This document shows, one piece after another, positions 1-64,000 of a stretch of 64,000 nt of DNA; the first letter of the stretch is position 1, and each line of letters begins with the position of its first letter. Both the position numbers and the translations under genes were made by a program. The notes beneath the pieces are model-generated. The model saw nothing but the letters and a program-made list of their open reading frames with translations, was not told the DNA's origin and made no database searches. The stretch comes from Posidonia oceanica (taxonomy: Eukaryota > Streptophyta > Magnoliopsida > Alismatales > Posidoniaceae): positions 8,791,001 to 8,855,000 of the forward strand of contig JAZBRS010000059.1 of the NCBI GenBank assembly GCA_037176725.1. Reading direction: 5' to 3'.

Positions 1-493
1 CAAGCACAAGTACAATCGATTGATGAATCTTCAACTCATCCATCACTGCCTGAAGAGAAGTATAAAGGTCGATGACTGACTAGTCACCCTGTTGAAGCGC
101 AAAAAATTACTCATATAGTTCATAAACACGAGAGATGTTCTTCTCATGTCCATAAATCTCCTTCAAAGTGTCCCATATTTTCTTCGCCGAAGTGAGAAAC
201 GTAATGCCCATAGAGATTTGTTCAACCTTACTATTAACAAGCCAAGAAATCACACCATAGTTCATGGCAAACCAATCTTCATACGTTGAGTCCTTTGGAG
301 AGGGTGGATCGTGAGTGATGTGACGCATCTTCCTGTGTGCTCCAAGAAAAACAATAATTTTTACCCAAAAGAGATAGTTTTTGTCATTGAGTTCTATGGA
401 GGTACCACTAAATTTTGCCATTAAATTTTGCCCAAAACAATAAATTTTTGCATCGGGAGTGGTTCCACAAGGAGTAGTATTGGAGGACGCCAT
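1..493 (-). pseudogene. copia-type Gag (UBN2/DUF4219-like), broken
   Basis: The frame opens at the ATG at 493 (MASSNTTP...). It shows the copia Gag N-terminal pattern: a LNDKNYLFW motif near residue 35, then a domain with KKIWDTLKEIYGHEKN followed by ELYE. After ELYE (about position 107) comes TAA, and 27 bases further TAG; the frame then continues with Gag-like residues (DLYTSLQAVMDELK) to the window edge. Both stops are at positions where related Gags often have Gln, so single C-to-T changes are the simplest cause. Capsid-forming in an intact element; inactive here. Confidence 0.8.
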
Positions 494-930
494 CACAATC
501 AAAAAAAAAAAAAGGAAAAACAAGGAGTACCGTAGCCAATTTATACATGGGCAACAAAAACACGTGTACACAGGCAGGCAGTTATGTAGGTGGGCAGTAG
601 AAGGGAAGCATCCGAGGAAGCCTCTCGCAGAATAGGAATCCTCCTCACAGTGTAGAGAAGGAAAGAGAGGGCCAAGCAGAAACCCCCCCCCACAGTAGGC
701 CGCCCAAACCTGGTAGCCGAAACCTTTGGGCAGCGGAAGAGGAAGGGGTGAACGGCGCTGCAGGTGCTACAGGAGAGGTCGCTGGATGTTGGGGAGGAGC
801 AGGAGAGCATCGGAGAGGGCCGGTTGGATGAAGCTAGAAAGGCCTATCTAGCCGGCAAAGCACAGTAACAAGAGAGAGGGGGGATGTTGGTTGTGTGTTT
901 TCTTTTCTTTTTTCTTAGAAAAAAACCCTA

Positions 931-943
931 GCTCTTGATACCA
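931..943 (-). other. Primer-binding site (tRNA-iMet type)
   Basis: The minus strand reads TGGTATCAAGAGC directly after the LTR, one base off the common plant copia primer site TGGTATCAGAGC. Confidence 0.85.
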
Positions 944-1056
944 TGTTAGGAAAAATGAATTACTTGTTTAATTTTAAGAAGAGATTACATATATATAGAA
1001 ACACTAATAACCTACACGGATACCAAGTACATGGATATCCGTTTACCCATCTAACA
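944..1056 (-). repeat. 5' LTR of the copia element (113 bp)
   Basis: The segment begins TGTTAG and ends CTAACA, the usual TG...CA with a 6-bp inverted repeat, and abuts the primer-binding site without a spacer. At 113 bp it is very short for an autonomous copia LTR. Confidence 0.8.
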
Positions 1057-1463
1057 ATACCTTGAAATAAAGCAATGCAAATTGAAAACAGAAAATGTTA
1101 TTTAAATTTAAGGGACGTAGTGAAGGTTATATAATATAAGCATATGTTTCGAACTTGGCATCAAGTTCACATATAACCACCAACTCTCAACGAGTCGGGA
1201 GTGGCCATGGCCACCTTTGCACCTTGATAACAATGATGTCATAAAGAAAATATGACTACAAGGACAAGGTATCTGACTGCAGATAAAAGGGGAAGTGCAA
1301 TAACTAGCAAAGAATACTGAAGTAAAGAACTGATAACAAGGAAGAACATTCCATTTTTATCACATTTCACAGGAAGTTGAGAATGCAGTAATGTTTGGAA
1401 AAGGGAACTAGCAGAAAATACAGCAATAGAACGTTGATCATGAGACGAATCAATGAGCATTAC

Positions 1464-2976
1464 CTTTGTAGCATTTCTCAAATACAGCCAGTGGAGGGCC
1501 CGTTTCAATATCTGGATGACCATTGACCTGACTAGAGTCTTGCACATTTTCTAGCTCAGGGTATTCATTGACATTTTTGTTAAGGTAATAGTTTCCTATT
1601 CTTCTTTCTGGATATAAACCAATAGCACAAAGAGAAATATTAAGTTTGAAATATATTGCAGATAAATAGAGAAGAAGAGATGATTTTCATGGAACCATAC
1701 CGACCTAATAAATATTACTTTTTACTACAGAAACAAATAGATAAGTTCTTTGATAAACTAAAGGTAATGTCATGAAGGGGAAACTATTAAACAATTTCTG
1801 GAATCTCAAAGGCGATATTATCAGAAATACTACTAAGAGTAATTATCCTTTCTTTAGTTACCTACAGGAAACAAATGTGCTAAAGCATGACTATTTGAAA
1901 TCGAGATGTCTTTTGTCATTGCGTGTTATCATCATCGCTCCAGTGCAGGATCTCTATTAATGGTCAGAAATTTTACTTCGTTGTGAAGCAAACCATTGGT
2001 CTAGACCATCAAGGATCCAAAACTTCCTTTTTCTTTTCTTTGTTGCAAGTAATTTTGGGTTAACATTTCATCAAGAAAGTGGAGGCTACAGCTAAAGTTT
2101 GACTAGAGGAAAATGCCAAAAAAGAGAGTAAAATAAAAAAGAGCATCGAAGTTTTCTAGTTTCCTCGTGACAACTATCTGTCAACGTGGTCTTTCTGAAA
2201 CCAGCAAATGTTTCCTTTTCCAAAATCTAAGGGCCCAGAAAGCATTCATTTAACCAACATGATTCAACCTCCAACATCAGTTATATGACTTTGGCACTGC
2301 AGCAATCTGTTCGTTTAAATGAAGACACCTCTGATTATTCAAATCCAAAACTGTTCTTACAATCAAACCAAATTCTCTCATCTTTCTCCAGCAATCTTTC
2401 AAGTTGATAAAAATGTAACTCCTAGCAACAAGAAAGAGGTCGACGAGCTTGACGATAAGCTACATAAGCATAACACTACATGCATAACCTACATTCCTTT
2501 ACAGTAAGATTAAAAAAAAACTGAAAATGCTGCAGTCAAACACGAACCTCCGTACTAGACAAAAATAACTGACATTCCGGAACAAAAAAGGTCACCCAAC
2601 CATTTCTCAAAAACAACAAGCAAAACAAACAAACCCAAAAGACCAAAACTTTGGACTGAAAAACCAATCCAAACCACACACCACCCAAGCCTCACAACTC
2701 CAAACAAACAACATCAACCGAAAACAAACCAAAAAAAAACATTTGTGGTGCGATGAGGAGAAAAGAACACATACGAGAAGGGGCGTAATCCGGCGCGGTC
2801 GCGAACCACATCTCCACGACTCTCGCCTCCTCCTCCGTCTCCTCCCTACTGAAGTCAAAATACGACGAAGCATCGTACTCGTACTCGAAGTCGACCTCGA
2901 ACTCCCCGCTCCCGCTCCCGTTCGAGAACCCACCAAGCCATTCCACATCGAACGCGTCCTCCATCTCCACCTCCAT
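1464..2976 (-). CDS. TPX2-like spindle protein gene, 5' exons (partial)
   Basis: Exon 1 is 2976-2775 with a GT donor (GTATGT). The first ATG is at 2976; the frame also reads through an upstream GTG, but no earlier ATG exists. It encodes an acidic start, then YEYDASSYFDFSREE and a WFATAPDYAPS stretch. This resembles the N-terminal block of plant TPX2 proteins (YEFDA..FFDF....E...AE.WF..A..Y.PSP), which bind Aurora kinase and microtubules during spindle assembly. A second plausible exon is 1607-1464 (AG acceptor, GT donor, reading RRIGNYYLNKNVNEYPELE), joined in phase; exons between them may have been missed. Later exons are not in the window, and the copia element at 1-1056 lies where they would be expected. 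The family call rests on one exon recalled from memory. Confidence 0.45.
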
Positions 2977-3160
2977 CTCCACCGTCCCAAACCCTAGAAG
3001 CGTCGGAGGGAAGGAGGGAGGGAGCGAGGGAGGGGGTGCCGACGGGGGAGGTTTTTTTTTGGCCCGCAGATGTCTGGAATTTGAACGCAGGGGTCCGTCA
3101 CAGGCATAGGGGGAGGAGGCCGGTTAAATGACAGATCTGCCCCTTCTGGGGTTTAGGGTG
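2977..3160 (-). promoter_or_regulatory. 5' flank of the TPX2-like gene with a telo-box
   Basis: AAACCCTAG at 2989-2997 (plus strand) lies a few bases upstream of the start codon. Such telo-boxes are common in 5' leaders of plant genes expressed in dividing cells, which fits a spindle gene. The flank is otherwise GA/CT-rich, with no clear TATA box. Confidence 0.35.
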
Positions 3161-6100
3161 GGTTTTGAATTCTCTATCTTATTATTATTAATATCTTAAC
3201 TTCTTATTTCATGGGATTTAAATAAATCTAGGCCATGGTTAAGTTCAAATAAGAAATGAGGCCATGGGAAATAATCAGATTATTGTCCAATAAGGCAATA
3301 ATCCAAAAATCAAATTTAGGCCATGTGATTATTGTCACATCTTCTCTTCTTCTTCTCGGTTTTTACAGGAACTGCTCTCTCGAGTTACAAGTACACTGTC
3401 ACTGAAGTACTGAGCTGAACCTTTGCAAGTAAAACAGTATACCCATCGACACCACCTTTCTGAACGGTATATACTGGTTGCATCCATCACCGTATACACA
3501 CAACTGCTCACTTTTGTCGTAGTATACGTGTCTATCCATCACTGTTCACTGCAGCCAACTTGCTTAGGGAATGTGCCAAACCTCGTAACAATAAAACTTT
3601 TTTTTTATCCTCTCCTTTTCTGGTTCACAGTTACCTGAAAGAGAGAATGGTTCAACGGGAACGGGAACGGAACGGGAACGTGAGCAAGATCAAGATTTTT
3701 TTTTTTCTTTTTCCTAAAGCTGATCACAGACAAGAACCAAAGGTAAAGCTGAGGTTTGTTATTCCTTAAAACTGCTCTCTACTGCCAGATCTTTACTTCT
3801 CTGCAAAACCCAATTTTTTTTCTTTGGTAATCTGCAAAGCCCAATTTTAATCTTTGGAGGTTTTGGGAGCGGAATGGAGTGGAAGAGAAGCAATCAATGG
3901 TGGTGCATTGGATGCTACTACCATTGAAAGGAGCTGGACCTATCACGTCACTGCACCAGGGAGACAGGATGCTACTGCCATGGGGACTGTGCTTGTTTTT
4001 TTCTCAATTAACGACCATCACTGTTGTAGAGGTGTGTGTAAGGACGAGCTCTGCAATGGATTCGGAGTTAATTTCGATGGAAAGGCAACAGAGGTGTGTG
4101 GCTGATACGTTCCTCGTCTGAGTGGTGTCAAACTCAATGTGATCAGTGTTTTAACTCATCTGTAAAACTATACATGAAATTTCATCTTAAAATGCTTTTT
4201 TCTTACTGACCACACATCTTCTTCCACTGGCGGTCATTTAAATGACACTTTGATACGATTTTTTGAGTTCAATTAATTGGTGATTACTGATGTCGTAGAC
4301 GTCATTAGTGATTAAAATACTGTCTTTATAAATGAGTTGATCCGATACAGTTTGTACTGGTTATTTTAAGGTCTATTTTTTTAGATTATTGAGGATGAAT
4401 TATTTAAAAAGTAATGACATAATAAAGAAATAATGTTTGTTTAATAAGAAGAGGAAAAATTTCATAATACTTTTTTTTTTTTTTTAGATTTTTTGAATAG
4501 ATGATCACTAACCAAAAAAAAAAATCAATAATCTCCTTTAGTTGCCGAACTTAACCTTTGAACATGTCTTGTTCAAATTCATCTTGAGAGAAAGCGAACA
4601 ACAAACACATGCTCAACAGGCTGGGCATAAGAGCAACTCTTTTCTACCAATGTCCTCAATCTTCATGCATGGCCCTACTGGTGTGTCTCTTTCTTTAATG
4701 TCCTGATTCAATAAATTGATGATGCTTAGTTATTCTTTCAAGAAAGTACATTAACTAGGACGCTAAAAAAGGAACATTTTTTTTTTGTTGAAAACCATCC
4801 AGCACTGCTTCTTGCCTTCTACATATCCATATATTTGACCTTTTCTGTGTTGCATACAAAAATGGGTCATCGAAGAAAGAGTTCCAAGTTACAAAAGCAG
4901 GAACAATTTCAGATTCGATCTAGTGATTCATGGGTGTTTACGAGTATATCCCATCTCAAATGCATTGGAAACCGTCTTCAACGAGCAAATAAGAAAGGCG
5001 AGTTTGCAAAGAAAGATGATTATGTTATGGCTGAAAGATTACTCGAGTCCTTCATGAAGGATTACAACGTAAAAGAGACAAAAAGTATCCTGCTACTGCT
5101 AGGATCTTAATAAAAAGCACAAGATAAATCTTTTATCATACTTATTCACAGGAAACCACTTTGGGTTTGGGCCCCAAGCTGGGCCCAACATGGGCCTGAG
5201 CCTGTTTCTAGATCAGCTCAACACGAAAGCAACTGTCACCTTAAACGAACCCATCACAATCACAATCGTCTGTAAAGCCTACAAATGAAAGACCCAAAGT
5301 ACATTGGATCTCTGTCCGTCACTATTACCACAAAACACAAATTAATGACTCTAGATCGTCCTTGGAGTATCCCAACATCTCAAGCCTCACAACCAAATAA
5401 AACACCAAGGTCTCTTTCCAACCACAACTCCAAGAAGCCAATTTGGAAAACCAATGTTTCCAACATGCACTTCACATTCAGTGTTGCGCTTATCTGGTTG
5501 GAGCCGTCGAAGAGATAGAGGAGGTGGCAATATGAGAGTGGCTAGTGTTGATTTTTGTGGGGTACATCCATGGCAAATATCAAAGGGTAGACAACCAAGA
5601 TTCAACCTGCAAATACATGGTTAATTTGCCAGTTTGATGAGCCGTGCAGGCCACGCTTTTGGTATGAATGTGATGTGATGTTGTTGCACGAGAGTGCATT
5701 TAAGAATAATGGAATCCATACTAAGGCAGTCAAAGAAGTCTGAACTCTGAAGAGCTACATAGGAGTAAATCCCACCCCATAAATCTCACAGTCATGGTTT
5801 GGTTTCAATAAGACTTCCTTCTCCAAGTCATGGCCATGAAGATCCTGCACCGCTAGGACCCAACACATACCAAGGGTTTTTTCCCCACTTTCAAACAAAG
5901 ATTACATCATATCTCTAAGAAGAAACAAAAGACATGGCACAACAGTTTCCAAACAACAAGTGTTCAGATGGAAGGGCCCATTCTGCCACATAATGTTACA
6001 GTAAAAACATATTCTGCTCACAATCCAACAAAATTTTTGTAAGCCTATTGCACAAACAAGAAGAGAGAACACTAATAGACAGGAGACAGAGTGAGGAGCT

Positions 6101-7527
6101 CTTTGGGGCCGTTGAAAGGTCTCCATGGGCCCCAAGAAGAGATTCGTTTTATCCGGGAGAGGTGAGAGATCCCTTTAGACCTTGTGACATTTGGCAAAAT
6201 GTAGAACGCCAATTTTTGTACAAAATTGAAATTACTGAAATGCCCATAATAGACCATGAAGGTTGATTTGGAATTTGCATAAAATTATGCCAACAGCCTT
6301 TTCTTTTCCCTTTTTTTTTAAAAAAAAAAAAATTACTTTTGCAACATTTCTATTACATTAATAAAATACGTTTGAAGAAATTGTGCTTAATGCGTATAAA
6401 TTAAAGAAAGCAATAAATTTTTTTAATGTAATGTCAACGTAGATGAAAACAATTAGATTTTCGTGAGTATACTCTCAGTCATGCGACATCATGCACTTGG
6501 ACTGCAAATAAAAAAGTTACTTATTGCTTAACCAAACAGTTAATTTTCTATTTACGTAATATGTCTTGGATATGAAACTAGCTAAAGCAACTCAAGCTCT
6601 TATTGGTTGGGCTATCTCAAGAAAAAAGGAAAAGGCAATTCGCTTTTTTTCAATACAATAAAATCTGTCTTTTTAAAGATGTTATGGTTTTTCAATTTTG
6701 TTGTAATTTAACTCAATATGTCTTTGGAGTCATTTTGTTATAATGAACTATTATTCATTTCTACATAGAATATCATCAATATAGATGATTTAGTAAAATA
6801 ACATTGTCATTGTTTTTTGTCTTATAATTATGATTGACCTGAATCTTATATAAGAACTTCTTATGTATTTTATGATTCACAATTTTTTAGCCTCATGATA
6901 AACAAGAGGTGTACAATTGCAAGTCGTGTGTGGTGTTTTCGCTCTGATTTATAGTCTTTGATTGAAAAGAACATCATGTAAGTTCTAACTAGTTAAATCG
7001 ATTTCTACCAAAAATGCAAAAATGAATATAGGATGGAGGAGTTAGAGACCATGAACGAAGGTTCCATAGACCATGATACTAAATGCATCAAAACCACATA
7101 TATTAATTTCTTTTCATTTTATAACAATGCTCGTTATCTATCAATATTGGTTGCCTTATAAATATAAAAAACTTCCAAACATTTGGGCATACTATGTTGT
7201 CCCTCTAGGATTTCAAAAAATTATTGCCATTAGCTCGTAATATATATACTGGCCTCTTTGTAAGTATTCAGTTACTCTTCCATTCTACTTGCTTACCTGC
7301 TCTCTTATTAGGTCAAGTAACAAGATATATGACATCATTGCCAACTAAGGGGAAAAAGAAAACTCTTTTTGGTATTGCTTTGATCTCCTAAGGAAACTCA
7401 AAAACCTCCAAGAATTATACTACATGTCATGAGAAGATGGACCACAAAAAGCATGGTATTTAAGACAATTTGAGCCACTTGAGCTTGTATGATTCATATA
7501 ATTTCCAAGCATAGATTCTAACTTGCA
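3161..7527. other. Intergenic, no supported gene
   Basis: AT-rich sequence with homopolymer runs. The only distinct feature besides the short frame at 4862 is a cluster of GGGCC/TGGGCC motifs at 5160-5205, of the sort found in plant proximal promoters; no gene starts nearby. Nothing else can be supported. Confidence 0.5.
4862..5110 (+). CDS. Unrecognised short open frame (82 codons)
   Basis: From the ATG at 4862 the frame gives a basic start (MGHRRKSSKLQKQEQ), an amphipathic middle (LKCIGNRLQRANKKGEF) and a hydrophobic end. I do not recognise a family. It looks more like protein sequence than the low-complexity frames nearby, so it may be a remnant exon, but I see no splice partners. Confidence 0.15.
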   Translation: MGHRRKSSKLQKQEQFQIRSSDSWVFTSISHLKCIGNRLQRANKKGEFAKKDDYVMAERLLESFMKDYNVKETKSILLLLGS

Positions 7528-7700
7528 ACAAATTATATGTACGTAAATCAATTACCATGGTGTAGTTGGCTAGGAAGAGTGCAACGCATACCTTTCTATC
7601 GGATTCGAATTTCACGAACCGCAGGAAAAAAAACATTAAAAGGAATAATCCTACTATCATTTGCCAAAAAAAAAAACAAATTATATACACGTACTCAATT
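7528..7700 (+). mobile_element. tRNA-derived SINE with diverged target duplications
   Basis: The body is 7554-7675 (about 122 bp). It begins with a tRNA-like promoter: an A-box-like TGGTGTAGTTGGCTAGG near 7558 and a B-box-like GGATTCGAATTTC near 7600, spaced as in RNA polymerase III genes. It ends in an A run. It is flanked by imperfect direct repeats of about 25 bp, 7528-7553 and 7676-7700, both starting ACAAATTATAT and ending CAATT. These three traits define a SINE. Mismatches between the flanks indicate an old insertion. Confidence 0.7.
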
Positions 7701-8678
7701 GGATGATCCTAGACACTTCTCAAATGATATTGGATTGTACGTGATTCAAGGGATCACATCCATCTACAATTGGTTGATTACACACCTAGTCAAGAGAGGA
7801 TGTCTATTACTTGACGGCTCTCCAACAGGTGGCAATGATACAGTGACATTAAACAAATACTATCTTTTGATTTTTTTTGAATTACCTGTTAAAAAAATCA
7901 CGATTTGAAATTTTATTAATTTCAAGAAATAGAATACTTGGTAATAATGAAAAAACACAAAAGTGAAAAGAACACAACTTTAAGCAAAGCTAAATAATAC
8001 CATCTTTAATCTCTGCATAGATTTATCAATGATTCACTAGTTATCGTTTATAACTTTGGTAGAGACCACAAAAACATGGTATCATTCTCAAATCAACTAA
8101 AACACGATTTTAAGTATGTAATCTAATCTCAAACTTTCAATCAACAACTTCCGGAACAAAACCCTTTTCAGAAATCTCTTATAAAAAAAAGATTTTTCAG
8201 AAACTTAATTTATTTTCTTGATATGTTATATCAATTTTTCAAGCTAGGAAAAACGCATATCCAAAACAAAAATAACTCCACAACTATTGGACAAAATACT
8301 TAAAAAAAAGAAAAGAAAAGGGTGGGGGGGGGTGGTCGGGCGGTGGTGGGGACAAATTCAAGGGGCATTCCTGGAATACAACTTTCACCGCCCCCATCAA
8401 ATTAAAAAAAAAACAAACCAAGAAAACAAAAAACCCTTCTGCCGCGGAGAAGTAGAGAACACAAACCTGAAGAAAGAAGAAACAAAGCAAAACAAAATCC
8501 CAACCCCGACAGGCCAAAACACTCACCACCACCACAACCACCGGTCGCCACCACCACCACCACCTCCTCCTCCTCCTCCGTTGAAAATTTCCTAAGCCCA
8601 ATCCGGGAACAAAAATTCATCCCAAAATCTCCAGAAATACCAAACTTCTCTTCCCATAATACCCCCGTCATCCCCCAA
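7701..8678. other. Upstream region of the aminotransferase gene
   Basis: AT-rich to about 8280, then strongly C/A- and CT-rich (8300-8600), as in many plant 5' leaders. Long open frames on both strands here are products of simple sequence. No certain TATA box. Confidence 0.4.
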
Positions 8679-11574
8679 ATGACCCTTTCCCTCCTCTCCC
8701 CCTTCGACCCCAACGACGATTCCACCACCAAACCCAAATCCCACCTCTCCACCACCACCACCGGCGGCGGCGGCGGCGGCGGAGGAGGAGGAGGGATGCG
8801 TGTGATAGTGCCCCTCCAGGGCGTGGTGCAGGGGAGGGGCGGGCTCGTCCTCGGGTCCGTCATCCCCTGCGCCCTCTTCTACTTCCTCCAGCTCTACCTC
8901 AAACGCAACCGCTCGTCTGGGTCTTCCCCGTCCTCGTCTCCATCCTCCTCGGCCTCCGGGTCACCGCCATCTTCGCCCCCGGCCTCCTCCGGGAACCTCG
9001 CGGAGCTTCCTCGGTCGCATTCGAGGGCGCTGCTCTCGCCCCGGGGCTCGTCCGGGCCGGTTACGGTGTCGGCTAGGGCTTCCGCGATTGCCAAGGGTGG
9101 CGGCGACTCGCCGTATTACGTGGGGTTGAAGAGGTGTAGCGAGGATTTGTACGACGCGGTGAGGAATCCAGGGGGTGTGGTGCAGCTCGGGTTGGCGGAG
9201 AACAAGGTATTAGTGGGTTTCTGTGGTTTGGTTGATTTGGTCTTTTGTGGTTTTTTCTGGGGAAAGATTGGGTTTTGTTTGGTGGGTAATGGGAAAGATT
9301 TGATTTTTTGTGTGTGTATGTGTGTTGTCTGGGGAGTGCAGTTGACGCTGGATTTGCTGTGGGAGTGGATTGATGGGAATATGAGGAGGGCGCTGATGGT
9401 GGATGAGGAGCACCCCGATTTATGTATTAGTGGGCTCGCGACGTACCAGCCGTTCGACGGGATCATGGAGTTGAAGATAGTAAGCTCAAGTCCTTTACTT
9501 TGTTATTGTTTATTCCGTTTATGAAATCAGATTTGTTTTTGGATGTTGGTTTAAGTGGTTTCTAGATCCCATAGTGTGCACGGCACTAGTTCGGTTGTGC
9601 TACAGCATAGTTAAGTATATTTCGGCATGGCTTGTTTTGTGTCTTCCTTTTTCCCACGTCAAACCCTGAATTTATTTACCATTAAACGAAGCCTGTGTCT
9701 AGTCAGTGAAAGTGCGGAATTTCTGTTCAAGTTGCTGGTTTTTGTTCTGAAGGTTTGGACAAAATTCTATATAGTGAGAATAAAAGACATATTGCACAAG
9801 TGCTGACTATTGGCAAGCACTATTCATATCTGTTTTTTTTTTCCTTTCTAATTTGCTTTTATCACTCAATGTTTTTTCTCCAATCATATATTCGTCTTCT
9901 TTCAATTTACCATAAGTGTCCATCTTACGAGTAATTATGGTCACCATTACTTTATATCATGAAATTTAACTGTTAAAGTTATTAGCTAGTGTTCTGCAAA
10001 ACTCTCATGCTAAATGTCAGGATACTGTGAAAAATGACATTATTTTGTGCTTTTGTGTTATGCTTGGTTTGTGGTAATAATATGTTGTTCTCTACCTCTA
10101 CATGACTCTCTTTGGTTACAAGTAATCCAACATCATGATTCTGTTTTTGATTTGCTTGTACAAAAATCACTGAGGCAGGACCACAGAACAAACAAATACA
10201 AGTTACATGGAAAAGTTGTTGAATCCTTCATATTTCTGATATTTTCCATGGTAGCTGTTTTTGAATCTAACTTAGTTGGACTGCATTGCCTAGCTTGTTA
10301 GATGCCATGATTCCTGGCTGTTTCGTATGTTGCCCCTTGGCTACCTATGATTGTGAAATTTTTTCCCCATATCATAAACAATGTCTTTTTGCTAAGCCTA
10401 CTTAAACATTTCTGTTCCCTTTCTACAACTATTAGGGTGATACATGCTTGACTTTTTTTGGTTTGTCTACAATTTCCACAGGCAATCGCTTCATTCATGG
10501 GCCAAGTTATGCAAGGTTCAGTTTCATTTTGTCCAACACAGTTGGTCTTGACTGCTGGAGCAACCCCTGCAATCGAGATACTCAGCTTTTGCCTGGCAGA
10601 TGCAGGAAATGCATTCCTAGTCCCTACTCCGTATTATCCAGGGTGAGTACTACGTTCTACATTCAGACCACACTTTATTTGATCATGCATAAGAAACTAA
10701 GAAGGATTTGTTCTTTAGATTTGACTGTGATATAAAGTGGCGAACTGGTGTGGACTTAATACCAGTGCCATGTCGGAGCACCGACAACTTCAAATTGAGC
10801 GTTGCCGCCCTTGAAAGAGCTTACAATCAGGCCAAGAAACGAGGGACAAAAGTTCGGGCTGTTCTTGTTTCAAATCCCTCAAATCCTGTTGGTAATCTAT
10901 TGGATCGGGAATCAATGTATGATCTTCTAGACTTCGTTAGAGAAAAGAATATTCACTTAATCTCTGATGAAATATTTGCCGGGTCAACATATGGAAGCAG
11001 CGAGTTTGTGAGCATGGCAGAAATTTTAGACACAGAAGACCTTGATAAGAGCAGGGTTCATATGATATATGGACTTTCGAAAGACCTCTGTCTTCCAGGC
11101 TTTAGAGTGGGTGCTATTTACTCCTACAATGAAAATGTCCTGGCTGCTGCAACTAGGTTATCAAGATTCTCGCCTGTTTCAGCTCCAGCACAACGTTTAC
11201 TTGTCTCAATGCTCTCTGATACAAAGTTCATAGAAAAATTTCTTCAGATCAATAAGGTGAAACTTCAGAAGATGTACAGGTTGTTCGTCGATGGACTAAA
11301 GCAGATAGGAATTGAGTGCAGTAGTAGCAGTGGTGGTTTTTACTGTTGGGCTGACATGAGCAAATTTATCCGATCATACAGTGAGAAAGGGGAGCTTGAG
11401 CTGTGGGATAGACTTTTGAATGTTGCCAAGATCAATGTGACTCCTGGGTCAGCTTGTCATTGCATTGAGCCTGGGTGGTTTCGTTGTTGCTTCACCACCC
11501 TCACAGAGAAAGATATTCCTGTAGTTATGGACAGGTTTAAAACAGTAATTGAAATCAGTAAACTTCCTCATTGA
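8679..11574 (+). CDS. ACS10-like: ACS10/ACS12-type probable aminotransferase
   Basis: Four exons, 8679-9206, 9342-9479, 10482-10642 and 10719-11574, with GT-AG introns, join to 1683 bases (560 aa plus TGA), close to the family size. The N-terminus carries a poly-Gly stretch, then [16 protein letters not shown] and a hydrophobic segment (about residues 52-66), a hallmark of the ACS10/ACS12 branch rather than true ACC synthases. The class I PLP-dependent fold follows: NPSNPVG (about 328), ISDEIFAGS (about 357), the PLP-binding Lys in YGLSKD (about 397) and the substrate-binding Arg in GFRVG (about 405). In Arabidopsis this branch is reported to act on amino acids without making ACC, so transamination rather than ethylene synthesis is likely. 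Start: first ATG in frame. The gene looks intact. Confidence 0.93.
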
Positions 11575-13565
11575 CAGAAGGTATGTTTCTTAAGGTGTTA
11601 TATAGGAGGTCCTAAAGGATTCCACGATGGAGACATGTGGATTGTTTGGAGAACAAATTCTGAAGACTTGACTAGCAAATGGTTCTAAGATTAAAATTGA
11701 CAGTTTCATATTTGCGGTTAGAATTGAAGTCCAAACGAACAAAATACTTTGTGTTAGTTTCAATGCATGATAGTTGGGAAAAGAAAGGTGAAAGATGATA
11801 TGATTTTGGAAATGACCAATTTTATCCTTGATGCCGAAAACACTAGGCACCATTTGCTGCCATTGTCACAATCTTGTTTGATGCCACCTTGTGGGGTTGA
11901 TTGCTTTTTGTTTAAAAGCTGATGAAGACCCCCATGCACTCCTAGTGGAGTATCTGGTTGAAGCACGAAAAGATCAGGAGCATCTTCAACTTCTCTAGTG
12001 CAATATAACCGACTTAGAAGTCTGTTTGTTGGTAGAATTCAATAGCTGTGTGGATATAATATTCTTTTTTGACAATGTAAACGAATGTTGTATTCATTTT
12101 AGTTTGCATAGTGTGATGCTCCAGAGCCAATGGCACTTGCTGTAGCAAAATAATCATGTCTCGTTTTAATAGTTTGAATCATCTTTATGGAAGAAATTAA
12201 CTGTTCATTGACAAACAAAGCTCTACCTAATAATTCAGGTTTAGCATCATGAGATTGTAGTTGTTTTTGGTATCCTAACTCTTGTCTGGACGGTCTGCAG
12301 ATATTGTTCTCACGGTGGCATACCTTGGAGACAGAATGTGTTAATGCTTGTATCTTCTTTTATTCGTTTCAAATCAATGACTTGCATCATCCAAAGTTGT
12401 TTCCATCTTGACATCAACGAGAATCATAAGTTTTGCTTGTTAGAACGTGAATTGCAGGATGAAAGGGAGTCAGAAACATGAATCGTCCATCTGAAAAGAT
12501 GGCGATGACCACCAGTAGATGGGCACTTTCTGGCTCTGCTGGACTTCCTGGAGTCAAGATGTGAGTAGTGCATCTCTCATCTTTGCTTGTTATGTGAGAG
12601 TATCGTTTTACCTTTATTTATCATTGCTGTGAGCAAAACGCAAGTTTGAAGAGCGAACAGCAGAGGAATGCTAAACATTGGTTGTTTAAGGATTTAGATC
12701 TGTTTTGTGATGCTTGTTGGAAATTGAGAACTTTTTTCCACTTTCCAGGCTTGTCTTTTGCTATTAGATGTGACGGTCCTTGTCATAGTATAAATCACTG
12801 AATCACAACAATTTTCAAGAATGCCATTTTTAATCTTTCAGAAGAAATAGACCAAAAACTTGTTTCTTTGTCTCGTACTAGCAATGAAGATTGCAATGGT
12901 ACGTTCTTTGGAAGATAATAGGATAATGAATCCCAATGCATATCTGAACAGAACCATTGATATATATACAGGTGGAGGCAACGGTTGACTTGTGGCTTTG
13001 AAACTTTCCACATATCCAAAATCGTTCAGGCTTTGAAAAGAGTATGAGGTACCCACTAGCCATATCACATTACTTAAAAGGCATTAGCATGTCTATTATC
13101 AACTTCACATCATGAAGAAAGTCATCACTGTAGGCTCCCAAACCACATCACCGTCAGTCTCCCTAATCTTCAGAGCAATTAGGCCACCATCAGGCCAGTT
13201 GTCGATCTTCAAAGCACCAGGCTCACAAAGTACCTCGGTATTTCTCAACACTACTGCTCCGCCATCTTCAATCTTCCGAGTACCAGCAGAACAACCAGCT
13301 AGAGCCATCAAACCACCAGAGTTTGGGGGGCCCATGCAAAAGAAATCTGTCTTCGCCTTGCCACACAAAAAGAATGAAGAATCAGGCAGTTGAAGCAGAG
13401 AGGATGAGGCAGTGGCACCCATTACAAGAGGAAGACGGTTATCAAACCGGATAATGCCACCAGTGGAGCAAACAAAGCTGGTTAGACCACAAGAAGGATC
13501 TGTGCCAACGGAGTATAACATTCTGGAATAGCTGAATAAAACACAAGCCAGGATCTCCATTTTCG
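11575..13565. other. 3' flank of the aminotransferase gene; no gene supported
   Basis: AT-rich sequence, probably 3' UTR for the first few hundred bases. A minus-strand frame of 151 codons (13560-13105) is open but matches no family I know. The boundary between host flank and retrotransposon debris lies somewhere between about 13080 and 13565. Confidence 0.4.
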
Positions 13566-14968
13566 ATCTAATAAACAGCTCAGTCTTATATCGAAAAGCT
13601 CTGCAAGAAGTGTTGGAGAAGGCTCAAGTTGTCCCGGATATACCCATAGAAGATCTCCATGTAATAGCTACAACAACTTTTGTAGAGCTTATAATTACAT
13701 TTGCTGATAACGAGCTGGCACCACTGGAAAGGAGGAAAGCACCATTAAATGTAACAATTTCCATAAATAATCATTTAGTGTCTGGCGTGTTTATAGATAC
13801 TGGAGCATCAATGAATATCTGTTCTTTGAATACAATAAGGGCTCTGGGTGTGAATAAAGCCTCACTGACCCCCATAGACATGACATTTGTCGGATATTAT
13901 GACAGCAAGAGAAAAAGCTCACGACAAATGGACTACCAAGATCGGGATAGGACCAACCCAGGTCCTAACCCAATTAATTGTCATAGACATGAATGTTCCA
14001 TATCAAATCATCTTGGGGAGGCAATGGCTTGATAACCTGAAAAGAGTATCATCCCCCCGGCATCAATGTCTGAAATTCCCTCACAATGGGAAAATTATCA
14101 AAATAACAGGGGACATACCAGGCAAGGAAGCTGAGACAAATGTGATATACTTACCACACCAATTCAGTGTGCGAGAAAAGCCAACCAGAGCTGAGAAAGG
14201 AAAGAACATTGTATCTAGAAGGCCAAGCCCAAGCTGGTTCACAAAAGGAAAGCATCTCCAAAGTCTAGAAGGCCCTCTATGAGTGTAGGTTGGGAGATCA
14301 TGAGAAAGATTGGTTATAAGGAAGGCCAGGGCTTAGGCCCAAAAGGAAAAGGAAGAAAGGAGCCAGTCCATGCTTATAACAGAGAAGGGAAAGGAGGACT
14401 TGGTTTCGACCAGTTCCCCGACGAGCAGCCGTTACAGTGGAGTTTACGAAAGTATTTCACCAGCGTAGGGATTTTCAATCCGAATATATTCCCGCTGGGA
14501 AATATCATATTGGCGAAACCAACCAAATCTACCCTCCCAAGTGAAGAGGATACAGCCGACGAATACATTTCCGACTTATTCCAAACACTAGAGTTGCCAG
14601 CAGAGCCTCCAGAAGGTCAAACTGCAACAGAAATTCCTCTACTTGCCGAGGAATCATCGTCGCCACCACTGTTAGGCACACCGGCTCCCGAACCTCCGGA
14701 CAAGCCACCTCCTTCTCTTTCTTCTCCTTCCGGCACCGCCACTTCTGAGTCCTCTCTTCCTCCAGCTCCGAACCTCTGTTCTTCTTTGGAGTAACTGACG
14801 GAGAAAAATCTACGCAGGTCACAACGACTGGTAGATAAGGCTCGCCGTATCACTGCGAACCTCTCCGAAGATCTGCAGCCCCACGGGCTTGAAATCGATC
14901 CTGACCCAGGAGCAGATTATGAGTTTTTCGAAGATGGTGGGAACGTCAACAATGACGAGCCTGCCTAG
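13566..14968 (+). pseudogene. Tat/Ogre-like retropepsin with G-patch domain, broken
   Basis: The frame reads ALQEVLEKAQ, then a retropepsin with the catalytic VFIDTGASMN (about 13790-13815) and, after a frameshift near 13890, a second protease half (IDMNVPYQIILGRQWLDNL). A further shift near 14280 leads to a G-patch, VGWEIMRKIGYKEGQGLG (14285-14340), then a Pro/Ser-rich tail. TAA at 14790-14792 interrupts it, but the frame stays open to TAG at 14966. A protease followed by a G-patch occurs in several plant Ty3/gypsy lineages and, independently, in some retroviruses. No RT, RNase H or integrase follows; hairpin repeats and an LTR come next, so pol was deleted or this is a non-autonomous family. 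Confidence 0.75.
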
Positions 14969-15045
14969 AAAGGCACCAACATCTACTGATGGAGGTAACT
15001 CTAGGGGCATCCCCCTAGATTTTGTAAATAAAACTCTATTTTCTG

Positions 15046-15480
15046 CTAATTCACGGGTTATAAGATGATGGTCTCTGTCGAGAATGTAGACAATATTCGA
15101 TGAAAAGATACTTGATTCAGAGGTAATACCCCATCGTTCACTAATTCACGGGTTATGAGATAACGGTCTCTGTCGAGAATGTAGGCAACATTCGATGAAA
15201 AGATACTTGATCTGACAAACAAAACCAATGGTATTAGTGGACCCAACGTTCACTAATTCACGGGTTATAAGATGACGCTCCCTGTCGAGAATGTAGGCTA
15301 CATTCGATGAAAAGACACCTGATTATGACAAATAAAGCCAACGCAGCCAGTAGGGAAGAGGTCAACCCCATTTGCCCAACACCTGGGAACATCATGGGCC
15401 TCTTGCTCACCAACCTACGTATCATAGGACGATGGTCCCTGTGGAGAGTGTAGACTACACTCGATGAAAAGGCACTTGAC
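15046..15480 (+). repeat. Four interspersed 71-bp repeats containing a hairpin
   Basis: Copies at 15046-15116, 15141-15211, 15253-15323 and 15411-15480 share ACGGGTTATAAGATGA, then TCTCTGTCGAGAATGTAG, then TTCGATGAAAAG and CTTGA. Unique spacers of 24 to 87 bp separate them. The centre forms an 8-bp hairpin in copies 3 and 4. They lie between the protease fragment and the LTR, where Tat/Ogre elements often carry repeats. Confidence 0.85.
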
Positions 15481-18400
15481 TATGACAAATTGCATTCATG
15501 CATGTGTTAGTTTGTTTTAGGTAATGAGAAAAATTCCTGAGCCAACCCGATATACAAATCAAAGCCGGCAGTGATGGAGGAATCTCATTATCTAGGGTCA
15601 TGCATTACATATCTGTTGACACCCCATTTCGACAAAGCTGAATTGATAGGTCTCTCTGGCGGCTAGGAAAAACCCAAAATTATACCTTTCTCTTCACCCT
15701 TCCTTTCAAATCAAAACCCCACCTCAAACCTCAAAACCAAACCTAGAACTACACCCATTTTCTAGCCCAGAAAACCACCCCAAAACCCTCCCTTTAGCCT
15801 AAAACCATCCAAAACCTTAGCCTAAAACCATCCAAATCTAGGCTCAAACCCACACCATTCTCTTCCTCTTTCCCCTCAAAATATGCCCAAACTCAACCTA
15901 AGATTACCTCCCTTTTCCGAACCCAAAAACTAGCCAAAAACTATAGAAAAACTCACCCTTCCTGACTTAGCAAACCCACCAAAAAGTCCTTAAAATCTCA
16001 AACCAAAACCACTCCCAAAAATCCTAGGAAACTTAGGCAAAACTACCCTTTTTCTACACCTCAAAACCCTTCCAAAACTTTCTCAAAACCAAACCAAAAC
16101 CCTAGGATCAAGACTAGAGACCCTAGACTGCACACCCACCAAATTTCACCCCTTTTCGAAACCTCTAAAACCCCCTTTTGTCCAAATTATCCTTTTCTCT
16201 CTCCTGTATTATCCTTTTCTCTCTCCTCTCTCTCTCCTGTTTATCTTCCTTCTTTTCACCTCATTTTCTCCCTTTTTTTGCCTGGCTGTGGTCCCCCCTT
16301 GTGCTTCCATCTGTTCTCAACCTTATTCCTATTTTTATCTTATTTTTACCATTTTCTTTGATTTTCAAAAAATTACTTTCCTTCAACTCCTCTCTTTCCT
16401 ATTTATTCCTCAATTTCTTCCTTTTCTTTTTCCTTTTCCCCTTCTTTTCCTCTCTTCCACCAAAGCCTTAAAAAACCTTTAAAAACCTAAAACAAAAGAG
16501 AAACAAATCAAAACCCTAAAAAGAAATAATTAAAAACTTAAACAAACAATTAAAAACAAAAAACTAACTAAACCCAACTAAAAAGAGAAACTAAGAATGC
16601 AATCTAAAAAAATACAAAACAAACAAAGAAAAATGCTATAAAATCAAGCAAAAAACCAAAATATAATCAAAACAAACCAAAAGTAAAAACCTCATTAAAA
16701 ATAATCAAAAAACAAATCATAAAAAAAGAAGAAGAAGAAAACAATTAAAAACATTAAGACAAGTAATTAAAAGACACTTAACAAATCTAAAAGAAACAAT
16801 CAAAAAACTTGAAACAATTTAAAAACATTTAATTAAAAACTTAACAAGAAAAACTTAACTAAAAAATATTAAAAGAATTTAACAAACAAAATCAAAAAGT
16901 AATTTAAAAAAGACTTAAGAAAAAACTAAAATAAAAAAACTTAAAACTCCTCCTAACTAATTAAAAAGCAACCCATTAAAAAAGCCTAATTAAAAATCCC
17001 AACTTAACAAGAAAAATTTAACAAGAAAAACTTAACTAAAAAATATTAAAAAGAATTTAACCAAAAAAATCAAAAAAACAATTTAAAGAAAACTTAAATC
17101 CTAAAAACTTAAATCAAAAGAGAAGTTTAAACAATTAAAACAATAAAAAAAAAAACTTAAAAGAAGGAAACCATTAACAAATTCAAAAGAGTAATCAAGA
17201 AAAAAGAGAATTAAAAAAAAAAACATTATGCTTTGAAACAAATCCAAAAAAAGAGAAACAAAAACTTAATCTTTTCTTTCTTTCTTTTCTTCTTTCTTTT
17301 TCTTTCCTATTTCTTCTTCTTCCTTTTTATTTTAATTTCTTTCCCTTCCCCCCTCTGTTACAGCACACTTCTTTCTCCTTCTCCTCTCTGTCTGCTATCT
17401 CTTTTTTCAGCCACCCTACTCCCAACCCACTACACACACCACCAGACCTGACCGTCCTTCACACCTGCACGCCCCTGCACCAGTCCAGACCGGCATGCAC
17501 CGCCCGCCGCGGCCGTGCCACCAGAGACCTGCCACCACCCCTCCTTGGCACTCAAGTGCACGAACCCAAGCCATAACCCAAAAAGACGAGTGGAACCAAG
17601 GGGCAACACATCAGAAGAGATCCAGAATTCACCCACAGACCTTCCTCTCTCCCTTGTGCACTCCACCAGAAGAAAGAAGCGAAGCAATCCAAGAATTCAC
17701 GACCGAACAGACCATTTGAACCCATTTTTTCTCCAAAAGCTTCCAACACACATACTCCATTGAAGAACTTCCACTACAGGCATCCAAAAATTCCCAGACT
17801 CCACCATCGTACTCACCAAGCTCCCACCGTCACAACTCACCCAACATCTCACCGCGAAACGCCCCACAGTCCATACACTCCACTACAAACACCTTCACCC
17901 CCTTTTTTCTCCAAAACTTCAAACGGCCATAACTTCTTCCACACTCAGTGGAATTCACTTCCGCTTTTTCCCACGCGCTCCCCAGACAACCACCTAGCCG
18001 CCCGTACCCTTGGCTCGGCCTGGAACGCCACACATCGCCGTACCCACCTCGGCCTTCGCAGCAAGAGGTCGGCTGAACCAGATTCTACTCCGGGCTGTAG
18101 AGCTTGCTTCTGGAAGCTCCGTCATCCTCCTTGGACCTCCGGTGACGTCCCTGAGCCACCCCAGCAGCAGCAGCCGCCTCTCCGCGCCGTCTCCACCTCC
18201 CTCCGGCCGGTCGAAAGCCACCTAGGTGGGTGGCCCTCTCCAGCGTGCGCAGCAGGTGAAACCACCCTCCTCCGGATTCTCCTCTTCCTCCTCTAGCTCC
18301 TCGGCCTTTCCCCAAGGCTTTTCGTCGCCTGTGCCGCCCACACGAGCTCGCCGAAGTCTCCATCTTCTCCGGTGCTCCAACAGCAGCAGCACTCCCGCGC

Positions 18401-18589
18401 GCCTCCGCCGCCGCCGACGCCTCGCCGGACCTCCCCTGCCTCCGCCACACTACGCCGGACACCCCCGCACCCTTCCCGCGCCGCGCCGACCTCTCCTCCA
18501 CCGGTCCAGAGAAGTCGCCGGCGAAGCTTCGGCCTTCTCCACTGTAAGCACCCTCTGTTTCTTTTTTTATTTTTTTTTGCATTAACTTA

Positions 18590-19450
18590 GTTCATTTTAC
18601 TTACATTGCATTGCTATCTTAATAACTTTCTAATATTACATTTGGGTCCAGATCAGTTTAAGATTCATATTGTGCTGATTTAAAATCATATTGAATTGCA
18701 ATTAAAGTCTACATTCTTGCCTATTTACACTGTCATCCATATGCATTTCATTTTCTTTAGTTGTCTTTTAAATTTAGTCCTGCATGTTTCCTTTATTACA
18801 TATTGGTCCTCTGTTGTTGTGGTTTAATTGTATTTCTTTAGATCTAGTCCAGTAAGTCGCTATATTTGCATATCAGTCCGTTCTTAAGTTCACCATAACT
18901 TGCCATGCTTTACTGTCTGCCCCAGCATGTTTTTATTTTTGCAATTGGGTCCTTTAGTTGTTAAATGCCATTTAAATGCTTGCTGTTATTTTATTAAGTT
19001 GCTGTTAAGTCCTGATCTTTGCATTATTTGCATCATGCTCCTCTGATCTGTTATCAAGCATTCTGTTTTCATCCTTCATTTGCTACATTGCATGCTTAGC
19101 CCTTGTTTCCTGATTTTGCACATAGGTCCTCTGCATCATGCATAGCATGCATTTAGCTTGCATTTTTCTTACAAAATTGCATTTCAACCCCTGCATGTTT
19201 TAAAATTGCATGTAGATCCTCCATATGATTGCAAAGCTTATTCCAATGCATGTTTACCTTATTAGGTTGTATTTTAACCCTGCATCTTGCAAAATTACAT
19301 TTAGACCCCCCAATTTCCAAAAACCTTGCATAAAAAGCCTCAAACTTTTCAAAATCTTTGCATTTAGACTCCCATTCTTTCAAAAATTGCATTTAGGTCC
19401 CCAATTTTCTGAAAAATCATCCTTAGGCCTTTTCTTGCATTTTGCATGCA
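18590..19450 (+). repeat. Degenerate series of TTGCATTTAGGTCC-like motifs
   Basis: Variants of a T/A-rich word followed by GTCC or ACCC (for example GCATTTAGGTCCCC at 19389, TTGCACATAGGTCCTC near 19116, TTGCAATTGGGTCC near 18940) recur about every 40 to 60 bases across the 3' third of the LTR. Spacing is irregular and copies are diverged. Confidence 0.55.
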
Positions 19451-20192
19451 TTGCATTCATATATCCTTGCCTTCGAGCATCCTTGCACACACTTAAACAC
19501 TCTTAGCTCTCATTTACATGGGAGGACCTGTTTTGCACACCCCTAGGACCTCCTTTACACTTAGATCTATTCTTCTCTCCTGTTCTGGTCCCTCTGCCTT
19601 GAAGCTGGGATATCTTCCGATCCGGCCGTTGGATCTTCTCAACCAAGCTACCTGGACGACCCCGGCGGAGCGCTCTTCAGCATGGACCAAGCAGATCTCA
19701 GATCAGGCTTCAGATTTCCCAGGTAAGTCCTCCTGAACCCCTGCACAGCATTCATTTGCACATCATCTGCATTGCATGCATCGTTTTCGCTTTCTGTTTC
19801 GTCGAACATGTAGAATAGGACTTCCTCTTCTTATCTATCAGCTCTGCTCCCCTTTTTCGCGTATTCCCAAGTGCTTTGTGTTGTGTTTCCCCTGGATTCA
19901 CTACTAATTACGACTATCTTCCCCCTTTTCCACGATCTGATCGCACTGCGAGCTTTGGGCAGCGTGCGAGAAATATCGTGGGACGGTTTAGTGGGAAACA
20001 GTTACAAAATGGAGGTGATCCTTCCACTTGCTTGTTTTCCCCATTGTAGGTCTTCACACCTACTCTGCGTGGTCCTTAAACAGTGTCTGTTCTCACACAC
20101 ACACTGTTTGCTTCTCCTTTCGCTTCTCTTGTCCTCCCTCTTTGCATTTGCATCTGCATGGCTTTGTCGATGTTTTATTCCGTTTTGCTTTT

Positions 20193-20590
20193 GACACCGT
20201 TTCGCGTGCCCGTCTCTTCCTTGGCACCGTTTTGTGTGCCTGCTTTGCTTTTGGCACCGTTTTGCGTGCCCGCCTTGTCTTTTGGTACCGTTTCGCGTGC
20301 CCGCTCTGTTTTTGGCACCGTTTCGCGTGCCCGCTTCGTTTTCCGGCAACGTTTCGCGTGCCCGCTCTGTTTTTGGCACCGCATTGCGTGCCCGCTTTGT
20401 TTTTGGTACCGTTTCGCGTGCCCGCTCTGTTTTGGCACCGTTTTACGTGCCCGCTTTGCTTTTTGGCACCGTTTTGCGTGCCGTTTTGCTTTCTCGCACT
20501 GTTTTGCATGCCGATCTTGTTTTCTTGGACCGTTTCGTGTGCCGCTCTCGTTTCTTGCATTGTTTCGCATGTTTTACGCCGTTTTCTCTT
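20193..20590 (+). repeat. CpG-rich tandem array, about 13 copies of a 30-bp unit
   Basis: The unit is close to GCACCGTTTCGCGTGCCCGC followed by TCTGTTTTTG. Copies vary mainly by C/T changes at CpG (CGCG against TGTG or CACG). It lies within the giant LTR about 300 bp before the conserved GGGGTGCCTAACACC segment. No spacers alternate with the repeats, so it is a minisatellite. Confidence 0.85.
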
Positions 20591-21105
20591 GCATGTCGCC
20601 TGCGTTGCTTGGTTTTACCGTCGTCTTGCTTTTCCGTCTGCATTTGCATTTAGGGCGTTGATGTTTACTGTCTGGAGTTCTCACGAGCCAGGTTTCGCCC
20701 GGTTCGGAACACAGACAGCGTTGCTGAGCGCTTAGATTGCACGTTTACTTTCTTGCATTGCATTCCCTCACTTAAAGCACACCTTTGAGCATTTAGATAA
20801 GCATTCATTGGCACTTAGGCATTCAAATCTGCATTTCCCTGCGTATGCGAGGGTAAGCCTAGAAAGACCGATTCTCGGGCGTGTCGGGGGTGCCTAACAC
20901 CTTCCCCGCACGTAACAGGAGTCCTTGCCCAGTCTTTTGGCCCGCAATGACCATATTGCCCTTATCCTAGGCACGAGTCACATCATTTGCATTCATTTGC
21001 ATCTCATTTCTTCTGCATTGCCTTGCATTGCATCTTTTGCTTGGTTTTGCGTGGTTATTCACGCATTTCCCCGGTTTTCCTTGTCTCCCGATCTAATAGA
21101 CTTGG

Positions 21106-21116
21106 TGGCGACTCCG
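21106..21116 (+). other. Primer-binding site (tRNA-Arg type, Ogre/Tat)
   Basis: TGGCGACTCCG follows the presumed LTR end. Its presence means the preceding LTR acted as a 5' LTR for sequence to its right, although protease sequence of the same lineage also lies to its left. Confidence 0.55.
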
Positions 21117-21328
21117 ATTTTGTCTTATCTTCTTCTTTTCTTCCTCTTTTTCCTTTTTTTTAAAATGTTTTCAAGTTAAGTCTTCCTTCTCGGACATAGC
21201 CGTTAATAGTGAACCTGATTCTGATCGGTGCACACGAGCTTTGGCAATGTGCATGAACGATCTGAACACCGGGATTACTACAATATCATGATCACCTCCA
21301 TGATTTCTGCCAACAGCAATATGAGTAT

Positions 21329-21474
21329 GCCACTCCACGTGTGAGGAAGTTGGTGTGATCGCCACTCTAGGTTTGCTTTCGCTGGCCCTCGAGACGCCTT
21401 GGAAGATGTAATATGTGTTGCGGGTTCAACTACCTTGGGATAACCCCAGCGTTGCCCAAGGGTGTCCGTGCTTA
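21329..21474 (+). repeat. Left arm of a 146-bp inverted repeat
   Basis: This arm pairs with 32632-32777 (about 85% identical by eye, opposite strand). It contains an internal imperfect hairpin (CCTTGGGATAACCCC / GCGTTGCCCAAGG). Before the gypsy insertion the arms were about 620 bp apart. Confidence 0.8.
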
Positions 21475-21542
21475 ATCATGGTTAATTAGCATTTAGGGGA
21501 AAATAGTCTTTATCCACAACAGCTGTAGCTCGGGAGGCTGTT

Positions 21543-24500
21543 TGTAATACCCAAGAATTCATTTCCTTGTAATTATGCTTGTTTAATGAATTCCTTAACT
21601 TTGGTCGAGTGTTATTGGCCTTGCGGGCCCCACTTGAGTTGTTGTAGACCCTATCTGTGGTTTGTGTGGGTCTCCACCTGTATTATTGTAATGGACTCTC
21701 ACTTGTAGTGGTTGGTGGGATAGATTGTGGTTTGGTCCCTGGCTTGTCTCTCTCTTCCTCTCCCTTTCTTTCTCTCTCTCTCTCTCTCCCTCCTTTCCTC
21801 TCTCTCTCTCTCTCTTTCCTCCCCACCCTCTCCCCCTCACGTGTCCTCTCACTCCTCTCTTCCCCTTCCCCTCCCCCGTGCGTGCATCCTCCCTCCTCCC
21901 TCACGTGCGCCCCTCTCTCCCCCTCACCCTTGTGCCGCTCCTCCTCCCCTCCTTCCCGTGCCGTGCCCTAGTCGGCGGCGCAGCCTCCCTCCTCCCCCCT
22001 CTCCCCACCCGTCTCTCCCCCTCCTTCCTTTCCCCTCCCTCCTCCTTTCCCCTTTCTCCCTCCCTCCCGTCCTCTCCTTCCTCTTCCTCTCCTTTGTCGG
22101 TGGCGGTTGCTGGTGGTGGCCGGCGTGCGGTGGCCGGTGGTGATGCGGCAGGCTCCGATCGTCGTACCGGTGGAGCGGCGTGCCCGTGTGCGGTGCGTGG
22201 AGCTCGGTGTGCATGTGGATCGCCGGTGGACGGAGGTTGTCCCTCTGTCTCAAGGTACACGTCTCGTCTTAGGAGCCTAAATATTTAGATATGGCCTTGC
22301 ATGCGTCCCTTGCCATGTTTTGTATGTTATATTTGAGTTTGACAATTTTTAGGGATTTATATGCATTTAGGCGAATTTATTTGGCTTTAGTAGGTTTATA
22401 ACTTGAATGTGGTTTTCCGCTGTTTGATGAGGTTGTATGCTCTCAAACGGCTTGAATATGATTTAATTGTGTACCTTGCCATGTTTATATGCTATGGTAG
22501 AGGTTTGGTAATTTTTAGAGATTTATTTTGATTTTTGGCCAAATTTATGGCCCGAATGACTTAAATGCTATTATTGTGGTTTCCCGGTGAATTCCGGTGT
22601 TTTGGGCCTCGGATTGAGGCGATTGTGATTTGTTCGGATTGCTTGAACGGATGTGCTCCCTCCCATATGTCGCACGCTTGGTTTGGCGTGGATTTGATAG
22701 TGTTTTGGGATTTTTATAGAAATGACTTGAATATTGGATTTCCGGTGTTTTCTTGGATTGTGTGCCTCGGAATGCCATATTGAGTATATGGTTGCATTCC
22801 TTGTTGAATTCCGGAGATTCCGGTATATGGCACGCTAGTTTTAGAGTTTGATTCAAGTGTTTTGGGTTTTAAGTCGGTTTTATAAGTTGACTGCCTTATC
22901 TTCGTTCGGCACGACCTTTTTGGTCGGTCTGCCGATTTCTAGGGGAAATCGGTACACTGGTGTGATATCGGTGTCACTTTTTTCCATCAGATTTAGACCA
23001 GGACCTGATTTCGGTCGACCGTTATTAATCGGTCTACCGTTTTCAGGGTTCGATTAGTCGACCGGTGGATTTAGTTCCACTGAAGCAGGGATTTTTGGTA
23101 TGACTGATGTAATATCGGTCTGCCGATCACTGTGCCGACCGGTTAGCCGGTGGATTTGGTTCCATCGAAATAGGGATTTTCGATCGACCGGTGGGATTTC
23201 CGGTCTGCCGATTTTGGTCTGGGATGCTCTCCCGGGCTTGTTTTCCAAGGTGGTTTCCTCGGTTGATTTTGAGGCTTATTATGCTTTAGTCCATGATATT
23301 TGAGAAATGTTTTCAAAGAGATTTCTGAGGAAAATATGAATGGCTTGCAAATGGTTTTATCGAAGTTTTCCGTGGCCAAAAACCTGGGAGTTGTGTTGGC
23401 TGGACCCAGGGATGCGACGGCATTCCTGGTGTGTCGCAAACTTCGCCTGGGTTGAGGTTTTGGGAGTCGAGGTGCCGACCGTACCTAGCAGTATCGTAGT
23501 AGCAGACTCGGGAGGTATGATACTCTTACGTAGCTGGGCGTGATACCCTAGTTGTTACAGACACCGGGACTCGCCTGGTTTTGCGTGCTGGCTGAGCCTA
23601 GGGGTTGGAGCCTCTAGTGATTCGGGACACTGGTGCTGGCTGAGCCTAAGGGTTGTAGCCTCTAGTGGTTCGGAGCACTGAGTTGAGGTCGCCGTATATT
23701 AAGCGTGTCCTGTGGTTTGTCGTGAGTGAGGACAACTTACCCAGTTGGGGTGAGTAACTTTCCTTGCTGGGGGATCGCTTTTGAGGCGTTTCTAATGACG
23801 AGATGCCGAGACGGACACGCTCTTCCATAGGCCAGGTGTTCGTGGCAGTGCAGTGAGCTACAGGGGTGAGTCCCTGGCTACTACTTGAGGCCAGATCGGT
23901 TGCTTGGCGTCAGGCAATACGATCAGTTGTGGTTTTGTGCCCGTGGGGCTGTGTTTTGTTGTTGCTGGCTGTATTAGGCCTTGAGCTTTGCCTGAGTTTG
24001 GGCTTTGTGAGTTTTGCTGTGGTTTGGGCCATATTGGGCTAGTTGCTTTCTGCCTGTGTATGGCGTGATATTGTGGTTTGTGTTTTGGGCCGTATTAGGC
24101 CAGATGTTTTCCTCCGCCTAGTTATGGCGTGTGGCTTTGGTTTTGAGCTTTTGGCCGGTGGGTTATTATATTGATTGAGATTTAGTTTTGCAAGGTATTT
24201 CCGCCTTGTCTTCGCCAGTGGACCGAGTGTTTTCCCAGCCTGAGGGGTTGGAGGGTTTTGATTGGTTTTGAGGTTTGTGCCGGTGGACCGTGGCTTTGTG
24301 AATATTTTTGTAAACGCCTGTCTTCCCCGATTTTAGCTTGTGGACTTTGGGAAGGGTGTTTTATTAATTATATTACTTGTTGTGGACCCAGATTTTGGGG
24401 TTTTATCGGTTGTGCCGTATTTGAGGTTTTACACAGGTTTCTTGCGTGGTTTTTGCAAGGTTTGTGCTAGGTGACGATTTCTAGGTCACTCACGTGTGAT

Positions 24501-24698
24501 TTTTATGGTTTACAAGAGCAGATGATTAGCTGGTTTGGAGTTTTAGTGCATATAGTGGGAGTCACGTAGCTGTCTACTGCAGGTTCTTGGCATTGATATT
24601 TGTTAATAGTCCAGTGGTTTGTTGTAAAATGTTATATTTAATTAAATTTTAAATTTGTTGGGCTTTAGGTTTTGTTGGTAGCGACTCGGGTTGGTACA
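21543..24698 (+). repeat. 5' LTR of the gypsy element (3156 bp)
   Basis: Begins TGTAATACCC and ends GGGTTGGTACA, four bases before the PBS. It contains a (CT)n-rich segment (21745-21830), a GC-rich part and repeated GGCCGTATTAGGCC words (24050-24130). It is about 700 bp longer than its partner because of the 22617-23325 segment. Confidence 0.9.
22617..23325 (+). repeat. 5'-LTR-only segment rich in CGGT/ACCG palindromes
   Basis: The 3' LTR jumps at 30690-30700 from the sequence before this segment to the sequence after it. Within 22925-23220 are many half-palindromes such as GGTCTGCCGATTT, GGTCTACCG, GACCGGTTAGCCGGTGG and CGACCGGTGGG. Whether it was lost from the 3' LTR or gained in the 5' LTR is not resolved. 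Confidence 0.75.
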
Positions 24699-24702
24699 GG
24701 TT

Positions 24703-24714
24703 TGGTATCAGAGC
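24703..24714 (+). other. Primer-binding site (tRNA-iMet)
   Basis: TGGTATCAGAGC, a perfect match to the common plant site complementary to initiator tRNA-Met, four bases after the 5' LTR. Confidence 0.95.
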
Positions 24715-24871
24715 CCATGTTCAGTAGGTTGCATTAGCGTAGGAGTGGTCAGTCTAGTGACTACATAGGAAATTGCATATCATGATTGAGTCTACACTTG
24801 TTGTTTGGCATATATTGTTGCTTGTCTTATTGACCGTGGTGCAGGTTTTGTTGCTTCTCTCCTAGTTTAGC

Positions 24872-27800
24872 ACGTCTCGCTGTGGCCGTCGAAAGGATAA
24901 GGCCCTTGCTGAGGAACCTAGCTCTCAAGAGGAGAGTGGTTGGCAGGGCGTGCGGACGGAGTTGCGAGGTTGGATGCGCGGGATCTCTGAGGCTTTTGGC
25001 AAGAGTGGTCCTGATAGAGCGTCTGAGGGAGATCCATGGCTTCGCCAATTGAGCAAGCTCCACCCGCCGACGTTCAAGAGTACTGGCACTCCTGAGGAGA
25101 GCGAGGCATGGCTGCGAAGGATTGAGAAGTTACTGGATAGTTTGGCGTGCGCAGAGGAGCACTGGGTGCGGTTGGGTGCCTTTCAGCTTCACGGCGATGC
25201 CGATGAGTGGTGGAGAGCCATTAGGCGGCTGAAGTTCTCGGATTCTATCACAATCGACATCAAGTGGAAGGACTTCGAAGCTGCATTTCATGAGAAGTAC
25301 TTTTCGAGTCATTTGAGGAGCCGATTCGACCGAGAGTTCCGGAGTTTGCAACAGGGCAGGATATCTGTGGCTGAGTATGAAGCCTCTTTTGCCCGGTTGG
25401 AGAGGTTCGTTCAGGCCTTTAATTCTGAAGAAAGGCGGGAGGAGAGATTTCTAGAAGGCCTTCAGCCCAGCTTGAGGGTGAAGGTGATGGACTGCCGCTG
25501 TGTGATGGTAGCTGAGGTGGTCCAGATGACTTCCCGCTTTAAAGAGGAGTATAACCAGTATGTGAGTGGTCACTACAAGGGGAAGGCCAAGTTGCCATTC
25601 ACTTCCCGATTTTCTGTCTCTAGTCCACCGAGTTCCAGTGGCATGAGTAGCCCAGGGAAGAGAAAGAATGACAGATCTGGCAATGGTTCTGCTGCCCGGC
25701 GTAGTTTTGCTCGAGGTGGTGGTGCTGGCCCTGCCTCTAGCGCCCGGCACAGCTTTGCAGGAGTTGGTAGCACCGGTCCGAGTCAGGCTGCTTCGAGTGG
25801 ACAGGGTAGCGCCCAGTGTTTCCAGTGTGGCTAGGCGGGTCACTTTGCAGTGCACTGCCCTCGAGCACAGCAGGTGACAAATCGGAGCGGAGTAGTGTGC
25901 TACAACTATGGGAGATCGGGACATGTGCAGGGGATGTGCCCGGATCCTCCCAAGCGAGCGGGGAATGTGCCATAGCAGCGGACCCGGGGGCGTGTGTTTA
26001 CCGTTTCAGCTCTCGACTGTGGATCCTTTGGTAATGTTGTAGAGGGTAAGTCTCCGTAGTTTCCTTTGGGTGGTGTGACCCATTGTTGCTGTTGCTATTG
26101 CTGTTGCTGTTGTTGTTGTTGTTGTTGTTTCCTTTCCCCTGTAATATGAACCTTGCTGTTTAATGGAGATGCTGTTGTTTGTGCTTTGGCCTTAGGTTCT
26201 TATCTTGTGGTGGGCCGAATGGCCAAAGTTCTGTTTGACTCAGGTAGCACTTTCTCTTTTGTCTCTAAGTCTTTTGTGGCTGAGCTGGAAGATGTACCAG
26301 TCAGGTTCGCTTTCCACCTGGAAGTGGTAATGCCGCTGGGTGAGCACAGTTTGGCGTGGAGATATCTGCCTTCTGTCAATCTGGAGCTGAATGGCTGAGA
26401 GTTCGATGCCACTCTCATCCTCATGAGTATGAATGAGTATGATATTATCTTGGGCATGGACTGGTTGGGCCAATATTCTGCTTTGATCGACTGTACTCGT
26501 AGGAGGATTTTCTTTGGTGCTGTTGAGGCTGGTTCCTTCTTTGTGCAAGGTGTGCGCCAGGGTGAGCCTAAGCTTGTGATTTTTGCTGTGAAGGCTTACA
26601 AGTCTTTGCCTCGGGGTTGTGTGGGGTACCTCGCTAGTGTAGTTACCTCTCCTTCTCGGAGTCGAGTGTTCACAACATATCTGTTGTGTGTGAATATCCT
26701 GACGTTTTCCCGGATGATTTGCCTGGCATGCCACCTCACAGGGAAGTGGAGTTCTTTATTAAGCTGACTCTGGACAGTGGTGCTGTTGGGAAGAATCCTT
26801 ATCGGATGGCGCCAGCTGAGTTGCGGGAGCTCAAGGCCCAGCTGCAGGAGTTGCTGGACAAGGGATTTGTCAGGCCAAGTGTGTGTCCGTGGGGAGCGTC
26901 TGTCTTGTTCGTTCGTAAGAAGGATGGTTCACTCCGGTTGTGTATAGACTATCGGATGTTGAATTAGCTTACAGTGACGAACAAGTATCCCTTGCCCCAT
27001 ATGTAAGACCTATTTGACCAGTTGCAGTCTGCCTCCGTCTTCTCGAAGATTGATCTGAGATCAGGATATCACCAGTTGAGGATTCATGATTCAGACATTC
27101 AGAAGATTGCCTTCCGGACGCGGTATGGCCATTTTGAGTTCGTGGTTATGCCCTTTGGCTTGACCAACGCCCCTGCCGCATCCATGGAATTGATGAACCG
27201 GATCTTCAGGCATTTCTTGGACCAGTTTGTGGTGGTCTTTGTAAACGACATCTTGGTCTACTCCTCAGATGAGGCAGCTCATGCCCAACATCTGAGGGCG
27301 GTGTTGTATGTTCTGAGGCAGCACTAGCTGTACGTCAAGTTCTCCAAATGTGAGTTCTGGTTGAGGGAGGTTATGTTCCTTGGCCACCTTATCTCTGGAG
27401 ACGGCGTCAAAGTTGATCGTGCCAAGGTTGAGGCGGTCAGTAATTGGCAGAGACCCAAGACTGTGTCTGAGATTAGAAGTTTCCTGGGATTGGCAGGTTA
27501 CTACAGGAGGTTTATCAGGGATTTCTCTTCTATTGCTTCATTCCTGATAGCTCTCACCAAGCAAGGGGTTCCGTTCATTTGGGACTAAGGTTGTGAGGCG
27601 AGTTTCAATGAGTTGCAGGTTCGTCTGACTTCTGCTCCTGTTCTGACCTTGTCTTCTGGTAGTGGTGGCTTCACTGTTTATAGTGATGCTAGTGGTGTTG
27701 GTTTGGGTAGTGTTCTGATGCAGCGTGGCAATATTGTGGCTTATGCCTCCCGTAAGTTGAAAGACCACGAGAAGAACTACTCTACCCATGATCTTGAAAT

Positions 27801-29578
27801 GACTGCCGTGGTGTTCGCGTTGAAACTTTGGCGACACTACCTATATGGGGAGTAGTTTGAGGTCTACACGGATCACAAGAGTCTGAAGTATATATTTACT
27901 CAGAAGGACCTCAACATGCGGCAGCGGAGGTGGGTGGAGTATCTTAAAGACTATGATTTCAGTTTGTCCTACCACCCTGGAAAGGCCAACGTGGTCCCCG
28001 ATGCTCTGAGTCGGCGTACGCACGTCATGACTAGCCTGATGGTCAAGGAGTGGACCATGTTGGAGGATCTGGTTAACTGTGGATTCAAGAGACTACATCG
28101 GGGAGCAAGCGGTGCCTATATGGCGAGCTTGTCTGTTCGTCCCAAGTTAGTGGAGTTCATTATTGCTTGTCAGCAGACAAACCCCTTCTTTCAGGTGACT
28201 GTTGAGAAGTTGCGCGCTGGGAAGCGCCGGACTTGTCTCTTGGCGTACATGGGGAGCTGAGGTTTGATCAGCGATTGTTTGTGCCCCAGTATGAGGAGGC
28301 CAGGCGGAGGTTACTCGATGAAGCTCATAGATCTAAGTACACCGTCCACCCAGGATCCACGAAGATGTATCGGGATTTAAAGCAGAATTTTTGGTGGGCT
28401 GGCATGAAGAGAGAAGTTGCTGACTATGTGGCAAGGTGTGTGACCTGCCAGCTAGTGAAGGCAGAGCTCCAGAGACCTGGAGGAACTCTTCAGCTGTTGA
28501 GTATACCGGAATGGAAATGGGAGCACATCTATATGGATTTTGTGACTGAGTTGCCGCATTCTCCGAGGAAGAACGACACCATGTGGGTGATCGTTGATTG
28601 GCTAACCAAGTCAGCTCATTTTCTTGCTATCCGAGTGAATTTTCCTTTACGGTGGTTGGCAGAACTGTATGTATCGGAGATCGTTCGGCTGCATGGTGTT
28701 CCTGTATCCATTGTGTCTGATAGAGACACGTGATTTACCTCGAGATTCTGGAGGACTCTGCAGGAGGCTTTTGGTACGGTACTAAATTTTAGTAAAGCTT
28801 TCCACCTCAGTCGGATGGTCAAACAGAGAGGACTATCCAGACTCTGGAAGATATGTTGAGAGTTTGTGCCCTGAATTTGTAAGGAAGTTGGGAGGACCAC
28901 CTGCCATTGGTTGAGTTTGCTTACAACAATAGCTACCACTCTAGCATCGGGATGGCACCATACGAGACTCTGTATGGTAGGCCCTGCAGATCCCTAGTCT
29001 GCTGGAGCGAGGTAGGTGAGCGGCAGCTTCTTCGTCCGGAGTTTGTACAGCAGTATGCGGACAAGGTGGACTTGATCCACAGAAGGCTTCTGACTGCACA
29101 GAGTCGGCAGAAGAGTTATGCTGACTAGAGGCGGAGACCGTTGGAGTTTCTGGTGGGAGACTTTGTGTTCTTGAAGGTTTCACCGACCAAGAGCGTGAAG
29201 AGGTTTGGCAAGCGTGGGAAGCTGAGTCCCCGCTATATTGGCCCGTACCAGATCACGCAGAGGGTTGGTGAAGTATCCTATAGATTATCCCTACCACCAG
29301 AGCTATCGGCAGTGCACAGCGTGTTCCATGTCTCCATGCTGAGGAAGTGTCTGGCTGATGTTTCACAGGTGATCCCTGTTCAGCCAGAGGTGCTTTAGGA
29401 AGATCTCTCCTTTGTTGAGGAAGCTATCCAGATTGTTCATCGCAGAGAACAGGTGTTGCGGAATAAGGTGATTCCACTGGTTCTTGTGAGATGGCAGCAT
29501 CATGGATCAGAAGAGGCCACTTGGGAGCGCGAGGATGGTATCCTTGCTCGATACCCGCATCTTTTCGCTTACCCTTAA
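24872..29578 (+). pseudogene. gypsy gag-pol polyprotein, broken by stops and frameshifts
   Basis: Gag is open to 25831 (WLRRIEKLLD, then EFRSLQQGRISVAEYEASF). A zinc knuckle follows, with a stop inside the first box (25832) and Cys-to-Tyr in the second. The protease has VLFDSGSTFSFVS (about 26229). RT spans about 26760-27570; its catalytic motif reads FVNDILVYS where FxDD is expected (GAC to AAC at 27247). RNase H starts at [11 protein letters not shown] (27678). Integrase has the HHCC finger (about 28325-28450) and catalytic Asp residues (28535, 28723). A chromodomain-like tail ends at TAA 29576. Stops at 25832, 25973, 26057, 26147, 26396, 26965, 27004, 27325, 27586, 27853, 28731, 28880, 29126 and 29396 fit C-to-T changes. 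Frameshifts lie near 28225 and 28795. Confidence 0.9.
26082..26130 (+). repeat. Trinucleotide run (TGC/TGT)n in the gag-protease linker
   Basis: About 15 TGT/TGC triplets between the zinc knuckles and the protease, read as poly-Cys in the gag frame. A slippage-prone run in dead coding sequence. Confidence 0.85.
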
Positions 29579-29612
29579 TTTCGGGGGCGAAATCCTTTTT
29601 AGGTGTTTATAA

Positions 29613-29830
29613 TGTAACACACGGGAACTTATTTCCTTGTAATTATGCTTGTTTAATGAATTCCTTGGCTTTGGTAGGGTGTTATTGGCCTTGCGGGCCC
29701 CACTTGAGTTGTTGTGGGCCTCATCTGTGGTTTGTGTGGGTCTCCACCTGTATTATTGTGGTGGACTCCCACTTGTGGTGGTTGGTGGGACAGATTGTGG
29801 TCTGGTCCCTGGCTTGTCTCTCTCTTCCTC

Positions 29831-29880
<50 letters not shown>

Positions 29881-32073
29881 ATCTCTCCCTCCTTCCCGCT
29901 CTCTCTCTTTCCTCCCCACCCTCTCCCCCTCACGTGCCCTCTCACTCCTCTTCCCCCGCGCGTGCATCCTCCCTCCCCCCTCACGCGCGCCCTTCTCTCC
30001 CCCTCACCCTTGTGCCGCTCCTCCTCCTCCCCTCCTTCCCGCGCCGTGCCCTAGCCGGCGGCGCAGCCTCCCTCCTCCCCCCTCCCCACCCGTCTCTCCC
30101 CATCCTTCCTTTCCCCTCCCTCCTTTCCCCTTTCTCCCTCCCTCCCGTCCTCTCCTTCCTCTTCCTTTCCTCTGTCGGTGGCGATTGCTGGTGGTGGCCG
30201 GCGTGCGGTAGCCGACGGCGGTGCGGCGAGCTCTGGTCGTCGTACCGGTGGAGCGGCGTGCCCGTGTGCGGTGCGTGGAGCTTGATTTGCGTGTGGATCG
30301 TCGGTGGACGGAGGTTATCTCTCTGTCCCAAGATACACGTCTCGCCGTAGGAGCCTAAATATTTAGATATTGCCTTGCATGCGTCCTTTGCCATATTTTG
30401 TATGTTATATTTGAGTTTGGCAACTTTTAGGGATTTATATGCATTTAGGCGAATTTATTTGGCTTCAGTAGGTTTATAGCTTGAATGTTGTTTTCCGCTG
30501 TTTGATGAGGTTGTATGCTCTCAAACGGCTTGAATATGATTTAATTGTGTACCTTGCCATGTTTATATGCTATGGTAGAGGTTTGGTAATTTTTAGAGAT
30601 TTATTATAGTTTTTAGCCGAATTTATGGCCAAAATGACTTAAATGCTATTATTGTGATTTCCCGGTGAATTTTAGTGTTTTGGGCCTCGGATTGAGAAAA
30701 CTGAGGAAAATATGAATGGCTTGCAAATGGTTTTGCCGAAATTTTCCGTGGCTGAAAACCTATGAGTTGTGTTGCCTGGACCCGGGGATGTGACGGCGTT
30801 CCTAGTGTGTCGCAAACTTCGCCTGGGTTGAGGTTTTGGAGGTCGGAGTGCCGGCCATACCTAGCGGTATCGTAGCAGCGGACTCGGGAGGTATGATACT
30901 CCTGCGTAATTGGACGTGATACCGTAGTTGTTACGGGTACAAGACTCGCCTGGTTTTGCGTGCTTGCTGAGCCTAGGGGTTGGCGCCTCTAGTGGTTCAG
31001 GGCACTGGTGCTGGCTGAGCCTAGGGGTTGTAGCCTCTAGTGATTCAGAGTACTGAGTTGAGGTCGACGTATATTAGGCGTGCCCTGTGGTTTGTCCTGA
31101 GTGAGGACAACTTGTCCAATTGGGGTGAGTAGCTTTCCCTGGTGGGGGATCGCTTTTGAGGCGTCTCTAGTGACGAGATGCTGGGACGGACACGCTCCTC
31201 CACAAGGCGGGTGTTCGTGGCAGTGCAGTGAGCTACAGGGGTGAGTCCCTGGCTACTGCTTGAGGCCAGATCGGTTGCTTGGCGTCAGGCAATACGATCA
31301 GTTGTGGTTTTGTGCTCGTGGGGCTGTGTTTTGTTGTTGCTGGCCGTATTAGGCCTTGAGCTTTGCCTGAGTTTGGGCTTTGTGAGTTTTGCTGTGGTTT
31401 GGGCCATATTGGGCCAGTTGCTTTCCGCCTGTGTATGGCGTGATATTGTGGTTTGTGTTTTGGGCCGTATTAGGCCAGATGTTTTCCTCCGCCTAGTTAT
31501 GGCGTGTGGCTTTGGTTTTGAGCTTTTGGCCGGTGGGTTATTATATTGATTGAGATTTAGTTTTGCAAGGTATTTCCGCCTTGTCTTCGCCAGTGGACCG
31601 AGTGTTTTCCCAGCCTGAGGGGTTGGAGGATTTTGATTGGTTTTGAGGTTTGGACCGGTGGACCGTGGCTTTATGAATATTTTTGTAAACGCCTGTCTTC
31701 CCCGATTTTAGCTTGTGAGCTTTGGGAAGGGTGTTTTATTGATTATATTGCTTGTTGTGGACCCAGATTTTGGGGTTTTACAGGTTGTGCCGTATTTGAG
31801 GTTTTATACCGGTTTCTCGCGTGGTTTTTGCGAGGTGTGTGCTGAGTGACGATTTCTAGGTCACGCACGTGTGCTTTGTGTGGTTTGCAGGTGCAGATGA
31901 TTAGCTGGTTTGGAGTTCTAGTGCATATAGTGGGAGTTACATAGCTGTTCACTACCGGTTCCTGGCATTAATATTTGTTGTTAGCCCAGTGGTTTGTTGT
32001 AAAATGTTGTATTTAATTAAATTTTAAATTTGTTGGGCTTTAGGTTTTGTTGGTAGTGACTCGGGTCATTATC
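29613..32073 (+). repeat. 3' LTR of the gypsy element (2461 bp)
   Basis: Begins TGTAACACAC and ends GGGTCATTATC at the target duplication; the usual terminal CA is lost. It matches the 5' LTR along its length except for the missing 700-bp segment. The CT run (29830-29890) is longer than in the 5' LTR. Confidence 0.88.
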
Positions 32074-32074
32074 C

Positions 32075-32573
32075 TGTTAGACGCTGGTTTCTCAGCGTCT
32101 AACGTTGAAAGCGGAGAAATACGCGTCCAACGTTTTTGTTTTGGAAACTTTGCTCAATTGGCTCTCTTTGGCACATTTTGTTCGTCCCCTGCTTCTATAA
32201 AAGCAGGGGAACCCTCAACCTTTAGGACGAAAAAACAGAGATTAGAGAGAGACTGGATTTTGGAGAGAAAAAGAAAATAGAGATTTAAAGAGAGAAATTA
32301 GACAAAAAGAGAGAGCCAAAGAGCTTGCTGCCTTCTTTCTCCGACCATGTGACGTCAACACATCACATTTCTTAGATTAAAAGGGGTTTTCTTCCTTAGT
32401 ATTTTTGCATATCCCATGTCATTTTACATATTGTTGTAGCTAGGCATATTTATATTTAGTTGCAACCGGGGGATAAAAATCCCTCGAATAAGTACTTCTC
32501 TGATTAGTTTATTTTGATTTTTAGTTTTATTTTGGGATAATTCACTACACCATATTAATCCAGATCTCTAACA
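32075..32573 (+). repeat. Candidate LTR with TATA box (499 bp)
   Basis: Starts TGTTAGACGCTG and ends CTAACA, a TG...CA unit with inverted ends. It carries TTCTATAAAAGCAGGGG (about 32194) followed by GA-rich sequence, as expected of a retroelement promoter and transcript start. No recognisable primer site follows and no target duplication was found, so it may be a solo or rearranged LTR. It starts exactly at the gypsy insertion point. Confidence 0.45.
32076..32103. repeat. Perfect 11-bp palindrome at the gypsy insertion site
   Basis: GTTAGACGCTG, six-base loop, CAGCGTCTAAC. The target duplication CTGTT overlaps its left edge. Related GCGTYTAACG words recur at 33190, 33920-33975 and 34300-34335. 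Confidence 0.8.
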
Positions 32574-32631
32574 CTGTTGTTGCAAGGAGGAGGAAGAAGA
32601 AGAAGAAGAAAAAGAAGAAGAAGAAACTCAC

Positions 32632-32777
32632 CAAGCACGAGTACCCTTGGACAACGCTGGCGTTGTCCCAAGGTAGCTGAACTCGCAACACATATCACAT
32701 CTCCCAATACGTCTCAAGGACCGGCGAAAGCAAACCTGGAGTGGCGATCACACAAACTTCCTCACACGTGGAGTGGC
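32632..32777 (-). repeat. Right arm of the 146-bp inverted repeat
   Basis: Reverse complement of 21329-21474 with roughly 20 differences. It contains its own hairpin, CCTTGGACAACGC / GCGTTGTCCCAAGG, 13 paired bases with one bulge. Confidence 0.8.
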
Positions 32778-34400
32778 GAAGTTGGATACAACAAAAGGGG
32801 ACCCTGAGAGAGCAATAGATAAACGAAAAGGTATCTTCTCCCTCAAAACCCCGTATCCACAGTCTGACGATACAGTGGGACGGCTAAAAGTGCCCCCGTG
32901 CAAATGTGAGATTCTGATCTCTTATTCTTCTTCTTCTTCCTTGCTCTTTTTATTTTTCATTTTTTATTTTCGTAAGTTTTCAAAGTAGCGACGAAATTCT
33001 TCATAGCGTTTTGAAACACTGCTACCATTGTCTTGTTTTTTTTTACGTTCAAAAGACCTGAAACCATCTCCATTTTCTTTGTGATTCTCAGGAGTGGAGG
33101 TGGTTCATAAAAAATCACTGTTTTCTGAAAAATTCTCTGTCAGTGTGTTATACGCGTGGTTCTTAGTGTTTACATTAAACATGCCAGTATCTGCGTCTAA
33201 CAACACTGAACAGGAACTCTTTCTGTTTTGTAAACTTCTTGTTTTCTTTGCTTCTAACTGGCCTGTTAATTGAGGTGTGAAGTTCCCGATTAGGGACCGG
33301 AACTTTAATTCTTAGGTGCTTTTCAAAAAAGAAAATCAAAAATCAAATTTTTTTTTTGAGTTTTCTCTATGTCTTGCATGGCCCTACTCGGGAACTGTTT
33401 TGCTTGTATCTTCTTTTAGGCTATACAAATAATCCTTTTGATCCTAAACACCTCTGTTGCAAAGGATTTAAGAAAGATACTTGTATTGTTACTTATTTCT
33501 TTCAAGAGTTATATCTTCCTCCCTTAACTCTTGTAAGAATAAGTTAGAACCCTAAGTTAAGAATTATTTTCTCTCTCCCCCCTTCGATGGTTTGTTGTGT
33601 TTGCTTGTACTTGATACACGAGAGACCCGATCAATCCTGAGTACGTTGGGTTCTACTTCTATGGGGTAGGGACTTAAGTGTGTTCAGGCTTCCCAAAGAT
33701 TCTCAGGAGTTGAGATAGGGGTAGTACAAAAAAAAAAAAAAATTTACCCATTTTGTGAGGATCCATAGTCATCCTTGGAAAAAAAAGTCATATTCAAGCT
33801 TTAAGGCACCCTGAGAGCTACGCAGATTTAAAACACTAATAACAAAGTAAAAATCCAAAAAATCAAAACTTTAATCGCTATTTGAAAGTGTTTCTGTGCA
33901 GTTTTGTGAAACAGGGTGTCAAACGCTTCAATCTCTGCGTTTAACGTTAGACACAGAAGATTACGCGTTTAACGCATTGTCTGGTTGTCTATTAATTTTT
34001 TGACTTTTATCTGTGGATGATTGCAGGGTAAATGATTGAACAGAGACTACAAACAGAACATTTGCAGTTTTAAATTCTATTTCTTTTTTCTTAGAAACTT
34101 GTATTAGGTTGCAAAATTTCTGTAATTTATTTCCAAATGTAATTACTTGTAACCTTCCCTTTATAAAAAAAAAGAAAGAAAAAAAAAAGAAAAAAAAAGA
34201 AAGAAAAAAAAGAGCAAAAAAAAAACAAAGCAAAAAAAAAGAGAGAAGAAAAAGGAAAAGGAAAAGGAAAAAAGAAATAGAGAAAGCTGAAAATACTGCT
34301 GAGGGTGTTGAACGCTAGAAATCCTGCGTTCAATGTTAAATGCCTGTATCACAACGTCTTACACCCTTGAGTCAGATATCATCTCCCCAAAGCTGTTACA
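32778..34400 (+). other. Leader-like retroelement sequence, no gene
   Basis: T-rich and A-rich tracts, GCGTTTAACG-type words and a pure A/G stretch (34165-34285). It probably belongs to the 5' untranslated part of the element whose gag starts at 34401. No RNA or protein gene is supported. Confidence 0.4.
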
Positions 34401-36770
34401 ATGATGAATCAAATCTCTGAAGCCGAACATTCAGAAAGAGAAAGGTCAAACTCGACCAGTGAATCAGGAGAAGAGCCTACCATCACGATCTACCATCCAA
34501 TCACCAGAGAAGCCTTGGATCCTGACTCGATCCAGTACAAAGTCATGTACCAATTTTTAAATGATGAGGAACCAACCTCAACGGGGCCGTATCAAAACAA
34601 CAATCTCCAAGAGCCACCCTCCCTTAGTGAAAGGCAACGAAGGCCTGCTGCGGACCATACACCTAAGGAAATATACTAGGGACAGTATGGCAACCCATCG
34701 TCGGACACAAATCACCAAGGACAAGGTACAATGCTCAATGGAGTTTACAAGACAATGGCAAACCTCTTGATCCAGGAACACCACCAAATGCCACATGGCG
34801 AGTATAGAGAAAGAGTCGATCTGCCCTACGGGCACCAAGAACCACTTCTCCAAGCACCGACAGTTGGCAATTAGCCTCTGCCGGAATATCATCCCCACCA
34901 GACACCTCTCCCGCAACACGAGCCCGTCGCACCTCAATACTTCTGCAACGGCTATCCTCATTAACAGCTTAATCATCAAGCATTCAACTCACACATCCCG
35001 ACCCCATTAGCCGGGATGACAAATTTAGATGACATGAGAAAAATGCTCAGTGCATTAGGGGTACACACTGAAGCTCCAATAAATTTTGACATGAGTCGGT
35101 TTTCCCCTTTCAGTTTTCCCCTAGGTTTCAAGTACCCAAAGACTCCCAAGTTTGATGGAACCATAAACCCGCTCAGCCATCTTGTGCGGTTCCAGATGGA
35201 GTCAGCTCCTTATTTCTATGATCTGGGGTTCCTCATACACCTTTTTTTCTACTCACTGGAGGGTGAACCCATGGACTGATTCCTCATCCTCTCCAAGGAA
35301 GATCTCAGCAGCTTTGACAAAATCAGATAAAGCTTCCTGACCAAGTAACAGCATAAAATAGATCCAAAGCCGACCTTCCATGATCTAAGTAAAGAAATCA
35401 TGAAGCAATGCGAAAGCTGGGTAACATTCGGCAATAGATGGCGCGAAATGGCAGGCAGATCAGGCTTGACCATTCCTGAAAGGTAAGTGGTCCAGACCCT
35501 CATTGCAAACACCACCAGACCAATGAAGAAGGGACTCGTAAATGCATACTGTCCCAATGTAACAGCTCTATACGAAGTGGTTGCTTCCGTTAAGGAAAAT
35601 CTGCATGAATTCATGGAGGAACCCAAGAAAAGTAGAAAGACACAAGTAGTGGAAGGCGTAACTGGAGCTATAAATAGGATTAATACTGCGCCTAAACCAC
35701 CAGAGCAAAGAGCCATAGTAACTTCTCAGCAATCAGCATGGAGCCACCCTCCTCAGCAGCAATCATGGACCCACCCTCCTCAGTAGCAATCGTGGAGCCA
35801 TCCTCCTCAGCAGCCAGCATAGAGCCACCCTCCTCAGCAGTAATCATGGAGCCGCCCTCCTCAACAGCAATCATGGAGCCATCCTCCTCAGCAGAAATCA
35901 TGGAGCCGCCCTCCTTAGCAACAGCAATCATGGAGCCACCCTCCTCAGCCGCAACAATCATGGAGCCGTCCTCCTTAGTAGCAATCATGGAGCCACCCTC
36001 CTTAGCAGCAACGAATCCGCCCTCTGTAGAAACCCCCCAACCCTAATGGAATAGGGACAATCAGAGCAATCAAGGCAACAATGGTAATCCCTGCAACAAT
36101 AATGGGAATAGAGGTAGTTATCATAATGTCTCCCCTCCACAGTTATTGACACTTAGAGAGGGAAAAATGGACCATTACCCTCCTCTACCAGTCACACTGG
36201 CGGATATGTTCATAGAGCTAGAAAGCGCAAAAGCAATTGAACCGCCAACCAAGCCAGAAACTCCAAACTGTGACCAGAACAAGTATTGTCCATTCCATAG
36301 AAGACATGGTCACAACATAGATAACTGCTGGACCTTCAGAGATGCAGTCCATGACATGGTAGAGGCGGACGTATTTGAATGGGACGTCTTGGTAAAAAGA
36401 GCCAAACAGAGGGAGCAAACAGGGACATCTCAGCAAATCTACAATGACCCCCTTCCTAATGATCAAATAATGGCAATCAAGGACGACGAGGTCCTCAATC
36501 CATTAATAACAAAGGATTGGGACAGCTAAGTAATATCAGATGAAGACTGGGGCAACCAAGCCATTGATGAATAAATAATCTCAGATGATGATTGGGACAG
36601 CGAGACAGGCGAAAGACTAATAATTGAAGATCTTTTTTGCCAATTCAACTTCACGGCAACAGAGAAGCCGCAAGATAGCACGAAGGATCCTTAGAATCCT
36701 TCACGTAATTTTAAGTTGTTGAGGTTTGAGGACATTATCAGGCAGCCACCAGTTGGATCACATTTTATCT
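34401..36770 (+). pseudogene. Tat/Ogre-type Gag with QSW-SHPPQ repeat, broken
   Basis: Starts MMNQISEAEHSERERSNS. The conserved Gag core is KYPKTPKFDGTINPLSHLVR...YFYDLGFLIHLFFYSLEGEPMD (35120-35279). A Pro/Gln/Trp repeat follows (35728-36010), then the lineage's zinc finger CPFHRRHGHNIDNCW (36288-36332) and DMVEADVFEWDVL. Stops include TAG 34677, several in the Pro-rich part, TGA after EGEPMD (35278) and many in the repeat; most are explained by Gln-to-stop or Trp-to-stop transitions. The frame can be followed to about 36770, after which the kinase 3' flank begins, so protease and RT are missing here. Protease sequence of the same general lineage lies at 13566-14968. Confidence 0.75.
35728..36010 (+). 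repeat. About ten 27-bp units coding QQSW(S/T)(H/R)PPQ
   Basis: The units read CAGCAATCATGGAGCCACCC with small changes, in the gag frame. Several have TAG or TAA where sister units have CAG or CAA, and one has TAG where the others have TGG. The reverse strand is also open and gives a GGSMIAAEE repeat, a shadow. Confidence 0.85.
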
Positions 36771-37263
36771 TATAAAACATTTCCTTGATGTTTCTGTTAA
36801 CTATGTAAATTTCGGGGCATTTATCAGTTTTGCAAACACACTTCTGTTTCCATCGATCTGGTTAAGCACATATAACAAATTTCTTCCAATTGACAAGCCT
36901 TAACATCACTATGAATGGTCAACAAATAGAAGTCTTCTGTCAGCTACCAACATACAAGGAATATCTGATTTGTTTTTTAAATATCTAATTATATGCTTGG
37001 GACAGCTTGCTGAATCTATAACCAAAATGATTTTATTAAAACACAATTTGAACTTCATACAACAAATGGTAATCAAGTAGTGACATCTGAAAATGGTCTT
37101 CAAAGAAAAGAATTGAAAAAAAGAATGTTCTTGTCTCTCTTTTCCCTGTAGTTATATCCAACCTTATTTATGAAGCACCTAGGGTTATCCCCTCGTGCTC
37201 AACCGGCTGGCTGTCAAAACACAACCACCTTAACTAACCATACACATCTATTCCCTCCTCCCA
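36771..37263 (-). other. 3' flank of the receptor kinase gene
   Basis: AT-rich sequence between the end of recognisable gag and the kinase stop codon. It probably includes the kinase 3' UTR. Nothing else is seen. Confidence 0.5.
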
Positions 37264-40200
37264 TCAGCTGCTAGATCCTGCCCCATTGGGCCTGATTGAT
37301 TCTAAGAACTGAACCACCTCTGCCATGCTTGGCCTCCGGGAGAGATCGTCAGAGGTGCAAATCAGACCTAACTTGAGAACCTGAGTGAGTTCGTTCTCTG
37401 CAAATCCATGCAAGCTCCTATCAAAGCAACTCAAAGCCATGCCCCTATCTATCAGCAACCTAACATAATCACAGAGCACTACTACCTCAGACGCTGCCGT
37501 ACTTTCCACTGGTCTCCTTCCAGTCACAATCTCCAGCAAAACCACACCGAAGCTATAAACATCGCACTTGTCGCTGAAGCTCAGGCTTTGGGAAGCAAGC
37601 TCTGGTGCTACATAGCCGACTGCAGAATGGAACCTAGTTGGTGTTCGGCCTCCAAACATAGGCAGCAGCTTTACTAGCCCATAGTCGGAGAGTTTCGGTT
37701 CATATTTCTCATCCAGTAGTATGTTAGTCGATTTGATGTTGAGATGAAGTATTTGAGGCCTGCAGTCATGGTGTAGATAGGCAAGAGCTCTTGCCGTTCC
37801 AAGGGCAATAGCAAACCGCTGGGACCAATGCAGGTCATTACTGCCTCTACAATAGGGGCCTTGTCCATGGAGATGCTGATGGAGATTTCCATTGGGAACA
37901 AACTCAGACAGAATCAATTGCATTGCTGATGACCAGTAGTAACCTTGGATCTCTACAAGATTTGGGTGCTGCAGGCTGCCCAACCGGCTTATCTCCTGCT
38001 CAAATTCAGCCTGGTTCCTGATCCATCCAATAGTTTCAAGCTTCTTTACGGCAATGGAAACCCCACCTTCAAAACTAGCCTTGTAAACAGTCCCAATTGT
38101 GCCACTACCAATTACAGAGTCCTTGTCAAGCAGCGCTTTCGTGCCTGTCTCCCAATCTTCATACCTTGAAGGAAGGGTCTTGCTGAAAAGCACAAGCTTT
38201 CCAATGATAGGATTTAATCCCGTTGAAGGAGTAGGTGTAAGGCTCTCAGATACCAATATTTCCTCCTTTTCCTTTATCGCCTTTTTTCTCCTCCTTGTCC
38301 TGATGTTTATAACCGTAATTAAACAAACTCCAGCAAGAATTGCAGCAGCTGCAACAATAGCCATGATGGCAGAAATACTCAGAAGTCTAGCTCTCCGTGA
38401 GACATTTTCTCGGGTTACTGGGCACTGAACATCGAGTGGAGCTCCACAGAGACCTGAATTGTGGAAGAATGCCGAGGCTCCGAATTTTTGGATGGACTGA
38501 TCAGAAGGGATCTTGCCAGAGAGGTTGTTGTAAGAAAGATTAAAATGTGTCACTTGTGTCAGATTCCCAAGTGAGGTGGGGATGGAACCATTAAGTGAAT
38601 TCTCAGATAGGTCGAGGGTTTCAAGACCTGAGAAGTCGCCAAGCGTTGCTGGGATGTTTCCACTGAGCTGGTTCCCATGCAGGTCAAGGAGCTTGAGGTA
38701 GGTCATGTTGTAGAGAGTCCAAGGTATTTCTCCATTCAAATGATTATTTGAAGCATCGCTGTAAATGAAAGGAACACAAACTATCAATTGTCAGTTGTTC
38801 CAAAATACTACATGTTATTCTACCAAAATGCAGAGGTAAGATATTGCTGTCCTATAGACTGAAAAAATGTATATTTTTTTGCAAGAATGATAGCAGAAGA
38901 AGGAACCTGAGGTCGCTATTGGTAAAAATAGGACCTTGAACCATCAATGCTCAGCTCTTCCAAAATTACTACTGTTTTATTAAAAATAGGGATTTCTGCT
39001 CTATTAGGTTTAGCTGAAGAAAGAATGCAAGGCCGCTAATTGCAATCACAAGAATCCAATCTGTGAGACCCAAATTCTCCAAATCACTAGTTTTTGTTAA
39101 AAATGTTGCAGAAGTTACTGTTCTATTGTTAAAAAAAGTCATGTTTTTTTTCAAGGACTCGCAACTGAAAAAGGAATTTGAGGTTATTAATGGCCACCAT
39201 TGGCATTGAAAATCGCTACTTTTCCTAAAAAAAAGCCTTGCAGAATTGCTATTACTGTTCTATAAATAGGAAAATTTAGTGTGTATTTTCGCAGAACTCA
39301 CAGCTGAAGAAGGAATCTGAGGTTGCTGATGTCAAACGGGATCTCGCCGGAGAGATTGAGTCCATGCAAATCCAGAACCATGAGCAGCTCCATCATCCCG
39401 ATCGCCGGTGGAATCTCGCCTCCAATCATTGGGTTATTCTCCAATTTAAGAATGGAAAGTGATTTCAATTCTCCAATTTCTGCCGGAATTCTCCCCTCCA
39501 GCCGATTTGAGGACATGCTCAAAACTCTAAGCATCCTACAACTCGCAATGCCGGGGCCAATATCTCCGCTCAATTGGTTGTTGGAAACATCGAAAAATTC
39601 CAACTTCTCCCCACAAGACAACACATTTGGGATCAGCCCATTGAAGCCATTGGACGAAACATTGAAGTATGTGATGTTGGGCAGATTGAGGAGCTCAAAT
39701 GGCACAGAACCATCAAAGGAATTGCTCCCAAGGTCAAACAACTCCAAACTCCGGCACCCGGAAATCTTATCCTCCACAGTTCCAGTCATTGAATTGCTTC
39801 TCAAAGAAACATATGCCATTCTAAGCGGTGCGCAGATCTGCGACGGGAAGTTCCCGGTAATCGCATTGAAGGAGAAATCGATTCCTTCAAGATTTAAGCA
39901 ACCAGAAAAATCCGTCGGCGCCGGACCGGAAAGCAAGTTATGCGAAAGCGACACGAACCTCGTTCTGAAGCAAGACTCGAAAATCTCCGGTGGGACTGCA
40001 CCGGAGAAGTTGTTCCACGAGAGGTCGAGGAGGCGGAGGCTCGGAATGCCGCCGAGGGCAGCGGGGATTTCGCCGGAGAAACTATTCCGGCTGAGGTTCA
40101 GCTTGAAGAGCGTGGGAATGGCGGCGATTTGCGGCGGGATGGGGCCGGAGAACCGGTTGTTGAAGAGAGAGATGATCTGGATCGAGGGGAGAAGAGCGAG

Positions 40201-40491
40201 GGAAGGCGAGAGCGTCCCGGCCACGTCGGTGGAGTGGAGGTGGAGCTTCTCGACGGCGCCGGAGGTGTTGCAGGTGACGCCGGCGAAGTCACGGCATGGG
40301 TCGGCGCTGAAGGAGGAGGACCATGAGGCCAAGACTCCACTTGGGTCATCGGCGATTTGCGACTTGAACCCGAGGAGAGCCGACTTCTCCCCCGCCGTCG
40401 CCGCCGAAACCCCAACGCCACGGAGGCGGAGCACCAGAAGGAGCAGGAACAGCAGCACTAGTGCGGCGTGGGCATTGCTGTTTCTTCCCAT
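37264..40491 (-). CDS. LRR receptor-like kinase (At1g12460/At1g62950 type)
   Basis: Two exons, 40491-39302 and 38758-37264, with a 543-bp GT-AG intron, join to 2685 bases (894 aa). There is a signal peptide (about 1-30), an LRRNT motif (LLGFKSQIADDP, then WSSSFSADPCRDFAGVTC), about 15 to 17 leucine-rich repeats (about 80-480), a membrane segment (about 522-549) and a kinase domain. Kinase landmarks are GSGTIG (about 614), the ATP-binding Lys in AVKK (about 635), HLN in place of HRD (about 735), and DYG in place of DFG (about 755). HLN and DYG are, as I recall, shared by this subfamily, so it probably signals as an atypical or weak kinase. Start: first ATG, directly before the signal peptide. 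No breaks seen. Plasma-membrane receptor of unknown ligand. Confidence 0.93.
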
Positions 40492-40619
40492 TGTGGGTAC
40501 ATGAGAAAGAAGGTCAGCTCACCGGCGGAGGAGGGGAGCTGTATCTTTTTCTTCTTATTCTTCTTCTTCCTCCTCCTCTCACCATTTCCACCAGCTGGAA
40601 AGAATGCAGTAGTAGTAAC

Positions 40620-40650
40620 GCCTCTCTCTCTCTCTCTCTCTCTCTCTAGA
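40620..40650 (-). repeat. CT/GA dinucleotide run upstream of the receptor kinase
   Basis: About 14 CT units 130 bp upstream of the start codon, giving a GA-rich leader on the kinase strand. GA-rich leaders are common in plant genes. Confidence 0.8.
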
Positions 40651-43600
40651 TTCTTCTCTAGATGGGCTGTGTTGTGATCATGTGAGTGAACCAGAGAGGG
40701 AAAGGAGAGTGCTGGTGGATGGTGGGGTAGATTAGTACCGGTAGTGGGTAGTAGTAAGCATGGGAAAGTGGTGATGGGAGCTGAGGTAGCATGTGGCATG
40801 TGCCTCCTCTTCCTCCTTCCTTCCTTCCTCTCTCTAAAAACTACAAATTTAGGAGAGAGATTGGAGAAGAACAGAGGAAAGGGTGAGGGGAGTAGGGGAC
40901 TCTGGTGGTGGTGGTGGTGGACTGGTGGTGGTGAAGTATTGTTTCTGCGCTGCTTTCTGTTTTCCATTGTATTAATGTTGTTCAACTGCCACCACCACCT
41001 ACCCATGGAAGGGGGAAAATGGTGGTTTGTTTTCACATCATGGATTCATGGGACCTTCTTCCTTGGTTGGAGACAAAAAATTTCTCTCATTTTTCTATGA
41101 TTGCCACAAGAGCCTTGGCCCTTGGCGAACTTCTAAAATAGAGGTTGGACCATACATGACCTGTGAGAATAGCCAATCAAGTAGTGAGATTGGAGTAGAC
41201 TTTTTTCTTACTTTGTTATAAATCAAAGTATGCGTGACACATGACCTAACACATCACAGCCGCTTAGCAACTTGAAATGTCGTTTAAACTAGAGTTAATT
41301 GCAAAACTTGGCAAGAAAGCAACCGAGGACCTCCCCAAGAGGGTTTGTTTTGGAGCACGTTAGTGTATGCCTTGTCCATCTTTTTTCCTTTTTTTTTTTT
41401 TGCAAATTTTAAAGAAGAGTGCAACACGAGGTCTTCCTAGGAAATCATCCATTCTAATACTTCTCTCGTCCAAATACATTTAACTACAAAATTCTAATAG
41501 AATCTAGTGTTCTAGTGTTGGTATGATCATACACTATCTGAAAAATCAAGACTCCAAATCTAAATGGTTGATTGGTTACGGAGGACTCTCGATACTTTTG
41601 GTATCTTCCAAAAAATAAAAGATAAAGAGGAGCATTGATGTTTAGGGATCACTAACTTGAGAAGAAGAGGAAGCACTATGAATAAGGCTTGGCCTAACTC
41701 GTTCCAATTTCTGTTAAGAAGGTTCATAATGGTCAGAAAGTGGTCTTGAGGATCATGAGTTGAGAGACATATAGAGAAAAATAAATGATATATATTTCCT
41801 GTTGTCAAAACTAACGTCAAATGAAACAATCTAATAGAAGTGATAAATATTTTATAGAGAATATACCTATTAATTTTCTTTTCTCCAAATTACTTCAGTG
41901 CATCCAAACAAGGTGAAGCAACATAACTTTATTCCTGATTCTTTTCTCTCCAAGTCTCTAGTGATTCGTTTTCAAAAAGATCATTCGAGTGAAGATAAAA
42001 ACTAAGGCTGCGTTTGTTGGGAGAGTTCATTTAGACGAGCTCACATGGATCATGTACTGTAACTACTTCCAACAAGAACGTACTCCATCCTACTTCCCGT
42101 AAGCTCACTTTTCCTTCATCATCTAGGTTAAAATGAGAGTGCACCTGTTTACATGAAGAAACATGTTTGATGGAAACTAATGCAGCGGAAGCAACTGGAT
42201 CTTCCAAACAAACGCAGCCTAAGAGTGTTCCTTTCCAAGAGGGAAAACATGAGTAAAGGAATTCGTTTGTCCAGGGTAAAGATCCTTCAAATGTGAGATT
42301 TAGTGTCATTCTTGTTCACATTAAGTGGCCATGGATCTGGTCACCTCCCATCATAGACAGAATGGAGAATCAGATACAGGATGATCAGGTCAATGCCATG
42401 TTCTTATTTTTCCCAAACCTTTTCTTTTTTTTTTTCTTTTCTTCACACCATCCTGTTTGAGTGTTTGGGTTCCTTTCATTCATTTTATTATTATTGATTG
42501 ATACGACTACGGATCTTTTATTGTACTTGACTTTGTTTTAAACTATACGTTGGAAAGATGAACGATTAGTGTGATCAACGGCACGGATTGCACCTACACG
42601 TAAAAACCTGTCTCTTGAATTAGTTGTATCATGTTCTACAGATGATATTTATGAATCGAACATGCAACCTTGATTGAAGTGAAGGTGAAAGGAATAAATT
42701 AATCTGAAGTTGTCGGTCCTTCTAGAGTTCGAAAACAATTTGTGATTAGTTTACATCGTGGCGCACAACTACATTAATGAGTTTAAGTGTTGTTATCTTC
42801 AACAAGGGGGACAACATAAAATTTAGTTTATATGAAATAGAAGGATTGGTCAACCAAATTAAGTTTACCACGAAAATAAATCTAGATGCGCATGACTAGA
42901 TTTTCATTCACCGGTAAACAAAATTTAAAAAACATGCTTGACTTCATATGGTAGAACCGTAGGAGTTACTCGTCAAAGTTTTTAAGCTTAAGTAAATTAA
43001 TATATTAAGAAAAATTCTATGATACTCATAGTATTATTTCATAAAGTTATAATCATCTGTTAATAGTTATAATTATTTATTTATAATTATAAATCTTACT
43101 ATCTATATATTTAAATAATTAATTAAAATTAACAATTTCGACATCTACCGAAAATTTTTAATATCCATGTGATACCATAAACACACACCCATATATCAAT
43201 CATATCCATAAGAGTAAAACCACCTAGAGTCCTCGTTTCCATGTGCCATTCTCCCCAAAGAAACGTGACAAAAGAAAATGTTAGCAAGGACCAACGAACT
43301 GTTACTCTTACCCTTTTGCTGTTGAACCCTAATATCCTAACCCAATTGGACCATGATGACATGTATTGTACAAATAGTTTGTCACAGTACTCACAACACG
43401 TGCACTCTGCAGCATTACAGTTATCTTTACCTAAACCCCTGTAGATTATAACATAAAAGAAACAGTTGAAGTTGAATATTGTTCGGACATTGGTTTATGT
43501 GACGATTCTCATGAAGTGACCTTACAAGGGAAACTACCACATTGACCAAGAACATGCTCTTCCCTAGACATGGCAAATGGGCCGGGTCGTCCGATCGGCA

Positions 43601-43726
43601 GAGTCGGTCCAGAAAACAACCCAGCTCAACCCGGTCTAAGAGAAATCTAGATTAGGTCAGCCCAAGTCCGTATCAGGCCACAGGAGTGTCAGGCCAGTGG
43701 ACCAGGCCCAACCAAGTTGGTTCGGT
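40651..43726. other. Intergenic upstream of the receptor kinase
   Basis: Presumed kinase promoter nearest 40650-41100 (GGT and GT-rich), then AT-rich sequence with no supported gene. It holds the MITE at 42006-42219. At 43568-43725 there is a GGCAAATGGGCCGGGTC segment of a kind repeated in many plant genomes, which may be the edge of an unrecognised repeat. Confidence 0.5.
42006..42219. mobile_element. Tourist-like MITE (PIF/Harbinger), 214 bp
   Basis: Terminal inverted repeats GGCTGCGTTTGTTGG at the left and CCAAACAAACGCAGCC at the right, flanked by the 3-bp duplication TAA (42003-42005 and 42220-42222). No coding capacity. Confidence 0.75.
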
Positions 43727-45067
43727 TGATTAATTCATAATTCATACATATTTTATGTCCTATATTTATTGATTAATGTATATAAATAATGCTACTAGTT
43801 GTGTTTTGTGTAAATTTTGTAGGAATCTGAGGACCTGAAAAGAATTGAGAAAAAGAACGAAGAGAAAAGAATAAAAGATAAAAAAAAATTCAAATTCAGC
43901 CAAGGATATTTTAAAGGAGAAGAGAAAAAAATTTTCTAGATACATCAAGAGGTCAAATACATGTTTTCCACGTGCGTGAATACTAGGAAGAAGATAAGCT
44001 AACAGATTGACTAAGTCAGAGCTGATTTCGGGCGACGTGGACACCTCTCAGGCGCCCTAATGCGCATCCGGCGTCTCCCAAGCACCCGATCAAGATGATG
44101 CTGACTCAGTCTTTGGCTATCACATTTATCACTTGGAAATATCTTCTATTTGAAATTTAGTTTTAGATTTTGTACTCAAATTTGTCTCCGAGATAATGAA
44201 GTCTTTGTAAGCCTATAAAAGGACCCCTTGTGTAGATCTACCATCTATCATCTTCTAGGCTTAGACTCTCTTCTTCTTTTGTTGTAGAGATCTTCAAGTA
44301 TTCATCTAGTGTAATCTCAGGTTCTATCAATAAAGTATTATTTTTCTTCAATTATGTCCCTTATTTCATTTCCTTTAGTCAAGTTTTTATTTTTTGTCAT
44401 CTTCATGAGAAGCCAAATCTCTTTTTACATCTAGGGTTCTTGAAGTTAGATCTAGGATATGATTGCAATATTTAGTCTCATCTCGTTGTCTATGCTTCAT
44501 GATTATTGTCTCTTTCTTATTATCTACTGTTGCAATTATATTTTGATAGATCATTGTTAATCACGTATTCTCATGGTCTATACTTAATGATTGTTGTATA
44601 GAAATAAGAAATGTTTCATATATCTTATTATCTTGGTATATTATGCTAACATGCATCTTGATAGATCATCATAGAATCATGTTTCTTTATGATTTATTCT
44701 TGCTATTAGCATGTTAAACCTTGATATTGCATGGTAGGTGTGTCATCTTCATACATTATTCTTGTTTAATAATAAACATTGATAGTTAGAACTTGTTGTA
44801 AAAGATGAGATGAACTAGATATGTGCATGATCCACTATGATCTAATGGATAGAAACACTAGATGTGTTTTTTTACTATTGATATTCTTTTTGTGATTCCT
44901 TCCTCTTAAGTAGCTTTAGATATAATCCATCATCATCTCTCTTAATTTTTTAATTTGCATTTCACAATCAATGTTTTTGAAACTCTATTCTCTGTAGGAT
45001 CGACCCGTACTTGCATATGTATTACATAGTACATCGTGCACTTGCTGTTAATTAAAATTACACATCA
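43727..45067 (+). repeat. Athila-type LTR, plus orientation (1341 bp)
   Basis: Starts TGATTAATTC and ends CACATCA. It aligns with the opposite-strand LTR at 59151-60420, sharing ACATATTTTATGTCC at the start, CCTATAAAAGG (44212) as TATA box and GATCGACCCGTA near the end (45000). A degenerate Athila primer site follows, so it is a 5' LTR. Confidence 0.8.
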
Positions 45068-45073
45068 AGTTTT

Positions 45074-45091
45074 TTGCCTTGTTGCCGAGGA
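45074..45091 (+). other. Degenerate Athila primer-binding site
   Basis: TTGCCTTGTTGCCGAGGA resembles the Athila-lineage site (tRNA-Asp type) with C-to-T and G-to-A changes. Confidence 0.6.
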
Positions 45092-45506
45092 GTAGTGTTT
45101 CATAACATTAATTTATTATCAGTTATTTCTTTCTTTCCATTTTTATCTTTAAAAAAAACATTTACTTCGTTATTTTAATCTTACAGGAATATTTATTAGG
45201 AGATCAGGAGATCAGAAGAATCTAGAAGGCTTTTTCAGGAAATCTCAGGAAGCAAGAGCGCCTCCTAGGTGCCAATTTGCATTTCCAACACCTCCTGGGC
45301 GCCCAGGTTAGATATTTTTCCTGATATTTTTATTTCGGATATTTTTGGATTTTTCTAGAATCCTGATCTACGATTTTTATATTGCTTCGATTTCTATTTT
45401 TTTTCTCGATTACTAATTTAAAAATCAAACATAAACTTGAACTCATTTAAAAATCTTTCATGACAAGATAGAAATCTGTTCTTAGGGGCATACATCATAT
45501 AGTGTG
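45092..45506 (+). other. Truncated Athila leader
   Basis: Non-coding leader of the Athila-type element, cut by the minus-strand gypsy LTR at 45507. GAGCGCCTCCTAGGTGCC and CTCCTGGGCGCCC near 45250-45305 are decayed versions of the GGCGCCT hairpin found in the Athila LTRs. Confidence 0.5.
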
Positions 45507-45744
45507 TGTAACGACCCCAATGTCGTTACCTCTCAACCTAGCTACCATTTTTTTTCTTTTTTTTTTATCTTATTAGCATTCATGAACTATAGAACTAAAT
45601 TCTCACAATTACTATAAAGCAGAAATAAAATAACTTAAATTGCTCACTTACCCAGAACCCTTGATATGTGGCAGTGTGACTCATTTTCTATATGCACTAG
45701 CAACTCCAGTTCCTATCCTCACTACTAGAAAAACAGAGGACAGA

Positions 45745-46070
45745 TGTCCTCGCGAAGTCCTCCCTATGTCTTCGCAATGTCCTCACTAATGGCATTCGTG
45801 AGGAAATTGCGAGGACAAAAAGTCCTCGCCAAATGCTACGTCGTTAAAAGCCATTTGCGAGCAAATTTCCTAGCTAAGTCCTTACTAAAACTTTGCGAGG
45901 ACTTAACGAGGAAATCAAGTCCTCGCAATGTCCTCGTAATGTCCTCGCAATATCCTCGCAAAGTACACATTATGTTCTCGCAAAAAGAAATTTAAAAAAT
46001 TTAAAAAATAAAAATTGCAAGGACTTAGCGAGGAAATGTCCTTGCTAAGTCCTTGCAAATTATAAATAAA
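45745..46070. repeat. Left subterminal repeats of the CACTA element
   Basis: At least a dozen GTCCTCGC or GCGAGGAC words in both orientations, presumed transposase-binding sites. AT-rich sequence follows to about 46350. Confidence 0.85.
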
Positions 46071-46388
46071 AAATAAAAAAAATTAAAAAATTAAAAAAAA
46101 TTAAAAAAAAATTAAAAAATTAACTTGCATATATTCATGTTTACATGCATCAAATTGCACAAAATGGTATCAAAAGTGAAAAAGTAGCTGATTTTAGATA
46201 TCTAATTTTCCTTTTCACTTTCTTTGTAATAAATGTATACACATAAAAAACTCATTAATATTTTTTTATTCAAAAATGCTAAGTGTCGCATCTCAAGCTC
46301 TAGCCTCCTAACACAGCATAGCTACACAAACTGAAATAAAATCAACACTTGTACTCTACAAGATCATGAAGTATCTTGTATCTTTTAC

Positions 46389-47700
46389 CTTCTCAATTTC
46401 AGCTTGATCTTTTCGTGTAAACCCACTAGCAGCAAGCTCCTTATCAAGGAAGCCTGCAGACTTTTCTATTGAAGAAAAGGAAAGTCTGCAACTTCCATCA
46501 TTCTCTGAATCTGACTCGTCACAGTCACCAGCACTATCTTGAAAAGAAAGGTTCAACCTGGAAAAAGCAAATAGTAAGTAGCTAAAGATACAGGTGCCAA
46601 AATAAAAATGGCAAACGAAACAAAGCAGATTCTCAACAACAACCTCTTACTAAAGAACTTATAAATGCATTCAACATCTCGATCAAAGTACCTGGGAAGA
46701 AAAGTAATTGTCTTCTCAAAATACAGTTCAAACACCTGCAAAAAAAGAGATTAACGATGAAACAAAAGACAAATGCAACAAGTTTGAAACTTCTATATAG
46801 GTAAGTTCATAAAAAAAACGTCAACAAAAACAAAATGCCGAAATACATTAACAAAAGAACAAGGTACCACATACATCTGAGCGTTGCGATGGGAAACAGA
46901 CACCATTTGAGGGAAATCAATCAATGTAATCTTCTCATTGTCATCAATCTAAAACAACAAAAGGTTAAGTTAAGCTCAAGAAACAAGTTCATGCTAGCGA
47001 GCAAGCACATTGTGTTGAATAAAAATATGGAAAACACTATGACTGAAATGTCAAAAGCAAACAAGATAACGTGAGTTAAATTAACTCTGTTAAAAAAATA
47101 ACAATATGCAAAATCACATGAAGTCACAGGACATGAAATACCTTTTGCCAACAATATCTCCCTAAGAAACCCAATCCAAAAGATGTAATAAACTACAAGT
47201 CCTAACAAGTCTGAGAATCGTTTCAAATACCACATATGGATTTTGCAGTTCCCTTACTTGCACCCTGCATTTTACTTTTCATCTTCAGTTGTTAAAAAAA
47301 AGTATACATTCTCTAAATAAGCAACACAAGTACCTAATCATGCTTTAGAACTGAGATGTATAGATCTTGACAGTGGTTTCTATAACTAATACAAGATTCA
47401 GAATGTGAAAGAATGTATACGATATTCTACTTGATTGCTAAAAAAATCAAAGTGAATGCACTTACAGTGGATAACCTTGCACAAGGGACATCACCACGCA
47501 ATGCCGATTACAGTCCACAGCATTTGGAACAGGAAATCCATGCTCTCCTAAAGCCTGTACATTTTTTCAATCACGTATTTGCAAACTAAAGTATGAAAAA
47601 CATAAACCCAAGAAGGCAATCAAAAAACCTTGATAAAAGCAAACTCTTTAAGTGCAGCAAGCTGAGAAAGATAAAGCCAACTTAGCCCACCAATGTTCCC
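46389..47700 (-). pseudogene. RIO2 (fragment): RIO2 kinase gene fragment captured by CACTA
   Basis: Exons read right to left: about 47700-47629 (LSWLYLSQLAALKEFAFIK), 47554-47466 (GEHGFPVPNAVDCNRHCVV, then MSLVQGYPL), 46948-46875 (DDNEKITLIDFPQMVSVSHR), 46691-46644 (YFDRDVECIYKFFSKR) and 46557-46389 (LNLSFQD..., AGFLDKELAASGFTRKD). These are segments of RIO2, the atypical kinase of 40S ribosome maturation, in correct order with GT-AG borders. The exon with the catalytic HGLIHCDFNEFN region, expected between 47466 and 46948, is not recognisable, and N- and C-terminal parts are missing. Not functional as a kinase. Confidence 0.88.
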
Positions 47701-48094
47701 AATAGGTCAAGAGATTTCTGTCCTGGGATGTATTCTATGTTCTAGAATAAGACAATGGGACTCATGTAGCATGATGCACCACACATACAACAGAATATAA
47801 GAACTCAGAGAGATGTCTAAGTCATAAAATCATGTTACAGTAAATAAATGAAGTCTGACTTAGGTAAAGAATTCAGAAGTCCACTGATTTTGGAAGAATG
47901 GACAGATAAACCTGTGGTCCTTAGCTTCTGTTACCCAATGGTCTTGAATTTCACTATTTTGTGCAGGACTTCATTTTGGAGGACCCAGAAAACATGACGA
48001 ATTGTTGTATCACTCTTTTGTCCTTATTTTGGTAGCAAAAAGAAAAGCTAATGGCCTGGAGAAACATGAAGGCAAAGGTATTCACAGCTCTTAC

Positions 48095-48269
48095 CTCTTG
48101 AAGGAAGTCCATGCTCTTGCTTGAATGAGTTAGAAAAAAGAACTAGATCTCTAATATCTAGGTTAGTGAAATCTAAGATCTTCTTCAGAAGCCAGTAGCA
48201 GTTGGAATCTCCATAAACAGCAATACGACCAGCACCGACCTGTACAAGTCCAAGAATCGGAGAGTCCAC
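48095..48269 (-). pseudogene. S1P (fragment): Site-1 protease (SBT6.1) exon captured by CACTA
   Basis: One exon with an AG acceptor (CTGCAG) and a GT donor (GTAAGA) reads DSPILGLVQVGAGRIAVYGD, then SNCYWLLKKILDFT and GLPSR. This matches the region downstream of the subtilase catalytic core in plant site-1 protease, the Golgi protease that cleaves membrane-bound bZIP factors. Relative to the family, about nine residues between SNC and YWLL are missing. The rest of the gene is absent. Confidence 0.85.
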
Positions 48270-48624
48270 CTGCAGAAGTTCTTTAATATTTGAGTGCTGA
48301 GTTTAAAAAATAATACTATAAACATAATCTCAAAATCTAATTATTCTCCTGATTTTTGTCCAGTTTTCATAGACACTAGAAATATACTTTTTGTTCTCAA
48401 TAAAGTTAATATATAATTATATATCATTTAAGAGCTAAGACTTAAGATGAGCTTGATAAATGCAAATAGAGTGGGTCTTCTCACATCAACATTAGATGAT
48501 TATGAAACATGTACATCCCCCAATCTTTCAAAAAAAAAAGAACCGATCTCAATGATTCCATATTAATCTATGACAGTCCCCCATCATTGAGTACATAAAA
48601 TAAGGATTCACAGAAAATACTCAC

Positions 48625-51114
48625 AGTATCTATAGAGAAGACTGACAGATGAATCTGCTGTAATCGAGGCTCTAGTTGAGTGAACAGAATATACATGCAA
48701 ATCTTTGTAGCATGGTTCTAAAATACTAGTGTTAGGGTCACTATTCAATGCAGTATCCATCATTGAATGTTCGCTACGGACAATGTCAAATAAAAGGTCT
48801 CTTTGTTGATCATTTTCTCTGCCAAATATTCAGATACGAAATAAATATCAGAAAATTAATATGGCAGGGAAAAAGGAGAAAAGGTGGACTTTAGAATGAC
48901 AAACAACTGACAAAGACTCTTACAAAATACAGATACGAAATTTATATCAGAAAAACAATATGGCTGGGAAAAACAAGAAAAGTTGGACTTTAGAATGACG
49001 AATGTCTGACAAAGACTCTTACAAAAACAAGGAATAAATACTAACACAGAGAACTAAAATTTTTAATTAGTGAAACAGATGTAGAGTGTTGATAAGATGT
49101 TAATGATAAAATAGTACATCCAATATTAAAATCAACAACTGCAATCACATTCAATTAATGAATTGAGTATATAATTACCGAATAACAAGATAAAATCTCA
49201 GACAAAATAATAATAAAAGATCTAAGGAGTGGTACCGTTCCAGCATGATAACATAGTGGGAATCAGTTTGTCGTGCCCTAACACGTGACTGAACATAACT
49301 TCGAACTGTTTTTGGCAAATCAAAACGTACTACACATGAGCAATTTGGCACATGAATTCCCTCTTCTGCCACATCAGTCGTGAATAACAAATTGACCTAT
49401 GTAACAATCCCATTTTTCAGGTGTTTACAGGTAGCAATCAAAACTTCAAAGTGAATCAGTTATCCAACGACAGTACCTTTCCAGAACGAAATAAGTCAAA
49501 TGTATCCTTCTGCAATTTTGGAGTTAGTGCATCTATGGATGAAGCTCCCCCGGTTAAATAAGAAACTTCAAGATGAGATAAGTAGTCGACTCTCTTAACA
49601 AAACGTCGAAGTACTTTAGCTGTGATTTTTCTTTCTACAAAAATTAGACAGAGGACTTGTTTTGTTTTCCTGGGCTAAAAAATAAGAGCATAAAATTCAC
49701 TAAACACTCAAAAGCGACAAGGTGAGAAATCTAGGTTATATAATAGAATAACTCTCATACCCAAATGATTGAAAAAGCTGGATCAACTCGTACAACTTCG
49801 GAGAAATGTAACCCATAGTTACTGCCTTCAAATAGCTATCTTCTGTTGTCAGCAACCTTTCATGGTCTGGAAAGCAAAAAAATATGTCAAATTTCAACAA
49901 ATAAAAAGACAAAATAAACCATACAAGATAAACAAAAACAAACAGCAGAAGCTTGCAGTGGACCAATAATCAAGTAAACTGAAAAAATTAGTAAAAAATT
50001 CTAGCATGTATAATTATAATTAAAGATGTCATGAGAAAATTGAATCCGACAATAATTAATTATCTTCAGAAAACACAAGAAATTATCATACCAGATTAAT
50101 ATAATTGAAAAGAAGAAAGGAAAAGATCAAAGCAATTCAATGAATTCTGAATCTTGTGATATAGGAGATGAATTGGCATAGGCCCGTTAAATTGGCTCCA
50201 ACCTATTTTCACCGGATCAAGTTACACAGGTTACTAACTTTTTTGGCATTCAAAGGGAATTACTTAAATCCCATGTAGAATGCCTATAGAGAATATTTTC
50301 CATCTTCATTATCTAGATTTTTTTTAGATTCTAACATATGCTCAGGTAGTTCAAAGCTTTTCTCAAGTGATATTCTAATTTGAGCATTCATAGAGTTAGA
50401 AGTATAAACTAGTAAATTACTATCTCAAGTATCACTATACCTCATCCATCAGAGGGCACATTGTCAACACTTGTCTCAAAGTATAAAGGTAGAATAGTAA
50501 AGTGCTAAAGAAGTTATTTGGGAATGAATGATAAGAAACTGAAGACGTGATGAGTTGTGTTAGCTGAGGGAAGTAGATTAAAAAATACAAAAGAAGAGGA
50601 AAAATGAAACTGCATTCAAGGAATAAAGTTGAAGTGCTTGTGTCTTACTAAGATCTAACATAATTTTGGCTACACTAGATTCAAGGAGCTATTAGAATTT
50701 CATGTCCTACCATGTGGCAGAGTTTCTTCAATTACTCGCAGCACTTCCTTCAGAAAATTGCTACAATGCTGCAAACCACTAATAGAAATATCACATCTCT
50801 CCAAAGATTGTGGGTCCAAAATACTTTCCATACAAATTTTAGTGGCCTGATATAACCAAGACAACATAAATCAGAAATAGGAAATATGTCAAAAAAAAAA
50901 AGGAAAGAAATTTCTGAGAGAAATGGTACTTTCCAATGGCCTATAACAGAGAAATATCTTATACCTTTCTGGCACAAAAAAGACCAAGTTTTTCTAGAGA
51001 ATCAGAGATCTTGACATGAAAGCTGGATAATCGCTTTTTTGATGCCTTCAGTGCATCACAACTATCATAAAACTGACATGTTGAGTCTTGCAAATGGTCG
51101 ATAGAGGTATCATG
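48625..51114 (-). pseudogene. DCL3 (fragment): DICER-LIKE 3 gene fragment captured by CACTA
   Basis: Six exons in order: 51114-50965 (LSSFHVKISDSLEKLGLF), 50846-50711 (LQHCSNFLKEVLRVIEETLP), 49866-49761 (YISPKLYELIQLFQSFG), 49669-49477 (VLCLIFVERKITAKVL, then ALTPKLQKDTF), 49396-49236 (LLFTTDVAEEGIHVPNCSC, RFDLPKTVRSYVQSRVRARQ) and 48818-48625 (DLLFDIVRSEHSMMDTALN, ITADSSVSLLYRYC). All have GT-AG borders and matching phases. They span the helicase C-terminal domain to the start of DUF283 of Dicer-like 3, which makes 24-nt siRNAs for RNA-directed DNA methylation. Helicase motif VI reads SRVRARQ instead of the expected SRGRARQ. The DEAD part, PAZ and both RNase III domains are absent. Confidence 0.9.
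48831..49029. repeat. Direct tandem duplication of about 99 bp in a DCL3-fragment intron
   Basis: 48831-48929 and 48930-49029 both start CAGATACGAAAT and share GGACTTTAGAATGAC and ACAAAGACTCTTACAAAA. Confidence 0.85.
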
Positions 51115-51257
51115 CTATTAATAAGAAAATGCAAGACTTTTAAACCAAGAGATGAAGATAATGAACAATCTTTGCAAAATGATAGAAATAAATGATAGAA
51201 ATAAAGAGATGAAGATAATGAACAAGCTTCAAACTAAAACGCAAAATAATTGCTCAC

Positions 51258-51850
51258 CTTAGATTTTGAAGTCTTGCACTTTCGAGCAAAACCCGATCGT
51301 GTTCTTGTTGAGATCCCCTCTGAGCACGCACGCATTCAACACGGACGACCCGTCCCAGATCGTCACCTGGCCAGTGAGCACGACGTTCAGGGTGACGTAG
51401 GCGTCGACGGCGATCTTTGGGAGTCATTGTCCGAGGGGGATGATCCTCCTCTAGCCGCGGTAGTCCCATTTGACCCGGTCCGGAGACGAGGTGGTCGGCG
51501 GGGTCGGGTCGGTGAAAGCGTGGTGGGGAAGAGGGAGGAGGAGACGCTCACATGGAACACCATCGAAGGAGCAGAGGAGTCGTCTAGGGCAAAGAGGATT
51601 GGGATCTGAAGAAGAAGAATAAGAAGAAGAAGGAGGGGAAGAAGAAGAAGAAGAAGGGCGAAATGGTTTCGGTGGTGGACTTGAAGGAAGGGGAGGAAGA
51701 CGAAGGGGGGTAGGGTTTAGGTGGTGTTTTTGGAGGAAGGGAAGGAAGAAGAAGGGAGGAGGGTTTGGTTTCGTCGGTTTGGGAATATGTCGAGGGATTC
51801 GGGGAGGACTGGGAAAGTAACAAAAGAAAAAAAGGACAAAGGCCTTGTGT
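51258..51850 (-). pseudogene. GAMMACAL (fragment): Gamma-carbonic-anhydrase-like first exon captured by CACTA
   Basis: The minus strand gives a Ser/Pro-rich targeting-like N-terminus, then PDRVKWDYRG, then after TAG the residues RRIIPLGQ, after TGA LPKIAVDAYVTLNVVLTGQ, and WDGSSVLNACVLRGDLNK. This is the start of the left-handed beta-helix of the plant gamma-CA-like subunits of mitochondrial complex I. The two stops sit at expected Gln and Trp positions. It lies nearest the right end of the CACTA element and may include the source gene's leader. A GT donor (GTGAGC) follows at 51257. Confidence 0.82.
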
Positions 51851-51869
51851 GAGAACAATTTTCTCAGTT

Positions 51870-52020
51870 TAGCGAGGACTTAGCGAGGATATGTCCTCGT
51901 TAAGTCCTCGTTATAATCTTGCAAGGAAATATCCTCGTTGTTTCCTCGTTATTTGTCCTCGCTAAAATATTGCGAGAACTTTTCCTCGCAATTTCCTTGC
52001 TAGGTGTCCTCGCAAAATGT
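51870..52020. repeat. Right subterminal repeats of the CACTA element
   Basis: About ten GTCCTCG/GCGAGGA words in both orientations, same family as the left end. Confidence 0.85.
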
Positions 52021-52913
52021 AGAATTTCTAGTAATACTTGCACCTGGGAAAAACAGAAACAAAGCACACGTAAGTGACCACTCAATAGGTCATCTAGCAC
52101 ACACCCCAGCTCGACAAACAACGTCGAGAAAACAGGCGTAACCATGCCACAAGCAAACGAACACAGGCATCTCTCCTACATGCCACAGCAGAGCATACAT
52201 CACTGCCCAAACAAAGCATACCACTGAAAACATGCATTTGAAATCATCTTTTCTCTTTTCCTTTCAAAACCATATGCATGCTCTTTTCAAAATCTTTATG
52301 CATACTTGAAATGACCACACTAGCCAAATCAAGCCCCAAAACTCACGGTCTGGTCCATCACACTCCTGGTGCGGACTACACAACCAACCATGTTTAAATA
52401 CCCTCAATAGCATTCAAAACACACACAACAACACAACAAACATCAAAACACAAAGCCAGTGTTGAGACACTGCTCAACCAAACCAATGCGCCTCACTAAA
52501 GCAGGACCTACGCCCCACAGGCGTGGCCACAAGCAACAAACAATCACACTCACAAACAAAAGGTCGTCACTCGGGCCTAAGCGACGACACCTAGCCACAA
52601 GCAGTCCACCGAGGCGCTACCACGGTGTCCCTGCACTGCCATGGTCCACTATCCTATGGAGGAGTGAACGGTCTCGGCCAACAAGCCTCAACAAGCCAAC
52701 CACACACTAGAAGGCTAGTCCTGTCTCTCAGCAAGACACCACAAGTTATGCCTAAGCGCCCTGACTAAGTGCTCCAAACCCTTGGGGCTCCTCACCCCCA
52801 GGCTCAGTCCACACCAAACAGTCTCGGTACCCATACTAACTAGGGTATTACGTCCAGCTACTCAGAGGTCTCATACCCCTTGTGTTCGCTGCCACAATAC
52901 ACTATGTACAGTT

Positions 52914-55576
52914 AGTACCCTCAGAGGCGAAGGCAAGGGGGTCTGGTGAGGTCTTAGACCCCACAAGACTTTTGCAAAAATACTACTAAGTAGAGGACTA
53001 TTTTAAAATTTAACTAGTAAATTTTCAAAAACCCCAAACCCTATTCATCTCCCTCCTCCACCGACTTCTTTCGCAAGCAACCCTTTTTGCAGCAGCTGCG
53101 CCTCCTCCGCTCCTCGGCTCCTCAGCCCGGCTCCTCCCACCGGCAGCACAGCATCCTCCAGTCCTCATCCTCCAGTCGTTCTCCTCCTCCGCCGAGCGCC
53201 GGACCGGACACCAACACGGCAACACAGGAGGTTAGTGCCTTAGTTTAGTGGGTTACACTTACACTTACAGTTTTATGCCGGTCGTCGTCGTCGTCGTCGT
53301 CCTCGTCTTCCTCCTCTGACGGTAGTGCGGCACAGCCTCCTTACACTTATAGTTTTACTCCGGTCGTCGTCGTCGTCGTCGTCGTCCTCCTCCTCCACCG
53401 GCTGCACAACCTCCTGCATTCCTCCTCCTCCAGTCGTCCTCCTCCTCCGCCGGGCGCCGGTGACAGTGACTCAATGAGTGCAGCCTCCTCCTCCTCCTCC
53501 TCCTCCTCCCTCCTCCAGTCCTCCTCTTCCCTTCTCCAGTCGTCCTCCTCCTCTGCCGGGTGCTGGTGACAGTGAGTGCAACTGTGCAACCTCCTCCAGT
53601 CCTCCTCTCTCCTCCCTAGCTTTGGTGAGAAGTGTTTTTCCAAGGAAAGTAGTCCAAACAATTTTTTGTCTCAGAGCTTCTTTTGAAATGCAGTGCTTGA
53701 TTTTTACGTGGTTTTCAACCAAAGTTTACCTATACAAAAAGATAGGGAAAAATAAAAGTAATATCATGATGATGTCACTTAACATCTCATTCTTCCAATA
53801 TATTTGCCTTTTTATTCAGCTCCATCAATAGTATAGACTAGAGCCTAGAGGTGCACTGTCAGAAGGCCTTTATTTGTAAGAAATATCCAACCATAAGGTA
53901 TCCACCTCTAAAAGTATATTCATGATCCAACTTAAACTAATTTTAGGAAAAATGAAATTTCATTTTATAACATTATATTAAAATTATAAAGTAGTCATAA
54001 ACTCAGGGCTCACCACTACTTCTGAACAGTAAACACAATCTAAATCCAACTGGAAAAAGAGGACACGAAATCATTCCTTTCCATTGAATTGTTTACATCC
54101 AAGATTGATAATAATAAACTAGATCCATGTAATATACATGTATTTTTATGTGCAGTGAGGAAGTGCAAACTCTTAATTTGTTATTTACATGTATTTTTAT
54201 GTGATTAGTCCTTTTTGGTATCTCAGGCTCTTGCATCATATTGTTGGATAGATTCTGGGATTTGTTGAGTTGAATAATATTAAATTAAGAGTTCTTGGAC
54301 TTTTGATATATTGGAATTGGAGTGCAGGTGAGTTGTGTGTTAAATATTTTAGAAGTTTTTAGAGATAATTTATCAAGTTAAATTTTTCTGAGATTTCATA
54401 CTTATACTTAGTGTTTACTGTCTTTTTTGTCTTGTTTGATCATATTTTCAGTTACTTGTTCTTCATTCATGGATAAGTTCTTGGTAAAAGGGAGAAAGAA
54501 AATCAATGAAGAAACTGATAGCAATCACACTTCTCCAAAGAAAAAGCGTGTAGAGTTAAATCTGGATGATCTTCCTTCTGATCCTGGTTTAAGGCCACCA
54601 ATATCTAGTTATCCCTTCAATGATCAAGATAAAATTCAAATGACTTATTTATAAAGATCACCTTGCCAACCTCGCCACCATAATTTTTCTTCCAAGTTTA
54701 TTATTGATCAAAATTGAGAGTTTTCACAAACTTGGTTTGATCAATATCCTACTTGGTTAGAGTATAGTATTGCAAAGGATGCTGTGTTTTGTCTCTTTTG
54801 CTATCTCTTTAGATCATCTAATAAGAAATCTGATGCATTTGTGACAAATGATTTCAGTAATTGGAAAAAGAAAAGTAAATTACAAACACATGTGGGAAAT
54901 CATAGTAGTGTTCACAATATAGCTAAGAGAGCTTGTGAAGCCTTCATGAATCAAGAGCAGCATGTTGAGACTTCTTTTTCTAAACATTCTGACAAAACTC
55001 GTTAAGAATATAGAAGACTTCTACAAACAACTGTTCAGAATTTTCGTTTTCTTCTGAGAACCGGCTTACCTTTTCGTAGACATGATGAATCACTGAATTC
55101 AAGTAATCGAGGAAATTATGATATGCATCATGATGATGAATTTCTTGGTTTAAAAGGAATTGGTGTTTTAACCGAGAAGATTATTTTGTAAGAAGAAAGA
55201 TATCTTGTATCCTTTGGTTTATTTGCTTATCAAGTTGGTATTAACATTACCAATTGCTACATCGACTGTGGAGAGGTGTTTTCCTGCAATGAATATTGTC
55301 AAAACAAAATTACAGAATCGAATGGATGATCATTGGATGAATGATACTTTGATTACTTACATTGAAAATGATGTATTTGATAGCGTTAGCGATATGGTAA
55401 TAATGCAACGCTTTTAAAATATAAAGCCTCGTCGAAGACAATTGTAATTTTTTTTTATTTTTGGATTGTAATGAATAATGATGATATATTATGTTTGTTT
55501 GGAACTTTTATAAAAGTACTATATTTATTAGTAGCCCCCATTAATTTGAATTCCTGGCTTCGCCACTGAGTACCTT
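52914..55576 (+). mobile_element. hAT element, internally deleted, with 8-bp target duplication
   Basis: Body 52922-55568. The ends CAGAGGCGAAGGCAAGG and (complement of the right end) CAGTGGCGAAGCCAGGA are imperfect terminal inverted repeats. Flanks AGTACCCT (52914-52921) and AGTACCTT (55569-55576) are an 8-bp duplication with one change, diagnostic of hAT. It is inserted in the gypsy LTR. The 5' part (53040-53610) is rich in CTC and GTC runs, with a duplicated TTACACTTA...TTTT.CCGGTCGTC block. Confidence 0.88.
54469..55440 (+). pseudogene. hAT transposase (TTF-zinc-finger/DUF4371 type), broken and deleted
   Basis: From the ATG at 54469: a basic N-terminus (MDKFLVKGRKK), then a TTF-type zinc-finger region with WLEYSIAKDAVFCLFCYLF and DAFVTNDFSNWKKKSKLQTH, and HDESLNSSNRGNYDM. 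At about 55190 the frame jumps to the C-terminal hAT dimerisation region (TLPIATSTVERCF, AMNIVKTKLQNRM). The catalytic middle is deleted. Stops TAA, TGA and TAA at about 54652, 54716 and 55003, and TAA at 55415, fall at likely Gln or Arg positions. Not functional. Confidence 0.85.
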
Positions 55577-56375
55577 GGGTCCTCGGCACCCGGAACAAGC
55601 GGAGTGTCATACTACCAAGTTCAGTCGGTACCCCCAACCTGCGGACCTCAGCCTCGGCTTCGTGAACGACAATCAAGGAGTATCATACTTTCAAGATCCG
55701 ACGAACATTTACCTCAGTCTCTTCGTTTCAGGACCTCAACCTAAGCAACGTGCCCGACCAACTAGGAATGTCGTCACATTCCCTGATCCCATCGACACGC
55801 TCCTCCAGTATCTTGGTTCGCCACACACAGAAAGCATCGGAAAACTCTTTCAAAAACCTTTGTCAAACCCATGCATTTTCTTTTCAAAACTCTTTTCGAA
55901 ACTCATTTTGAAATCTTTAAATGACAATTCAAAATACCTAAAAAACACAGCACGAAGCACAGCACAAAACCACGAGTTGAAAGCATAGTTCAAAACACAG
56001 CCTCGACAGCTCCGCTGTCGAGCCCAGAACCCCATTTCAAAACACGAAAAATAGAGAAACAATGGCACCTTCTGGGCATACCATTTACCCAGGAGACACC
56101 CACCAAAAGCAAAGCATTGGTCTCGAAGTTCAAATGAACTTACGAGACCGAACACCACACAAATTGCAGCTAGAAACCATGTCCTGGTGCCAAGATCTAA
56201 TTCTAAGTTTAACACGCTTTCCAATGTCCGTCTATACAAATTAGGGAAAACCTTAGCATTTCTAGATTATTTAGTCTTTTAATTTCCAACCCTAGCTCAA
56301 GTGGGGTCTTGCTAATCCATTTTAGGCAATCCTAACTCATCCCTAATGATTGGCTTAATCCTCATCTTGCCCTAA

Positions 56376-56762
56376 TGTCACGACCCCAATCGCAACAGTA
56401 TAAAAACCAAGCCAACAAAAATTTAAAATATAATTAACTATTACATCAACAGTTAACTACTGGGCTAAACAACAAAATTTATGCCAGGAATCTGCAGTGG
56501 ACAGCTACGTGACTCCCACTATATGCACTAGGACTCCGAAGCAGCTAACCATCTGCACCTGCAACTGAAAACCACACAAAACACACGTGAGTGACTAGAA
56601 ATTGTCACCCAGCATACACCTTGCAAAAACCACGCGATAAACCGACATAAAAACCAGAATACGGCACAACCAGTCAAAACCCCAAATCTGGGTCCATAAT
56701 AAGCATTATAATCAATTAAAACACCCTTCCCAAAGTCAATATGCTAAAACCGGGAAAGATAG
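56376..56762 (-). repeat. Second gypsy LTR fragment, same family as 21543-32073
   Basis: The plus strand begins TGTCACGACCCC and matches the complement of the end of the gypsy LTR at 24350-24700, for example GTGACTCCCACTATATGCAC against its complement at 24545. It is truncated at 56762 by the copia element. Confidence 0.75.
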
Positions 56763-58038
56763 TGTTGATAATAATCTATGAGATATTTAATTTTGATGAT
56801 AACAAATTGTTTTGAGTTGATTTTAAGATAGGAAATATATCTGGGAAAGATCAACATATGATACTCGTCAAGTGAAGCATTAGAAGCAGAAAAGAATACT
56901 ACATCAAAGTCTTCATGAAAACAAGAAGAAATATCAAGAAGAATAGTTTTGATTGTTGTAATATGATTTGTATAGTTTTTTCTTCATTATTGTACTATGT
57001 GAATGTAATAGATCTCCTAAGGTGTAAGGTGTCCTAAATAGATTTTAGGAAATATCCACACCCAAGGACCAAAAGAAATAATATGAGAAAAGATAAAGAA
57101 TAGAAGTTAGGTCAAAATCGACAAACCGTTTTCTACCGGTATACCGATTTAGAATTAATCAGAAAAATCATTTACTCTTAACCGTTATAGAAGCTAGGTC
57201 AAAATCGGCAAAACCATTTCTACCGGTATACCGATTTAGTGTTAATCAGAAATATCATTTGCTTTTGACCGTTACACTGAGAAAAAGGAATTAGGTCAAA
57301 ATCGGCAAAACTATTTTCCACTGGTATACCGATTTAGAGGTTAACAGAAAATCATTTATTTTTGACCGTTATTAGTTTTCGGCACAACCATGATTCATCG
57401 GTCTGCCGATGACTGTTGATCGTTAAGATTTTCAGTCAACCGGTCATTTTCGGTCTACCGATTCAATTGTCTTGGTCTATCCTTGAGCTAACCGTTAGAC
57501 ACACTTTGTGATCTTGCTAAAACCTATAAATAAGATCCCAATGACCTCACTAAAGAGCACCAATACAAGTGATATTATGTACTCTATATCTCAAACCTCA
57601 AAATCTAATTACAAGTGAGATTTCTCCCTAGCAAGTGTTCAAGTGCTAAAATACATTGTGGGAGATTAAAAATAGTTACTTGTTGTAGAGCAACTTGTAA
57701 CAATGGTGGTATTCTTCTCCAGCTGAGGGAAGGACTCTGCGGTGTTTGCAGAGGAGGTTGTAATCTTCATCAAGTAAGCGTAATTTACTATGATTTAAGA
57801 TTAAGGGAACTTTAGAAGGAATCTGAGAGTGGACTAGGCCGGGTGGTTGAACCACTATACATAACTGAGTTATACATTGCCTTTTTTCCCCTTCTTTGCA
57901 TGTTTTAGTATAAAATTCAATACATTAGATTGTGCAAATATATTTGTGTATTTAATTTTGAACTAAATTCATCAAAGAATTCTGTAAACTTATAATTACT
58001 CTATTCACTCCCCTCTAGAGTATCACTAGATCCTAACA
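56763..58038 (+). repeat. 5' LTR of the copia element (1276 bp)
   Basis: Starts TGTTGATAATAATC and ends CCTAACA, two bases before TGGTATCAAAGTTAGG (58041), a tRNA-iMet-type primer site. TATA box candidate CCTATAAATAAG at about 57523. It contains three 85-95-bp repeats. Confidence 0.85.
57103..57375 (+). repeat. Three 85-95-bp repeats with ACCGGTATACCGATTT core
   Basis: Units near 57107, 57193 and 57290 share GGTCAAAATCGGCAAAAC, then TACCGGTATACCGATTTAG, then ACCGTTA. Further TCGGTCTGCCGATG and TCGGTCTACCGATT words follow to 57470. Confidence 0.85.
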
Positions 58039-58092
58039 ATTGGTATCAAAGTTAGGTTGTATAAAAATTAAGATTTAACAATCTACTTAGAC

Positions 58093-59150
58093 ATGGCTTC
58101 TACTAGTAATAATGTAATTAAAGGTCAAAGCATTAACAGACCACCATTATTTGATGGAAATAACTATAGTTACTGGAAATGCAGAATGACCATATATTTA
58201 AAATCAACAAACTTTAAATTATGGGACATCATAATAAATGGATTTCCTAAAAATGACAAACCATATAGAGAGTGGAATGAAGAGGATAAAAGATTAGCTA
58301 CCCTAGATGCAAAAGGTTTAAATATTTTATTCTGTACTGTAAATCAGGAACAATTCAATAAAATATCCAACTGTACAACTTCTCAAGAAGCTTGACGTAA
58401 TCTTGAAGTAACTAATGAAAAAAAAATCAAGTTAAAGAAACTAAAATAAATATGCTGGTTCACAAATATGAACTATTCAAAATGAAACCTAATGAGCCAA
58501 TTGGAGAAATGTTTTCACGGTTTTGTGACATAACAAATTCTCTACATGCTCTTGGTAAAAGCTACCCATAAATTGATTTAGTAAGAAAAGTGTTAACATC
58601 CTTAACTCCCGAATGGGAAAAGAAAACAACAGCTATAGAAGAAGCTAAGGATTTATCAAACTATGCCTTAGAAAATCTAATTGGAAACTTGACTTCTTAT
58701 GAAGTACAAATGGAAGAAAAGGAAAGTGAAAAACAATCCAACAAAAAGGTTATTACTTTAAAAACCACAACTGACTCTGAATCAGAAAATGATAACGATG
58801 AGGAAATTGCTCTTCTCACCAAAAGATTTCAAAGATTCATAAGAAATAAGAAATTTCACAAGAAAGGAAAAACTCATGAAAAAGATGAAGTTCCTCTATA
58901 TTTCAAATGTAACAAACCTTGACATATCAAAAGAGATTGTCCCTTACTTAAAATGAAAACCTTTAGGAAAGACACTAGAAAACCTAAGAAGAAGGCTCTC
59001 CAAGCCACTTGGGATGAAACTGATTCTTCCTCTGATGAAGAATTATCATCGGATACAGAAAGAGCTAACATATGCTTCATAGCACAAGATAAAAACTCTT
59101 TATTCCCAAGTAATGACATGGAAGAATTGATAGAGGTTGTCAATGACTGA
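58093..59150 (+). pseudogene. copia-type Gag, broken
   Basis: Starts MASTSNNVIKGQSINRPPLF, then YSYWKCRMTIYLKS, typical of the copia Gag domain. TGA (58395) follows SQEA where Trp is usual, a frameshift lies in the A run at 58419-58427, and TAA (58569) follows SYP. The zinc knuckle is degenerate (FKCNKP, stop TGA at 58920, HIKRDCP). An acidic linker follows. The frame ends at TGA 59148-59150, at the Athila LTR border. Confidence 0.82.
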
Positions 59151-60420
59151 TGTAAATTTTAATTAACCGCAAGTACACGGTGTACTATATAGTATGTATG
59201 CAAAATACGGGTCGATCCTATAGAGAATAATGTTTAAAAAACAAAGACTTATTATCAACTATTGAAAGGGGGGTTTAGATTGATGATGATTAAGAACTAC
59301 AAATACAATATGTAATCAAACTAATTAAAACAAACCTAGGGCTTTGAATCCATTTATGTAAAATCCAATATGCATGATTAAATCCACTCTTGTCTCTCTT
59401 CATGATCTAAATAGTTTACTCAATAGTTCTTATCCTAACAAGCATAACCTATATGTAAAGCACCATAGATTATCAAGTTCTAAGATAAAATCACACAAAA
59501 TAAACTAAATTAAATGATATATGATATATCTGCGATTATATACACAACTCCCAAATATTCTTCTCCAAGGATAGATTAAAAAGATATTATCAATATTAAT
59601 CTAGTAAAGTTTATCGAATAATGAATGATCCATGTCATATACATCCAGTTACATAATCATAGCATTTTAAGCAAGAGAAGACTATAAGAGACTTAATCAC
59701 AACATATGAATATACATAAACTTCATCTAAGCCCTAGATCTAAAAACTTATCCACACACGATTATGCAAAACATAAAAATAAAAGAAAGGGAAGGAGAAG
59801 AGCAAGACATAATTAATAAAAAGAAATGAAATTGCATTAATAAAAATACCTTAATTACAGCAAATACGTTGAAGAGCTCTACAACAATGGAGAAAGAAAG
59901 CTTAAGCCTAATGTGGAAGATTCAACATCTCCTACGGTTTACACAATGGGTCCCTTTTATAGGTTTACAAGGTTTGACCGTCACATAAACAAATCCGGAT
60001 ACAAATGAGGAAATTGAATTTCAATTACAAGATATTTCCAAGATATTTCTGTGATTGCCAAAGACGGAGTCAACATGATCTCCTCTGGGCGCCTGGGAGG
60101 CGCCAGTTGTGCACTTGGGCGCCTCTCAGGCGCCAGCCTGGCCTGGGTTGGCTTCCACTTGGTTGATTCTGTTGCCTTATCTTCCTCCTTATGTTCACAC
60201 ACGTGGAAAAGATATATTTCATATCTTGCATGAGTTTCCATTTCTTTCATTCTTGGATTTGCATTTCTTTTGTCTTTTATCATTTTTCCTCCTTCTTTTC
60301 TTCTTTTCTCTTCAGGTCCAAAGTTCCTGCACAAATTGCACAAAATACCTCGAATAATATTATTTATGAACAAAAGAGATAAATATGGACATAAAATATG
60401 TAAGAATAATATGCTAATCA
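59151..60420 (-). repeat. 3' LTR of the Athila-type element (1270 bp)
   Basis: On the minus strand it starts TGATTAGCAT after a purine-rich tract and ends TTTACATCA. The TATA box CCTATAAAAGGG lies at about 59953-59964. It contains two tandem hairpins, GGCGCCT-NNN-AGGCGCC (60085-60140). It is homologous to 43727-45067 in opposite orientation. Confidence 0.85.
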
Positions 60421-61835
60421 AATATCCCCATACCTACCTTTTGCTAGTCTTCGAGGAAAACTGACTCAACAAAAGAAAAAACAAATAAAGAAAGAAAATC
60501 TTAACTCACTTTCGCAGTAATCGCGATTGCACTTAGCACGTGCAACAAGTCTTTAAACCCCTACCTTGTCCTAGAGGACGAGTGGTGTCTCGTGAGGGTT
60601 TGCAGCGGATTTACCCACAAAATCCCAGAAGAAATGGAAAAAATAAAGAAAGATAAAAATAAAAAAAAAGTTATTTACACTATCACTATCCACAATATTT
60701 TAACAAGTTAGGAAACTTCTAAACTAGCTTGACTTTTTATTCTCTAGCTCTACCTCAAGTCAAGGTCTCTCTCTCCTCCTCATGTCATGGAGACTCTTTC
60801 CTATTTTTCACATCATCCTTCTTAAAATTTGACTCACATGTACCTTGTGTTTGTGAAAATAGTCCTTAATAATGATTTTTCAGTCCAACCTGAACACCTT
60901 TTCATCTTATTTGAATAATTTAGAGAACTTTATTCTTGTTTTCTTAGGCTTTTTCTTGACTACCTATTTATCGAGCTTTAGGTCGGTGATTCCTTAATTA
61001 GATGACTTCAGGACACCAGGTGTTGAGACACCTAAGGACTTAATCACTCAAGTAACGAAGACGACAAAGACAAGACTTTCTTTTCCATGCTTTTGTCCTC
61101 CAAACACTTTTTTACGTGAATATCCAATGCTTTTTGAGGCACAGTTACCCAGTTACTTAGTGATTGTTAGACTTTCAGCACTCTCTTTTTTTTTCTCCTT
61201 TTCTCTTTTGATGCTCTAGTGTTTCAGGTCTTCCTTTATTCTCCATAGTGAAGGACTAAAGTGTAAGTGCAAGATAAGGTACACATGTGCTTAAGGATAA
61301 TCCAGATGATGCTATTTTTTAGATTTTGTCTCCACTCTAGGGTTTGAGAGATTCCATTCTATCGGTTTTACCTTTGAACTCTAACTCAAAGTTACTTATC
61401 CACCCTTAGCTAGCTAAATTATTATGGATAATTCCTAATTTGTTTTTGTTTTTATTTATATATATATATATATTTTTTTTAATTTTTGGAGAAAAGATAC
61501 ACAAAAGATTCTAACTAAAGAAAATGAAAAGAAAACTTTTGTACATACAACTCTAACTTTAAGAAATTATATATATATATTTGTTTTATTTATTTATTTA
61601 TTTATTTTGAAATGTCACACAAAAAACTCTAACTAAAGAAAATAAAAAAGACGCAAAGACGACTCCCCCCGATACCTAAATCATGCATTGTCCTCAATGT
61701 ATGCACAAATTGATATGATTATTGAAAAATAATTAAAATTAGAACAATGATACCTGATTCGGGAAGAGTGCTTCTGCTGCTAAGAAAAGAAAAGTTATAT
61801 ACAAGTTATACATATTCACATGATATGACTATTAC
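60421..61835 (-). other. Non-coding part of the Athila-type element
   Basis: AT-rich sequence with a TA run and a TTTA run (61455-61605). No pol domains can be read on either strand. Confidence 0.6.
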
Positions 61836-63785
61836 TTACCCAAAATCCTGAGGATTATGACGAATCATGCCCTTACTTACAACTACATGGGGGTAGTCCA
61901 CTTTGACCAAAGATGTGGTCTTTTCCCGATCCTCAGGAGTTATGGAAATCATTAATTCATCCTCAAATGTTCTTTTAGACTCTTGAATAAAATATTTAGG
62001 GTCAAGTCCGATTTCCTCTTCATTTAAATCATCTTTCTCTAAATAATCCTCAATTAAGCTAACTTCAAATATTTCATTTGATTCCTGCCCTGATTTGTCA
62101 TCGAAATTGAAAATATTCATTGAAATAGTCAGATCTCCATAATTTAACCTCATGGAACCATTCCGACAATTAATTAGGGCATTGGAAGTAGCAAGAAATG
62201 GTCGGCCAAGGATAACAGGATTTTGGCCTTTTAGGTTTGTCAAGGGTTGAGTTTCTAGGATCACGAAGTCTACAGGATAGACAAAGTCTTTGACCATGAC
62301 TAAAACATTTTCAACCATCCTCATTGGTGCCCTGAAAGATCTATCAGCTAACTGTATGATCACTTCAATTTTCTTCATTTCTCCTAGCCCTAGTTGCTGA
62401 TATACTGAATAAGGTAACACATTAATGCTAGCCCCTAAATCTAGAAAGGCCCTATCAAACATGGTTTTGCCTATGACACATGATATTGTGGGACTTCCTT
62501 GATCTTTGTATTTCACAGGCAATTGGTTTGTCAGAATGGAGCTAACATTGGCTGCTAGGAAAGCTTCCTTGGGTTCCTTGGTTGGTCTCTTTCTAGTGCA
62601 CAAGTCCTTGAGATATTTGGCATACGTAGGGACTTGTTGGATTGCATCTAGAAGGGGGATGTTTACCTTGACTTGCCTAAACACCTCTAATATCTTTTCC
62701 ATTTGTGTAAATTCCTTTTTATTTTTGAGCCTATTAGGAAATAGAACAATGGATTTCTGCATGGGCTTCACAAATGACTCATTAGAGGGTCCAACATGTT
62801 TGTTGGGTTCTTCAGAATTCTCAGGCTCCTCAGACTGGCCTGAGTGTGATTGGATTGGTGTAGTCGAGTCAGAAGGTGAGTCCTTCTGAATCCTAACAAC
62901 ATGATCAGGCATGACAACATGGTTGTCTACCTGTTTTCCAAATCTTAAAGTAACGACAGCATTGACTTGATTAACCTGGTGAATTCGGTCGTTTTGGACC
63001 ATAGGAATGTTTTGATTTTGACCTCTAGGATTTGGTATAGGTTGACTGGGCAGGGCTCCCTTTTCTCTGTCTCCTACCGACGTGGCTAACTGACTCAACT
63101 GCATCTTAATTCGTGCTATGGCTTGTGTGTTGGCAGTCAAGATGGTGGTGGTTTGGGAATTAGCTTTGAGAAGGGCTTCCACGCCTTTCTCCAGGGTGCT
63201 CAATCTTCTCTCACTTTCATTAAATCCTGGAGGTGGGTTGGGTTGTGATCTAGCATTAAAATTCTGCTGGACAAGTTGATTAGACCTAAAATGAATTGAG
63301 TGCTGTTGTTGGCCTTGGGAGAAAGCAAAATTGTTGCTTCCTTGATGAGGTTGCTGGTTCCAAGAAAAATTATGATGATTCCTCCATCCTGGATTGTAAG
63401 TTGGAGCATATGGGTCATTTCCAGGCCTTTGAAAAGTTGTATGTACTTGTTCAGACTCGAAAGTGGGTTGACCCATGAATGAGGGACATTCCTCCATTAC
63501 ATGACCCATCATGTGGCAATGATTACACACTGGAGAAGGATTAGACACCTGGTGCACCTGGACTTTCTCCTTCATCTCAAGAGCTTCTAACCTTCGAGTT
63601 AGGGTGTTGTACTTGGCTTTAGTGGCTATAGAAGACTCTACTGAGTGAATACCACCTTTAGAGGGTGTGGATTTATCAATTGATTGATTATTTGTATTTT
63701 CCCACTGCATTATTTTCTCAGCTAATTCTCCTAGGAATTCCCATGCCTCATCCTCATTTTTCTTCATTAATGCTCCCTGACACAT
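61836..63785 (-). CDS. Athila-type Gag (C-terminal part) and protease, open frame
   Basis: 649 codons with no stop or frameshift. The start MCQGALMKKNEDEAWEFLGE corresponds to the end of the Athila Gag domain, so the usual N-terminal Gag is missing; an in-frame TGA lies shortly upstream. A zinc knuckle CNHCHMMGHVMEECPS (about residues 87-102), a Gln/Asn-rich linker and a coiled-coil-like stretch follow. Then comes FPNRLKNKKEFTQMEKILEV and a retropepsin with AFLDLGASINVLPYSVYQQL (about 456) and NPVILGRPFLATSNA (about 532). Athila proteases often have DLGAS rather than DTGAS. It ends TAA at 61836 without RT. Confidence 0.9.
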   Translation of the reverse strand: MCQGALMKKNEDEAWEFLGELAEKIMQWENTNNQSIDKSTPSKGGIHSVESSIATKAKYNTLTRRLEALEMKEKVQVHQVSNPSPVCNHCHMMGHVMEECPSFMGQPTFESEQVHTTFQRPGNDPYAPTYNPGWRNHHNFSWNQQPHQGSNNFAFSQGQQQHSIHFRSNQLVQQNFNARSQPNPPPGFNESERRLSTLEKGVEALLKANSQTTTILTANTQAIARIKMQLSQLATSVGDREKGALPSQPIPNPRGQNQNIPMVQNDRIHQVNQVNAVVTLRFGKQVDNHVVMPDHVVRIQKDSPSDSTTPIQSHSGQSEEPENSEEPNKHVGPSNESFVKPMQKSIVLFPNRLKNKKEFTQMEKILEVFRQVKVNIPLLDAIQQVPTYAKYLKDLCTRKRPTKEPKEAFLAANVSSILTNQLPVKYKDQGSPTISCVIGKTMFDRAFLDLGASINVLPYSVYQQLGLGEMKKIEVIIQLADRSFRAPMRMVENVLVMVKDFVYPVDFVILETQPLTNLKGQNPVILGRPFLATSNALINCRNGSMRLNYGDLTISMNIFNFDDKSGQESNEIFEVSLIEDYLEKDDLNEEEIGLDPKYFIQESKRTFEDELMISITPEDREKTTSLVKVDYPHVVVSKGMIRHNPQDFG

Positions 63786-64000
63786 AGATGAAGAAAATAA
63801 TCAAGAAAATCAAGTAAGTAAACCTGAAGAAAACGAAAACACACCCAAACTTAAAGAAAATAATACTTCAAACTAGCAATTCGTTCATGGTCATTCAAAA
63901 GAATAAATCCTTGTAGAAATCTCCAAAGGAATTCTGACCAGATCCAAATTGGATCACGAATGTGCATCATATGCATTCATAGCATCTATTGAGTCCAAAA
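63786..64000 (-). other. Sequence upstream of the Athila-type gag-protease frame
   Basis: AT-rich; no Gag N-terminal motifs in any frame. It could be leader, an intron-like segment or a deletion scar. Confidence 0.4.

Follow-up and report, generated by a model that had tools for sequence, protein, structure and literature searches.

The question raised by this locus is whether fragments of four unrelated host genes, lying in one orientation between CACTA-type ends, belong to one transposon, to several nested ones or to a nascent gene. The locus (positions 45720-52036) is part of a 64,000-nucleotide stretch of Posidonia oceanica DNA, which is here called the window. The original prediction, made from the letters, was that of a CACTA element with subterminal repeats, pieces of four named genes and no transposase, and all of this is borne out. 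It is a non-autonomous Pack-CACTA element: a well documented case of a known kind, not a new gene. We consider it very probable that it belongs to subfamily A of a larger clan, originated as a hybrid of two Pack elements and carries its cargo as unselected passengers. All features are listed in Table 1.

The inverted repeats start with CACTA and are exact on the left, with two C>T changes on the right. They are flanked by a 3-bp target duplication (CCT/CTT), which is CCT in five empty sites and identical in six of eight sister copies. C>T is the sole kind of difference in the right inverted repeat and the target duplication. Short subterminal repeats occur in both orientations. Exact GTCCTCGC is found nine times in the window, always within the element, compared to 0.56 expected upon shuffling. 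When one mismatch is allowed, one copy lies between the two arrays and 28 lie in the remaining 57.7 kb of the window. These are the properties of the CACTA (En/Spm) superfamily. CACTA elements are mobilised by a transposase of the TnpA/TnpD type. A six-frame Pfam search of the element (E 0.01) detected RIO1, Helicase_C and MBTPS1 domains on the minus strand and nothing else, hence no transposase domain; nor was one found in a relative (L031). The left-end pattern has no matches among viral contigs. The lack of a transposase gene, the host coding fragments between the ends and the several copies that share ends and cargo identify a Pack-CACTA. Two other assignments were rejected. Helitrons have neither a target duplication nor terminal inverted repeats and are ruled out by the presence of both. 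Pack-MULEs have long terminal inverted repeats and a target duplication of about 9 bp and are ruled out by the 12-bp ends and the 3-bp duplication.

Table 1. Features of the Pack-CACTA element and its insertion site (positions in the window).
Feature	Position	Strand	Description
Left target-site duplication	45717..45719		CCT; ...TATCCT|GCA in the empty host repeat (all five copies fetched)
Left terminal inverted repeat	45720..45731	+	CACTACTAGAAA, exact
Left subterminal array	45744..46055		GTCCTCGC in both orientations, frequently 11 bp apart; 16 copies when up to one mismatch is allowed
RIO2 module	46128..47680	-	six exon pieces and introns; donor gene L022 (C46), 96.9%
RIO2 exon pieces	47629-47679, 47466-47554, 47204-47264, 46875-46948, 46644-46691, 46389-46557	-	with introns
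S1P module	47690..48400	-	end of an intron, then the last exon (from 48269; stop near 47954) and 3'UTR (by position)
Filler	48401..48619		48400-48535 shared with subfamily B, 48513-48619 with subfamily D
DCL3 module	48620..51204	-	six exons and introns; donor gene L032 (C1), 96-97%
DCL3 exons	50965-51114, 50711-50846, 49761-49866, 49477-49669, 49236-49396, 48625-48818	-	313 codons open, Helicase_C
Gamma-CA-like module	51224..51860	-	interior of one exon (51271-51480) plus sequence upstream; CAL1/CAL2 match in PDB
Right subterminal array	51872..52013		8 copies when up to one mismatch is allowed
Right terminal inverted repeat	52025..52036	-	decayed to TATTACTAGAAA; two C>T from CACTACTAGAAA
Right target-site duplication	52037..52039		CTT, equal to CCT with one C>T

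The host site of the element is a high-copy dispersed repeat. A first look gave 5223 candidate copies, of which 40 were scored, and the joined flanks align across the junction in each of them. Five were fetched; all read CCT|GCA at the junction, a single empty site that spans the entire element. Eight other loci carry the RIO2-S1P-DCL3-gamma-CA-like string in unchanged order and constitute, with the window, the nine loci of subfamily A. Six of the eight are flanked by identical target duplications (TCT, ATA, CTT, GTA, AAA and ATC). The remaining two, 52 kb apart, have CCC/CTC and look like one insertion followed by segmental duplication. The right CACTACTAGAAA is intact in five sisters and matches at 11 of 12 positions in the other three; L009 and L010 are among the copies with 12 of 12 at both ends. 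Paired ends around the same cargo, the absence of which elsewhere had been named as counterevidence, are thus present at eight further loci, and the recurrence of the string supports the claim that pieces transduplicated from four donors have travelled as a single unit. The prediction would also have been undermined if four gene-bearing elements had inserted separately and become nested here. Some modules do stand apart in other elements, but the identical string lies between one pair of ends at the eight other loci, and the single empty site covers the whole, so that this reading is exceedingly unlikely. Pfam searches of the cargo of L021 and of the extra cargo of L015 gave no matches.

The identities of the four fragments, all on the minus strand, were confirmed by matches to PDB and Pfam: DCL3 (PDB 7vg2, E 2.1e-56), RIO2 (PDB 7vbt, E 5.6e-34), the gamma-CA-like CAL1/CAL2 (PDB 7a23 and 7ar7, E 2.1e-33) and S1P/MBTPS1, for which the PDB match is weak (8uwc, E 0.0013) and Pfam MBTPS1_4th gave 1.6e-11. 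It had been suggested to search for four donor loci and to compare introns. This succeeded for RIO2 (L022), S1P (L027) and DCL3 (L032), while the gamma-CA-like gene (C48) was located by protein match only. For the three, DNA identity is about 97% and extends through the introns, so capture occurred at the DNA level. The S1P module is 97.5% identical to its donor gene (on C64) over 47690-48121; that gene is on the plus strand of L027 and carries MBTPS1 and Peptidase_S8 domains (Pfam). One stretch of the DCL3 module (49900-50216) is missing from the present donor. The gamma-CA-like module recurs in many loci. Exons with GT-AG borders had been predicted for the cargo, which holds on both sides for all six DCL3 exons and four of the six RIO2 exons. 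RIO2a is truncated at its 5' end, and RIO2c lost its donor site with a deletion of about 0.2 kb at 47204 that includes one exon (VHLAEHGLIHCDFNEFNIM). Two stops interrupt the frame of the gamma-CA-like piece, which lacks a splice border of its own. A GT donor at 48094, taken as the border of an S1P exon, is a false site: as shown by the donor gene, it lies inside the last S1P exon, beside an internal deletion of about 0.3 kb that breaks the frame in all nine A copies. A further deletion in the S1P module (30 bp) is private to the window copy among these nine.

The two ends of the element have conflicting histories. Over the first 330 bp, subfamily A is 89.8% identical to B and 86.6% to D; over the last 150 bp, it is 93.0% identical to D and 58.5% to B. 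In the left-end tree (FastTree), D, C and E are split from A, B and F with a support of 0.994. In the right-end tree, B is split from the rest (1.000), with A, C and D intermixed with little support. B elements combine RIO2 with other cargo; L033 and L034, both of subfamily D, contain DCL3 and the gamma-CA-like piece but neither RIO2 nor S1P. The left end thus groups with RIO2 elements devoid of DCL3 and the right end with DCL3/gamma-CA-like elements devoid of RIO2 and S1P, which argues for a hybrid. The filler is the meeting region of both parent types. We propose that the left half (left end with RIO2, then S1P) derived from a RIO2-bearing Pack element and the right half (DCL3, gamma-CA-like, right end) from a DCL3/gamma-CA-like one, probably fused via tandem insertion. 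Supplied in trans, a transposase may then have carried the hybrid as a whole to eight or more independent sites, where individual copies would have lost internal pieces. The window copy inserted into the dispersed repeat, may have been methylated and silenced, and decayed chiefly by C>T, which by now has harmed its right end. This explanation is carried by the boundaries, the empty site, the sisters, the three donors, the conflicting end histories and the equal divergence of exons and introns (see below). Because modules are shared in a net-like manner among A, B, C and D (the filler at 48400-48535 in both A and B), the order of capture is resolved only in part. As the left ends of A and D differ modestly (86.6% identity), gene conversion of the ends may also have occurred.

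For Pack-CACTA and Pack-TYPE elements, capture via fusion of neighbouring elements has been proposed (PMC8903248, PMC13317346, in the portions available). The Posidonia element resembles them in having non-autonomous CACTA ends around coding DNA from several loci. It differs from those described there in that the hybrid occurs alongside relatives of both parent types and its two ends tell conflicting histories, which makes the proposed fusion route testable. Parent-type relatives, hybrid, donors, empty site and decay together give a near-complete sequence-level history of a multi-donor Pack-CACTA in one genome.

Four donors in a 6.3-kb element had been called unusually rich. This is too strong, since the soybean CACTA element Tgm-Express1 has five unrelated donors in 5.7 kb (Zabala and Vodkin 2007, PMC1947982, as far as its accessible text goes). 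The two have in common a similar size, exon and intron pieces, unrelated donors and canonical splice borders. The Posidonia element, unlike Tgm-Express1 as described in that text, resides in a dispersed repeat, and its genome also yielded relatives of both parent types and three of the donor genes. According to the same source, cassette exons of Tgm-Express1 are spliced in soybean, and RT-PCR proved chimeric splicing between element and host gene; the Posidonia element is known from DNA.

The original prediction went on to infer that transcription from the gamma-CA-like leader could give a chimeric RNA spliced across all four donors; this would be a nascent chimeric gene, perhaps yielding a product. 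The single orientation, the canonical borders, the 313 open DCL3 codons and the soybean precedent fit such a gene, but we regard it as very unlikely. The last exon of S1P with its stop codon sits between DCL3 and RIO2, which makes a single transcript across all four doubtful. The gamma-CA-like piece has its two stops and lacks a splice site, the DCL3 and S1P frames fail to join (by eye), and RIO2 is frameshifted or stopped in four of the nine loci (L011, L014 and the apparent segmental duplicates L015/L017). A protein query made up of RIO2, S1P and DCL3, with the gamma-CA-like piece left out, gave 620 matches; among the 120 listed, no protein joins two of the three, and none matches S1P.

Selection on the cargo was assessed over 45720-49147 in eight copies, a stretch that takes in RIO2, S1P and a single exon of DCL3. 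The mean pairwise divergence is 0.0228 in exons and 0.0207 in introns and intergenic sequence. When the state shared by six or more of the eight copies is taken as ancestral, 189 of the 311 substitutions are C>T or G>A. Because exons diverge as fast as introns and such changes are this frequent, the decay is neutral; the captured exons compared are passengers, and nothing points to selection on them. This equality also led us to drop the open DCL3 frames as a hint of selection, and a conserved chimeric gene was rejected on the same ground and because of the S1P last exon midway. Relative to the donor, the window copy has nonsynonymous and synonymous changes in the ratio 13:6 for DCL3 and 6:7 for RIO2; the latter could also stem from weak constraint or from substitutions in the donor.

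Across the clan, each of the 12 captured segments identified faces the same way, reading from the right end to the left end. Some of them stem from silencing genes. Pieces of the DCL3 helicase region occur at 25 loci (the window counted) and another part of DCL3 at five; across 11 elements, exact matches exist for 651 of the 802 exonic 24-mers in the DCL3 donor. A SUVH4-like piece is present in L033 (PDB SUVH4, E 4.5e-10; Pfam SAD_SRA 5.9e-5, below the curated cut-off). The transposon-borne DCL3 and SUVH4 pieces might give rise to small RNAs or decoy proteins that dampen silencing by the host and so aid the spread of the clan. There is a precedent in rice, where miR820, encoded by a CACTA element, targets DRM2 (PMC3459959, available part). 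We nevertheless see this as a long shot: an inverted repeat of DCL3 was not found in the window element, the other donors found are mostly not silencing genes, the SUVH4-like piece occurs in just one of the fetched loci, and the category was picked after the fact. Equally speculative, and improbable to a similar degree, is a broader conjecture in which the clan takes up host genes in fixed orientation and has amplified DCL3 (two parts, about 30 loci) along with, in one or more DCL3-bearing relatives, a SUVH4-like piece, so that directional transcripts or small RNAs would interfere with DCL3 and SUVH4 and favour spread. The likeness to the rice element is that both carry sequence bearing on a host silencing gene (OsDRM2 in rice); miR820 is reported, in the text available, as a proven regulator (PMC3459959), while the DCL3 and SUVH4-like pieces are known as sequence only. 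Within a limited collection and search wording, we found nothing in the literature on CACTA cargo orientation or DCL3 capture. The uniform orientation and the recurrent silencing-gene pieces raise a question for small-RNA and RNA work.

Comparison to orthologues gives only rough ages for the fragments, because the orthologue sets differ. Changes at invariant columns are within the range of the controls for DCL3 (5 of 51, controls 0-8, 14 chosen orthologues) and RIO2 (3 of 82, controls 1-5, 13 chosen orthologues). For the gamma-CA-like piece, 10 of 47 invariant columns are changed versus 0-2 in leave-one-out controls, which were based on 47 orthologues of at least 225 aa (32 of 79 matches were excluded as short or, in one case, by name).

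The element in the window had been predicted to be a CACTA transposon with fragments of four host genes in one orientation, and its ends, the empty site, sister copies and three donor genes confirm this. It is a representative of a known kind. The best overall explanation, in which we have high confidence, is a hybrid Pack-CACTA element with neutrally decaying cargo. Two points lower this confidence slightly: the case for fusion comes from comparing the ends, where support is mixed, and only part of the cargo entered the neutrality test.

Features of the window (positions in the window) and of two further loci of the same genome (L-numbers)
Feature	Position	Remarks
CACTA element	45720-52036	ends and subterminal repeats
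RIO2 module	46128-47680	minus strand
S1P module	47690-48400	minus strand
DCL3 module	48620-51204	minus strand
DCL3 intron stretch	49900-50216	~318 bp; present in window, L010, L033; absent from present DCL3 gene
gamma-CA-like module	51224-51860	minus strand
Flanks of element	45520-45719; 52040-52239	part of very-high-copy dispersed repeat
Direct repeats, 89%	21543-22618 / 29613-30696
Direct repeats, 92%	23325-24691 / 30701-32066
LTR retrotransposon (probable)	21543-32066	open frames between the direct repeats resemble gag/pol by eye
5S rRNA-like match	41416-41534	minus strand; 58.5 bits
Open frames	8406-11574	presumably ACC-synthase/aminotransferase-like gene
Open frames	37264-40518	presumably leucine-rich-repeat receptor kinase
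Pack-CACTA	L031:188-7115	CAT/CAT target duplication; ~2.8 kb past stop codon of S1P donor gene; protein kinase, RPN7, Tim10/DDP pieces
SUVH4-like SRA-domain piece	L033:2867-2971	within DCL3-bearing CACTA relative

The left inverted repeat is exactly CACTACTAGAAA, and the right one, just outside the last subterminal repeat, reads TATTACTAGAAA. The 12-mer end with up to two mismatches occurs 6 times in the window (6.2 expected), so it is not rare by itself and takes its weight from position and the other tests. The subterminal motif GTCCTCGC occurs exactly nine times in the window, always within the element (0.56 expected). Allowing one mismatch gives 16 copies in the left array and 8 in the right one, 1 between the arrays and 28 in the remaining window. 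Taking GTCCTCGC as the original, 12 of 15 departures in both arrays are C>T or G>A. No transposase domain was found in the six frames of the element (Pfam, E 0.01). The empty-site query consisted of both flanks joined, with the element and one target duplication copy removed. It aligned across the junction in all 40 scored dispersed-repeat matches (5223 first-look candidates), and the five repeat copies fetched from these 40 all read TATCCT|GCA. The target was thus CCT, and the right copy (CTT) carries one C>T change.

The genome holding the window (2.96 Gb, 80 contigs) is that of a flowering plant, and several monocots are among its closest relatives by protein. In it, the unbroken RIO2-S1P string is found at nine loci including the window (22/22 candidates scored), all of which also carry DCL3 and gamma-CA-like with order and strand preserved (subfamily A). 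Identical 3-bp target duplications flank six of the eight sisters. L015 and L017, which are 52 kb apart, have a common CCC/CTC duplication and are best read as one insertion, duplicated along with its surroundings. Copies vary by internal loss: 49147-50608 is missing in six of eight sisters, and between DCL3 and gamma-CA-like the window is devoid of stretches kept by sisters or relatives.

The window cargo, named by solved-structure and Pfam matches, runs from right to left as gamma-CA-like, DCL3, S1P and RIO2. The DCL3 piece matches DCL3 (2.1e-56) clearly better than DCL4 (5.6e-31). The gamma-CA-like piece matches CAL1/CAL2 (2.1e-33) clearly better than chains that bear the name gamma carbonic anhydrase (1.8e-5); one called CAG2 - CA-like scores 2.3e-8. 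The S1P piece alone gives a poor PDB score (0.0013). Both borders are canonical in 6/6 DCL3 and 4/6 RIO2 exons, the other two being due to truncation or deletion. In the DCL3 stretch QSRGRAR, which we take to be helicase motif VI, the window copy has valine for glycine. L010, L018 and L033 retain the glycine; no such stretch was found in the remaining seven elements.

The RIO2 donor (L022, contig C46) corresponds to residues 1-330 of a 505-residue relative, with ordered exons and 96.9% DNA identity; the gene past residue 330 was not found in the fetched L022 stretch. The S1P donor (L027, C64) has MBTPS1 and Peptidase_S8 on one strand (MBTPS1_4th, E 6e-135), and its last exon is open up to and through the stop codon. 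Identity to the window is 97.5% over 47690-48121 and 89% over 48115-48400, which contains a 30-bp gap specific to the window copy. The DCL3 donor (L032, C1) corresponds to residues 199-1489 of a Phoenix protein, with ordered exons and 96-97% identity. Donor introns match too, which indicates capture from DNA. Window-donor divergence is 13/492 (exon) and 28/1062 (non-exon) for RIO2, 6/314 and 9/404 for S1P, and 19/940 and 47/1321 for DCL3, whose lower value in exons may be due to constraint acting on the donor gene. All nine A copies have a ~0.3 kb deletion in the last S1P exon relative to the donor. They also lack ~0.2 kb of RIO2 including one exon, as do L019 and L020 but not L016. On C48 there is a gamma-CA-like gene whose frames are open. 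Many other loci have the same kinds of stops as the window piece. From the decay of the window piece itself we infer that gamma-CA-like is the oldest capture. Genome-wide, there are 89 matches to its first part (107/107 candidates scored), most with in-frame stops, making it a high-copy module; many of these fragments are probably right ends of this clan.

Clan relatives form several groups. In group B (L016, L019, L020), the left end and RIO2 are followed by different cargo, which in L019 includes GH31 enzyme and retinoblastoma-related protein (RBR) pieces (Pfam). Aligned to L019, L020 has both regions and L016 only that of RBR, without GH31. Group D (L033, L034) has the left end, DCL3, gamma-CA-like and the right end, without RIO2 or S1P. 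Group C (L025, L026) has a different part of the DCL3 donor gene (98.4% identity for L025), a RIO2-S1P junction piece and the gamma-CA-like end. Group E (L031, L035) carries other cargo, and group F (L021, L024) RIO2 pieces plus other cargo. Over the first 330 bp of the left end, B is closest to A (89.8%; F 87.2%, D 86.6%); over the last 150 bp of the right end, D is closest (93.0%; C 85.8%, B 58.5%). In the FastTree analysis, the left end sets D, C and E apart from A, B and F (support 0.994), and the right end sets B apart from all others (1.000). The remaining nodes are weaker, with A, C and D intermixed at the right end. Both alignments were made without L017 and L023, the right-end one also without L021. 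Given these conflicting relationships, A is best read as a fusion in which a B-like left half was joined to a D-like right half. Such an element would be expected if neighbouring elements were excised as one unit, a route reviewed in PMC13317346 and PMC8903248.

Twelve captured segments were identified via Pfam, PDB or a donor match, and all 12 are oriented from the right end towards the left: RIO2, S1P, DCL3 (A/D part), DCL3 (C part), gamma-CA-like, GH31, RBR, protein kinase, RPN7 (below curated cut-off), Tim10/DDP, biotin/lipoate ligase and SUVH4-like (Pfam below its cut-off, PDB 4.5e-10). A weak, uncounted NFACT-R match in L024 (E 0.0019, below cut-off) has the same orientation. No opposite-strand domains were found in the window, L019, L021, L024, L031 and parts of L015 and L033. 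L025 was scanned on the cargo strand only, and L016, L020, L023, L026, L034 and L035 were outside the domain scans. The sign test gives ~0.0005, but neighbours were possibly captured together, so independent events may be fewer. AT skew of internal parts is positive overall in 20/20 elements, with modules common to many of them. An 800-bp piece of L023 has negative skew, and for both L023 and L026 the end positions are uncertain.

Decay was compared in eight A copies (L017 excluded) over 45720-49147. Mean pairwise divergence is 0.0228 in exons, 0.0207 in introns/intergenic sequence and 0.0445 in the end. Among 311 polarised changes, 189 are C>T or G>A, as would be expected for methylated DNA. 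For the part of the cargo covered, the captured DNA reads as decaying neutrally. Frameshifts or stops interrupt RIO2 in L011, L014, L015 and L017. The original prediction had also envisaged a chimeric transcript spliced across all four modules. The S1P module has its own stop and ~0.26 kb of following sequence ahead of RIO2, and the gamma-CA-like piece, the interior of a single exon, lacks its own splice site. On these features, a single transcript is doubtful. Soybean provides an example in which such exons are spliced when a host gene is transcribed through them (PMC1947982).

Apart from the donor, 25 loci (including the window) contain the helicase region of DCL3 (31/31 candidates scored). 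Five further loci have a 57-bp match to the helicase query and carry the other DCL3 part. Eleven of the 25 (window included) were fetched with ends, as well as two of the five. The 11 elements exactly match 651 of 802 exonic 24-mers of the DCL3 donor. Among the fetched loci L009-L035, no locus other than L033 was found to have the SUVH4-like piece. A putative effect of DCL3/SUVH4-like cargo on host silencing can be tested, for which miR820 of rice CACTA elements (PMC3459959) is a precedent.
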